Below are positions 1 to 64,000 of a stretch of DNA of 64,000 nt, piece after piece. The notes below the pieces were generated by a model. It did not search any database. It was not told where the DNA came from and saw only the letters and a list, made by a program, of their open reading frames with translations. Every line of letters begins with the position of its first letter. Position 1 is the first letter of the stretch. Both the position numbers and the translations under genes were made by a program. This DNA is from Pelobates cultripes (taxonomy: Eukaryota > Chordata > Amphibia > Anura > Pelobatidae): the NCBI GenBank assembly GCA_933207985.1, contig OW240914.1, positions 283,822,470 through 283,886,469 of the forward strand, given 5' to 3'.

Positions 1-254
1 ACTGTACTAATGAATGGAAATCCCTCCCTTGCATGGGAGCATGCTTTATAACGCCACTGTATGAATAAATCTGCTCCTGATACTAAGTTCTGCTCCTGAT
101 ACTGTGTGTCGTCCAGTGCTGTTGGGATACTGCTGTATTATTTTGCCTGCTGAATACTTTGCCCTATGGATTTATAATTGCTTGTTCCTGAGCCTCACTG
201 GGATCTAAAGTGGAGATAGGCTGTGTAATACCAGCTCTCCGCTACGCTATTGTT

Positions 255-662
255 TAATTAATTCTGGCACAGTTGTCCTGGGACTCTCCAGAGTAATCAA
301 TAAGTCATCCGCATAGAGGTTTATTTTATGCTCTCTTTTTTTGTCACCAGACCTCTAATATCCTGTTTTTCTCTTATATCTACTGCCAAGGGTTCTATTG
401 TCAATACATATAGCAGAGGAGGCAGAGGGCATCCCTGCCTCTTGCCATTTGCTATTGAAAACCATTCTGCGTCTATCCTTGGTCCCACCATCCTTGCTGA
501 GTGTACCGTATACAGTGCCATAATTGCTTTGTGAGCTTCTCCTATTATACCATATGCCATCAGAGTGTTATCCAAAAAAAACCATCTGACCCTGCCAAAG
601 GCCTTCTCCGCGTCCAAGTACAGGGTCGGAAGGGGGACGTTCATATGTTGTGCCGCGCCCAA
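255..662 (-). pseudogene. LINE reverse transcriptase core, broken
   Basis: Minus-strand translation from 662 gives RT palm motifs: LDAEKAFGRVRW (first catalytic Asp), then NGKRQGCPLPPLLYVLTIEP. The frame stops at 321, but the next frame continues with INLYADDLLITL (positions about 320-285), the YADD active site. One small indel near 321 therefore separates the active-site Asp pair from the rest of the domain. The sequence ends at a stop near 255. Family assignment to L1/Tx1 follows from the LDAEKAF form of motif A. Confidence 0.82.
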
Positions 663-1505
663 AGTGTCTGGAACCCACCTTAGGCCACTTGTAGCAAGTC
701 ACCCTGGTATAAATCCCACTTGGTCTTTTTGTATCAGGCCTGGGATGACTTTCTTCAACCTCTCTGCAAGGACAGTGGCATATATCTGTACATCTCCATT
801 TAAGAGGGATATGGGGCGATAATTTGACAACATTTCTGAGTCTTTATACGACTTCAGAATAGGGACGATATTTGCTCACAGCATTTCTATCGGTAATTTG
901 CAATCAGTGATGATCTGGTTGAACACTCTGGAGAGACATTTGGATAATAGATCTCTGCATATTTTAGAAAATCTGTTTGTATATCTGTCTGGTACAGGTG
1001 CTTTATTTATTTTTTATTTATTTGTTGCTGTTTTTATTTCTCGTTGTGTCATAGGGATATTCAGAGCTTCTAGCTGCTCCTTCGATAGTTTTGGCATTTT
1101 CCTATTTACATAATATGCTAAAGAAAGCAGTTTCTCTTTATCTATATTTAAATTCTATAACTGTGTGTAGTAATCATTAAATGCTGCACCAATTTTCTTT
1201 GGTGCATACCTCTGTCTCTGTCCTAATCCTACATATCTTTTTTATTAGTTTTTTTGCTTTTTAATTTATTTGAAAGTAACCTGTCTGCTCTATTATTCTT
1301 GTAGTACCAGTTCATTTTTAAATAATGGAGATTCCTATTATTTTCTTCAATTAATAGCTCATTTTCTTCTTATTTGGTAATATTTTCTTTTCTTTAGATA
1401 TTTTGTAATACTTTATAAATAGGTCCGAGAGTGAGGCTCCTCTAGTTTTTTTTCCATTGTTCCCAGTTTAATAAGGTAACCTCTTATAACGCATTTATAT
1501 GCACT

Positions 1506-2079
1506 CTATACCACTGGCAAAGATACTTCTTTCCCTTCATTTTCTAGGAAATATTTTTCCGTCATCTCTATTATGTATTCTCTATTTTCTTTTTTAGATA
1601 GGATGTTATAATTTAAACACCACTCTATCCTTTTGGTTTTTTTATTATATGGTGTAAGATCCATAATTAAAGCATTGTGGTCTGACCATGATAATTCATC
1701 AGTCAATACTCTATTTATCCTATTTGCTATTGTCTCATTTCCCAGAAATAGGTTGATCCTCGAATATGAAAAATAAGATCTTGAGAAACATGTAAAATCC
1801 CTTTCCCCAAGATGAAATATATGCCAAAGACCCAATAAGCCAAATTTTCTGATAATGCGCTGATAATGAGTTAATTTAGAAATAATATTTTTATTCTTCC
1901 CTCCCTCGGACATAGTTTTGCTATCTAAATTTGCATCCAGTATCCGATTAAAATCTCCAGCCAAATGTACTTTTCCTTGCTTACTTTTATCTATCTTATT
2001 CAATAGAACTTAGAATAATTTATTTGATGGATTGTTGACAGCATAGACATAGGCATAGATGTAAACAGTTCATTCTGTA
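1506..2079 (-). pseudogene. LINE endonuclease, C-terminal half
   Basis: Minus-strand reading gives GDFNRIL (catalytic GDFN), then DFTCFS, RINLFLGN and SDHNALIMDL (catalytic SDH), the second half of an APE-type endonuclease. Upstream, from 2079, the same frame reads VYIYAYVYAVNNPSNKLF and then a stop. The first half lies at 4564-4864, separated by the hAT element whose 8-bp duplication sits at 2072-2079 and 4556-4563. Between 1506 and 662 only degenerate LINE sequence remains. Confidence 0.8.
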
Positions 2080-2265
2080 CAGGCCCAGACTGGCCATCGG
2101 GCACACCGGGCAAATGCCCGGTGGGCCGCGATGGCCGTGGGGCCGCTATCTGAGCGCCGGCCCTGCTGTGTCCCTCCGTGGGCCGGTGGGGAGATCACAG
2201 ATCTCCCTCACCGGCCCACAGACAGGGAGATGCGGCCGCAGTCTGAGGAGGGAGGGAGGCAGGAG

Positions 2266-2399
2266 AGAGGACCCGGCGGAGCTCTAACCAGCAGCTCCGC
2301 CGGGTCCTCTCGCGGGATTCTGAGCGTTGCCGCTGTTACCACGGCAACGCTCAGATCTCGCGAGAGTGAACTCTAACCTGCAGGCTAGAGTTCACTCTC
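2266..2399. repeat. Three consecutive hairpins in hAT-1
   Basis: Three perfect inverted repeats follow one another: arms of 18 bp at 2266-2283/2293-2310 (9-base loop), 13 bp at 2320-2332/2342-2354, and 14 bp at 2363-2376/2386-2399. The matching part of the second copy (about 10200-10310) shows the same sequence with substitutions in the arms. Confidence 0.85.
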
Positions 2400-2555
2400 A
2401 CCACTGGACCACCAGGGAAGGCAGCACAGCTCCACTCTATGGCAGCATGGCTCCTCCCCTCCATGGAAACCAGGCTCCCCGCCCCCTCCCAAGGTAAGAA
2501 GGGAGAATGGGATATGACTTTTTAAATTTTATATATAAAAAGAATATATTTAAAT

Positions 2556-3830
2556 AAACACTCACACACAGCACCCTCAGACACACACAGCACTCAGACA
2601 CACACAGCACTCAGACACACAGCACTCAGACACACACAGCACCCAGACACACACAGCACTCAGACACACACAGCACCCAAACACACACAGCACTCCAGCA
2701 CCCAGACACACACAGCACTCAGACACACACAGCACTCAGACACACACAGCACCCAAACACACACAGCACCCAGACACACACACCTCAGACACACACAGCA
2801 CCCAGACACACACAGCACCCAGACACACACACAGCACCCAGACACACACAGCACCCAGACACACACAGCAACCCAGACACAGCACTCAGACACACACATA
2901 ACCCAAACACAGCACTGTGACACACAGCAACCCAGACACACACACACCCAGACACACACAGCACCCAGACACACACACAGCACCCAAACACACACACAGC
3001 ACCCAGACACACACACAGCACCCAAACACACACAGCGATCCAAACACACAACGACCCAGACACACAGCAACCCAGACACACCCGACACACAGCACCCAGA
3101 CACACAGCAACCCAGACACACGTTAACTCAGACACACGTTAACCCAGACAATGTTAACCCAAACACACATCCAGACACAACAATGTTAACCCCAAACACA
3201 CATCCAGACACACAGCACCCAGATCACCGTTAACTCCAGACACACACAGCCATCCAGACACACAGCACCCAGACAATACGACCCAGACACACACAGCACC
3301 CAGACACAACAGCACCCAGACACACACAGACCCAGACACAACACCAGCACCCAGACACAGCAACTCCCCAGACACACAGCACCCAGACACACACCCAGAC
3401 ACACAGCACCCAGACACAGCAACCCCGACACAAAGACCCAGACACACAGCTAACCCAGACACACAATCCAGACACACACAGCACCAGACACCAGACACAG
3501 CACCCAGACACACAGCACCGAGACACACAGCACCCAGACACACAGCACTCAGAAACACACAGCACCCAAACACACACAGCGCACCCAGACACACACAGCA
3601 CCCAAACACACACAGCGCACCCAGACACACACAGCATTCAGACACACACAGCGCACCCAGACACACACAGCACCCCCAGACACACACAGCACCCTCAGAC
3701 ACACACAGCACCCTCAGACACACACTGCTCACTCAGATAGACACTGCTCCCTCAGAGAGACAGCACCCTCACTCACACAGCACCCACACACAGCACACTC
3801 CCACACATATACAGCACACACATACACATA
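2556..3830. repeat. CA-rich minisatellite (CAGACACACACAGCACC-like)
   Basis: About 1.3 kb of imperfect tandem units of 15-19 bases close to CAGACACACACAGCACC lies inside hAT-1. Long open frames on either strand here (Cys/Val/Leu-rich, or His/Thr-rich) are products of the repeat. A looser continuation with ACAC blocks and AGCATCCCT units runs to about 4250. Confidence 0.95.
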
Positions 3831-4563
3831 TATATATAATAAATAAAATAACCCTCAGTGAGTTAACAGACAAAAAAATTTAGAAACCTAGAATGTGACG
3901 GCAGATAAAAACACCTTCACACACAGCATCCCTCTTACACACACACACTGCGCCCCTCACACATACAATACGTCCAAATATAAATATATATATACACACT
4001 ACAGCACCCCTCACACGGCACCACTACACACATTACGCTCCAGATACATGCCAGATCCCTTACCTATATGCACTCTTAATCCTCTACACACAAACACACA
4101 CACATACAATCTCCTATACACACTCTGAGTCCTTTACACACTAGATCTCCTACACACACACTGCCCCTAGCCACACATATTACACCACAAACACAAATTA
4201 AATTGACCTACAAAACCACACCACACTCTACACACACGCAATCCCACAAGCAGGCTCCAAACACATGCACCATACGCTTTCCTGGCCCTTTTGTCCACTG
4301 GTATCCCACTTGTGGAGACACCAGAGACAATTTAAAAGCAAACACAGCGCAAGCATGTTATTAAATTTGCTTGCGCTGCGCAGAATAAATTCAGGGCCTT
4401 TTTCTAATGCCAGAGCTCTTTAGCAGGGCTCTGCGCATTGAACCAACATGCTCACTTTGAGAGGGGGCGTGTTTGTCTCTAGCCCCGCCCCCTACTTTGG
4501 GGGCAGCTCTGATTGAAAAATGCCCGGGCCTAATTTTTTTCCCAGTCCGGCCCTGATTCGGTA

Positions 4564-4864
4564 TCTCGACTATAAGTATGATAACTCTTGCTTCATCATC
4601 AACCTCTTGGTACTTGATCTTTACCTCTATATCCTCACTTATCAAAATTACTACTCCTCTTTTCCTTTCTATTTTTAGAGATGCACATATCACTACAGGA
4701 AACCTACTGGGAATAAATATTAAGCTATCTGCTTTCCTACAATAAGTTTCCTGTAGGAAAATGATCTGTGCCTTCTGTTTCTTAATATAATCAAATGCTA
4801 TAGCTCGTTTATTAGGTGCATGGAGTCCCTGAACATTTATAGAAATGAATTTAACCATATTCAA
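4564..4864 (-). pseudogene. LINE endonuclease, N-terminal half
   Basis: The minus strand from 4864 reads MNMVKFISINVQGLHAPNKR, then IIFLQETYCRK (catalytic QET) and KRGVVILIS. This is the first half of an APE-type endonuclease at the start of the second LINE frame. It is cut at 4563 by the hAT-1 insertion; codons below that point up to 4391 are transposon sequence. The remainder is at 1506-2079. Confidence 0.82.
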
Positions 4865-4924
4865 AAACCCACTGTTTATTCAGATTCCTTGCCTCCCATG
4901 TCTCAGTTAAGTCTTCCATATAAA

Positions 4925-5163
4925 TACAAAAAAACAAGTCCTGCACTCACTCCCATCACTCCTGGGTGGCAGCAAAGACCACAGTACACATCAGCCCCAA
5001 TACATACAGTAAAAACCAAAGAACAAGTTACCTGCGCTCTCTCCTTAATCCCTATGTATATTTTAACAAATGGAGATCATTTAGTTACTCCAATGGTCAT
5101 TGGAGGGAATGCCCGTCTGCCAACGTCAAGGCAGACCCCCTCAGGTGGGTCCTACACTACACA
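4925..5163 (-). mobile_element. Short retro-insertion with 17-bp target duplication
   Basis: The 17-mer TAAGTCTTCCATATAAA occurs at 4908-4924 and again at 5164-5180, bracketing 239 bp unrelated to the surrounding LINE. Long target duplications are typical of LINE-mediated insertion. The inserted piece has a run of A on the plus strand at its left edge, so its 3' end is probably at 4925 on the minus strand. It looks like the truncated 3' end of another LINE, or a SINE. Family not recognised. Confidence 0.7.
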
Positions 5164-5581
5164 TAAGTCTTCCATATAAACAACATTAATAATATAGATA
5201 CTAATACATAACATAAAGTTACATAAATATATTTGACTCTGGGCACCCATCGCAGAGATCAAACCATGTGAGATAAACCCTGACCAAGGGTCTAAAGTTC
5301 CATCCATGTAAATACTGGATGAAGCTAAAATACAGTGCCTTGCAAAAGTATTCACCCCCCTTGGCATTTTTCATGTTTTGTTGCCTCACAACCTGGAATT
5401 AACATGGATTGTTTGAGGATTTGCATCATTTCATTTACAGAACATCCCCACAACTTTGAAGATTTTTTTTATTGTGAAGCAAACAACAAATAGGACAAAA
5501 TAACAGAAAAAGTCAAGTGTTGCTTTAGCAGTGAGTTTGGGGTCATTGTCCTGCTGAACAAGGTGAACCTCCGTCCTAGCC

Positions 5582-5901
5582 TCAAATCACGCACAGAGTG
5601 GTACAGGTTTTGCTCAAGAATATCCCTGTATTTAGCACCATCTTTCCCTCAATTCTGACCAGTTTCCCAGTCCCAGCTGCTGTAAAACATCTCCACAGCA
5701 TGATGCTGCCACCACCATGTTTCACTGTGGGGATGGTGTTCTTTTGGTGATATGATGTGTTGGGTTTGCGCCAGACATAGCGTTTTCTTTGATGGCCGAA
5801 AAGTAAAATTTTAGTCCCATCAGACCAGAGCATACATTTTGGGAGTCTCCCACATGCCTTTTCGAAAACTCAAAATGTGCTATTTTGTTTTTTGCTGAAA
5901 G
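5582..5901 (-). pseudogene. Tc1 transposase, catalytic part, broken
   Basis: Minus-strand frames give AHFEFSKRHVGDSQNV and then, after a frame change, LWSDGTKILLFGHQRKRYVW and KHGGGSIMLWRCF, the DDE-domain region of Tc1 transposases with the first catalytic Asp in WSDGTK. The segment carrying the second Asp is missing: the sequence jumps near 5530 to a short tail matching the end of the domain. Upstream the gene is cut by the hAT-like insertion at 5902. Confidence 0.85.
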
Positions 5902-7574
5902 CAGGGCCACTACCAGAAATTTTGGGGCCCCTAACTGAGCTCAGGGGTGGAACCCCAGGGCCCGCCTCCAAAACTGCCCACAGAGACCGCCCACAGGAAT
6001 ACACACACAGACACAAACACATTCACAGATACAAAAGGACACAGATACACACACACACACACACACACACAGTGATACATACTAACAGACACACATACTG
6101 ATACGCGTATAGGCATACATACTGACACACACATACTGAGACATACAGACACACAGACACACAGGTGTACATAGTGACAGACACATACTAACATACATAC
6201 AGACACACATTCATAAGGACATACAGACACAGAAACATTCATAATGACATACAGACAGACAGACATACATTCATACTGGCATACAGACACTGACATCTAT
6301 ACACACATACATACACAGAAATGCATTGTAACTGGCATACATACATTCATACAGACACTGACATCCATACATACACACATTCATAATGACATGCAGACAT
6401 ACATGCACTGACATTCATACACACATAATGACATACAGACATACAGACATACAGACAGATATACATACATGCATACAGACATACATGCATACAGACATAC
6501 ATGCATACAAACATACATACATATAGACATACAGACATAGACATACAGACAGACATACAGGCAGACATACATGCATACAGATAGACATACAGACATACAT
6601 AGACATACAGACAGACAGACATACAGACATACATAGACATACAGACAGACATAGACATGCATACAGACATACAGACAGACATACAGACAGACATAGATAT
6701 ACACAGACATACAGACAGACATAGACATACAGACATGCATATAGACATACAGACAGACATAGACATACAGACAGACATACAGACATGCATACAGACAGAC
6801 ATACAGACAGACATAGACATACAGACATACAGACAGACATACAGACGTACATAGACATACAAACAGACAGACATGCATATAGACATACAGACAGACATAG
6901 ACATACAGACAGACATACAGACATGTTTACAGACAGACAGACATACAGACATGCATATAGATATACAGACAGACATGCATACAGACAGACATACAGACAG
7001 ACATAGACATACAGACAGACATAGACATATGCATACAGACAGACATACAGACATACAGACAGACATAGACATACAGACATGCATATAGACATACAGTCAG
7101 ACATACATACAGACATGCATTCAGACATACAGACATACAGACAGACATAGACATACATATAGACATACAGACATACAGACATACATAGACATACAGACAG
7201 ACATACATAGAAATACAGAGCTCATTTTCCAGCCACCCTCCTGTCTCTTACCTTGTCTTTGCAGGAGGGTGGCTGGGGCTGATGGGGGTGGGAGTCAGCT
7301 GGCTCTCCCTCTTCACTGCTGGGCGCGCGCTTCCTCCCAGCAGCACTTGCGCTGCGGCAGCATTTTTTTTTTTTAAAAGGGGCCTGGTCGCGCTATACCA
7401 CGGCTACAGCGCTGACCGGGCCCCTGAAGATATAGGGCCCATCGGGTGGCCCTAAGTGCATGGGCCACTCAATAGGCCCCATCAGCGTGCGGGCCCCGGT
7501 GCAAGTGTACCAGTGGCAGTTCCGCAGCAACACGTGGGGCCCCGGCAGCCGGGCCCTCCAGGGCCGCTGGGCCC
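5902..7574. mobile_element. hAT-like insertion inside Tc1-1
   Basis: It starts CAGGGCCACTACCAG at 5902 and breaks the Tc1 transposase. The right end near 7574 is GC-rich and without a clean inverted repeat; the flanking 8-mers (GCTGAAAG left, GTGATAAC right) are only loosely alike. The interior is a long simple repeat plus a GC-rich block (7225-7574). No coding capacity is recognised. Superfamily is inferred from the CAGGGCC start. Confidence 0.55.
6000..7215. repeat. ACAG/ACAT minisatellite
   Basis: After an AC run (6044-6071) the sequence becomes imperfect tandem arrays of CATACAGACAGACATAGA-type units. Both strands look open over hundreds of bases (Met/Cys/Val/Ser-rich or His/Thr/Asp-rich), which is a product of the tetranucleotide repeat and not coding. 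Confidence 0.95.
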
Positions 7575-7639
7575 GTGATAACCTTTATTCTGGCCACTCT
7601 GCCATAAAGCCCAACACTATGGAGCGTACAGCTTATTGT

Positions 7640-7860
7640 CGTCCTACGTACAGATACTCCAGTCTTTGCTGTGGAACTTTGCAGCGCCTCCAGGCTTACC
7701 TTAGGTCTCTGTGCTGCCTCTCTGATTAATGTCCTCCTTGCCCAGTCCGTGAGTTTTGGTGGGTGGCCGTCTCTTGGCAGGTTTGCTGTTGTGCCATGTT
7801 CTTTCTATTTGGTTATGATAGATTTAATGGTGCTCCTGGGTATCATCAAAGATTTGGATA
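7640..7860 (-). pseudogene. Tc1 transposase, DNA-binding part, broken
   Basis: The minus strand here corresponds to the helix-turn-helix and linker region of Tc1 transposase, with several frameshifts and stops, so no long open frame remains. It continues through the boundary near 7575 into the catalytic part at 5901. The 7870-8331 end matches the head of the second Tc1 copy at 44518-44975 in reverse complement. Confidence 0.65.
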
Positions 7861-8333
7861 TTTTTTTATAACCTAACCCTGACTTGTACTTCTCAACAAC
7901 ATTGTCCCTTACTTGTTTGGAGAGTTCCTTGATCTTCATGGCAGTGTTTGGTTAGTGGTGCCTCTTGCTTAGGTGTTGCAGCCTCTCAAAAAAGGTGTGT
8001 ATATGTAATGACAGATCATGTGACACTTAGATTGCACACAGGTGGACATCATTTCACTAATTATGTGACTTCTGAAGGTAATTGGTTGCACCAGAACTTT
8101 TTATGGGCTTCATAACAAAGGGGGTGAATACATACGCACATGCCAATTTTCTGTTTTCTATTTCTAAAAAATAGTTTTATGTATATATTTTTCTCATTTC
8201 ACTTCACCAACTTAGACTATTGTGTTCTGATCCACCACATAAAATTCAGATTACTAAAACATTGAATTTAAGGCTGTAATGTAACAAAACAGGTAAAAAG
8301 TCAAGGGGGTGAATACTTTTGCAAGGCACTGTA

Positions 8334-9942
8334 GCTGAGCCTTGTCTTCTCCCCTCCTGTTTATGTTGAGTTAAATCTAGATGGAGGAGACGAGGAGGGG
8401 GAGTAAGAAAAAAATGTTTTTCTAAAAATCCATCTCAGCTCTTATGCAGATTCATTACTGTCTCATAACCGTGCTACAATCCTAAGTGATTATTTAGTAC
8501 AAACTATCAGTGTCCCTTCATATAGAATTATTTTGTTCTTCTGTGTACTTTAATAATTATAAGAGAGATTAATAAAAAATAAAAAAAAAACAGAAACAGA
8601 AACCTTTTTTTTCATGATAAGCTTCTACTGTTAATATGTAATTTTCTGTCTTGTTGCTATTTTTTTTATACGCCATATTAACTATCATTATCAGCTTATA
8701 TTGCATCCTCCTTTTATTTTCCCTCCAAACACCGTAATATAAAAAAAATTGCAGTAATAAATAATATATGCACAAATATAATAAATAAAACATCATTATA
8801 CTTCCACCTAGTCTCTACTCCAGTGCCTTATCTTATTATTTTCTATTGACAGTTATTTTTTTAATAGTTCTATATAAATATATAAACCATACTCAAAATC
8901 TGTGTCATGTTTGCGTGAGAGTCTTTTATATGTGTTGAATATTTCCTTAAATTTCCTTCCTTTCTTTCTTTTCCTTTTCTTTCTATGTCACTAAATGTAT
9001 TTATCTCTATCTCCTAACCATGTTATGTGCTTTGTGCTTTCTTCCTAATCTTTTTAACCTTATTTTATTAATAGTGCCAAGTAAGTACATAAACCATACT
9101 CTGTGTGTATTATCTTGTAGGGAATCCTTTATTTGTGTTGTATGTTGTATATTTCTCTTAAATTTTTATTATATTTCTATAAATCTGCTTATTTCTATCT
9201 CTTATTCATACTATATGTTGAGTGCTCTATTCTTACTATTTTTTTAACCAATTTGCATTTTCTTAAATCAAATCCTATGTCTCAAAAGTCCTATATTGCA
9301 TTTCTAGAGAATAATGTTTAATAATGAAAAGAAAAAAACAAAAAAAACCACATGCAAAACTCCCTCTTAACAATATGCCTTCATATTCCTTATCCCCCAC
9401 CTCATCTTTCTTCCCAGTTCTCTCCCTTTTTCAGTTATATGCCCCCTGTTTTAACCATTTCATTATTTCATCCACTGAATCATACTATTCAGTCTTGTTT
9501 TGTTTTTTTAAATCATTGTTTAGCAAGCTAAAGTGCTATAGGGGGCTGGAGTGTTCCTTTAATGTTTATAGTGAATGCTACCATAGAGATCAGCACAGAA
9601 CAGACTGCTATGTAAACCTATTTATTCACTTCCCAAATCAGGACTTTTCTACCAATACTGGGACTGCTTGGGGGTATGGAACTCAGCCAATAATTGACCG
9701 AACATGAATAAAAAATTACTTTAATAGCATGTTAAAAGCTAATATCTCAATATATTTGGAGATTTTGTATATGTGTGTCACAGACCTCTGTGTGACAGGT
9801 TATCATTGCATACTACCACAACGAAATACTAATGTGCTGTGTGTGAGTAATATCACAGTGCTTCACAGCAATATCCCTCATAGTAATGTGCAGAGTGTAT
9901 GTAAATAACAGAATGCCACTGCAATAAAACTCATGGTAATGT
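8334..9942. other. AT-rich sequence, no gene seen
   Basis: Pyrimidine-rich on the plus strand, perhaps the 5' region of the LINE cut by Tc1-1. A diverged direct duplication of about 190 bases is visible: ATAAACCATACTC and following sequence at about 8880-9060 recurs at about 9090-9250. Short open frames look accidental. Confidence 0.5.
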
Positions 9943-10639
9943 AGGGTGTGCAGGCCGGGACTGGCCATCGGTCAAACCAGGCAAATGCCCAGTGGGTTGT
10001 AATCACCATGTAATCACCATGGGCCAAGGCTGACATCAGGGGATCTCAGTGCTGGCCCATAGCTGGTGCTATCCAAGCACCAGCCTTGCTGTGTGCCATG
10101 ATGGGCCAGTGGGGAGATCAAAGATCTCCCTTACCAGTCCACTGAAACTTAAATCCAGAGATCAAAGGAGAGAGGAGGACCAAGGGCACTAATGCAAGCA
10201 AGCTTGGAGCGTTGCCCCTGTTACCATGGCAATGCTCCAACAGTACCATATCTCACAAGAGTGAACTGTAGCCAGATGAGCTGCAGACTAGAGTTTATTC
10301 TGCACCACCACCAGGGTTTACAATGTTCCCCTTCTCGGGCAAAAGATAAGAATGGAGGGGGGATATAAAATGTATTTTTTTAAAACAAAAATAAATATAT
10401 TAATCCAGCACACAGAATAGTATCACACTTAGGACTAAGGATAATGTCTAAACGGACCTTAGAATGGCCGGACTTAATGAATAGTCAAAGTACTTGCCGA
10501 GGTCAGGGACACAGAATGAGACACAATGATGAGGGAAAGCCAAAAGTCAAGGATACCAGAAAAAACAGATCAGGAACACACTCTCAGGTAACCAGCTAGT
10601 GGAAACCACGAAAGGGCACTCCTTAGGCTGTAATTGGCT

Positions 10640-11180
10640 GTCTCTGACCTCTGACCCCAAAACATGTGTGTGCGTCTATGACGTGACGCCGCATGTACAT
10701 TGGCGCCATCTTTGATGTGGGCGAAGGTACGTTTCTAATTGGATAGTACGTTGTAATATTATACTGTACGGGTATTCTAGGTGGGGATAGGATGGAACCG
10801 ATTGCGGAAGTGATGATTTCACATCCGGTTTCGGATGATACTGATAGCCATCAGTTGTATATGAATTATATAAAGGAATGGTGGTAAGTTTGGATATAAA
10901 CGTCCTTGAAAAAGGCAGCCAGTTGGTGCCGAAACGTAGGGGGGTTATTTTTGATTCGTGTTTCTGCCCTATTAAGCTTGTGAGAACTCTGGTAAATTAT
11001 TACTGTTTATTATTTATTTGTCTTTGTATTGTCATTGTGTAATTTTTTGTAACATATATATTTAATCAATTTTTAGTTCATTAAATAATTGTATTTACCT
11101 TTTTGATTCTGGTGTACATTCTCTTTCATATAATATTGATGTTTATATTGGTACTGGAGGGAGTATCGGTGAGGAATAGC
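10640..11180 (+). repeat. Fragment resembling Penelope-like UTR with hammerhead-like motif
   Basis: The fragment contains GACGTGACGCCG (about 10680) and a motif at 10904-10940 reading CCTTGAAAAAGGCA, a short loop, then TGCCGAAACGTAGG. The same pattern occurs next to Penelope-like coding remains at 47341-47377. The stem plus GAAAC resembles the 3' half of a hammerhead ribozyme, a motif reported from Penelope-like elements, but the CUGANGA core is not kept. Assignment is tentative. Confidence 0.4.
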
Positions 11181-11199
11181 ACCAAGGTGGATATTGTTA

Positions 11200-13535
11200 T
11201 TTGTTGTTATTTAGTCTCTCCATACTTTGTTTTTGAATGACTATAGAATAATAAACAACAGTTTTGCAGTAAATATTTATATTTCTAATTTGTTATTGGG
11301 TAATTTGGTAATCTAGCTGTTGGTATCGTATGTGCCATTTAACCACGCTGCTGTGTTGCGAGAGATAGTCCAAAACGAATAGAAGTGGACTAGCTATGTA
11401 CCCCTTGCATGAAGGTGTATCGGACCTAGCAGGAGTGCTGGGCAGGGACAGGTCTTTCCACTTTCTTATTGAGACATGTTTGAATAACAAAGTAATTAGT
11501 GTATACCCTATAACGTACCGGCTTACTAGTTAATGCAAAGAGGCGAAACGATTAAACTTGGTTGGTGACGGGTGAGGCCCTGCTAGATGCCAATCGGCTT
11601 GATAGGCATTGGCGCGAGGGTATTTCGTGGCCACCGAACGTTGTGGAGGGGTGTCAGCCTCTCGTGACTTTTAAAGCATAAGATAGAATGGGAGTGACAG
11701 GTGGGGCCCTCTCTATGCCACCATGCGAGGCGACTAACTATGAATTGGACCGATGGGCGTACTACCTCCAAGTATGAGGATGGGTGTTGGCCTCGCGGGA
11801 CCACTAACCTAAGGCGTAGAGGCCTGTGAAATTATTAACGATTGGCCTCCTGGTGCCCTGTCAGCCAGTAACGAAGCTAACTAAAGGGAGAAGGATATGG
11901 TGCGTATAAGGACGTGTAAATTGATGTACCTGAGAAAAGTAAGTCAGTCATATGGTTTAACATAAGAAATGGATAGAAGCAGACCTGTAGGGGTTAACAA
12001 GATGGTTGTATGAAATGTGGTATGTGACGTAAAATTATAGATATCCTAGTTTACCTACAGGATAAGTTGCGCAGTTAGTTGCAACCATAAGTAGGAGGTT
12101 GCAGTAAATAGTAGATACCTATCACCTAAAGATGCGATGATGTAACGTACATGTGTGAATCTTAAAAGCTGGCTCATGGACTCAATTTAAATAGTCTGTA
12201 ATTTACCTACCTAACTAGCGTAGGGGTTGTCCTAAATCCTTAGAACCCTGTAACCTGTCAATAAACATAGTTTGAGTAATGCCCTTGAAACAATTGTCCT
12301 TTAACCTATGACCCATTTTGAAAGAAAAATGGCTATTTTAAATGGAAGTGAAAGCAGTAGTCCTGAATGATGAAACTAATGGTATGATGAAATATGCGAG
12401 GGGTGTTATACAAATTTGTAATTTCGTCTAAGCCCCTATGTGGCCAAATGACCAGGGACCATCTTGAGAGAAGAAACTAGGTTCAAGATAAAACGGTAGT
12501 CCTGTTTAAGGAACATAAAACGTGGTAATACAGGCAAGAGAGTATACTATATACTTAAGTAGCATTGAAGTAAGCAGTTAGGTAAGCCACCAGCAGGTGA
12601 TTTGGATAAGGAGCCTACCCTTAGTAAATAATTTTGATTATACACCAAGTCAGAAATTAGATAATGTACTATACTGAACTAGTGATAGTGCCTCATCCCT
12701 AGTTAAGTGTCCCGATCCGGACTTCACTGCATATAGTATAGTATTCTGTTTTCAGACTAGTTTCGGATGAATTTGCAAAAACTGTGCAGTTACATTATAC
12801 CAATTTTTGCACAAAAAACACTATCCGGCCGTAGGGCTTTCGTGAAGACTGTTATACGAAACAGGGGAGCGTTTGTTGAAATTTAAACGAAAGTTTCCCC
12901 GAACCATACAACTTTAATGTGAACTCATGCGAACAGTCATTTGTATGAATGGCTGTAACAAAATGAACAAAATTGAAAAAGCTTGCGATCAGATTTAAAA
13001 CAAATCAATCGGGAGTTGAAACGAACCGGCAGTAACATAAATAGTAAAACTTGCAAACCAACTTAAACAAAATTGTTTGGGAGTTTGAAAAGAAACCAAC
13101 CGAAACATAAACTATTAAAAGCTTGTGAACGGACTTACACAAATCATTCGACATAAAAAAAAAAGTAAACAAAAGGAAGTATGCGGAATTGTACAAGCAA
13201 TTGAGATAGACCTAAACCGTGATGACACAGTGGGGCTGCGACTGTGGCGTGACAGCTCAGAATCTTACGATTTTTTTTTAGTTTACGGTTCCGTCATCAG
13301 AGCTGCAGCCTGGAGGGCTGAAGAGGGCACGATTCTGTAAGCAGAGTGTCACGGCCGGGGAAGACAGCAGGTACAGGTAAACCACAGTGGAAATACAGGT
13401 AAGTTTGCAAGATGGCAACCTGCATATGTCCCGAAAGTAGTCACATGGAAATCGCTAGAACAAGAACGGTGTGGAGCAAGGTAAGGAGTCCCTTTAAGTA
13501 GGGAAATCATGCCCCTCCCACAATTACAGGCAAAA
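11200..13535. other. Unassigned interior of hAT-2
   Basis: About 2.3 kb of mixed composition with no long open frame and no motif I recognise. It is probably another repeat nested in hAT-2 or the remains of its internal region. The 12700-13200 part repeats short phrases (gaac, aaac, cgaaa) without clear periodicity. Confidence 0.4.
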
Positions 13536-13539
13536 GCCA

Positions 13540-13555
13540 GTGTGTGTGAGGGATG

Positions 13556-13595
<40 letters not shown>

Positions 13596-13606
13596 CACAC
13601 ACACTG
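13540..13606. repeat. (TA)n inside a 15-bp inverted repeat
   Basis: An uninterrupted TA run of about 34 bases is flanked by AGTGTGTGTGAGGGA on the left and its exact reverse complement TCCCTCACACACACT on the right. The whole can fold into one long hairpin or extrude as a cruciform. It belongs to the CA-rich tract near the right end of hAT-2. Confidence 0.9.
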
Positions 13607-13774
13607 AACCCATCATATACACATGGAACCCCTCAGACACACATTGTACCCCTCACATACAATTCAACCCTTACACACACTATACTCTCTGGCCCCGCCT
13701 CCGTCTCACTGGACCACTCTGATTAAAAACAGTCCCGGGCCAAATTTGTTTTCCAGTCCAGCCCAGAGGGTGTG

Positions 13775-16335
13775 TATTTATATATCACAAGGAACAAGAG
13801 AATAAACGGAACAGATAAGGGTGTCAATATCTTATTTGTGCCTTGTGTTATATCTTGTGGTTATATCTCATTACATGACATGTGACAATGTTCCTCCAGA
13901 AATTAAATGTTAAATATGCTTATAAATTAAGATAAACATTGTTTTAAATAATTTAAATAGCACTTGGACTGTGCTAATATATGTTTTCCTTACTTTCATT
14001 TTAAATATTTTTTAAATAATATTATTAACCCAGAAAAGCCCATTTTAATGGGAATTAGATGATGACCTCAGTGTATTATTTGACCTCATTAGATATTACA
14101 GCTAACTTTAAGTAATGCAAAGCCTATTTGTATTTACTTATTAAATCTAGAAGCCAGTGCCTAGTGTTTGGAATTATACATTATTTAACTAAAAAAATTA
14201 CATGTATGAATATTTATACACTCAGTCACATCATACTCGCACACACCTTAACAATTATCTCTACAACTTACCTAATAAATCACACACAACTATACCTTAT
14301 TTGCTACTCTCTCATAAGCTTTGCTATCCTTTTCTACACACATCAAATTAGCCACACTGACAGTCACACACAGTGCTAGATTAAGGTCACCTAGAGCCCT
14401 AGGCAGGGTGCCAGATTGGGCCCCCTCCTAGTGCCCTGGGCTCTTTTTCTGTTAGTGTTGTGTGCTGACTGAGTGTTTTGTGTGTGTGAGAGTGTGTCTA
14501 GTGGCTGAGTGCGGTGTGTGGAGGAGACAGAGCTGTGTAGGGAGAGTGTAGGTGGATCTGTTTAGTGACAAAATTGTGTGTGTAGGAGTGTCTGAGTGTT
14601 GCTTGAGTGTTGTGTGTGTAGAGTGAGTGCTGTATATGTGTATATGTATGTGTATGTGCATGCTTATCTTCTCTGGTAATCCAGTGGATCTCTGATGGTG
14701 CAGTGGGGGAGCTCAATGGTCTTTAAATATATAAGGTAGAGACTGGGGGGATAAGAGCAAGTTCACCCTTATGAGTCAGCACCCTGACAGGGACTAAAGT
14801 GACATATGCAACCACAGGAGTTGCAGAGGATGAGGACTTGGGTGTGGCTGCACCCCACTGACTGCAAATTTTATACAACCGCACATCTGACTGATCTGAA
14901 ATGGAGATGAGGGGAGGATTACTTATTTCTTATGAGGGGCTGGCCTGGACAGCTCAGATGGCCTAAGATACCACCGGCATCCAGACGGATTCCCCGACTA
15001 CCTGCCAACTGGTGGAGTGGATGCCCTGACCTACTGAGTCTGTGGGGGTCCTCTGTAGGACCTGCCCCTGGTGCTGCGAGCCCGGTGGACCAGGAGGTTG
15101 CGGGCCTTCGGGAGGACCGGTGGCCGAGAGAGGCGCGCAACACCCCCAAGTGTGTGGCCTGTGCCAGGAGAGACAGGGGAGCACATGCTCCACAGAAGCT
15201 TGAGAGGTGCTGGGGAGGTGCAGGGGGCAAATGGTTCTCGGACTCTAGGTGTGGGGGTCTTGTGGACGATTTCCGCCTCTGAGTGCCCACAGGGCCATGG
15301 AAAGCCCTGCTGGTGGGCTGAGACCTGTCCGGGGAGGACAGATGGAGACCCGGCGCACTGGGGTCATATTGTAGCTGTGTCATGGACGGCCTGAATCTGA
15401 TAATTACAGAGTCCTAGGCTATGGTCATTTTGATTGTATTTACTCACCATTTTGACTTTTCACTTTAATTGCAATATATATTTTTGTTATAATTTTGCAA
15501 GGTTACTACTGATAGATAAGCACTCGACCTTGCAGCAATGACCTAAAACTATGTTTTTTATTATTATTACAGTCTTTTCTTGTCTGCATATTACCATGTT
15601 AACTTGTCGCATAGCCATAAACCGGTCAGGCAGTCCATGGTTTAAGCTTACTGCTAACACTTAACGACAGAGTACAGCTCAGTCCGAATGATTCACAGAC
15701 AGATAGATACCTATACAGTCTTATTGTAGTGCAAAATACAGCTTCATCGACATTTAATGCTTTTTTATATGCTGTCGTTCCATGAACATATAAATTATTG
15801 TTAGCGTTACTGTTATGTGTTAGAAAATTGCTGTTATCTAACCAGACTTAAACATTTTTGCGCAGCTGGTAGAATTCACCTGCATAGTTGTAAGGTATTT
15901 GATAAAAGGCACATAAATATAACATCCTCTGACATAACGCATGCCGTATTGCCACATACCGCCTTACTGAGAGACAGGAAGCTACATACCGCTCGCACCC
16001 ACTGTGATCATACAACACGCTTTGTCTAAAACATCTAGCGCATACATCTTGCTTGGGAAGCGCCCGCTTAACGCTCACGGACCTAAATATAACTGCAACT
16101 TACTAAGAGGTGTGCATTCCTTATTTGACGTGCATTTAAGCAAGTGCTGCATTCATTAGCCATCTTATACCTAGCTTCCGCATATACTATGCACAACTTT
16201 TAATCACCTTTCAGTTTTTCCCTTTTATTTATTTTTTGTTGCTACCAACGCTCTTCTCTTCCATCCGCTTTTACGAATTTGCTTTCACTGCCTCATGCAA
16301 TGTAAGCATATGTTTCCTAAGCATGAGTCACTGAG
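13775..16335. other. Unassigned repeats between hAT-2 and Ngaro-A
   Basis: 13775-14360 is AT-rich with nothing recognised. 14368 onward starts with CAGTGCTAGATTAAGG, like the end of a hAT element, followed by a GT-rich tract (14455-14660). 14925-15420 is a GC-rich block with overlapping open frames on both strands that match no family I know; it may be a repeat UTR. 15421-16335 is AT-rich without recognisable features. Confidence 0.4.
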
Positions 16336-16493
16336 AGATATCCCCTGGACTGCAAGGAAGGGGAGGCATGACTGCTGCCCTGCAGTAAGGGGTGGGAATA
16401 TAAAAGATACAATGTTGCCTATATAGTGGGATATAAGAGGGAGATCAAGGGGGTGGGACTCACCAGTGCAGAAGGAGCAGTCTGGAACAGTTT
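16336..16493 (+). repeat. Ngaro-A repeat A1 with possible TATA box
   Basis: The left 158-bp repeat is near-identical to A2 (21524-21681). It contains TATAAAAG at 16399-16406, a candidate core promoter for the genomic RNA, and TGACTGCTG at 16369-16377, the inverted partner of the CAGCAGTCA that ends each B repeat. Ngaro-B has the same layout but no TATA box at this place. Confidence 0.85.
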
Positions 16494-16611
16494 TCAAAGT
16501 TTCAGAGCCCTTTAGCTTCTAGCCTTCTGCTGTTAAAAAAAAAAAAAGAATTTAGTTAGAATTTAGTTACTTTACTCCAGTGTTAACTGCAAGCTAGGCC
16601 TTCCCTGCAAG

Positions 16612-18227
16612 ATGGCTGAATTGTCAAGGGAGGCTTTGCTGGGGGTGCTGCAGGCCTACCTGGCGTCCAATGGATCCGGTTCTCTGGCAGAGCTGATGGC
16701 CGACCTTCCCCAGGCCCGCATGGCCGTGGAGCAGCCGGTGGCGGAGACCCCTTCTCTGGCCCGCGGGAGGAGGCCGAGCGGGCAGCAGTCGGCGCCGGAG
16801 CATGGAGGCGGTGATGGCGGATCCCGGGCTTCCAGGAGGCAGCCGCGGGTGGTGAGAGCTGCGGTGAGGCGGGCCCAAGATGGCGGAGCGCGGGAAGAGC
16901 GCTCGCGCAGTCCTCCTTCTCTTCCGGTCTGGCAGGAAGTGATGCATCGACGTCACAAGGGGCGCGTACGTGACGGACGCACGGCGCACAGTGCGGACGT
17001 CACAGGCCCCACCGGAGAACCTGGAAGTGCGTGAAAATGCGGCGCCGGAGCCCCAGGGGAGCCGTGGGGGCGCCCAAGATCGGGATCGGAGGGCTGTACA
17101 GCCCAGGAGAAGGCTGGGGGCGGATGCCCTGCAGCAAGGAGAGCCCAGAACTCGGGGACTGCCGGACAGGAGTCCAACATGGGACAGCATCCAGAGGAGG
17201 CTGCAGGAGGACTCAGAATCCGGATCAGAGGAGGAAGAGTTGGACCATAGGACGGCTCCCAGACCTCGCCAACCTGAGCAGGCTACCGTGGCAGCTCCAC
17301 TAAGCGGTGAGTTGGCTTGCGCTAGCGCTTGGGGTAGCCTAGCTGGGGGACAGGGTGCGCTAGGGCAGGAGCAGGCTGCGGATAGGGAATTGTTGCGCTT
17401 GCTCAGGGCAGTGGTAGATAGGTTTCCAGCTGCGCATAGCCAATCAGGGGACGTGCGCAGGGTGCTGGAGTCGGCTCCAGCTGATAGGGCTCAGGCGGGG
17501 GGGGTTCCGTCCCTCTCTACCGGGTTGTGAACTGTCCCCCTTGGGCATGCATGTCCCAGGGGAGACGCGGGATAAGATTATTAAAGGGGAATTTGTGGAC
17601 TTTTTGTCCCTGGTTTCCCCGGACAGGGATTCTGTGGATCGACCACGTCGTGGCGAGCCACAGGACCCCGAGAAGGGTAAGCAAATCCCACGAACGTTTG
17701 GGAATTGGTTACAGGGTTTCGCGGTTTTCGCAAGTATTCTGACCCGTCGGTTCCCGGATAGGGCGCCGCAGCTGTTCGGATACTTGGATCTGATTTGGGG
17801 TGCGTATAAGGTGTATGGCGGGCAGAGCTGGTTCCGTTACGACCAGCAGTTCCGGCAGAAGATGGCGGCGTGTCCTGGATTGGACTTCGGCACGCAGGAT
17901 GGCAGCCTGTGGCTGTTGCTCATGACGCCTAGTCGTCCGGCGTCTTTTCCAGGGGCAGCCGGCGCCGGCGCCGGAGCTTCCTCCGGTGCGCCGGCTGGGC
18001 AGAAAAGGGGAGTGTGCTGGCTCTTCAATGAGAGCCACTGCAGGTGGTACTCCTCCTGTAGGTTCAAGCACGAGTGCTCACATTGCGGAGGGGCTCACCC
18101 CGCCATGAGATGCTTCAAGAAGGCGAAGCAGTCCATTCCCAAGGCAGGGTCACGAGAGGATGGTTCCAAGGGGGAGGACACCAGTGAGCGTGGCAAGGAT
18201 GTTGCCATGGCTCGAGGCCTACCCTAA
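16612..18227 (+). pseudogene. Ngaro-A gag, frameshifted
   Basis: Gag would be the structural RNA-binding protein of the particle. The ATG at 16612 follows the A1 leader and starts MAELSREALLGVLQAYLASN, similar to the Ngaro-B Gag start. The frame passes from phase 1 (16612-17034) to phase 2 (to 17530) to phase 3 (17541-18227), so at least two indels have occurred. The last part is well kept: GKQIPRTFGNWLQGF, GYLDLIWGAYKVYGG and a cysteine/histidine region ending in a CX2CX3HX4C knuckle. The codons GGT-AAG of GKQ (17676-17681) form a strong 5' splice site. The early part is very CpG-rich. Confidence 0.88.
16873..17035 (+). promoter_or_regulatory. Candidate internal promoter in Ngaro-A gag
   Basis: Within CpG-rich gag sequence lie CAAGATGGCGG (about 16876-16886, YY1 core-promoter type), AGGAAGTGA (about 16932-16940, ETS type) and two CRE-like GACGTCAC (about 16950 and 16999). 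Ngaro-B has the same order at the equivalent place. The motifs are seen; promoter function is inferred. Confidence 0.4.
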
Positions 18228-19667
18228 ACGCTGCAATGCCGCGGTGTTGGAGGAAGGGTTTTCAGTCGGATTCTGGATCCCCTTTGTCTCCTCGGCGGAG
18301 CCACGGTTGGCAGATAATCTTCGGTCGGTCAAGGGTAAGGAGGAAGTTTTGGGTGCCAAGTTGGAAAAAGAATTGTCATTGGGGCGCATGGCGGGGCCGT
18401 TTTCTTACCCCCCATTTCCCAACTTGCGGGTATCGCCCTTGGGGCTGGTACCTAAAAAGGAGCCTTGCTCCTTTCGGTTGATTCATCACCTGTCCTACCC
18501 GGCTGGGAGGTCGGTGAACGATGATATCGATAAGGAATTCAGCAGGGTGCGTTATGCTTCGTTTGACAGGGCCCTGTCATTGGTTAGGGAAGCGGGGTTG
18601 GGGGCTCTCCTGGATAAATCGGACATCGAATCGGCCTTTCGGTTATTGCCGGTTCACCCAGAATGTTATCACCTGCTGGGTTGTCAATTCCAGGGGTCGT
18701 TTTTCTACGACATGTGCCTTCCCATGGGTTGTTCGATATCGTGTTCTTATTTTGAAATGTTTTCCTCGTTTTTGGAATGGTCTGTGGTTCAGTATTCGGG
18801 TTTGTATTCGGTGATCTCGACGACTTCTTGTTTGTGAGTCCTCGGGAGGGTGACGGATGTTCTCGGTTGTTGGCGGCCTTCCGCGCAGTGTCCGCGTGGT
18901 TTGGCGTACCAGTGGCGGAGCAGAAGACGGAGGGGCCAGCCACTAGGCTGTCGTTTTTGGGCATCGAGATTGACACCGTGGACATGGTTTTTCGCTTACC
19001 GGACGAAAAGCTAATGGTCCTGCTCAAGCAGATTGACTTGGTAAAATCGGCTCGGAAGGTACAGTTGCGCACGATGCAAGTACTGCTGGGTCACCTAGCC
19101 TTTGCTTGCAGAGTCTTGCCCATGGGGCGGGCCTTTTGCCGGCGCTTGTCATTGGCGACGGTTGGTATCAGGGAGGCTCACCATTTTATTCGGGTGTCGG
19201 CCAAACTTAGGGCTGACTTGCAGGTATGGAGCGTCTTCCTGGGTAGGTATAACGGCCGATCATGCTGGTTGCGGGAAGCGGTTCCCAATGCCGAACTTGA
19301 ACTGTATACGGATGCATCGGGATCGGTAGGGTTTGGGGCTTACTTTCAGGGCAAGTGGTGTGCGGCTGCTTGGCCGGCGGCGTGGCGTGAGCTGGAGTTG
19401 ATGCAGAACCTTACGTTCTTGGAGCTGTTCCCCATAGTGGTGGCGCTAGCACTGTGGGGGGACGAATTGCGGAACCGGGTGGTGGTTTTTCACACGGATA
19501 ACATGAGTGTGGTCCATGTGATTAACCGATCATCGTCTGCATCTCCTCCAGTGCTGTCTCTCTTGCGTCACCTAGTGCTGCTGAGCTTACAGTTTAATGT
19601 GTGGTTGCAGGCTCGGCATGTTCCAGGGGTTTTGAATGTGGTGGCTGACTCTCTTTCTCGGTTTCAG
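17677..19667 (+). promoter_or_regulatory. Predicted intron joining gag to YR, Ngaro-A
   Basis: The predicted 5' splice site is AAGG|GTAAGC (exon ends 17676). The 3' site is a branch-like CTGAC, a pyrimidine tract and TTTCAG|TGGG (exon begins 19668). Joining G of the gag Gly codon to TG gives a sense codon and enters the YR frame exactly. The intron would be 1991 bases; Ngaro-B gives 1985 with the same signals. An alternative 3' site at 20637 would join gag to the hydrolase frame in the same phase. Confidence 0.5.
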
Positions 19668-19757
19668 TGGGACCGTTTTCGGGAGTCGGCCCCGGAAGCA
19701 GATCAGGAGGGTCTTCGCTGCCCGGCATACTTATGGGACCTGGTTTCGGAGGGCTGA
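18160..19757 (+). pseudogene. Ngaro-A reverse transcriptase/RNase H, frameshifted
   Basis: This polymerase copies element RNA. The frame overlaps the gag end by 68 bases in the +1 phase and has an ATG at 18160 that is conserved in Ngaro-B. RT motifs include PLGLVPKKEP, FRLIHHLSYP, LDKSDIESAFRLLPVHP and CLPMGCSISC. An indel just before 18815 shifts the frame immediately upstream of the LDDFLFV active site. The next frame runs to 19757 with LSFLGIEIDT and an RNase H carrying LYTDAS, LELFPI, FHTDN and VVADSLSR (the D-E-D-D residues). Its last 91 bases overlap the YR frame. Confidence 0.92.
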
Positions 19758-20627
19758 TGTCCTTGGTGTCGGCATCGTTGTCGGCGGCTACGTGGAAGGC
19801 ATACAGGTCGGTATGGGTAGGTTGGCTGTCGTGTGTGGAGGGGTCTGATCGTATGTCATCGGGGTCTGCCCGGTTCTCAGTGACGTTACGCTATATGAGT
19901 AGGCTCCTGGAGCAAGGTCAATCATGCGCGTCGGCGGAGAGAGCGCTGTCGGCTCTGTCATTTTGTTTCGGTTTCTAGGCTGGCGGGACATAACGAAGGA
20001 GTTTTGCCTGCAGCGGGTTCTGCGCTGTTGGAGGACCCAGAGGCGTCCGGACCGGCGGCGTCCGATTTCAGTGGAGCTGTTGTGGCAGTTGATGGGGGCA
20101 TTGCCGGGGGTCTGTGTCTCGGTATCAGAGAGTCGGTTGTTCCAGGTTAGTTTTGCGCTGTGTTTCTTCGGGGCATTGCGGGTGGGGGAGCTTGTCGCCC
20201 CAATCGCCGTTCGGTTTCTCCTCTCTTGCTGTCAGATGTGCGTTGGACGGATGGGTTTGTGGACCTGCATATCCGCAGATCCAAGACAGATCAAGCTGGT
20301 GCTGGTGTGTGGCTCAGGGTGGGGAGCTGTGGTGGTGAGTATTGTCCGGTCCGGCTCTTCCAACAGTATATGGCGAGTCGGCCAGCGGCGGCCTCATTGT
20401 TGGTGCATGCGGATGGGTCCCCGCTTACGCGTTTTCAGTTCGCATCAGTGTTGGGTAGAGCTCTGGTGGACTGCGGTCAAGATCCATCCGGGTTCTCGCC
20501 CCATTCCTTCAGGATCGGGGCCGCTACTCAGGCTAGCGGTATGGGTTTGGCAGGCTTGGTGGTGCAGCGATTAGGCAGATGGTCTTCTAGGCGGTTTCAG
20601 CTGTATGTTCGTCCACAATTGTTATAA
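19668..20627 (+). pseudogene. Ngaro-A tyrosine recombinase, frameshifted
   Basis: This integrase-like recombinase would insert a circular DNA copy. The frame opens after a stop at 19646-19648, has no ATG near its start and begins at a predicted 3' splice site (19668). It reads GPFSGVG...LVSASLSAATWKAYRSVW, shifts near 19970 to a frame with FFGALRVGELV (catalytic Arg), and shifts again before 20220 to a frame with RRSKTDQ (Lys), HSFRIGAATQ (HxxR) and LGRWSS...LYVRP (Tyr). All catalytic residues are present but spread over three frames. It ends with TAA at 20625-20627. Confidence 0.92.
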
Positions 20628-20637
20628 TTTGTTTCAG

Positions 20638-21284
20638 GTTGCGTCCCCCATTACGTATGGATCTTGGGGCATTCGTTTATATATTGGGCAGCTCGACGGG
20701 CTCAGTCTCGCTCCTATGGACGGAACCTAGGGATCTCCATGGACATAGCAAGGGTTCGCTGGAGGGGTGTTCGGGGTCTGTCCTGGAGTCAAGTCTATCC
20801 GGAGTGCGTGGCCCTGAGCAGGTTCGTGTCGGGGGCGGTTACAATTGTGATCCATGCGGGAGGTAATGATTTAGGGAGGGTTAGATCGGTGGATCTGATG
20901 CACTCTGTCAAGCACGACTTGGCCCGGTGTTTGGCACTATTCTCAGGTTGTACTCTGATTTGGTCGGAGATTGTTCCCCGTCCTGGCTGGCAGGTCTTGC
21001 CGCATGCCAAGGGCCTGGAGCGGAGCAGGCGCAAGCTCAACATGACGATCTCTCGGTTTGTGCGGCGGCTTGGTGGTGTGGCGGTTCGGCATGTGGAGCT
21101 GGAGGGGGACAATCGGAATTTGATGAGGGCGGACGGAGTGCACCTGAACCAAATAGGATTGGACATTTTTAATGCGGGTCTGCAGTCGGGTATAGAAAAG
21201 GCGCTGGCTGCGGGGGGCGCGATGCCGGGTAAAGAGAGGGAGGGCTGGCATCGCGGTGGCGGAGTTCCTGGCCAGCGCACGTAA
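20638..21284 (+). CDS. Ngaro-A SGNH hydrolase, intact frame
   Basis: A predicted SGNH/GDSL-type hydrolase, a known accessory protein of vertebrate Ngaro elements; its substrate is unknown. The 215-codon open stretch includes GHSFIYWA (block I, with GHS for the usual GDS), IHAGGNDLG (block III Gly and Asn) and ADGVHLNQIG (block V Asp and His). There is no ATG at the start: the frame is the same as that of YR and lies four codons after the YR TAA. It begins at a good 3' splice site, AATTTGTTTCAG|GT, in the phase fitting the gag splice donor. The stop lies 28 bases into repeat B1. It is the only unbroken gene of Ngaro-A. Confidence 0.82.
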
Positions 21285-22039
21285 TGCACGGAAAGGATTT
21301 GGGGAGTCGCAGCCTGCTAGGGCTGATGGCCGAAGGCAGGCTGTACGAACTCTGGATAAAGACTTGGAGTATCTGTCTGTTGGGTAGTCACCCCAACAGC
21401 TGACAGGTGGAAATGCTGGCTGTGTAAAAGTTTAATAAAGCTGTGGCCGTTGCCCTTACCCAACAATCAGGTGTCATGTCGTTATTGGGGGTAACGGTTT
21501 TGGGTATTTGGGGTCAGCAGTCAAGATATCCCCTGGACTGCAAGGAAGGGGAGGCATGACTGCTGCCCTGCAGTAAGGGGTGGGAATATAAAAGATACAA
21601 TGTTGCCTATATAGTGGGATATAAGAGGGAGATCAAGGGGGTGGGACTCACCAGTGCAGAAGGAGCAGTCTGGAACAGTTTCCCGCCCGCCCTCCCCCAA
21701 AAAAATTTCCCATGCTATGTGATGGTTTGGCTTGTGGTGTTGTTTGTTTCTGTTCTTGTTTTGTCACAGCTATGGCGGAGTTCCTGGCCAGCGCACGTAA
21801 TGCACGGAAAGGATTTGGGGAGTCGCAGCCTGCTAGGGCTGATGGCCGAAGGCAGGCTGTACGAACTCTGGATAAAGACTTGGAGTATCTGTCTGTTGGG
21901 TAGTCACCCCAACAGCTGACAGGTGGAAATGCTGGCTGTGTAAAAGTTTAATAAAGCTGTGGTCGTTGCCCTTACCCAAGAATCAGGTGTCATGTCGTTA
22001 TTGGGGGTAACGGTTTTGGGTATTTGGGGTCAGCAGTCA
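21257..22039 (+). repeat. Ngaro-A repeats B1-A2-B2
   Basis: B1 (21257-21523) abuts A2 (21524-21681); B2 (21773-22039) follows after a 91-bp unique piece. B1 begins inside the last 28 bases of the hydrolase gene. Each B holds a polyadenylation signal AATAAA (21434-21439; 21950-21955) in a block TTAATAAAGCTGTGGC that Ngaro-B also has. The junction of B1 and A2 carries CAGCAGTCA (21515-21523), 33 bases, then TGACTGCTG (21557-21565), a likely recombinase site. Confidence 0.92.
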
Positions 22040-22164
22040 TGCACATTCAATGACTAAGACTTAGCCCAAACAATAATTTTATGCAGGTGCAGACTAGATA
22101 TACGGATGGTGCGAATAGTCTATTGTTACCAAAAGTGGTATTGATGTGAAATATATACTATTCA
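22040..22164. other. Spacer between the two Ngaro elements
   Basis: 125 bp of AT-rich unique sequence between the two B2 ends. No feature is recognised. The elements converge on it, so transcripts running past either polyadenylation signal would be antisense to the other element. Confidence 0.8.
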
Positions 22165-22165
22165 T

Positions 22166-22992
22166 GACTGCTGACCCCGGACCAAAACTCCCACCACCCG
22201 TTGCCCAATAAATACACAACACCTTTTGTATGGGTAAGGGCAACGGCCACAGCTTTATTAACAGAATTAACATCGATTATCACCAGCGTCCACAACCTGT
22301 CAGCTGTTGGGGGATTACCAACAGACAGCTCTATCAAATGACCCACGAGTCCAATGCAGCCTGCCCCCGCCATCAGCTCTCAGCAGGCTGCGACTCCCCA
22401 AGCCGCTTGGGCACTTTCTTCCAAACCTCTTCGCTGGCCAGGACTACCGCGAGCTGTGACAAAACAAAGAAACAACAGCACACAACCAACAACAACACCA
22501 TCATAACAGACTATTTTTTTTTTTTTTTTGGGTGGGTGGGCGGGAAGCTAGCAACACTACACCTCTGCCCAGGAACTGGTGAGTACCCTCCCCTTTTTCC
22601 CCATCTTAATGTCCCCCATGTGTAACAATGTATCCCCTTGCGACCCAACCCCTTATCCCTGCCAGCAGTCATGTCCTCCCTTCCTTAAGATTTCCAGGGA
22701 GGTACTTGACTGCTGACCCCGGACCAAAACTCCTACCACCCCTTGCCCAATAAATACACAACACCTTTTGTATGGGTAAGGGCAACGGCCACAGCTTTAT
22801 TAACAGAATTAACATCGATTATCACCAGCGTCCACAACCTGTCAGCTGTTGGGGGATTACCAACAGACAGCTCTATCAAATGACCCACGAGTCCAATGCA
22901 GCCTGCCCCCGCCATCAGCTCTCAGCAGGCTGCGACTCCCAAAGCCGCTTGGGCACTTTCTTCCAAACCTCTTCGCTGGCCAGGACTACCGC
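22166..22992 (-). repeat. Ngaro-B repeats B1-A2-B2
   Basis: B1 (22708-22992) abuts A2 (22542-22707), and B2 is 22166-22450. Minus-strand AATAAA signals are at 22801-22796 and 22259-22254. On the plus strand the junction shows CAGCAGTCA (22663-22671), a 35-base spacer, then TGACTGCTG (22707-22715): the same inverted arms as in Ngaro-A. A run of T (about 22513-22529) lies between A2 and B2. Confidence 0.92.
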
Positions 22993-23007
22993 CACCGCGG
23001 TTCCTCC

Positions 23008-23592
23008 CTACCTACTCCCCTGGGAGGGACCGCGCCCCCCCGCAGCCAGCGCCTCCTCAATACCTGCCTGAAGACCCGCATTCAGGATATCCAATCCTAT
23101 GAGGGAAAGGTGTACCCCATCCTTCCGCATCAAATCGGAATTGTCCCCTTCCAGCTCCCTGTGCCTAATGACAAAACCGCCAATCCGGCGGACAAATTTT
23201 CCGATGGCCACGTTGAGCCTGCGCCTACTACGCTCCACGCCCTTAGCATGCGGCAGCGAACGCCAACGCGGCCTGGACACTATGTCCGACCAGATCAGGG
23301 TCAACTCGGGAAAAAGAGCCATACACCGAGCCAGATCGTGTCTAATCGCATGCAGGAGGTCCACAGACCTACTGCGCCCCAGGTCATTTCCCCCTGCATG
23401 AATTACTAGGGTCACTGGCCACGCACTCCGAATACAGCTGCTGCCACAACATACCCCTAATACCCCTCCACCTTACCCTGGCTATCTCGTAGGAAAAACC
23501 CAAATTCCTCCCGTAGGGATGCTCCTCAGCTCGCCGCGCCGCCCAATAAACGTAGGAATGTCCCAGAATCCAAATGCAGCGGGGCCGAGGAC
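23008..23592 (-). pseudogene. Ngaro-B SGNH hydrolase, deleted/frameshifted
   Basis: On the minus strand the frame starts at 23592, just after a 3' splice site TTTCTCCGTAG|GT, and reads CIWILGHSYVYWAARRAEE (block I GHS) and VRWRGIRG. Near 23415 about 23 bases present in Ngaro-A are missing and the frame changes. The rest reads VIHAGGNDLG (block III) and KDGVHLSLIGLDILN (block V) and stops at 23008, just before repeat B1. The first part is in the same frame as YR and follows its TAA by five codons. Inactive as it stands. Confidence 0.85.
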
Positions 23593-23608
23593 CTACGGAG
23601 AAATTGGA

Positions 23609-24574
23609 TTATAATAAATGAGGTCTGACATAGGACCTGTAGCGCCGTGAACCCCATCTACCCAAGCGCTGAATCGCTGTGTCCGAGAAACCCCACAAAC
23701 TAGCCTGGGTGGCCGCCCCTATCCGAAAAGAATGAGTAGAGTAATGGCGAGGATTCACCCCGCATGCAACCAAGGCAGCACGGAACCTAGCTGAGAACTG
23801 ATAACGAGTGAGGGGGGACCCATCCCTATGAACCAAAAAGGAGAAACACCACACCGGCCTATTCTGCAAATACTCTGAGAAAAGACGGACCGGACAAAAC
23901 CTACCTCCCGTGGCACCGATACGCACCCATGAACCCCTACCTACCTGGTCTGTCTTGGAACGCCGTATGAAAACATCTACATAGTCCTCGGACCACCGGA
24001 TATCCGCCAGAAGCAGCGGCCCCACCGCCCAACGATTGCGTGCCACCAACTCGCCCACCCTAAAAGCTCCAAAAAAACAAAAAACAAATGCAATCCGAAA
24101 TAATGAGGCTTCGTAGTCTGAAAAACAAACTGCCCCCAGAGCCGCCAGGATCCGTCCCAGCAAGTCGGCTGACACCGGGCGGCGGCGGTCTGGGGCCCTC
24201 CTAAGTCTCCAACCCCGAATAACACGCTGTATACCGAACCACCGAGAAACGTCTTGCCAACCCATAGACCGACAAAGAAAGGATAGGGCGCTCAATGCCT
24301 TCTCAGCCGCAGAACAGGACTTACCCTGCGCAAACATCGACTCCAACAGTAGCAGAGTCGCCTCCAAGCGCCCGGACTCCGACCCCAGCACCAGGCCCTG
24401 CGAAAACGAGGACAGCCACGTCCGCCAGACGGCTTGGTATGCCTTCCAGGAAGAGTCAGCTAAGGAGTCCGACACCAAGCTCCTCAATCCTCCAAATCGA
24501 TCTCCCATAAGGAAACCGGACATCGGATACCCACTGCCTCCGCGGCTGGCGCCGACTCCCGAAAACGGTCCCAC
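23609..24574 (-). CDS. Ngaro-B tyrosine recombinase, intact
   Basis: A recombinase of the integrase/Cre fold expected to insert circular element DNA at a target without making a duplication. The open frame has 321 codons with the full catalytic set: R172 (FGAFRVGELV), K207 (RRSKTDQ), H281 and R284 (HSFRIGAATQ), W307 (LGRWGS) and Y315 (SYVRP). The first codon is GTG and no ATG opens the frame; it overlaps the RNase H end by 91 bases, as in Ngaro-A. A 3' splice site ends at 24574, so translation as a gag-spliced fusion is likely. It ends with TAA at 23609-23611. Confidence 0.92.
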   Translation of the reverse strand: MGPFSGVGASRGGSGYPMSGFLMGDRFGGLRSLVSDSLADSSWKAYQAVWRTWLSSFSQGLVLGSESGRLEATLLLLESMFAQGKSCSAAEKALSALSFLCRSMGWQDVSRWFGIQRVIRGWRLRRAPDRRRPVSADLLGRILAALGAVCFSDYEASLFRIAFVFCFFGAFRVGELVARNRWAVGPLLLADIRWSEDYVDVFIRRSKTDQVGRGSWVRIGATGGRFCPVRLFSEYLQNRPVWCFSFLVHRDGSPLTRYQFSARFRAALVACGVNPRHYSTHSFRIGAATQASLWGFSDTAIQRLGRWGSRRYRSYVRPHLL

Positions 24575-26090
24575 TGAAACCGAGAAAGAGAGTCAGCTAC
24601 CACGTTGTGAACACCTGGGACATGACAAGCTCTAACCCAAACATTGAACTTTAAGGAAAGAAGTACCAACCGTCGCAGTAGCGCAAGAACTGGAGGGGAA
24701 CTGGAGGTTGAACGGTTTATCACATGGACAACACTCATGTTGTCCGTGTGAAAAACTACAGTCCTGTTGGCCAGAGCCTCCCCCCAGAGCTCCAAAGAGA
24801 CAACGATGGGAAACAGCTCCAGAAACGTCAGGTTGCGCATAACATTAAAACCCCGCCATTGTGCTAGCCATGCCTCCGCGCACCACTTACCCTGAAAATA
24901 TGCCCCAAAACCCACGGAGCTGGATGCGTCCGTGAAGAGGTTCAACTCCAAGTTAGACGCAGCCTCCAGCAACCAGCAGGAGCGTCCATTGTAGCGCTCC
25001 AAAAAGGAGCTCCACACCTGGAGGTCCGCGTGCAGACGCCGCGTGACTCGGATAAAATGAAAAGGCTCCCGAACCCCTACCGTGGACAAAGAGAGGCGCC
25101 TGCAGAACGCACGTCCCATGGGAAGAACTCGGCACGCGAAGGCCAAGTGCCCCAGAAGCACCTGCATTTGTCGCAACTGCACCTTCCTCGCCCCACGAAC
25201 CAGGTCGATCAGCCGCAAGAGGACCGACAGCTTCTCGTCCGGCAGCCGGAAAACCATACCGACAGAGTCGATCTCAATCCCCAAAAAAGACAAAACCTGA
25301 ACCGGGCCCACCGTCTTAGCCTCTGCAACGGGGACCCCGAAATATCCCATAACTGCCCGAAACGTTTGTAAAAGCGCTCACACTCACCCGAACCCAGAGG
25401 GCCAACGAAAAGGAAGTCATCCAAGTAATGAGTAGCAGAATCCAAACCCGCCTCCTGTCTCGTTACCCATTCGAGAAAACAAGAAAACATTTCAAAATAA
25501 AAACACGAAATAGAACAACCCATGGGCAAACACATGTCGTAGTAAAAAACCCCTTGAAAAAAACAGCCTAGTAGGTGAAAACAGGAGGGGTGAACAGGCA
25601 ACAGACGGAAAGCTGATGCTATGTCAGATTTCGCCAACAAAGCACCTTGCCCGGCCCGACGAACCAACTCCAAAGCCCTATCAAATGATGCATATCGCAC
25701 GCGACAGATGTCCTTGCCAATGGCATCATTTACCGACTCACCCGACGGGTAAGACAGGTGCTGGATCAAACGAAAGGAACCTGGGTCCTTTTTGGGAACC
25801 AAGCCCAGAGGGGAAATCCGTAAGTTAGGAAAAGGTGGCGCACTAAACGGGCCAGCCATGCGACCCGCCTGCACCTCCACCTGCAATTTTTGTTGTAAAA
25901 TATCTTCTTTGCACTTAACCGAGCGGAGATTGTCCGCGAACTGAGGCAAGGAAGAAGAAACAAATGGGATCCAGAAACCTACCTGAAAACCGTCAAACAA
26001 TGTCTGTGCATCGCGACCCCTAGGATACCGGGCGAGCCACGGGAACATCCTTAGGGCGTCCACCGGCGTCCTCTCCCCTAGGTATGTCAT
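24484..26090 (-). pseudogene. Ngaro-B reverse transcriptase/RNase H, one frameshift
   Basis: The frame overlaps the gag end in the +1 phase; an ATG at 26090-26088 matches the one in Ngaro-A. RT motifs: PLGLVPKKDP, FRLIQHLSYP, LAKSDIASAFRLLPVHP, CLPMGCSISC and HYLDDFLFV (active site). A single indel near 25350, after YKRFGQLW, moves the rest into the gag phase: GVPVAEAKT, LSFLGIEIDS and an RNase H with LFTDAS, LELFPI, FHTDN and VVADSLSR, ending at 24484. Only this one lesion separates the gene from an intact state. A programmed shift is unlikely because Ngaro-A is broken elsewhere and reads through this point. Confidence 0.92.
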
Positions 26091-26558
26091 CTCGAGAGGG
26101 ACCCTTTCCAGACACTGGCTTCCCCTTTCGGAAGCAGCGCACAGCTGGGTGCGCTCCCCCGCAGTGTGCACATTCATGGCGGAACCTGCAGGAGCTGTAC
26201 CAGCGGCAGTGGCTCTCATTAAAGAGCCAACACACACCTTTTCTCTGCCCTGCTGAGGAGCCGGAGGTCCCTCCGGCAGGCCCGGGAAAGGGGGATGGTC
26301 TACTGGGAGTCATAAGTAACAGCCAGAGACTGCCATCCTGTACGGCGAAATCCATACCCGGGCACACCGCCATCTTCTGTCGGAATTGCTGGTCATAGCG
26401 ATACCAGCATTGCCCGCCATATATTTTATAGGCCCCCCAAATTAGATCTAAGTACCCGAACAGGGCCGGAGCCCTATCCAGGAACCGGCGCACTAGGATA
26501 CTGGCAAATATGTTAAACCCCTGCAACCAATTACCAAAGGTTCTGGGTATCTGCTTAC
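24574..26558 (-). promoter_or_regulatory. Predicted intron joining gag to YR, Ngaro-B
   Basis: The donor is AAAG|GTAAGC (exon ends 26559, minus strand). The acceptor has CTGAC, a pyrimidine tract and TTTCAG|TGGG (exon begins 24573). The joined codon is GTG in both elements, so 389 Gag codons would be fused to YR. The alternative acceptor ending at 23593 joins the hydrolase frame with the hybrid codon GGT. Intron lengths are 1985 and 2966; Ngaro-A gives 1991 and 2961. Confidence 0.5.
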
Positions 26559-27726
26559 CTTTATCCGCCTCGGGAACCTCCCCACGGCGCGGTCTGTCCA
26601 CTGAATCCTTGTCGGGAGAGACCAAGGACAGCAGATCCACATACTCACCTCTCCAAATCTTCTCTTGCATGTCCATAGGGACATGCAAACCTAACGGTGC
26701 AAGATCACATCCCACCGAACCGGCACGAAAAGCCCCTGCGGCAGGCTGACCCCTAAGGGTTTGGGAACATCCTTGCACCTGACCCTCAGCCTGCCCTGGG
26801 AGACCCTGTCCCTGAACCCCTCTATTATCCAGCCCAGTAAGATGTGAAGGGAAAGTGGCCACTAGGGTCCTAAGCAGGCGCAAACACTCACTAGCCTGAT
26901 CCTGGGCCCCAGTCCCTGGCACGCCAGCGCAATGTAACAACTCACCGGACCGCTGGGGAACTGCTGGCACCGACACCTCCTCTTCATCAGACCCAGAATC
27001 CGACCAAGAGCTCCTAGGGACATCTCCAGCTGGACCTGAGCCGTGCTCCAGGTGAACATCACCGAAACCGGCTGCCTCAGGGTGATGGGGGTTGAGTCCG
27101 GACGTCTGGGCGCTCCTGTGGTCTCCTCTTCTTCCTGCCGACCGCCCTCTGCGTCCGGCGCCCTGAGAACTCCGTGTTCTGGGCCGGGCGCCGACGTTAT
27201 GAGTCACTTCCGGGTGCACGACGCCGCCGGTGTGCGTCACTTCCGGGTGCCGTGGTCCGCCGGGGCGCGTCACTTCCGGTTGCGCCCGATGATGACGTCC
27301 GGTGGCTTGACGCACGCCGACGCTGCCGCTCACTTCCGGCGTCCTCTCTCTTCCCGCCGTTGGGACCGGAAGAGACGGCGGGCTACGAGATCTTCCCGCC
27401 ACGCCGCCATCTTGTCCACCAACGATGATGGCCTCCACCGGTCTCCTACCACGTCTCGCCGGGGAAGACCTGGCGGCGGCAAGCAGCACATCCCGCTGGC
27501 GACCTCTACGCCTGGACACCGGACTGGGGGACAGGCGCGTAGGAGGCCTGGAACGCCTGGCCCTCCTACCGCCATCCAACGGGAGCAACGAAGATCCTGA
27601 AGCTGCAGCAGGAGCCGGGCGGTTATCCACCCCAGCGATCACCTCCTCCAAAGCACCGGATCCATTAGAGTCAAGGTACGCCTGCAATAAGGCTACCACA
27701 TCTTCCCTTGATACAGCTGAAGCCAT
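26020..27726 (-). CDS. Ngaro-B gag, intact
   Basis: A predicted 568-residue nucleocapsid-type protein that would package element RNA. The ATG at 27726-27724 lies just after the A1 leader. The N-terminal part (MASAVSREDVVALLQAYLDS) is followed by an Arg/Pro-rich low-complexity region with repeated HPEVT phrases, a conserved core (GKQIPRTFGNWLQGF, FGYLDLIWGAYKIYGG, WYRYDQQFRQKM) and a C-terminal Cys/His region with CRWYSSCRFRHEC and a CX2CX3HX4C knuckle. The C-terminal 70 bases overlap the RT frame. The Gly-Lys codons at 26559-26554 form a 5' splice site (AAAG|GTAAGC). About 400 bases into the gene are YY1-, ETS- and CRE-like motifs on the coding strand. Confidence 0.9.
   Translation of the reverse strand: MASAVSREDVVALLQAYLDSNGSGALEEVIAGVDNRPAPAAASGSSLLPLDGGRRARRSRPPTRLSPSPVSRRRGRQRDVLLAAARSSPARRGRRPVEAIIVGGQDGGVAGRSRSPPSLPVPTAGRERTPEVSGSVGVRQATGRHHRAQPEVTRPGGPRHPEVTHTGGVVHPEVTHNVGARPRTRSSQGAGRRGRSAGRRGDHRSAQTSGLNPHHPEAAGFGDVHLEHGSGPAGDVPRSSWSDSGSDEEEVSVPAVPQRSGELLHCAGVPGTGAQDQASECLRLLRTLVATFPSHLTGLDNRGVQGQGLPGQAEGQVQGCSQTLRGQPAAGAFRAGSVGCDLAPLGLHVPMDMQEKIWRGEYVDLLSLVSPDKDSVDRPRRGEVPEADKGKQIPRTFGNWLQGFNIFASILVRRFLDRAPALFGYLDLIWGAYKIYGGQCWYRYDQQFRQKMAVCPGMDFAVQDGSLWLLLMTPSRPSPFPGPAGGTSGSSAGQRKGVCWLFNESHCRWYSSCRFRHECAHCGGAHPAVRCFRKGKPVSGKGPSRDDIPRGEDAGGRPKDVPVARPVS
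27203..27415 (-). promoter_or_regulatory. Candidate internal promoter in Ngaro-B gag
   Basis: On the coding (minus) strand: CAAGATGGCGGC (27414-27403, YY1 type), then CCGGAAGTG (ETS type) at 27339-27331, 27279-27271, 27246-27238 and 27213-27205, three of them at an exact 33-base spacing, some followed by ACGC to give an ETS/CRE-half composite. A CRE-like GGACGTCATC lies near 27299. The region is CpG-rich. Confidence 0.42.
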
Positions 27727-27830
27727 TCTCCCGATGCCAGATGAGGGAAAGGTAGGTAAGTAGAAAAAGCAAAGTGAATGAAATTAATAAATGAAAATAT
27801 ATATATATTTTTTTTTTTTAACAGTCCCAG

Positions 27831-27996
27831 GGGAAGCTAGCAACACTACACCTCTGCCCAGGAACTGGTGAGTACCCTCCCCTTTTTCCCCATCTTAATG
27901 TCCCCCATGTGTAACCATGTATCCCCTTGCGACCCAACCCCTTATCCCTGCCAGCAGTCATGTCCTCCCTTCCTTAAGATTTCCAGGGAGGTACTT
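27831..27996 (-). repeat. Ngaro-B repeat A1
   Basis: The left 166-bp repeat of Ngaro-B is nearly identical to A2 at 22542-22707. On the minus strand it shares with the Ngaro-A repeat the phrases AAGGAAGGG, CATGACTGCTG and ACTCACCAGT, although most other bases differ. No TATA box is evident. Confidence 0.9.
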
Positions 27997-28107
27997 TATC
28001 TTTGTTTGACACATTATGCCTCTTCGTAGGCAACAATGCATTCATCATTCAAACCCGTTTTATGTCTGCTATCACATTGCGTACAAAATAAAAAACAATT
28101 TAACACA

Positions 28108-28260
28108 AAGTGAATTCAAAGTGACTTTCATAATTAAGGCCACAATAGCCTAAGTGGAAAAATTCTCTAAGTCGGCTAAACTTTCAGTTTGGTTCCTCTG
28201 GCCTTAAATTCAAACTTCACTTTGAATTCACTTGGACTTTTTACTTTAGTAAATAACCCA
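28108..28260. mobile_element. Palindromic AT-rich MITE (AGTGAATTCAAAGTGA family)
   Basis: Arms AAGTGAATTCAAAGTGAC-like (28108-28125) and TTCACTTTGAATTCACTT (28215-28232) are inverted around a core with AAGGCCACAATAGCC. A cleaner copy is at 57178-57302 and a one-armed one near 39270-39420. Confidence 0.6.
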
Positions 28261-28316
28261 GTGTATGTGAACTTTTTTTTTTTGAGAGCATGCAAAACTT
28301 GTGATTCCTATGATAC

Positions 28317-28640
28317 TTAAAGGGACACTATAGTCACCGAAACAACTTTAGCTTGATGAAGCAGCTTTTAAATATAGATCATGCTCCTGCAATCACACTG
28401 CTCAATCCTCTGCCATTTAGGAGTTAAAATCACTTTTATTTCTGTTTAAGCTGCCCTAGCCAGCTGTGACTGACAGTCTGCAGGAAAACAAAATGGTTAT
28501 TATTATTTTTTTTAATATCATGGTTAAATGCATGTGTGTGTTCTAATCTTGTTAATGGCATGATAACCTGATAGACAGGCAAAAGAGGCGATTGCACTGT
28601 GATGTCTCTCCCACAAATGCTATGTAGTTTAGGAATAGAT
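28317..28640. mobile_element. TTAA MITE fragment (AAAGGGACACTATAG)
   Basis: It begins TTAAAGGGACACTATAGTCACC, the end type of TTAA-flanked elements such as Kolobok/T2 MITEs (TTAAAGGRR). The following 120 bases match the copy at 63714 (ACTTTAGCTTRATGAAGCAG, ATGCYCCTGCA, CTCAATCCTCTGCCATTTA). The right end is unclear. Confidence 0.55.
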
Positions 28641-29650
28641 GCCATGAATCAAAATTATGTAAATTCGAGAGCAAAAACAATATTGTTTTCCCTTAGTTTT
28701 GTGTTCTACCCTGAAGCTGGAACTAATAACAGACCCTTTTAAATGGAAATAAACAATTTTGAAATTTAACCTGCTTACTAACAAACCATTTAATAGTATA
28801 TGTTAAGGGATTTAAAGGTATATGTTTAATATTAATAACAAAATGTTGTACCTTTGCCCTCTGCATCTTGTTTCTAACAATATTTGTGTAAGCCTTTTTT
28901 TATCCATAAAATTAAAATGAAAAATAAAAAATGAATGATTTCCTCAGCACATAAAGCAAATTATTATTAAACACAGTAAAGGACAGATTGGTCTTTTCTG
29001 ACTACAAGAAAAAGGATATGTGAAACACATTTGTTATCTATGTAGATTCAGTTAAAAAGGCGTTAATGGTATAATCTTCATCAGACAGATGGGAAGGGAG
29101 GAAACAGGGTAGGTGTTCTGATCACCATCATTGTCCAGACCGGTAAGGAAACGTGCAATCTCTCACACCTGTTCATTCAAGTATTGGAAGTAGATGCTGT
29201 GTGAGATCCATGTGTGTTCTGGATACCATAAGGGACACATGCCAGCCTTAAATAAACAGATACACGGAGCTGCCTCAGCAGTAGGATACATTTCTGGCCT
29301 TTTGCAAACATGGACTGAATCCAGGTACATTTGCACTAATGGCCTATGACTCATAAGTTACATGGGGAGGTACAGCAGAGGGTAGAGGATGTGATCACTT
29401 CATGTGCGAGGGACACACAGTAGATATCATAACATTCCATACATCATCATTAGGCAATATACAATAAATAACAATAGGATCTGACAAAGGGACCTGAAAA
29501 TTACTATTTCTTAAAGCTGAATAATCTGTATAGTACTTTTTGTGTATCAATGTTTTTTTTAATTGAGAATAAATTGACTGATATTATGCAAATATTTTCT
29601 CATTATTTTTCTGTTTTTCCAAGATACAATAATAGCTAGTAAATAATGCA
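28641..29650. other. AT-rich sequence, nothing recognised
   Basis: No long open frame, tandem repeat or transposon end could be identified here. Confidence 0.5.
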
Positions 29651-31618
29651 CAGCACAGCTCCAGGCCCAGTCCCATGGAATAGGCCCACTGATTTTTAAA
29701 AAAATATATATTTTTTATTTTTATTTTTTTACTCACTACTCTTAGGGTTGCCAGGTATTTCTCATGTATTTCTTATGGTTGCCAGGTATTTCTCAGAAGT
29801 ATTTCTCAGGTATTTGAGGCTGCCTAGCCGGTGCGGGTATTGCAGTAATAAACAGAGTATAAACAGAGATTATTCTGCAATACCAGCTCTGGCCAGTAGG
29901 GGTCGCTCTTTGTATGGAGAGAGGCAGGGATAAGAAGTTACAGCATCTGCCTCCCTGCCTCTCTCTACTCATTGATCCACAGGGGAGCAGCTCTGCACAG
30001 AGAGGCCAGACAGCAGCTCCGAGCCTGCGAGACATGGGGATGTTGAGAGACTTGGGGACGCTGAGACAGTGGGACACTCGGAGACATAGGGACACTGGGG
30101 AACAGTGGCCCCATGTCTCCCAGTGGCCCCTAGTCTCTCAGTGTCCTCATGTCTCTCCAGCCAGTGTCCCTAGTGTCTCAGTGTCCCCATGTCTCCCAAT
30201 GTCCCTGGTGTCTCTCAGTGTCCCCATGTCTCCCAGTGTCCTTGGTGTCTATGTCCCTAGTCTCCCAGAGTCCCCTAGTCTCTCAGTGTTCCAATGTATC
30301 TCAGTGTCCCCATGTCTCTCCCAGTGTCTCAGTATCCCCATGTCTCACAGTGTCCCAATGTCTCTAAGTGTCCCCTAGTGTCCTAATGACATCGGGACAC
30401 TGGGAGACATGGGGATACTGGGGGACACAGGGATAGATGAAGACACTGGGCAACTTTGAGACCTGGGAGACATGGGGCACACCCAGTGTCCCCATGTCTC
30501 CCAGCGAGTGTCCCTAGTATTTTAGTATCCCCATGTCTCCCAGTGTCCCTGGTGTCTCTCAATGTCCGTAGTGTGCCAGTGTCCCAGTGTCTCAATGTCC
30601 CAATGCCTCCCAGTGTCCCCATGTCTCCTAGTGTCCCCTAGTATAAAATAAAAAATCTCAGGCACTCACTGTGATAGATTTAAGCAGGTTTATTGGACAC
30701 TGCAACGTTTTGACCTGTATCAAGTCTCCAGTGTCCCCTATGTATCACAGTGTCCCCTATGTATCAGAGTGTCTCAGTGCCCCATCTCTCCCAGTCTCCC
30801 TGGTTTAGCTCAGTGTTCTTAGTGTCTCAGTGTCTCCTAGTCTCTCAGAATTCCCTAGTCTCCCAGTGTCCCCATGTCTCACAGTGCCCCCAAGTGTCTC
30901 AGTGTCCCCTAGTATAAAATAAAACAATCTCAGGCACTCACTGTGATAGATTTGAGCAGGTTTATTGAACACCGCAACGTTTTGTACCCAGGTCTTTATC
31001 AAGTCTCCAGCATCCCCTATATATCACAGTGTCTCCTATGTATCACATTGTATCAGTGCACCATGTCTCCCAGTGTCCCCTCATGTCTCAAAGTCACCCA
31101 GTGTCCCCATGTCTCCCAGTGTCCCCAAGAGTCTCAGTGTTTCCAGGTCTCCCAGTGTACCCTAGTATCTCAGTGTCCCCAGGTCTCCCAGTGTCTCTCA
31201 ATATCTCCTAGTGTCCTAGTGACATGGGGATACTGGGATACATGGGGACACAGACACTAAGGGACTGGGAGACATGGGGACACAGAAATGCCCCATTTTT
31301 GTGTATGTTCGTCCCTTTCGGCACTTCTGGTTATGTGATTTGTGTCAGTGGCCCACCCTTTTACCCCATCCATAGACTTCCTGAGTTACTGGACACTGCT
31401 GTTAGGGGTATGGGTTTACTTGAAAGCATGAGATTAGCATAGGGTATGTGTTTTCTCATAGCTGCATCCTATGAGTTTCCCTCCTGCACCATCTCCATCA
31501 GATACATGATGCTTAGGAGGTAGGACTGTTTTAGTGTCTTTGGTCAATAAGATTTTGTAATTAGGCCCATGATAATTGTCAGCACCAGGCCCACTAGGCT
31601 CTTAATCTGGCCCTGAAT
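29650..31618. mobile_element. hAT-like block with minisatellite
   Basis: The left side has CAGCTCCAGGCCCAG and the right side ends AATCTGGCCCTG (31604-31615), which inverted reads CAGGGCCAGATT, a hAT-style end. No matching duplication was found, so borders are approximate. The interior is minisatellite plus two copies of a 120-base piece (30641-30760; 30912-31040). No transposase. Confidence 0.45.
30030..31290. repeat. CCCAGTGTCCCCATGTCTC minisatellite
   Basis: Imperfect units of about 18-20 bases (CAGTGTCCCCATGTCTCC) switch orientation near 30385, near 30475 and at about 31215. A higher-order duplication of about 270 bases includes a segment with GATAGATTTRAGCAGGTTTATTG and the AACGTTTT motif. 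Open frames here (Ser/Pro/Val/Cys) are artefacts of the repeat. Confidence 0.9.
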
Positions 31619-32230
31619 GTGACCAGTGTGTAATAAAGTTAAAAAGAAGAGGGAAAAAAAGAAAATAATAAAAACAAGAACAAGAAGAAGTCAAACAATA
31701 AAAAAGTTTTATTCAGCTGAATAAAGTCACTTTGTCCCCAGTCTTGTAATTTATTTAATGCATAGTAAAGTGTGTAAAGAGAGGTTACTTCTTTCGTTCC
31801 AGATCAACAAGATTACAAAAGGGAAGGGTCATTGGCCACCTAATGTTTTAGTGGAACATCCAGTATTATATTTTACAGCTGATTTAATTTAATTTTGGTA
31901 AGCTAAATCAATGTTGGTGCTAAAATTTTAAGATTTGGTAAGTTTCTTAAAGTATGAAGCCAATTTATTTAAAACAATTAATTTAATTGTTGTGAATAGG
32001 GCTTGTTGGAGATGCAGATTGTCTCCAGATATAGAGAGTTGTCTTACGTAAATCTCACTGATATAGGGTTAATATGATATCAAAAATGTCATGCTGTTTT
32101 ATAGTTACTAAATATGTTTATTTTTTTATGTAATTATTCCTACATTTACTACGTAAGGGGTCTGTGTAATTTACTTGAATCATCATTAAAGCAGCATTTT
32201 AAAACCAACCTTTACCATGATATGGCATCA
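31619..32230. other. AT-rich sequence, nothing recognised
   Basis: Low-complexity A-rich stretch near 31640-31710, otherwise no recognisable feature. Confidence 0.5.
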
Positions 32231-32310
32231 TTAACCCCTTAAGGACCAAACTTCTGGAATAAAAGGGAATAATGACATGTCAGACATGTCATGTGTCCTT
32301 AAGGGGTTAA
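32231..32310. mobile_element. 80-bp palindromic MITE
   Basis: Perfect terminal inverted repeats TTAACCCCTTAAGGAC and GTCCTTAAGGGGTTAA enclose 48 bases that include the inverted pair TGACATGT/ACATGTCA. Its right TTAA (32307-32310) is also the left TTAA of the next MITE. Confidence 0.85.
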
Positions 32311-32808
32311 AGGACCACTATAGTGCCAGGAAAACATACTCGTTTTCCTGGCACTATAGTGCCCTGAGGGTGCCCTCACCCTCAGGGTCCCCCTCTCGCC
32401 CGGCTCTGGAAGGGGGAATGGGGTAAAAACTTACCTTTTTCCAGCACTGGGCGGAGAGCTCTCCTTCTCCGATCCTCCTCCGTTACGCCCCGCCGGCTGA
32501 ATGCGCACGCGCGGCAAGAGCTGCGCGCGCATTCAGCCGGTCTCATAGGAAAGCATTTACAATGCTTTCCTATGGACGCTGGCGTGCTCTCACTGTGATT
32601 TTCACAGTGAGAAGCACGCAAGCGCCTCTAGTGGCTGTCAATGAGACAGCCACTAGAGGATTAGGGGGAAGGCTTAACCCATTCATAATTATAGCAGTTT
32701 CTCTGAAACTGCTATAATTATGAAAAAATGGGTTAACCCTAGAAGGACCTGGCACCCAGACCACTTCATTAAGCTGAAGTGGTCTGGGTGCCTAGAGTGG
32801 TCCTTTAA
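32307..32808. mobile_element. TTAA MITE made of serial hairpins
   Basis: The ends TTAAAGGACCACT and AGTGGTCCTTTAA are exact inverted repeats with the TTAA duplication. Between them are at least eight stem-loops with arms of 11-26 bp, for example 32317-32335/32342-32360, 32493-32506/32527-32540, 32544-32557/32561-32574 and 32751-32768/32775-32792. No coding. The end type fits the Kolobok/T2 or another TTAA-targeting group. Relatives are at 35096 and 62064, and at 63944. Confidence 0.85.
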
Positions 32809-33027
32809 CTTCTTTAGCCACAATCCCATGCATCCAAATATTACTTCTATTTTTCTCAAGGGAAAATTTCAGCCTGTTCTTGTATCGTCAACCATTGCAT
32901 GATGAAAATATTATTAGTCTTTATTTGCAGTTAATGTATATATTATTTGGACTGCTAAAAGTGAAGTTCCATATTTAAACTTTGGTTCATATAGTTCAGT
33001 GATACGAAGAGGTTCTCACACCGAAGA

Positions 33028-33051
33028 GCTGGGGGAGGGGGGGGGGGGGGG
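33028..33051. repeat. Poly-G tract
   Basis: A nearly uninterrupted run of G of about 23 bases; length is likely unreliable in the assembly. Confidence 0.9.
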
Positions 33052-33073
33052 AATGTAAATATATGGGCACTAT

Positions 33074-33294
33074 CAGGGTTATTCAGTAAAGTCTGAATGG
33101 CCTAAACCGAATGGGGCAAAACCATCCAGTTATATATGGGACCATTTGTACTACAAAATCTGGACATTGCTGATGGAATTCATCAATGTCAAAATGTTAT
33201 CATTAAGTCCCCGAATTGGCCTGAATTTGGTTTGATTTCAGCTGCGCCGATCTCTGCCGGACAGCTGAAATCCAGTGTTTAGTGAATAACCCTG
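33074..33294. mobile_element. Small MITE with CAGGGTTATTCASTAAA ends
   Basis: CAGGGTTATTCAGTAAA (33074-33090) is matched inverted by TTTAGTGAATAACCCTG (33278-33294) with one mismatch. 221 bp, non-coding. No convincing target duplication. Confidence 0.7.
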
Positions 33295-33499
33295 TAATAA
33301 AGGTGTGAATCCACATTTGTAGTCTACATATTTAAATGCCATTGTAAGCAGGTATGACAGCTATGACGTTGAGAGAGCGATTAAACAAACTGAAAATCTA
33401 CAAGAACCTGTCCTTGAACATTTTGCAACGTGTAATCACAATATCTCACAATTGAGATTTCAAATAATAGACAGCGTGCCCTCTCTCTGACATGGGAGA

Positions 33500-33960
33500 G
33501 ATAGTCACTAAAGAAATGTTACTAAAGAAAAGAGGTACATATTGGATTTGCAAACACATTTAGGCTGGGAGAAATGAGATTTCATCTAAGGCAAATAAAA
33601 GTTTTTTTTTTACAGTAAGAGCAATAAGGATATGGAATTCTCTACCTGAAGAGGTGGTTTTATCAGAGTCCATACAGATGTTTAAACAGCAATTGGATAA
33701 TATACTTGCATACATAGCATAGAGGGATATAATTTCTAATTAGTGGGGTAATAGCTGCTTGATCCAAGGAGACATTTGACTGCTATTTTGGGGTCAAGAA
33801 GGAATTTTTTCCTAGTTTGTTGCAAAATTGGAAGCGCTTCAGACTAGGTTTTTTGCCTTCTTTTGGATCAACAGCAAAAACATATGTGAGGTAGGCTGAA
33901 CTTGATGGACGCAAGTCTCTTTTCAGCTATGTAACTATGTAACTATGTAACTCTCTGACC
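33500..33960 (+). mobile_element. CR1-like LINE 3' end relic
   Basis: The plus strand at 33621 reads AIRIWNSLPEEVVLSESIQM and continues FKQQLDNILAYIA, then stop. The WNSLPEEVV...FK..LD pattern is the C-terminus of CR1-like LINE proteins. A 3' untranslated part follows (GGGTCAAGAAGGAATTTTTT), then a short tandem tail of CTATGTAA units (33930-33954). Only the tail end of the element is present. Confidence 0.6.
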
Positions 33961-35095
33961 ACGTGAATTAAAGAGAGATTTTCCAATTAATATCTATATT
34001 TGATAGTTAGCACTAATGTGAGTGCAGCATATACAGTATGATTCCTATTCATTTCTACTTTTTCCAATTTTCAAGCTGAAGAGTATTTGTAGTATCAAAG
34101 TACTGTCTGATGCGTCCATCCATTGTGGGGGCTTCACACTAGCAAAGTATTGGTCTGATTAGTCTATAAGTGCATGGTGCATTTGACATATTGTTTTATT
34201 GTATATATGCATGTATTTGTCTCTTGCTTGTGCTTTTCTCTCTTCCAGCAATAAAAATTATGGTTTTATACAAGGCGGTTATCTGAACTTCTTAGAGGAT
34301 AGTACTAGAGTTATTGGAATGCTCTATTAAGACTTTTTGTAGATGGTGGTCATTAAGATAGTTGTTGTTAGGTTTAAAATTGGTATGCAATTATTGTTTG
34401 CATACAATATATGTATTATGTCATTTGCTTAATTGGTGACATATTGCATGACCATCTGTGTCCATATTTTAATCTAATTCTATTCATTTGATTGGTGCTG
34501 TCTGTATACATGATTAAGGCTTCATAGACAAAACGTAGCACACCAGTGGTGTACTTTCACAACAGACATTAATTCTTTGAAGGCAGATCGTATTGCCCAA
34601 CTTACTTATTTTTTGTTGTTTATTGGGATACTCTGCAGGAGCCTTACTTTGGAGCACTGTGAGCCTGAAAGGGGCTGACTTTGGGCACCCATCAAATGTA
34701 CCGTGCATTTGTCGTCCTTGATTGTCAAAGTTAAGTATCAAACAAAGCATAGAGTGATGCAGGTTCAGTAAAAAAATCTATGTTTTCTTAATACCTGTAA
34801 CAGGTATGCGAAGGCTCTCTGGGATTTTATGAGTGATGTCAAGGGTTAATCATGAACTAGTAAAACCACAAAGACTATTTTTTTTCACATAAAATTGCAG
34901 GAATATAAAAAGAAGCAAAAATAAATAAATAAAGAAGCAAAAAAAATGCATGTAATGTTCAGAACATGTACTGACCACAACAGTCACAACGGCCCTGGAC
35001 AGCACTGGTTTAGACTGCAAACCCACAGTGTATTGATTTCTTTGGGGGGCCATCACTCAGGGATAGTAGCTGAGAGGTAGTCACTTTTCCTTGCA
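33961..35095. other. Unassigned repeat sequence
   Basis: The segment 34509-34541 holds CATGATTAAGGC...AAAACGTAGC, resembling the GAAACGT-type motifs at 10904, 30700, 30972 and 47341. Otherwise no features are recognised. Confidence 0.4.
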
Positions 35096-35633
35096 TTAAA
35101 GGAACACTAAAGCATCAGGAATACCAACCTGTATTCCTCACGCTTTAGTGTCCCTGTCCTTAGTTCTATAGGTTCTGCCCAATGTGTATCATACAAAAAT
35201 TATATAAAACCGTCCTTTTATTCACCTATTTCCAGTGCCGCCACTCCCTCGACACAAATATCTCTCCGCCTCTTGCGACTATATGGAGAAGGTATGGCCT
35301 TCTTCATTCTCATCCAATCCAATGCTCTTTATAAAGGATACCTGATGCGCATGCACGGCTTGTGCCATGTGTGCATCCATGCTTCCATGTAGTAAACCAT
35401 TGAATTATGCTTATATGACTGAGTTTTATTTGGGTAGTGATGCAAAGCCCATCTTGTGGCTGTCTGCATAACAGCCACTGGAGGTGTGTTTAGCCCTTCA
35501 AAGTAAACATTGCCGTTTCTGCAAAATGGAAACATTTTACCTTGGAGGGTTAAATTTGTCAGGAGTCAGGACCACTGCACCTAGGCCGCTTCATTGAGAT
35601 AAAGTGGTCTTCGTGACTTTAGTGGTTCTTTAA
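35096..35633. mobile_element. TTAA MITE (AAAGGAACACTAAAG)
   Basis: TTAAAGGAACACTAAAG at 35096 is matched by CTTTAGTGGTTCTTTAA ending at 35633, with TTAA at both ends. It contains short stem-loops such as ATACCAACCTGTAT and TGGCTGT...ACAGCCA. It is related in layout to the element at 32307. Confidence 0.8.
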
Positions 35634-38600
35634 TGCCTAGGCAGAACAATGCATTGCTTACATTAATGTAATTCACAGTAAAATTGTTGCACTGTAATAG
35701 AATTGATACTAGTCAAAACATGAAATTGTAAATCGTTATTTTATTACCTTTTCTTATAGTTCCCTTTCGTTATTTTTGTATATTGTCATATGCATTTGCA
35801 TTGAATGGTAAATATTTTTATTATGCAAATAATCTTTCTAAAAGACTGTAAAGAGAAATTAATGATGTTTGGCATCATTCTGTTGTAAGTATGTTTCATG
35901 TCTTGCTATTTACATACATTTGCATTGTTGCCAGGCAGAGTGTGAGCTCATCACAAGCATTAGGAGAAGTTGTCAGTTTTGCATGTTTGGTTTTGACAAC
36001 CTGCAGTCAGTTAACAAGAGCTACATCAGTTGCCATGTAATTTTATAAGACGTGTAACAAAACATTATCAAGCAATACATAATTAGAGATTTGGCTTTCA
36101 AGATGAAAGCAGCAAAGTAAAACTCACCTGAGACTTTTAAATGACTTTGGCAGGTCAGCTTATACGCTAATGACCATTGCAATGATACTACATTTTGATT
36201 TTCATTTTTATTGGCTGACTGTCATAGTCGATGATGCAGCCAAAGAGTAGTTGGCGTTTGAGAAGATTTTACGAGCTCCCACAATTTTCACTGTCTTCTT
36301 CTGAAATAAACTCATCATTAATACATTATTGTCATGGAGGACCCACCAACTGTTGTACTCAGATACAGTTGAAGAGCATTGTGGGAGTTGCGGTTCGGCA
36401 AATACCAGGAGCAGCTGGAGAGCTCTGCTCTAACACTATACTGAAAAACTAATCCTGCACATCAAGTAGGATAGAATAATATATTTTTACAACTGTAACA
36501 GGTTTACTTAGCACGTTACATGTTTCCTTATATTAAGAGAGGTAGCATCATTGGACCATAGATGTTTTTCAGACATTACTACATATGTATACATTATTGT
36601 TGATGGCTTATACAGTTTTGACCATTTAATTCACTGTAATATTGTTAGGGAAATTCTACAGGGGTTATTGCCTTTGATCAGCAAGACAAAACTAAATGGA
36701 CTTGAAAAAAAGGTTATTCACTAACCTCCAACTTATTGAAAACTGTAACCCAGAATGTCAAAATTTAGGCAAAAATGATCCAATACAGCCAAAATCATAG
36801 TTTGACTACAATTCAGATTTTAATTCATTACAATTTGGAGTTTCATTACTAAGCGTGATCGGTAAGTGAGCTGTAAATTGCTAATGCTTCTTAATTGCTA
36901 TTTTTTTAAGGTACTAGAACAAATCATGAGCGTAGCTTAGCAGCAAATAACCTGATCAAGATCCACATTGTGCATTAAGCCAGTAACCTGTTGTCCTTTG
37001 CAGTCTAACATTACATTGTAGGTGGAGCAGCATTCAACCAAGGAATGCCAACGTGACTGCTTCCTGTAACACAAGTATTTATAGAAATCTGAGTGAATGA
37101 GACTTTTGCCATGGTCCCCACCACAATACTCGTCTCAACATGTACACCAGAAACACCAGAAATTCCTTTACTTCACTTTTTCTTTGTAGTAGCCAAGAAC
37201 GTTTTATTCACCTCTCTGCATGTAATAGGATTGTTTCAGTTAAAGTCTATCTGTAAAACATTGTTCACAGATGTTCACAGAACACACATTTCCTGTTCTT
37301 TGCGATCTGGAAAAATATGATGTTGAATATTGACAGTGATTCATGATTAGTGTGACTATATATTGGCCACGGGGACAATGACACCTTATATATGTCATCC
37401 AATACCTGGTAGTGAATGTGCAGAGCCGGATTACTTGTTAGGCAGCCATGACCTGCTTGGCCCCTGTCTAGGCCTGGAGCTCCTATTTTGAGTGGGCCCT
37501 TCACCAGATGAATGGGAGATCAAAGGATCTCCCTGCATGTCCCTGTGCTCACTTCATTGAGGGAGTGTGGGTACCAATTTTAGGTAGAGACGCTTTAAGA
37601 GCGCATTCACACTATCCCCTGTGTTGGCATCCACATCTGCTGGCCGGCTGTTTGTTATGCAGCCTTTGCCAGTACAGGCGATCAGCACGCACCCCACGTG
37701 GGAGCTCCCTCTGTGGTGAGAATCCCCGCCGGCCTATGGGGAAAGCGGGGCCGTGCCCCGGGTCAGGGGACGCTCCACATTGGGAGGCTTCATTTGTGTG
37801 GCGTCTCCTGCTCGGGCATCTCGATGGAGCGCTTCCCCGTGTCGCCACACTGCGTGTATTGGCTGCAGGCGTTCAAGTTCTTGGCCTCGTGTAGGCTGGC
37901 GGCGGCCGCCTCTGCTCACCCGGTATGCGATAAGCTTTGTGCGGGTATCGGATTAAAGCTGGAGTCATTCTCCATTCAGTGATATTAAAAGATCCGGCGT
38001 TTATGTGGTCAGGATCATCTTTTTGTGCCTGTTTCATGGGCTCAGAGCTGGAGCCTTAGCAGATGGCTTCCAGTCAGCCTGGCAGCCCGGCCCCACCCCT
38101 TGAATTCACTTTGTATAGTGCAAATGGTTACTGATAAAGTGCAATTTCATATAAAGTGCAAATGTGCACAAGTGTACAAGTGCACTGCCAAGTAGAATGG
38201 AATACCTCTAAACGCCAAAGTACAAAATACAAACTAAGTGTCTCTGGTGCAATAAATATAATTATATGTAAACACCATGAATTGTAAGTGAAAAATAACA
38301 GGCGTATAATTTACCTTGCAAAATGTCATAAATATATGCAGCAAAACTCTCATGGGGAAAACAAATATAAGAGATAAATTAGTGTAGTATTATAATACTT
38401 AAAAGAATATAAAAGCATACATAGATGCATTTTTTGCATTATTGATAGCTGTGATCTCCATTTTTAAATGTAAGTTCCCAAGGGCTCCAAGCCTCTCAAT
38501 AGTCCCCAGTGCACTCCTCGACTGGTCTACTAGGTTCCTACTGAGTAGAGACTACTCAGTATAATTCCTATACCTGACACTTCTAGACACTCGATGGAGC

Positions 38601-39802
38601 TACCTCCATATGGAAGTGTCAGTTTCCCAGCCTACACCAGTGATGGCTGCAGAGATATTGTCTGTGTGTATGGAGGATCCCGCGACAGGAGCAGAAGATG
38701 GCGGCACAAGCAAGGGACAGGTTCAGGTAAGTAAATTTCACCTTGCCCTGCCCTTTGGACCACCGGATTCCCAGCGGTGATGTCACTGTCATTGAAGTCT
38801 CCAGACATTGAGAGTAGCACTTTAAAAGATAGCCGAGTGTAATGTTTAAATTAGATTTCATCTGGAAAACCACCCACTAAGTGGTGTCCTTCATGATGTA
38901 ATGCATTTTGCTCAATCAGGAACTTCCTCAGATTTACACCTTTCCTCTTCCCTATCTTTGTATAGAATGGGCCGACAGTAACTCTTGCCATTCCTTATTT
39001 ATTATTACTTCTGCTGGGGCATGCTAATTGTTTACAGTACTTAATCAGTCAATTTCAAAGTCTATATGAGTTTTTTTTTGACTAACAACAAAATATATCA
39101 AATCTGAAGTCTTGTATAGAATAGGAAACACATAATATGGACTGGTCTCAGTAATATAGACTGCAGTAACGGAAGGCCCTTCATGAGGACAAACAAGGAA
39201 GCTAAGGTAAAGAGTAAAATTTACAGTTCTAGTGATGTTAATTTAAAGTGATTTGAATACTGAAAGATTATTTACTAAAGTGGTTCAAAGTGAATTCAAA
39301 ATGAATTTAACAGTTTTGACCAAGATAGCTGAACTGGGATCATAGTGGACTTGGTCAATTTTTCTTTGAAATATAAAAGGAGTAAACTAAATGAACTTGT
39401 AATTACAATGAGTTATTGACAAGTAAAAATAAGTGGTATGTAAATCATGTAAAAACCATCAAGGCAGGAAATTACAAATTATCCTTTTTTCATTAACGAG
39501 TTCCCATATCACAGATATGCGTATCCAGGAAGGGGACCCCACCAAAAAAACACCAGTGAGTTACTGTATTTAGCCTGTTGTTACATTGTTACATTTAGAA
39601 CCTCCAAGTTATATTCCTGGCATGGAAAGTGTTTTTATTTTATATTATTTCCTAAGAACTGACACCTGCCAGTAACTATGTCATAATCTGGCCAAAACAG
39701 AAACATTGAGAATTTATCGAAATGATATGGTAAGGAATTGCTAGGAATCTCCCAGTGAAAAGGAAACTGTATACCAAAAAGTAGAATTACTGACATTTAC
39801 CT
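35634..39802. other. Unassigned sequence with repeat fragments
   Basis: No host exon was identified. Fragments seen: GGTTATTCACTAA-type MITE debris near 36650-36870; AGAGCCGGATTA (37436) beginning a GC-rich repeat that runs to about 38090 and includes a CpG-rich block (37620-37970) with open frames I cannot assign; a MITE end GTAGCACTTTAA near 38812-38825; and one arm of the AAAGTGAATTC MITE at 39270-39420. Confidence 0.45.
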
Positions 39803-42800
39803 ATTATTATTATTATTGCCATTTATATAGCGCCAACGGATTCCGTAGCGCTTTACAATATTTTGAGAGGGGGGGGTGTAACAATAAATAGGACAATTAC
39901 AAGAAAACTTACAGGAACAATAGGTTGAAGAGGACCCTGCTCAAACGAGCTTATAGACTATTGGAGGTGGGGTATTTGAAACATTAGGACAATAAATATC
40001 AAGTAGGAGTGAAGCAGAGCTGGAGGAGAGAGCAAAGCACTGTCCCATAGGAGAGAGCAGGAGACAGGTATGTAAGGTAGAGATTACTCTGGGAGGCCAT
40101 AAGCTTTCCTGAAGAGATGGGTTTTAAGGCCCTTCTTAAATGATTGAAGACTAGGGGAGAGTCTGATGGCAGTAGGCAAGCTATTCCATAGGAGAGGAGC
40201 CGCCCGCGAGAGGTCCTGCAAGCGCGAGTTGGCCGTACGGGTGCGAGCAGCGGTCAGGAGGTGGTCACGGGCAGAGCGGAGGGTACGTGGAGGGGCATAT
40301 TTATGGATCAGTGAAGAGATATAAGCGGGGCTAGAACTGTTCAGTGCTTTAAATGTATGGGTTAGCACTTTGAATTGACTCCTATAGCATACAGGGAGCC
40401 AATGTAAGGACCGGCAGAGGGGTGAGGTGTGAGAGGACCGACTAGAGAGGAAAATCAGTCTAGCTGCAGCATTCATTACAGACTGTAGCGGGGCAATACG
40501 GCTTTTGGGGAGACCAATCAGGAGAGGGTTACAGTAATCCATGCGGGAAATTACTAGAGCATGGACAAGCTCCTTGGTAGCATCTTGCGTAAGAAAGGGG
40601 CGAATGCGGGCTATGTTTTTTAGTTGGAACCTACAGGACTTGGCAACAAACTGGATGTGAGACTCAAAGGTGAGACCAGAGTCAAGTATGACGCCAAGAC
40701 AGCGCGCTTGCAGGGATGGACTTATGTGGATATCACTGACTTGAAGGGAGAGCGAGAGAGGAGGATCAGTATTAGGAGGAGGAAAGACAAGGAGTTCAGT
40801 TTTAGAGAGGTTAAGTTTCAGAAAGCGTGAAGACATCCAGTCAGAGATGGAAGAAAGGCAAGCAGTGACACGCTGCAGGACAGCAGGGGAGAGGTCCGGG
40901 GAGGAGAGGTATATCTGAGTGTCATCAGCGTACAGGTGGTAGTGGAATCCAAAAGAGGCAATCAGTTTACCAAGAGAGGCGGTATAAAGAGAAAATAGAA
41001 GGGGACCAAGGACAGACCCTTGGGGAACTCCAACCGAGACAGGACGAGTGGAGGAGGTATCCTTGGAAAAGGAGACACTGAATGAGCGTTGGGAGAGATA
41101 GGAGGAAAACCAAGAGAGGACCGAGTCACAGAGACCGAGCGATTGAAGAGTTTGAAGGAGGAGAGCATGATCAACGGTGTCAAAGGCAGCAGAGAGGTCA
41201 AGGAGAATTAATATGGAGTAATGACCTTTGGATTTAGCGGAGATTAGGTCATTAGTCACTTTGATAAGAGCAGTCTCAGTAGAGTGGAGAGGGCGGAAGC
41301 CAGACTGAAGAGGGTCAAGGAGAGAGTTGCAATTAAGGAAGCGGGACACACGGGTAAAGACAATCCTTTCCAAAAGCTTTGATGAGAAAGGGAGCAGGGA
41401 TATGGGACGATAGTTAGAAGGGGAGGATGGGTCAAGAGATGGTTTTTTCAGGATAGGTATTACAGTGGCATGTTTAAGGTCAGCAGGAACAGTGCCAGAA
41501 GAGAGAGAGCAGTTAAAGATGTGTGTTAGGGTAGGCACAAGACAAGGGGAGAGAGATCTGATGAGGTGAGATGGGACAGGATCGAGCGGGCAAGTGGTGG
41601 GGCGAGAGGAATGGAGAAGCGCAGCCACCTCTTGTTCAGTAGCTGGGTAGAAAGTCTGGAGGGTAGGGAAAGCAAGATTTACATGTGGTTGAGAAAGAGA
41701 ACGGCAAGGAGGGGAGAATTGTTTCCTTAGCTGTTCAATCTTGTCGGTAAAGTAGCATGCAAAGCTATCAGCTGTAAGGTTAGTTTGGGGGGTGGCCACA
41801 GCAGGGCGGAGAAGGGAATTAAAGGTGTCAAAGAGGCGTCTGGGATTGCGGGAGCATGAACTAATGAGAGAGGAAAAGTATGACTGTTTGGCGAGGGCGA
41901 GGGCTGCGCTGTATGAAAGCAACATGAATCTATAATGGAGAAAGTCTGCCTGGGTGCGGGACTTCCTCCAGGAGCGTTCAGCACAACGGGAGCAACTCTG
42001 CAGATAGCGTGTTGATTTATTATGCCAAGGTTGGGGTCGTGTCCTCCTCGAGGTGCATGTTTTGAGCGGGGCTGCAGCGTTCAAGGCAGATGTGAGGGTA
42101 GTGTTATATGTGGAGATGGCCAGTGAGGGACAGGAGAGGGAAGGGATGGATAGCAGTTGTGAATCAATGTCAGCTGACAGCTGCTTGAGGTCAATAGAGT
42201 TAAGGTTCCTCCTGAGCTGAGGGGGGTTAGGCTGAGATTGTTGGGTGAGGGGGTAATTGAGAGCAAATGATAAGAGGTGGTGATCAGAGAGAGGAAATGG
42301 GGTGTTGCAGATATTAGATATTGTACATGAAGAAGAGAAAATAAGGTCGAGGGTATTGCCAGCTACATGAGTGGGAGAATTAGCCCACTGCAAAAGTCCA
42401 AGGGAGGAAGTGATTGAAAGTAGTTTAGAGGCTGCTGGGGTCAAAGGTGGGTTAACGGGAATATTGAAGTCTCCAAGAATTAGGGATGGGATGTTGGAAG
42501 AGAGGAAGTAGGGTAGCCAGGCAGCAAAGTGGTCAAGGAAGAGGAGAGGGGAACCAGGGGGACGATAGATTACGGCAATGTTAGCAGAGAAGGGTTTGAA
42601 AAGGCGAATTGAATGAATTTCAAATGATGGGAAAGAGAGGGAAGGGGGGGTAGACAGGGTTTTAAAGGTGCAGTGGGGTGAGAGAAGAAAACCTACACCG
42701 CCACCTTTAATCTCTGCTTGTCTTGGGTTGTGGGTAAAGTGAAGACCACCAAAAGACAGTGAGGCAGGTGTAGCAGTATCAGAGGGAGAGAGCCATGTTT

Positions 42801-43700
42801 CTGTTAGTGCAAGTATGTTTAGGGAGTGTGAGATAAATAGGTCATGGATGGAAGTAGATTTAAAGGTGCTGCACACAGAGCGTGCATTCCAGAGGGCAGC
42901 TTTAAAAGAGGAATTATAGTGAGAATTACATGGAATGGGTATTAGGTTGTTGTGGTTTCTGGTGTTTGTACCAGGTGGCTGAGAAGAGGAGGGACCAGGG
43001 TTTGGAGAGACATCACCTGCTGCTAGGAGTAGTAGGATGGAAAGGAAGAGAAGGTGGGAGTAAGATTTAAATGTTGGGGATGAGAGCTTGTATTTAGGGT
43101 ATTTAGGAGGGGTTTGTGGAGAAAGGCTGGATAGATATGAATAAAGTGCGTGTGATGAATACTGAGATGAGGGGAGCAGAGAGGGAGCAATGAAGATGGT
43201 GTTAGCAGGAACAGGTAAGTAAAATGATATAGAGATTTTAATGATGAGGGAAGTGAGAGAGAAAGTGAAAAATAGAAGTGAGAACATTAGTAGGAGAGTA
43301 GGTGCTGTATTTTTAAGAGCTGTGGTTAGGAGGGTTAAGGGTTAAAGAGGTATTGAGTGAGTATAGCTTTTTTTGGGTGTGGAGGGCTTGGTGGACAGAG
43401 GCTAACATAATTGGTTCAGAGGAATGGTAGGTAATTTGAACTATCTATAAATGTAGTGATAACCATGGGGAGGGTGGGGTGTGGGGTAGGGTGGGTGGGA
43501 AGCGATCATCCAGAAATGCTACCTCTGCTTATGGCAAGTCCTGCAGGGTTGTGTGCTGGGAGTCCTGGGTGTAGCTGATTCAATATTGTATGGGGCCCAG
43601 GCTATAAAGGAGAGAATCTGGGGTTAGATAAAGCAGATTGTGGGTGGAGAATCATTGGGGTGTTAAAAACAAAAATCAAGGAAAAAACAGATGAAAGGGA
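39803..43700 (-). mobile_element. L2-clade LINE, nearly full length
   Basis: The minus-strand element ends at its 3' side in (ATT)n at 39806-39820, just after the conserved GCCATTTATATAGCGCC terminal region (read here on the plus strand). One long frame (40084-43287) encodes endonuclease and RT. The 5' border is uncertain; sequence up to about 43700 may be its leader. The intact frame suggests a young, possibly active copy. Confidence 0.88.
40084..43287 (-). CDS. L2 LINE polyprotein: endonuclease and reverse transcriptase
   Basis: An uninterrupted 1067-residue frame starting at ATG 43287-43285. Residues 75-100 are a hydrophobic stretch leading to GDVSPNPGP (NPGP at 96-99), a 2A-like ribosome-skipping sequence; such motifs are known at the N-terminus of L2/CR1-type LINEs, though the usual Glu is Ser here. 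An APE-type endonuclease spans about 125-345 (LTETWLS, YRPPGS, GDFN 272-275, SDHH 334-337). RT spans about 600-850 ([13 protein letters not shown] with Asp697, [17 protein letters not shown] 786-789). The C-terminus has [10 protein letters not shown] and [10 protein letters not shown]. The protein would nick target DNA and copy its own RNA in the nucleus. Confidence 0.93.
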
Positions 43701-44517
43701 ATTTAAATTTAAGGATATGAGGGAATGGCAGAGATAAGATAGGTAAAAGTCATAAATAGGGAACATCATAAATTAATGAGGCATAGAGTGCAATATGAAC
43801 CAGCTATGTCTCATAAACGTTCCCAGAATCACTTATGTTTATGTAATCACTTTGTTTTGGCAGGTTATCTCAAATGGCTTCCACTATCCATATTTTTTAT
43901 TGATGGTTTCTATTAGAGCAGATTTTCTTAGATCAGTGATAGGCAATCTTTGGAACTACAGATGTTATGGACTACATCTCCCCTAATGCTTTGCCAGCAT
44001 TATGGCTGTAAATGTATCATGGGAGAGGTAGTCCACAACATCTGGAGTTCTGAAAGTAGCCTACCCCCGCTGTAGATCATTTCAGTACATATCATAATAA
44101 AAGATACAAATTGTGTATAATATTCCTAACAGCTAATTGACGTTATCCATTTAATATGTTATATCATGATTATAATATAGTACACCATAGAGTACTAGAC
44201 TCCTCAACTCTTTATCTTGTCTTCTTATTAGTTATTGCTAATGTGACCTGGCCTGCTACTCTATAACCAACAGATACATATGTCATGCATTATATCATTA
44301 CCATCTGATATAAACTAGTCGATGTGAGCTCATAATGTTATTTTGTCATTGTCACTTACTATTACTTGTCATAAATATGCCAATTTAGTGTGCATTTTAC
44401 AGTTCAGTTTTTAGTTCGCTACAATTTTTAGTGAGTTAACATCTTAGTATAAAAATACACACATTTCAGCAAGCACTCACATTTGAAGGAGCAAACCATT
44501 GCTCAATCTAGTTGGTA
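43701..44517. other. Unassigned sequence
   Basis: A short inverted pair (GGACTACATCTCCC at about 43971; GGGAGAGGTAGTCC at about 44021) suggests a small hairpin repeat at 43930-44060. The rest is AT-rich with nothing recognised. Confidence 0.45.
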
Positions 44518-44975
44518 CAGTGCCTTGCAAAAGTATTCACCCCCCTTGACTTTTTACCAATTTTGTTACATTAAAGCCTTAAATTCATTGTTTTATTAAT
44601 CTGAATTTTATGTGATGGATCAGAACACAATAGTCTAAGTTGGTAAAGTGAAATGAGAAAAATATATACATAAAACTATTTTTTAGAAATAGAAAACAGA
44701 AAATTGGCATGTGCGTATGTATTCACCCCCTTTGTTATGAAGCCCATAAAAAGCTCTGGTGCAACCAATTACCTTCAGAAGTCACATAATTAGTGAAATG
44801 ATGTCCACCTTTGTGCAATCTAAGTGTCACGTGATCTGTAATTACATATACACACTTTTTTTGAAAGGCCCCAGAGGCTGCAACACCTAAGCAAGAGGCA
44901 CCACTAACCAAACACTGCCATGAAGACCAAGGAACTCTCCAAACAAGTAAGGGACAATGTTGTTGAGAAGTACAA
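44518..44975 (+). mobile_element. Tc1 transposon, truncated (Tc1-2)
   Basis: CAGTGCCTTGCAAAAGTATT at 44518 is preceded by TA. The sequence matches the reverse complement of 8331 back to about 7885 (the other Tc1 copy), including the region encoding the transposase start, ending ACAATGTTGTTGAGAAGTAC. It breaks off at about 44975; no second end is present. Confidence 0.9.
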
Positions 44976-47260
44976 AAGAAGAGAAAACTAAGAAGATAAA
45001 AATCAAATGAATCAAATATGATAAGGAGTTAAAACAAAACTTAATCAATAGGCAATCAAATGTTTACATTAAAAAGGTAGAAGTACTCAAAAGGTTACAC
45101 TTTGGTTGATTATGTAATTTGTACTTATTCACTCTGTATAAAGCAAGGTCAACAGGAAAAAGAGATATCGAAAGAGGTATGACAACCACATTATGCATAC
45201 ATTTCAAAGAAATATATATTTTTCAGCTGGATTTAATTCCTTATTTTGGAGAAACACTTAAAAAGGAAATGTCACTTCCAGCAAAGTGACCGTTTTTAGT
45301 TCCCACTTCCCAGTAAATGCTATTTCAGCATCTACTGGGCTAAATAATTATGTAGATTTAAGTTGTTTTTTTTTTACTTGGGTCCGCTCCAGTTTGTTAC
45401 AGTGTCTCCACCATCCCATGATGATTGTGGAATGCACGTGTGTGCTTGGGCATCAAAAGGAGAAATTCCATACGTATGCATGTAACATGTGTACAGCATT
45501 GCGTAAGTTAAGTAATTTACAAAAATTGGATACCCCAATGAAAAATTTTTTTACGGTCATTAAAGACACCCTTAAAATAGCAGTAAAGTGTTTTCTGAAT
45601 TTATTGTACCGTAGTTGGTTTGTCAGTAATCTGTTACATATAAATATATTTTCCTAAAATATTGAACTTCGTGAACTATTTTTCAAGAGTATGCATTCAG
45701 TGCAATCCTTTAGGAAATTAGATGTTTATTTCAGACTCAGCATATAGTGTGGAAAAGTACATTCATTTTATGCTTTTCAAGAATCTAAACCTTCACAGTA
45801 ATTTACCACTAGAAGCATTGTAATGGGTTACTGATTTCCCTAATGCACATCATTAAGCACCAATGGAATTCAAGTGGCTGTAGAGAGACGTGGTATTTTT
45901 ATATTGTGCAATACATAAACTATTAACTCTGTGGAAATGGGGGCTTGCAGTCTGTAGGTTCTATTTTATATAACGTTGAAATAATTTTATGGGGGATGTT
46001 TATTGCTTTGATGTTGACCCTTATTTGCAATAAATTAATCTTGGATCTCTATTTTTCTGTAATTATGTTTTTATTTCTTTGAACTTGAAATGTGTGATTG
46101 ATGCAAATGGTCAATAAATGTCATTACATATTGATCAAATTGTAGAAAGAGAAAAGAGGGACTCCAGGGACAGAAAGATCTGACACTGAGGTCAAGTTGG
46201 ACTAGGTGGGTAACATGGGCATAACCCAATATAGGCAATATTGAAATTAGAAAGAAACAACAATTTGAGAAATGGTCCCAGATAATACATAGACTGGGGA
46301 TACCAGCTCTCAAAAGATTACCCACATAAGAAATATAAAGACCAACTCAATTGGGAAAAAAACTCGACTTTTTGTCTTTATTAACATTAATGGATATAAA
46401 CAAACTTAAAGTAAAAAAGACTTAACTTAAAGTGAGTAAAATATGAATGTGAAAAGGTGATAATAAAAAAGGGAAAACTAACTAATATAGATCCCTTTAA
46501 GTGCATACAAATGTGATCTTACAACTAATCATCAGAGGCTTGCATGTAAACAGTATCAAACCACTTCTCACAGTTACAATATTATTCTCCAAGTCAAAAG
46601 CGATAAAGTAGACAATTAAATAATGTCTCAGTGATCTGTGGGAGTCAGGGGAGAAATAGAATAGAACAGGAATTGTAACTGACCAACTATAAGAAAGTCA
46701 AACATTTTTCAATAAAAGTATTAGAGAGGGTAAGCGTTAGGGGATAGGGTAGAACCATTATAATAGAATCGAGGGCACCTGGGTCAAAATTACATATTAG
46801 AGGGTAAGATTTAAAAAGAAAAGAGGGTAAACACCTATATTGAATATATTTACCCCCACCTTATTAATCCAAAAATCTAACAAATAAGGTACTAAAAAAA
46901 TAATAAATAAATAAACTGTCCCTCTGATGTTCTTCAGATTATGCAAGGAAGTAACAACAGATTTCATTATTATGATCTCCACATAGGGAAAGGGTCAGCA
47001 ATAGCATACTAAATAAGATCCCTATTGCGATACCAGACAAGATTATGCACAAAGCCCTGAATAGATTGGTGCTGTAAAGCCAAAGACCTCCTCTATGTAT
47101 ACTGAAAACTGTCTGTTGATATCTTTACCTATCACGCTTTATCAATAGCATTATATAAGGAAATACAATATGAACGAAATAGATAGACATCCACTTGCCT
47201 CCTAACTCCCCCTATATCTATCTTGCTGCTTCGAGGCAGCCCCATGGGGGTAGACTAATT
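44976..47260. other. AT-rich unassigned sequence
   Basis: No gene or clear element end was found. The 46060-47260 part runs into the Penelope-like UTR region and may be another repeat. Confidence 0.45.
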
Positions 47261-47261
47261 C

Positions 47262-48430
47262 CTGTGTATCTATTTCAAGAGTGTGGACAGCTACATAGGT
47301 AACCCTATTAAAACAACGCACAGCGGTGGTGTCCTACGTGCCGTGCGTTTCGGCGCTACAATGTGCCTTTTTCAAGAGCAGCCGGTCGGACTGAGCTCCT
47401 TGGGTATTTACACACTAAAGCTCCACCCCTATACTGATGTCACACAGCCAATCAATTGCCGAGACGTCATAGGGGGCGTAAATAGCTGTTACAAATCCAA
47501 CATGCAGGCACTCCCCCATGATCCAATACACGGCGTGCCTGCCAGCTCAAATTAACCCTTGAATGTAGGGGATAATGTACATGTAGATTGGCGTAGTAGC
47601 TCATAGATGCAAGAGGACTAATTGAAAGAATATATAAAAAAGACATGATGTTCGTTAGAAATCTCTGGAATAACCAGTACCACTAATCTCTTACCAATTT
47701 CAAATTTCTAATGGACTGTGAATAGATATATAGAATAAAATATTCAACAATTTATTTAAAGTATCCAGAGATTTAACATAAAAATACCATTATTCATGAG
47801 TTGACAGTTTTCAGAGTACAATTATGATTATTGAAATCTAAAGATATAAATCAACCGGGGCATATTTGTCCGATAAAGGGGGAGAAGGAGAATCCTTTAT
47901 TAAGTCCATTTGGACTTAAGGTTTTTAATCTATATATCCAGAAGCATTCTCGTTGCCTTAAAAATGTGTCATAATCACCTCACCTTTGGTTTCTTTTAAC
48001 CAGCTACTGACCACAGAAACTTAGGCCCCTAGAGTCTCCTGCATGGCATTCCCTAAGGTGTCTTGAGATGGGATTTCTTGGGGACCTAATATGTTAATTT
48101 ATTGATTGTTTAAAAGGGGGAAAGGTTTTTCCAACATATTTCAAGTAGCATTGTCAGGTTAGTAGATATACCATGCCTGCCGTGTTGCAGTTAAAGAAAG
48201 ATGTGATCTTAAATTAATTATTTTCTTCTTTGTCTGTTACACTTTTGGAGTCCCTTTTTATAAATTTACATGCAACACACCTTCCACATCCAAACGTGCC
48301 AACCAAGGGGCTCTTGAGCCATGTTGTTAAAGGTGTCTGTTTCAGTTGGAGGTTTGTAACTAGAAAGTCACAAAAGGTTTCTACCCTGGCGTGCTGTGAT
48401 ACTTACATTAGGAGCAAGCACCTCCTTTAG
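47262..48430 (-). mobile_element. Penelope-like element relic (Neptune type?)
   Basis: The minus strand at 48430-48230 reads PPTETD, then GTFGCGRCVACKFI, the cysteine-containing linker before the endonuclease of Penelope-like elements. The minus strand at 47965-47851 reads FLRQRECFWIYRLKTLSPNG and ends FSFSPFIGQICPG-stop, the C-terminal end of a GIY-YIG endonuclease. The middle is too decayed to read. Downstream sequence to 47262 is UTR-like and has a hammerhead-like motif at 47341-47377. Confidence 0.7.
47851..48430 (-). pseudogene. Penelope-like GIY-YIG endonuclease, decayed
   Basis: Two readable islands of one protein (linker with CGRCVAC, and the C-terminus with CFWIYRLKTL) flank about 250 bases with many lesions. 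In intact relatives this domain nicks target DNA. No catalytic GIY or YIG motif can be read here. Confidence 0.65.
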
Positions 48431-49869
48431 GTGTCTGTCACTTGTAACTATTGCCCAGAATCATTGTAGTGATTTTTTCACACTCTCCCATAATGCATCA
48501 TAGGTGGCTATCATTCTGATGATCTTCCTGGGTTTATTCGATACATGTATGGATTCAGTATCATTTAACAGAACCTTCCGGTCGGCCTCCAAAGTTGTAC
48601 AAATATACAAACAGTATAGTTCAAGAATATATACCAATGAGGGCACCACAATCACAAAACATGCGTATATTTACCATACATATTTCATGATGATCATATA
48701 AAGAAAAGGATAAAAAACATACATAGTGAAGTATTTAATGGCATATAATACCAAATGAAAATAAAAATACACACTCACAAAGAAGATGGCGCAAAGAGAC
48801 ATATCTAATTGTGCAAAAACACTTGTCAACCCCTCCTGGGTTAAGTCCCCTTTAAATGCAGGTCCAATATCGATGCCTTCTAAAGGTGAGTACTCTTCTT
48901 CCAAATTTGTATGTAGGAAGATCAACCAGGCAAAGATAAGTATAGAGTCCTTGGTTTCCTGCCAAAATATACTTACAGAAACGGAGCCTAGGGCTTAAGC
49001 AGAAGGCACCAATCTGGCATCCTGCTAAATGCACTGGGCATTCTAAACCCAGCTCTGTTCCTGAGGGAATGGCTAGGAATTCAATTTGGGCTTGTTTAAA
49101 AACCCCACAACAATAGGGGCACAGGGAGCTGGGAAAGTGAAGAGAATTTCCATCACAATAATAATTTATTTTCTAGAATTACAAAGTTAATCCCTAAACT
49201 TGCAGTGGTTTTCTGTACTTGTTTTCACTATATAAAAATTGCATTATTTTCCCTTTCCTCCTTCAGTACCATACATTTTTTTTTCAAAACTTTAAATAAA
49301 TAATTTAATTCTGAAACAAATTAATTGAATTCGGTGATGCTAATTTAAAATAGTTTTAATCATAATATTGCTTGATTATCTACTAGAGTCCCTTCTCCAT
49401 CCATATATTTCTTGACAAAGAAAATCAGTCAAACTCACAACCAACAGACTTCGCTGTTTACATGACAAGTCTGTCTCCATAAATGTCTCAAGCAGGAGCT
49501 TTAATAAGGTAATATAAGTAATCATTGAAAAGTTTCCCTTTTCACAGTTGGCTAACCAAACATCAATATCAAGTCCTTATATTAAAAAAAAGCATTGTCA
49601 CTTTTGTAACAACCAGTGTCTGTGTTTATACATCTGCTGGCCTAAAGTAGGATTAGTCTTAAATTAATTAACCAGGCAGTTAATTAACTGGGCCTTTTTC
49701 CAATTTGATATAAATGGAGTATTAAAATGTAAATATTAAAACTGAAAAAAAGATTTTCTCACCAAGTTGCATTTAATTGTATTTTTAACTTTCTTTAATA
49801 CTCCATTCACATATACGTGCTAATTGCATCCTACATGAAAACTTTGAGTGATTGTAAGTTGGTGGGATG
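48431..49869. other. AT-rich unassigned sequence
   Basis: Short open frames only; no element ends or motifs identified. Confidence 0.5.
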
Positions 49870-50699
49870 CGTACAGTCAGGGGAGGGCTGGCAGCCTTAG
49901 GCCTGGGGGGCAAAACCAGTCAAGTGGCCCATTGCACCACCAAATCAGTTCACCATCCATGCCCACCTTTTCCTGGTTTTATAACGGATATTGATGTTAT
50001 GCTAATCAGTAGCTCTTTGCCATACCCGCTCCTTCACGGCTCCAGGCACTGCTTGTTGTGAGTGTGAGCCACTGTAAATTAGGGGCAGAGGGCACTTGCA
50101 CTGCAGTAAAGATGGGGCTGGACAGGAGGAGAGTGCAGTGCAATCAGTGCACTTCCCTCCTGTGGGTCACCAGTAGACTGGTGCACCTGCCCAGGATCAG
50201 TGCCAGTGCAGGGATTTTTGCCGCCCTAGACAAAATAAAAATTTGCTGCCCCCCCATGTGACATCACAATGCCCCACCCATATGAACTAACGCCAGTGCT
50301 GCACACAGTGTGTGTTTACATTAAAAAGCCTACAGGGACCAGCTATAGACACCAGAACCACTTCATTAAGCTATAGTGTCCCTTTAATGTGAGGTACATT
50401 ATAGATTAGTGTCACTAATAATATACTAGATTGCCTACTTACAAGCAGATGAGGATGATGATGGGCTGCAGTTTGGCTCCACTGGTCTGGTGTAGAACAG
50501 GATCTCTGGAGGCTGTTTGCAGCTGTGGTCACAAAATTCAATGTTCTGGGAGAATTGGAAGCAGCTCCATTTTTTGGGGCCCCTTACACAGCTCAAGGTC
50601 TGGGCCCCAGGGCCTGACGGTGAGTATGCCCATAAGGCCCACTCATAAGTTCCACCCACCCATGAGTTCGCTCACAGGGAGTGGAGTGTGTAGGGGATG

Positions 50700-51175
50700 T
50701 GTTATGTGTTATTGTAGAGGATCTAATATGTGTGCTTATGGTATGTAGTGTATAGGGTTACCAGTTTGTGCAGGTGATGTAGTGTGTTTGTGTGTAGTGG
50801 AAGCAGTGTGTATTTGTGTATAAGGGATGTATTATGTGTTTCTGGTTGTGTGTAAGGGATGCATTGTGTGAATCTGTGTTTGTATGCATAAGGGTTGCAA
50901 GGTGTGTGTCTGTATGTGTGTGCATTGAGTGTAAGAGATGCATTGTGTTTCTGTGTGTATGTAAGAAAAGAAGTGTGTGTGTTTGCATGTGTGTGTACGG
51001 GTTTGCATTGTCTGTTTCTGTGTATGTGTGCCAAGGATGCATTGTCTTTGTGTGTAAGGGTTGCATTGTGTGTGTGTGTGTAATGGATGCATTGTGTGTT
51101 TCTCTGTGTGTAAGGGAAGCATGTTGTGTTTCTGTGTATGTATAGGGATGCATTGTGTGTGTGTGTGCGCGCGTA
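50700..51175. repeat. GT-rich minisatellite (TGTGTAAGGGATGCATTGTG)
   Basis: Imperfect units near TGTGTAAGGGATGCATTGTG, about 18-40 bases apart. The unit core AGGGATGCA is also present, on one strand or the other, in the CA-rich tracts of hAT-1 (3910-3950) and hAT-2 (13550). Confidence 0.9.
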
Positions 51176-51481
51176 GTGTGAAAGAGCTCCCTGTCTTGGC
51201 CCCTGTCCTATAGAGCTGCCCCTTCTGTCCCACGTAGGCTCTCCCCTGCACCTTAGTGGATTCTCCTCTCCCCCACCCTCCTCTAGCGGTCTCTTCTCAC
51301 ACTCCCCCCCCCTCCACCCTCCCTGTGTTCTTCTCACTCCTCCCTCTATGTGTTCTCCTCACACCCCCTGTGTTCGTCTTACCCCCCCTCCTCCCTGTGT
51401 TCTTCATACTTCCCCCCTTGGTCGTCTTACTCCCCCACCTGCTCTTCTTACCCCCCTTCTTCTTATTGCTCCCCCTTCTTC

Positions 51482-51581
51482 NNNNNNNNNNNNNNNNNNN
51501 NNNNNNNNNNNNNNNNNNNNNNNNNNNNNNNNNNNNNNNNNNNNNNNNNNNNNNNNNNNNNNNNNNNNNNNNNNNNNNNNN
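51482..51581. other. Assembly gap, 100 Ns
   Basis: Exactly 100 N, the usual placeholder for a gap of unknown size. It ends directly at the outer base of a 32-bp hairpin (51582). Reading frames spanning it are meaningless. Confidence 0.99.
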
Positions 51582-51655
51582 CAGTCCGGTCGGTAACAGG
51601 AAACAGAAACTCCGCGCGGAAAAGGAGTTTCTGTTTCCTGTAACCGGCCGGACTG
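51582..51655. repeat. 32-bp-arm hairpin at gap edge
   Basis: Arms 51582-51613 and 51624-51655 are inverted copies with two mismatches and a 10-base loop GCGCGGAAAA. Confidence 0.92.
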
Positions 51656-51774
51656 ACAGGAAGTGCACACTGAGTGTGCACCCTCCTATCACTCCGGCCG
51701 GCTGGCCGGCCACCGCTGACCGGAGTGCAGCTCGGCCACGCTACAGGGGAGGGGAGGGGAGGGGAGGGGAGAAG

Positions 51775-51819
51775 CTGCAGCCGCCTGAGGCTCTTAACAG
51801 AGCGCTCAGGCGGCTGCAG
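51775..51819. repeat. 15-bp-arm hairpin in hAT-3
   Basis: CTGCAGCCGCCTGAG (51775-51789) is perfectly inverted at 51805-51819; the inner GCTCT/AGAGC extends the stem. It follows a GGGGA repeat (51745-51771). Confidence 0.92.
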
Positions 51820-51922
51820 TATTTAAAGGGCCGGCCCGCTGCGGCCGGCCTTACAGGAATTTAGGGCGGCCTGGGGGCAATTGCCTCCCTGCCCCCCGGC
51901 CCAGCCCGCCCCTGCGTACAGT

Positions 51923-53640
51923 GTTTTAAATCAAAAACAAAAACAACCTTTTTTGTGTGTGTGCACGAATGTGTGGATTTTCACCTCCAGTTACTATAAG
52001 GGCCCCTGTGTTTTCAGTCACATAACATTTTTGAATGAATTATGGTTTGACAGCCATTAATTAATAATGTTTATAATTACATTGTTCCTCTGAACAATTC
52101 ATTCTCTGATCTGCAGTTCTTATAAATAATTACTAAGTAATTGCAATTTGATTCTCAACCAGTCCATGCCAATTTGTGCCAGCAGTTTAATCCCAATTGT
52201 TGGCTCTGGTGATGTTTATAGTGAAGCATACGTCAAGAGAGGCATACCAGAAAATCAGTGCCAACTCGGAGTTAACCATTTTTTTCTAGTGGTGCGAACA
52301 ATGACCTATAATGATGGGATTTTGTTGACCCTAAAAGACATGCTAAAAACAGTTGCTTGAAATTCACGTTCTATAAGTAGACTATGTCTACCTGCATAAT
52401 TGCACACCTGTCTAGGAGCACACACAGAAATCCTTAGTACATTTTACGTATTAATTTAGCAATAACTACAGCTTGGAACTTTAAAACATAGCTGGATTAA
52501 GGTGTGTGAGTTCTAGACACTGAGAGGCATGGAATGACGTGATCAGGCGCTGCATTTTTATCGGAACTCCAAGGGCATTCAAAAGACTTTTGATGGAATT
52601 GTTTCTACTATGCACAGTACAAGATGACTGTTTCCTATACATATTTTGTTTTATTTGTAAATGGTCACTTATCTACTAAATGTCAGATTTTTTTTCCCCG
52701 ATGTTACGGTTAACTTGGGATGACCTTCTATTATATAACTGCAGGTAAACCTGTTCACGCAGATCTGGTTTAATTTGTAAAACATGCTAGTTAATTGTAA
52801 TTTGAATTCAAAGTCAAAGAATGTCATTGAAAAAAACCCACAACCTCAGTATGGACTGTGCTGTAGCTGTTCCTTTACATATGAATTTATAGAGGAAGGT
52901 AATGAGTTGCAGGACATGCTCTTGCAAGAATATATATATAGTTTAATCACTAATAGTCTTTTATGCTGGCTTTGGTCTGGTTGACACTAACTGTAAAACT
53001 GAGGTAAAATGTCCTGCTGAAGGTTTTGCTCACAGAAACATGTGTTGTAGTGTAGGGATGGTCCAAACTCCCATGTCCAGAGGAGAATTAAATGTCTAAA
53101 ATAAAATATCCACTAACAAGTATATTATTATCAATGCTTTCAAAGAAATGCTAGATGTTATATTTAAAAGCAGATCATAATGATATCATAATTGAGGGCA
53201 TATTTATAGAAAATGTTATCATACCAGATGTCCAAATGTTCCTATTGCACATTAGCCAGGTTTGGAAACATTTATTTTACCTCTGCAATCTGAAACAATA
53301 GAATGATTTATAGTATATTGGATAAATTACGTCAGATGGTGTGTAATGGCATGTAGAATCATATTTGGCATTTGAGACTGAATCTGTAAAATTAATTAAA
53401 TACAATATGGTGAATGGTGTGAAATGGTATATGGAATGCATGATGCATTAGGGACTAATATTTGGCAAAAGGGTCAAATATTTATTTATAAAATATTATA
53501 TCAGGAAGAATACATTGGGATTTCTCTTGTTTTCAAGTATGTTCAGTATGGCATAAGGTGTCAAATGGGGTAAAATGTTGACGATCGGATTCAGTTACAT
53601 ATGAAATAAAATCACGCATGTGGACTATTTCAGTCTTTCT
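51923..53640. other. AT-rich unassigned sequence
   Basis: No long open frames, repeats or element ends recognised. Confidence 0.5.
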
Positions 53641-55130
53641 GTCCCCGTTTGAGACTGCCTGTCTCTGTACGTGAGGGGAGGGGGAGGGGGAGGTGGGGAG
53701 AAGAGTGTGTAACAGTGTGTAACTGTTCTTGTTCCTGTCAGTCTGTATTGGGCAGGGTGTCTATTGGGTGGGGTGCCAGTCTGTACTGGGCACTGTGTAT
53801 TGGGTTGTGTGTGTCTGGCGGTATGTATTGTGCTGTGTGTGTATATGTCGGTGTGCTTGTGTTTGGAATATGTATATTCTATGCACATACATGTGTCTAA
53901 GCCCCACATGAAGCCTCCCCATGAATACTACAAATAGCCCACAAACAGAGGCAGTTTTACAGACAGCCCTCCACAAACAATGGATTGTCCACATCCACAC
54001 ACAAACTCATATATTGTTACATCATGCCTTGTTCTGCGGATCAGTCTGGTGATGGCTTCTGATATCCAGTACTCTTTTTACATTTCTTGTTTAGTTTTTC
54101 TTGTTTTTTTCTGGTTTTCTATTCTATGTCTGGTTTTCTTTATGCTGGGTTTTTCTGGGTTCATTCCTGTAATCCGTCCCTGGAATTCCCAGTGTCCAGG
54201 TTTCCTTTAAATGTTTGTTTTATGTTGCCACACCCGTTTGTTTTCCATCATTCCTTTTGTTTCAGTGTTCCTGCAGGCAGCTGCTCAAGCCTTCTGCCCT
54301 TTCTTGCAGGTAAGTGCTATATATGTGTTTCTTATGGTTCTTTTACATTAGGCAGAGTAGGACCAGCCAGATATGGGGTACATTGGCATTGTTGGCAGGC
54401 TTATGCAATGTATGATCATATAATGTAACTAAATCCGCCATGATTTTCATATATAGTACTTAGTTATTTCTCCTCTTGTTTTGCCATTCATAGTTTGTCT
54501 TGTTTTAGTTTGTATTCCCAGTCCATGTACAGTCCTGTCCAGTCCTGCCCATGTTATGTCAATGTTTCCCTTATGTATTGTGGACATGTTCTGGGTTTAG
54601 CTTCCTATCCTTCTCTGGTTCTGGGTTCTACTATTTGTCTTGTTTTCGTGTTTGGTGACTAGCCTTGCCTTGTTTCTGTACTGGATACATGTCTGCTGCA
54701 GAGCCCCCTCCAGTTCCTGGGAGGTCTGCATATCAAGCTCCTAGTTCCTGGGAGGTCTGCATATCAAGCTCCTAGTTCCTGGGATCCGCTGTAGCTGCAT
54801 CAGGGTTCTGGTAAGTGGCCACGCAAACGCTGGTGCTCAACGCCAGAAGACGTGTGGTTACCATTCACCAGGCCCTGATAGTCCAACTTCTCATCAGGCA
54901 CTCAGGGGTCCTGGTTTCCATACCGTCACCCGTGACATATATGCAGCCCTACACTCAACATCACACACAATCCAACATGTACACACAAAAACAACACATA
55001 CAGCCCACACACAAGCAACGCCTCATAAACAGCCTAAATACATAAAACTCACAATACCACAAACTGCTCATGCACATAAACAATAACACACAGACCACAC
55101 ACACACACACACACACATACATACATACAA
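53641..55130. other. Unassigned repeat-like region, GT- and CA-rich tracts
   Basis: A GT-rich tract (53700-53900), a CT-rich region, a 31-bp tandem repeat at 54712-54786 (AGTTCCTGGGAGGTCTGCAT and following bases, about 2.4 copies) and a CA/CATA microsatellite (55089-55128). The composition of 54000-54950 could fit an LTR fragment, but no LTR ends or coding motifs were found. Confidence 0.4.
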
Positions 55131-57177
55131 CTCTTCAAACCAGCCATAGTACCCATACATAATACAGTCAGAATATGGCAACACACGATAATTGCAAAAC
55201 ACATAGGAACGGTAATCTAAGGGATTTCAAAGTCTTGTTTGGGCACAGTGTTGCTAAAGTGTTTGCCTACCCCTATATTATAGCTTCACTGTTTTATATC
55301 TGTTGTTTGAGTGTTTTATTATATCTTTTTTGCTATCTATTTATCTATTGGCTGTTACACTACTTTGTTGAACACGAAAAAAGCCAGCATAGCATGAATT
55401 TGGCAACTCTTCAGTTTGTATCTTTGACTAACAAGGTTATGTAAATTGGCATCTATATCTGCATCTTTCTGGTGTAGTAATGACTTCTTATATCAGTTTT
55501 CCATTATTGGCTTTGAAATATTCTATCTGAAAACATAAATTGGGGAAAGAATGTCACATAAAGATGCATTAACTATTACAAACTGACAAATTGTCGGATA
55601 ATTTTATCATAAGAATATCTGAATTAATTGGGGACAATGAGTCTCTTTGTGGAGGATTTTGCAACCTATTTTCTGCTTCAGGCGTAGTTTGATACTGTGA
55701 CTTAATCAAGGTCACAGCGTAAGAAATCTTCAAATTAAAAATAGTTACGGTCACCTCGAAGGCAGTAGCAAGATCCCTGAAATATAACTGCTCTGTATGT
55801 GCTGCCTATTCTCGACTAACATTATCCTTCCCTTCTATACATACTACACAGATATATCTAACAAACTCAAATACTAGAAATTGCATAAAACCAATATCAA
55901 TCATGAGAGGTATCTGGTGGCATTACAATGATAAAATTTAATAACTAAGCTCATGAAATGAAAATGTCTCAATCAGAATAATAATAATAACATATTTTAT
56001 TGCTGCATCATTTTATTCTCAAGCATATAATCTATAACACCAGTTTGCAAGAAAAGGTTTTGAAAAGAAATTAACTATTGTATACAAACTTTAACTTATT
56101 AACATTTCCGTCATATCAATACCAACATGATCAGTAGTAGGACAAAGAGCCAATGTACAGGAGGATAAATTGAACTTAATTTATGGACTATCGCAGGCCT
56201 GGGGAAATGTAAGACCTTAACATATTACTAACATATTACTATTCCGTTCTGGGCTGCCATTTTGGGTGGGATCAGTCTGATATGCAAATGGTATAAGTTC
56301 TTTTTGTTATGGCACAATCGAGCAAAAAAAGTTTTGAGACCTGGTCGGGGATTTACCAAAGGGCAAGCTTCTTAGTTTCTCTAAGATTTTGCCTGTTCTC
56401 AGAGTTCTCATATTCTCTGTTTTTGTAACATATTACCATGTTAATCATGTTAATTTTCCATCCTAAAGTTGCGCAATTTCTATCTAATTTTTAGACGTTC
56501 TGCATCTAATACAAAAATCTGTTATGTTTCTGTCTGTACCTAATTAGCATTTACTCCATTTCCCCCCCTTTTGTTAACATTGTTCTGAATGTTTGTGTGC
56601 ATACATCCGAATGTGAGCATGTGTGTGTACATTAATGTGAGCGTGTATACTATGTAACCTAGATATGTCCTTGGAACCGTCTGGTGTTTTAAAAAAAATA
56701 ATAGCCCTCACCCTTTGTCCATGGGTGGGCGCAGGGGAAGACACCATGTCCTTCGAATCTTTATTCGTTTAAAGGATAGGCATATTATGAGGGCACAGGG
56801 GGTAGACAGACCTACATTCTTTTTTACAACCCCCACCTGAGGCCCACACGTGTGGCCACAGGTGGGGGACTTGTACTAATTCCTCCCTTTACTAGTGACT
56901 GGGGAGCAAGTTCTTTTATAACAGCAAACAACCACTATCTTGTCACTGTTTAGCAGACATGCATTTAATGGGGGCATGTGAGAGGTTTTAACCCCCCCCC
57001 CCCACCCCCAGTTCTCAGGGACATATTAACCCTTGTGGCTTATTTGCAGCTATTTTGATAATTTGTCAATAGCTTATTGCTGTCACTATTTTCAAGGCCA
57101 TTTAGTGAGGATTATGTTCTTGATAAGTGGCATTGAATCGTTGAACTAGAACTTTTCAACTCATATCGAGTTATTTG
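55131..57177. other. AT-rich unassigned sequence
   Basis: No gene. A poly-C tract occurs at about 56992-57008; short open frames look accidental. Confidence 0.5.
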
Positions 57178-57302
57178 CTAAAGTGAGAATTCAAAGTGAA
57201 TTTCAAATTTAAGGCCAGAGTAGCCAATTGAACGCACAGACATTTTTCCATGTGAACTATTTTGAACTAAAATTTGAAATTCACTTTGAATTCTCACTTT
57301 AG
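57178..57302. mobile_element. 125-bp MITE with perfect 33-bp inverted ends
   Basis: Arms 57178-57210 and 57270-57302 are exact reverse complements (starting CTAAAGTGAGAATTCAAAG). The core AAGGCCAGAGTAGCC matches the older copies at 28108-28260 and near 39270. Confidence 0.85.
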
Positions 57303-59284
57303 TGCAAGTATATCTTATATATTTTTGAAAATTGATTAGGTTTGGCTCCTTTAATGGCAGAAATTAAACCGATTCAAACTAATAAAAGTATATCCATTAG
57401 TTTGTAATTGATAACACTAGTCTACAATTTTTAAAATAAATCTTTACAAACATGTTGTTCTAGGCAATTGTATGAATTTTTACATTTCTCATCTTTGTTT
57501 TTCAACCAGTTAATTAACATTTTATTGAATATATTTTCTGTCCGTAAGTTTACTTTTTAGGAATAAATTATGGTTTCTGTTTTCAAGGAAGGGTTGGCAT
57601 AATTAGAATTCAAATAAATTGGTTTACACATACAGGCTCTAATCCTGGACAGTTAAAGGTATTGTGATGGTGACGTTTCCTGAAGTGAGCTAGGATAACA
57701 GGCATCAAATGTCAGCTACATTATGTGAAAATAAGGATTTAGACTGACATAAATGCAGCAGGCAGGTAATGAAATAACAAACGTAGAAAATAATGGTCAA
57801 CCCGATTGCATTGGACCCAATTAGGAGAAGCAATAAACAGTGTCTGAAGAATTTGGGATTAGGGCTGTTTCAAAAAAGACTATTCAAATTCCCCATATGA
57901 AATTCTTATGGGGCCCATATTAATGCATCTAAGGAATTAAAAAAAGTCTAAATTTCAAATGTCAAGGTGTAATGGGCACATTGAGATGTGCCTGCTATAC
58001 AATTACTATGATACATGATTTGAAATTAATGAAGCTCAGATCAACTTATTAAAATGTTGCTTTATATTCACATTTAATAGTATCAATGTTGTACATAGAT
58101 CTTCTGTAATTTATTAAGTAGAAAATTAATTAGATCCAGTGAAACATATATGTCATGGTTTATTGGGATACTACACTTTATTCTTGTATGAAATCTACAG
58201 CAAAAAATGTATTTATCTCACAGAATTGCTGAGAACCTTGTGGGTTCAAGAGGGGAGATTGATGGACGCACTGTGGTCAGAAAATAGAATTGTTGACGTG
58301 GGGCAGTCACCATGGAAACCATTGAAATCAAAGAAAACATTCTGTTGGGAATTCCTTCATTTTTACTACATTGCAATATAATGATAATCTAATGATATAG
58401 AGAGAGATTTATCAAGACAAAACAGGTGCTATTTTGGGTGCAAAGAGCTATATGTTGAGAGATATTGTGTAGGTTTCTACAATGGTTGCTCATTATATAG
58501 CACATTAATTCAGAATCACACTTGTTTTGCCTTGAAATATCTCCCCTAAGATTTCTTAAATTTCCCTATGTAAGTTAGAGGATTTCATTATTATTTAGTC
58601 ACAACCATATGCCACTCATGTTTGTACATTTGCATCATGTATTGGCATTGTGTGTGTGAATACTCTATAGTTGCCAAAACGAATTGGCAACCATATACAG
58701 GAACTGCTTGCTGTCTCAAACCACAACACATCGAGTTATTAGTATTTTGTAAATTAAAGTCAATCGAAAACATATAATTTTTACATAAATCAAAAGTCAC
58801 GGTTGTGTAACAGAACATGCATTATCAACCTAAATGATATATCTCTGCATTGAGCTACCATGTCACTTAGATTTCATTAAATATCGTCAACTAACCTCCA
58901 CCAGGTATGCAGCTAAGCATGAAATCGGTTAAAGCACCAAAACATTTTAAAAATAACTTTTTACATTTTTGTTGAAACAAACATTACAGCTCACTTTAAA
59001 TTGTGGAAAAAGCGGCATACAATCCATGTGTCTACTGCCTGCTTACAGGTCAACTAGAGGCGAGTGATGAAAGGAAAAACATACAAACTGTGTGTGTGAT
59101 TTTTTTTTTGTTTTTGTAATATTTATTTTTTATTCACATTCCAATTATAATACCCACATAGTATATGGATATCAGTGAAATGCAAAGGATACAGAATGCA
59201 TAAGTACCATTTTTCCAGTCAACACATACCAGAATGTGGAATTCTATATTTTATATAGGTGGAAGATACACAGAGCTGATATGC
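57303..59284. other. AT-rich unassigned sequence
   Basis: No recognisable gene or repeat ends. Confidence 0.5.
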
Positions 59285-60171
59285 TTAAAGTAGCACTGTC
59301 ATTCCGAACTTACCTTTCCCCAATCGCTTTCGCTTCTCTTCCTCTCTCAGAATCTGTTCTTCATTTCTTCCTTTCTGATGTAGTTTTCATTAAAACATAA
59401 GACAAAGTAGGTACTACTTTGTCTTGTGTATTCTTCCTAAGCCTGACATTCTCTGACATAGGAGGAGCTTAAATCAGCTCCATTTCTGCATCAGAGAACA
59501 TTTTGCCTCAATACTCATCCTCCTGCTTGAACTTGTGTTGCTTCATTCTCCATTCTCAAACGTTCTGTCATTTAGACCAGGGCGCTGGTGAATTTACCAA
59601 ATTTCAGCCTAACACAATGTCAAAAGTTTGTCCTTTCAGTTTAGGATGAAATTCAGGAATAATTTTCCGTTAGGAGGTGTGGTTTCGGCTAAAAGTCCAT
59701 TTTTTTAACTTGTTAGTCTCTACTCGCTGCATGGCAAGTAGGGGCAGGAGGAACTTTTTACGCCTTCTTATACTAATACTGAGGTCCCTTTGGTGCCCAT
59801 AGAGTAAGGGGAGTAATGGAGAGTAAAGGAAGCTCCCCACCACATCTATTTTTACATATTACAAGGATGGAACTGTGAGCCAGTAACTCTCGCCTTGTAA
59901 TAAGATAACAAAAGAACAATAGTGAATTCCCAAGTGCTGAAATGTCACAGTGCTAGCTAGTGTAGGCAGATGACGTGTTGCACAGGGCCGTCATCTGCCC
60001 ACACTAATATGGCAGTGCCTAGGATCTAGATCTGGGCAGGAAATATAAAGGTAAAAAAGGTGAAATGGGGGATCTAGAGGCATTTGGTGGTAACTAGTGA
60101 GACTATAAAATGTAGTGGAGTCAGGGGGGGGGTTAAAGACCCCAGATGCAGCCATGACAGTGCCGCTTTAA
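59285..60171. mobile_element. TTAA MITE (AAAGYRGCACTGTCAT)
   Basis: TTAAAGTAGCACTGTCAT at 59285 is matched inverted by ATGACAGTGCCGCTTTAA at 60171 (two mismatches), with TTAA at both ends. An internal perfect hairpin AAGACAAAGTAG/CTACTTTGTCTT lies at about 59399-59425. Non-coding. Confidence 0.82.
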
Positions 60172-60439
60172 ACAAATGCATGCTTTTAAATAGAAATACT
60201 ATCACTAGAATAGACTGAATGAGCAAAAAAATGGTTTGTCTGAATTTCAAACCAAAATTTGTCCATTGAGCGGTTTTTGGTTTGTCAAAATATTATCCAA
60301 TAATTTAGTTTTTGTTTTGTTTTTTGTTTGGACAAATCAAATTGTACATTCTCAAACGTTCTTAATGTTTTATCTTCAGCTTTATATTCAGCTTTTTGCT
60401 AGATAACTCCTAAGTTGCTACCTTGTGGGGTTGCCACAT

Positions 60440-60710
60440 TTAAAGGTACACTATAGTATTAGGAATCCAAACACATATTCCTAACACAATATAACTGTAC
60501 TACCTATTTAGATATATGACCCACCTCAGAATGGACTTAAAAGGTATTTTACTTACCTTTTCTCCTTCACAGTGTTGGTCTTGCCACGGTTCCATGGCTG
60601 AGATAATCAACCTTATTGTGTTGCTCCAATCAGAATCTCTTTAAAGAGGTGCATTGAATTGGTACCCTTATGTTGGATTGTCATAATTAGAGGTGCCATT
60701 TTAGAGAGTT
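60440..60710. mobile_element. TTAA MITE fragment (AAAGGTACACTATAG)
   Basis: Starts TTAAAGGTACACTATAGTATTAGG at 60440 and has an inverted pair AGGAATCCAAACACATATTCCT. The right end is not clear. Confidence 0.5.
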
Positions 60711-61404
60711 GTTTAGTATGACATTTAACTAACCAGGCATATTCAGGAACAAATGACGTTAAAATGGTCACAAATGAAATTAAAGTAATTCACTTTCACT
60801 ATCATATATCGTCCATTCAGAATCAATGAATGACTGAAACACATGAAAGAATTGCATCCATCTTGCGATTTTGTACTTGTTTGATTTAATCATTTGAGCA
60901 GTTGTTTGTTGTTCAGACATGCTGCCAAACTGGCCAAATTTCTTCTGAAAGACGGGTTGGTAGAATATGAATGTACAAGTCCAAAAATCCCCTTTTACCT
61001 TCCATGCCATACTACGTACTATATGAACAAATAAATCTGTCATTTAATAATTTGCTTTGAAAGTGAAATTTTACATTGATAATTGTGTTGCGGGATCCAA
61101 AACCTACTTAAAGGGAGGGAGAGTGGGACAAAACAGGTAAGTGAGGATTAATTAAGATGGCCCTTGATTTAAAATGGCTGCTATATGTAATCATAATCTA
61201 AATCCCCACACCCACTTTCTATAGCCAAACCCCCCATATCAACACCTCCTAGCCCTGTCAAGGCCCATTCCACCTAGCTGCGCTGCTCCATGGGCTACAT
61301 TCTACTTTGCATAAATGTCTCCAGCAGGCTAATCCTTAGATATAGCGTAAAAATACTTAACAAGGTGCCATAAAACCAGAAAGAGTTGCCTTAAATATTA
61401 TCAA

Positions 61405-61974
61405 TTAAAGGGACATTCCAGGCCCCAATATACCTTCAATATGTTTGCTAGTTTTTTTAGGTTTTTGCCTCATTAATATGCTGTATTTTTTTTTTGCAGG
61501 CTCAAATCTTTATTGTTCTAGAACACAAAAAAGTGCTTCATCAAGAGCCTGCCTCTTTAGCCACTTTTTTCTCACTCCAGAATAAGACTTCCTTGTCAAA
61601 TGTATGCACACAGCTTAGCCACTGACCGTACTGAATGATCTGAATTACAAAGCATTCTAGGAGAAGACACCAAGGGAGATATATAATAAAGAAATCACAA
61701 CATGGTTATAGTTTCTTTGACTGCCTGCAGCCAGGTTGTGAATTAAATGCAGTTCACTCAGTACTGCTGGAGCTGAGACAGTGTGCATACATTTGAAAAG
61801 GAAGTATTTCTGTCATGACGAGGCGTGGGTAGGGAGGCAGGCTGGCTTGTGGTGCAACATTCTGCAAAACATTTTTTTTTTGTGTGCAACAACTATAAAG
61901 ATTTAAGCATATTAATGAGGCCAAAATCAATCAAATGCATTAAAGTTGTATGGGCCCCCAAGGTGTCCCTTTAA
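61405..61974. mobile_element. TTAA MITE (AAAGGGACAYYCC)
   Basis: TTAAAGGGACATTCCAGGCCCC at 61405 is matched inverted by GGGCCCCCAAGGTGTCCCTTTAA ending 61974; TTAA on both sides. 570 bp, non-coding. Confidence 0.78.
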
Positions 61975-62063
61975 TAGCAAAGTTGTGATTAAGCAACCAC
62001 ATATAAATACATTGTACATTGTACACAGAATTCATGCATTCTTTTTTTATGTTTGTCTGAAGA

Positions 62064-62420
62064 CTAAAGGGCCACTAAAGGCAATGAAAAGGTCTGTGAG
62101 AAATGGTCCTGTTATAACTCTACAACGTTTCCATTACACATCTTTAGTGGCCGTTTTCCTGATAGCCACTAGAGGCGCTTCCCCTGTGAGAACCCAGTCA
62201 GACTGGGCTCTCATTCAAATGCTGCTTCTAGAGAGCATTTTATTGGAGCAGCACTGCGCTTTGTCAAGCATGCACAGTATCCTGCCACTGCATCCCATAA
62301 GTAAACAAAACTAATATTCTAGACCCTTACGGTGGGGGGAGAGGGAGGCAGGCACTAAAATAGAAACTATAGCGTTAGAAATATATGATTGTAGTTCACA
62401 ACGCTATAGTCTTCTTTTAA
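62064..62420. mobile_element. TTAA MITE, related to the serial-hairpin family
   Basis: CTAAAGGGCCACTAAAG (62064; the first T is changed) and CTATAGTCTTCTTTTAA (to 62420) form the ends. It contains TTTAGTGGC...GCCACTAGAGGCGC as in the element at 32307. Confidence 0.6.
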
Positions 62421-62436
62421 GGTTACTCTGTAGACA

Positions 62437-63712
62437 GCAGGGCTCGAGTCCTGCAGGAACGCATGGGAACAGCGTTCCTGCACTTTTTCCACAGCAGGTA
62501 CACCATTCCCATTAGTAGTACTGCAGGACCTGCCCTTTGGGACTCTCCTACCCTGGTGGCAGGTGGCTACAGAATGCCAGGGGGTTCTTTAATAATAATC
62601 CCCAGGGTTCCTCCCCCGTTGCCAGCAGTGGACTATTCAGCAAGGTGTGCGCGCATTGGCGTGGAAATGGACTCCAGGTGAAACCTAGTTTGGAGGGTCC
62701 TGCGACCTTCGGCTGCTGATTGGCTGCCACTGGGATCTTAGCGCACTAATTGGTCAGTTCCGGCCACTGGTTGGAGCTGGTCCCAGAGCAAGCTTGATAG
62801 AGCCACAGCGGTGATGCTCTGATAGAGGAGATAGCAAGAGACAGCCGGGGAGCACAAGAAGAGCTGTGCGGCTGCCAGGGCCGGCCTTTGGGGAGTGCGA
62901 GCTGTGCAGCGAGGGCGCCATGGCAACAGCTCGCAGACCGGCCCGAGTTAAGTGTCTGAAGTGCAGAACAAATCAAGTGCTTAGTGCGGCTGTGCACTTG
63001 ACTTGTGAATGGATAGGGGCGCGGGGACGCAACGTCGACATGCTTCGCCTTTTCAGGGAGCCGTGGAAGGATCCACTCAGTGTGTGAGGACGACGGCCGG
63101 TGCTCTTCAGTCTGCGACTCGGTGGCTTGGGAAACTAACAGCTGGATCCAGGGAGAAGCAGCCTTTAATGTGAGTGCTTGTTCTTTTTACTTTTTTTTAA
63201 CTAAATAGATTGTGTTTTATTGAAGAGGGGCAGGGAACTGGTTAAGGGGGGGCTGAGGACTGGTGAATGGAGGCTGGGGCTTTGATGAAGCGGGGCAGGG
63301 GACTGGTGAAGGGGGCAAGGGGACTGGTGAAGGGGTCGAGGACTGTGAGTGCTTGTTCTTTTTGCTTTTCTTTCTTTTTTTTATTTTACTAAATAGATTG
63401 TGTTTTATTGAAAAGAAGCAGGGGACTGGTGAAGGAGATTGGCGAGGGGGACAGGGGACTGGTGAAGGGGGGCTGGGCACTGGTGAAGGGGGCAGGGGAT
63501 TGGTCAAGGTGGCAGGGGACTGCTAAAGGATACAGGGGACTGGTGAAGGGGGCAGGGGATTGGTAAAGGGGGTTGTGAATTTGATGAAGGGGATTGGTAA
63601 AGGGGACAGGTGAAGGGGGGCTGGGAACAGGTGAACGGGGGCTGGGGACTCGTGAAGGGGGGCAAGAGATTTTGTTTTTACAACTGTCCTATATTTATTC
63701 TTTTATTGCATA
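62437..63712. mobile_element. Possible hAT-like element with minisatellite
   Basis: Begins CAGCAGGGCTCGAGTCCTGC (about 62439), a start resembling hAT ends. It then has a GC-richer part without a recognised gene (62600-63180). A right end was not found, so the call is weak. Confidence 0.35.
63225..63670. repeat. GGGGACTGGTGAAGGGGGCA minisatellite
   Basis: About 20 imperfect units of 17-22 bases, interrupted once by a repeat of the sequence GTGAGTGCTTGTTCTTTTT seen at 63172 and 63346 (a 174-base higher-order period). Open frames across it are artefacts. Confidence 0.92.
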
Positions 63713-63713
63713 G

Positions 63714-63943
63714 TTAAAGGGACACTGTAGTCACCTGAACAACTTTAGCTTAATAAAGCAGTTTTGGTGTATAGAACATGCCCCTGCAGCCTCACTGCTC
63801 AATCCTCTGCCATTTATGAGTTAAATCCCTTTGTTTATAAACCCTAGTCACACCTCCCCTGCATGTGACTTGCACGGCCTTCCATAAACACTTCCTGTAA
63901 AGAGAGCCCTATTTAGGCTTTCTTTATTGCAAGTTCTGTTTAA
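63714..63943. mobile_element. TTAA MITE (AAAGGGACACTGTAG)
   Basis: Begins TTAAAGGGACACTGTAGTCACC and matches the fragment at 28317 over its first 120 bases. It runs to the start of the next MITE. Confidence 0.6.
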
Positions 63944-64000
63944 TTAAAGGACCACTCTAGGCACCCAGACCACTTCAGCTTAATGAAGTGGTCTGGGTGC
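63944..64000. mobile_element. TTAA MITE start, runs off the window
   Basis: TTAAAGGACCACTCTAG, then GCACCCAGACCACTTCA and its inverted copy, the same terminal hairpin as the right end of the MITE at 32307-32808, here in reverse orientation. Confidence 0.75.

Follow-up and report, generated by a model that had tools for sequence, protein, structure and literature searches.

Background

The closest described relatives of the elements studied here are DIRS-53_XT and DIRS-54_XT, two Ngaro-like elements of Xenopus (PMC9210276), which likewise carry gag, RT/RNase H (RT/RH), tyrosine recombinase (YR) and SGNH open reading frames (ORFs) together with split direct repeats in the A1-B1-A2-B2 arrangement. 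In the passages of that article covered here, ATG is the sole start from which ORFs were called, and the ORFs are said to overlap; in its main text the strings 'splic' and 'intron' occur 0 times, the spliced message proposed below, which would join the Gag N-terminal segment to YR (GagN-YR), being an addition of the present work. DIRS1-like elements (PMC3266345) also encode a YR, some of them with a long RT/YR overlap, but unlike our elements they have inverted terminal repeats; in the part of that text covered here, 'splic' and 'intron' occur 0 times as well. Within the literature searched, which was covered in part, the production of YR from an ORF without a conserved start is described only as ORF overlap, and no description of splicing in Ngaro was found, although an earlier one may exist.

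Two decayed Ngaro-type elements in the window

The window (the whole stretch of 64,000 nucleotides that was analysed) contains two diverged Ngaro-type elements arranged tail to tail, namely element A on the forward strand (16336..22039) and element B on the reverse strand (22165..27996), both delimited on the basis of their repeats and frames. Each displays the A1...B1-A2-B2 split direct repeats that are a trait of Ngaro-like YR retrotransposons, at A1 16336-16493, B1 21246-21523, A2 21524-21681 and B2 21762-22039 in A (+ strand) and at A1 27996-27831, B1 22992-22707, A2 22707-22542 and B2 22450-22165 in B (- strand). Element A is a degraded copy with frameshifts in gag, RT and YR; element B retains an open gag (26020..27726, - strand, from the ATG at 27726) and an open YR, with at least one frameshift in RT and one in SGNH. 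The RT/RNase H regions (18109..19757, +, frameshifted in A; 24484..26309, -, frameshifted between 25377 and 25209 in B) match each other and gave no Pfam match at 1e-3, and we take them to be RT/RNase H from motifs such as YLDD and from their position. In both elements, a tyrosine recombinase ORF with homologues in frogs follows RT/RH, with a predicted YR exon that is open in B (23609..24573, -) and broken by frameshifts in A (19668..20627, +); the YR ORFs match PF00589 with E-values of 2.9e-5 (B) and 6.1e-4 (A), both below the curated cut-off. An SGNH hydrolase located after YR, which is a trait of amphibian-type Ngaro elements, is found in A (SGNH/GDSL hydrolase ORF, 20638..21284, +; PF13472, E 1.4e-5, below the curated cut-off), and its homologue in B is split over two frames, the Pfam search with the partial SGNH ORF of B giving no family. 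A and B are decayed Ngaro-type copies of frog type.

A candidate acceptor where the YR frame opens

A first-pass annotation of this DNA had reported a stop codon just upstream of the YR frame, a 3' splice site where the frame opens, and no ATG in that frame. The stop is the TGA within CTGAC, with the frame opening at 19649 in A and 24592 in B, and the acceptor TTTCAG|TGGG is seen in the sequence as described, with exon starts at 19668 (A) and 24573 (B). The missing ATG was an error, since in-frame ATGs precede the recombinase core at 19733 in A and at 24523 and 24508 in B. The acceptor block, composed of the CTGAC branch-like site, a pyrimidine tract and TTTCAG|TGGG, extends over 19644..19690 in A (+) and 24551..24597 in B (-) and is identical in the two elements at 47/47 nucleotides (24/24 intronic and 23/23 exonic positions), the longest identical run of the whole A/B alignment, whereas the flanking sequence is 61-68% identical on either side (43/67 in the dual-coded stretch that follows and 41/60 upstream). 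Moreover, when A and B are compared in the RNase H frame, 14 consecutive degenerate codons for the same amino acid are identical at the acceptor, against 38% of the remaining 208 such codons in RNase H, where the longest run is 4. Conservation of the acceptor nucleotides thus exceeds what chance or protein constraint would give. Note that the acceptor matrix score is unremarkable by itself (rank 7 of 390 AG in A and 7 of 379 in B).

Two candidate donors within gag

On the gag side, the same annotation had proposed the donor G|GTAAGC in Gly-Lys codons, which lie in a CA-like domain, and this motif is indeed present at 17671..17682 in A (+, exon end 17676) and 26553..26564 in B (-, exon end 26559), the phase and the intron sizes of 1991 nt (A) and 1985 nt (B) following from the donor and acceptor coordinates. 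It had missed a further donor common to both elements, a G|GTGAGT in the gag linker at Gly-Glu codons, located at 17301..17312 in A (+; exon end 17306, intron start 17307, Ser-Gly-Glu-Leu codons) and 26940..26951 in B (-; exon end 26946, intron start 26945), which has the same phase and is found in both elements, although Gag around it is merely 46-50% identical between them. By matrix score, the linker donor is second of the 424 GT in A and third of the 434 in B, and the CA-like-domain donor fourth and second, respectively; donor scores by themselves are not outstanding, and the top-scoring donor of B is another site, at 26649, without a counterpart in A. Among 3000 codon-shuffled Gags, a shared strong donor arose at the CA-like site in 108 and at the linker site in 48, and two or more shared donor sites were obtained in 0.3%. 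Conservation of donors in phase beyond protein constraint is present but weaker than that of the acceptor.

Outside the window, the Gly-Lys of the CA-like donor is missing from that column in all six other Gags aligned, three of which are from Xenopus laevis. At the linker, the Xenopus laevis Gags show a looser Gly-Gly-Glu only, and the metagenomic Gag P0124 has no recognisable linker Gly-Glu. Taken with the frog models below, the main donor is probably the linker site and not the G|GTAAGC of the CA-like domain.

Gag-YR fusions in frog gene models

When Gags are compared with fusions, in Pseudophryne as in dendrobatids, the similarity ends at the homologous Gly-Glu of the linker. As an example, identity between Gag P0125 and fusion P0108 of Pseudophryne is 89% until Ser-Gly, where the two diverge, P0108 continuing into YR; likewise, Dendrobates P0199 reads ...TAPRQP-GES in Gag, while fusions P0179 and P0178 read ...TAPRQP|VG and ...TAPRQL|VG, respectively. 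Note that P0199, the source of this unspliced linker, itself retains CA and joins RT to YR. The Gag N-terminal profile was matched by 15 of 219 YR proteins, from 11 frog species (E<=0.01; 0 in the reversed-sequence control), and none of these 15 matched the CA-like-domain profile; in P0164, which belongs to this group, BLAST detects the beginning of the CA-like domain, and the model enters YR inside the core. At least 6 of the 15 carry isoform labels, and such a label usually requires transcript support.

Similar YR proteins that differ in their upstream sequence gave 49 pairs, not independent of one another and drawn from a small number of frog families. Of these, 30 begin to agree within 6 residues of the homologue of the hybrid Val when the nearer of two mappings is taken, 14 converge inside YR and 5 upstream; the 14 pairs involve P0097, P0155, P0162, P0163, P0164 and P0167. 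Four dendrobatid YR models keep CA sequence, and in two of these (P0196 and P0183) the same acceptor links Gag sequence to YR. Other donors occur in some of the models, located in RT, RNase H, CA or exons that look foreign. The frog gene models are predictions, in part perhaps ab initio, and it counts against them as support that gene-finding software would tend to choose any intron giving access to a long YR frame.

Related DNA outside frogs

No relative was found in the viral contigs searched for related elements, and the genome contigs searched gave 7 loci, of which three (L001-L003) were examined; these look like Ngaro/DIRS-type elements of the symbionts' animal hosts (mussel, tubeworm and sponge). 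In each of them, an AG is located close to where the YR frame begins, in the codon phase found in A and B. This AG gives weak support, since AGs are common there, another AG scores equal or higher in two of the three loci, and the best gag donors are located elsewhere in gag.

The proposed spliced GagN-YR message

Since A and B carry matching splice signals and models of other frogs show fusions of this kind, YR is probably made from a spliced message, and we consider it about three-quarters probable that the YR of these elements is translated as a GagN-YR fusion with RT/RH in the intron. Translation would start at the gag AUG, and a U2-type intron would run from the G|GTGAGT of the linker, an acidic and variable part of Gag (A 17306, B 26946), to TTTCAG|TGGG at the RNase H end (A 19668, B 24573), creating the hybrid codon GTG (Val) across the junction and taking out the CA-like and zinc-finger parts of Gag as well as RT/RNase H, which in A would lie in the intron save for its overlap with YR. 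In B, the product would be the Gag N-terminal segment (260 codons) fused to YR (320 codons), and the unspliced RNA would provide Gag, RT/RH and the template for reverse transcription. The signals, their phase, the conservation of the acceptor nucleotides, the open halves in B and the similarly shaped models of other frogs can be read directly; we infer that the RNA is spliced in Pelobates cultripes and that the shared Gag N-terminus may carry YR into the particle or nucleus.

The first-pass annotation had stated that joining gag to YR keeps the frame in both elements, which is correct locally; beyond that it does not extend to A because of the frameshifts in its gag, RT and YR, and A, broken in gag, is itself unable to make an intact fusion. 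Its broader proposal, splicing from gag into YR at this acceptor, is well supported by the A/B conservation and the frog models, and its choice of donor is probably not the main one.

Alternative explanations

Splicing from the CA-like donor (introns 17677-19667 in A and 26558-24574 in B) would give a longer fusion in which part of the CA-like domain is retained. Its presence and rank in both elements, its sharing through chance codon choice in 108 of 3000 shuffles and the CA-retaining dendrobatid models speak for it, but the codons adjoining Gly-Lys differ at wobble positions, Gly-Lys is missing in 6/6 other Gags, and the CA-like profile is absent from the 15 GagN-YR proteins. The last two points, together with the breaks between Gags and fusions, led us to drop it as main donor in favour of the linker site and to keep it as an unlikely rival. 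We regard as slightly more doubtful the idea that the frog fusions are gene-prediction artefacts and the conserved block serves an unknown DNA or RNA function; foreign-looking exons are also joined to YR (P0171, P0190 and P0205), but different species share the residues at which the junction falls, with similar ends of exon 1 such as TAPRQP|V, and at least 6 of the 15 GagN-YR proteins carry isoform labels.

Two further explanations would dispense with splicing. In the first, YR would be reached by -1 ribosomal frameshifting from RNase H, and the conserved block would be a frameshift or dual-coding signal. In its favour, the frame of YR is -1 to that of RNase H in A, in B and, by ORF coordinates, in L001-L003, and the block is located where the overlap begins. 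However, the identity takes in the stop codon of the YR frame and fades over the rest of the overlap, and the Gag N-terminal fusions of relatives bypass RNase H. In addition, a search for slippery heptamers (XXXYYYZ, with Y = A or T and Z not G) in A 19600-19800 and B 24641-24440 found a single one, at A 19627, which is unshared and upstream of the YR-frame stop, and none in B; without a slippery heptamer common to A and B, frameshifting was rejected as very improbable. YR could also begin at its own AUG (A 19733, B 24508) through leaky scanning or through reinitiation after the nearby RNase H stop, given that this in-frame ATG has the same position in the two elements, a short way upstream of that stop and ahead of the recombinase core. 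We consider such a start the least probable of these explanations and rejected it because it is not conserved among relatives (of 101 related proteins, 30 have Met at the homologous position, 34 Val and 21 Leu); moreover, it leaves the conservation upstream of the AUG unexplained.

A possible second acceptor before SGNH

A candidate phase-1 acceptor ahead of the SGNH ORF is also common to A and B, with TTTCAG|GTTG at 20623..20640 in A (+, exon start 20638, rank 11 of 391) and CCGTAG|GTCC at 23590..23610 in B (-, exon start 23592, rank 20 of 380). Tentatively, this could point to a retrovirus-like scheme in which one Gag donor would serve two phase-matched acceptors, the second just past the YR stop, giving GagN-YR and GagN-SGNH products with the Gag N-terminal domain as a common tag into the particle or nucleus; the arrangement would then be old and extend beyond amphibians. 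We hold this wider scheme to be doubtful at present.

Comparison with known systems

If our reading is true, splicing of Gag to the recombinase would account for the missing start of YR as well as for the way in which YR could travel with Gag, with no need for frameshifting. A number of amphibian genes annotated as 'xerD homolog' or uncharacterised may then be transposon splice products. It would also mean that a retroelement lineage whose integration enzyme is a different one evolved division of the genome by splicing. In retroviruses that produce spliced subgenomic RNAs, foamy viruses among them, the 5' donor is located within gag or ahead of it and the acceptor ahead of a downstream gene, while the genomic RNA remains unspliced, and foamy-virus Pol is likewise made from a spliced RNA. 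The proposed Ngaro message would resemble these systems in its layout; however, foamy viruses and retroviruses use another integration enzyme and no relation of descent is claimed, and the Ngaro product would differ in keeping the Gag N-terminal segment.

Ngaro elements of the window

The window contains a tail-to-tail pair of Ngaro-type elements, element A at 16336-22039 on the plus strand and element B at 27996-22165 on the minus strand, both with a short A1 repeat at the 5′ end and B1-A2-B2 at the 3′ end. In B, gag is open from the ATG at 27726 and the tyrosine recombinase (YR) frame is open to 23609, while the reverse transcriptase (RT) and the SGNH hydrolase ORF are each divided over two frames; in A, gag, RT and YR are all broken. 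Aligned identity is 46-72% across the measured stretches of gag, RT/RNase H and YR, the exception being the acceptor-bearing stretch (79%), and the nearest named YR relatives among the matches listed are frogs. Note that both RT frames carry an ATG (18160 in A, about 26090 in B) about 65-68 bases ahead of the gag stop, which is a possible RT start; the frame of B has further, earlier ATGs.

Elsewhere in the window, an open non-LTR retrotransposon frame of 1085 aa, possibly a young copy, occupies 40084-43341 (minus strand); it encodes an endonuclease (PF03372) and a reverse transcriptase (PF00078) domain. Long degenerate tandem arrays of 17-base and 4/8/12-base units (2563-3828 and 6114-7209) yield spurious long ORFs, and a 279-base unit is tandemly duplicated at 30582-31079 (1.8 copies, 85% matches). 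Outside the window, a 5303-base contig from a Bathymodiolus symbiont bin codes for a Ngaro-like set of gag, RT/RNase H, YR and SGNH-like genes, with the same gag stretch at both ends, as in a circular assembly; it is probably host DNA inside a bacterial bin.

A conserved candidate acceptor

The first-pass annotation proposed that YR opens at an acceptor, TTTCAG|TGGG, preceded by an in-frame stop. Indeed, the site was found in both elements (exon starts 19668 in A, 24573 in B), each YR frame opening after the TGA of CTGAC, 20 bases upstream of the exon start. Positions 19644-19690 of A are identical to B, and these 47 bases form the longest identical run of the A/B alignment, in which the second longest (31) falls within repeat sequence and no other run in coding sequence exceeds 18. 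Identity reaches 24/24 on the intron side and 23/23 on the exon side, compared with 41/60 just upstream of the block and 43/67 in the next dual-frame stretch; on this comparison, the constraint stops soon past the block. Among the 223 RNase H codons specifying the same degenerate amino acid in A and B, those outside the block are identical in 38% of 208 cases with a longest run of 4, and 14 consecutive ones are identical inside it, including 8/8 on the intron side. The RNase H protein and dual coding thus both explain this pattern poorly, and a splice acceptor is the better explanation. By matrix score alone, the acceptor ranks only 7 of 390 AGs in A and 7 of 379 in B.

Donor sites in gag and in related proteins

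The donor initially proposed, G|GTAAGC in the CA-like domain (exon ends 17676 in A, 26559 in B), is present in both elements. Scoring every GT revealed a second common donor, G|GTGAGT, at Ser-Gly-Glu-Leu codons in the Gag linker (last exon base 17306 on the plus strand in A, 26946 on the minus strand in B), and within gag these two are the only shared donors above the thresholds tried; the top-scoring donor of B is a third site (26649) that A does not share. In 3000 synonymous shuffles of gag, the CA-like site was shared 108 times and the linker site 48 times, and at least two shared sites occurred in 0.3%. The predicted in-frame joining holds for the CA-like donor and likewise for the linker donor, in phase 1 with a hybrid Val codon GTG.

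Relatives were compared as 225 distinct proteins, 219 of them from outside the Gag search (6 matches), the YR searches giving 271 and 224 matches with 120 listed from each. Among the members with database names, many are gene models from amphibians that carry a long, often Arg/Ser-rich, N-terminal extension. A Gag N-terminus profile, built from the Gags of A and B and three Xenopus laevis sequences, matched 15 of the 219 at E<=0.01 (reversed sequences, 0), from 11 frog species by listed names. The CA-like domain profile matched 4/219 and none of these 15, one of which (P0164) retains by BLAST the beginning of the CA-like domain, ahead of the CA-like donor, and has its junction inside the YR core. 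By eye, Val-Gly starts the YR part in 8/15, the others being variable or ambiguous. As an example, a Pseudophryne Gag (P0125) and a fusion (P0108) share 89% identity over 161 columns ending just past Ser-Gly, where the former continues with Glu-Leu and the latter enters YR. Similarly, a dendrobatid Gag reading (P0199) has TAPRQP-Gly-Glu-Ser where fusions have TAPRQP|VG (P0179) and TAPRQL|VG (P0178). The Gly-Lys of the CA-like donor is missing at that alignment column in all six other Gags, three of them from Xenopus laevis. Thus, although the CA-like donor exists as sequence, the relatives favour the linker as the putative fusion site.

Junctions in gene models and a possible second acceptor

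Pairs whose YR is at least 70% similar over 150 columns, and whose alignment begins 25 or more residues into each protein, numbered 49 (36 proteins, pairs not independent). Taking the nearer of two mappings, agreement sets in no more than 6 residues from the position homologous to the A/B hybrid Val in 30 of the 49, most of these 30 belonging to a small number of families from Phyllobates, Dendrobates, Ranitomeya, Anomaloglossus and Lithobates; 14 converge only within YR and 5 farther upstream. Among the sequences upstream of the junction are Gag linker, Gag CA, RT, RNase H and apparently foreign exons. The acceptor thus stays the same and the donors vary, which fits real splice-site strength but is also compatible with the way gene finders handle decayed copies, the models being predictions. 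Three YR models (P0171, P0190, P0205) have foreign-looking first exons joined at the Ngaro YR acceptor, suggesting that it can capture outside exons.

Directly past the YR stop codon, an AG in both elements (20638, plus strand, in A; 23592, minus strand, in B) opens the SGNH ORF in phase 1, as a candidate second acceptor with modest scores (rank 11 of 391 in A, 20 of 380 in B). In two Spea models (P0198, P0146), YR ends short of its C-terminus and is joined to SGNH close to this site; in a Leptodactylus protein (P0082), by contrast, a complete YR runs directly into SGNH. Alternatively, SGNH could be reached by readthrough of the single TAA, since the two ORFs are in one frame at this point.

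Proposed expression and comparison with described Ngaro elements

Unspliced RNA would give Gag and RT/RNase H and also serve as template, and spliced RNA would give an N-terminal Gag segment fused to YR, predicted in B as 260 + 1 + 320 codons with both halves open. A short stretch at the start of the retained segment is conserved, and B and many of the fusions also carry a basic RPPxRLSP-like motif in it; the segment may tether YR to particles or take it to the nucleus.

Within the portions of the sources available, splicing or intron words are absent from the main text of PMC9210276 on Xenopus Ngaro and likewise from PMC3266345, and the sole ‘splic’ in PMC6681497 concerns trans-splicing in trypanosomatids. 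The Xenopus Ngaro ORFs are described in PMC9210276 as overlapping and ATG-defined; altogether, A and B likely represent Ngaro elements whose recombinase is expressed by splicing, as predicted from sequence and gene models.
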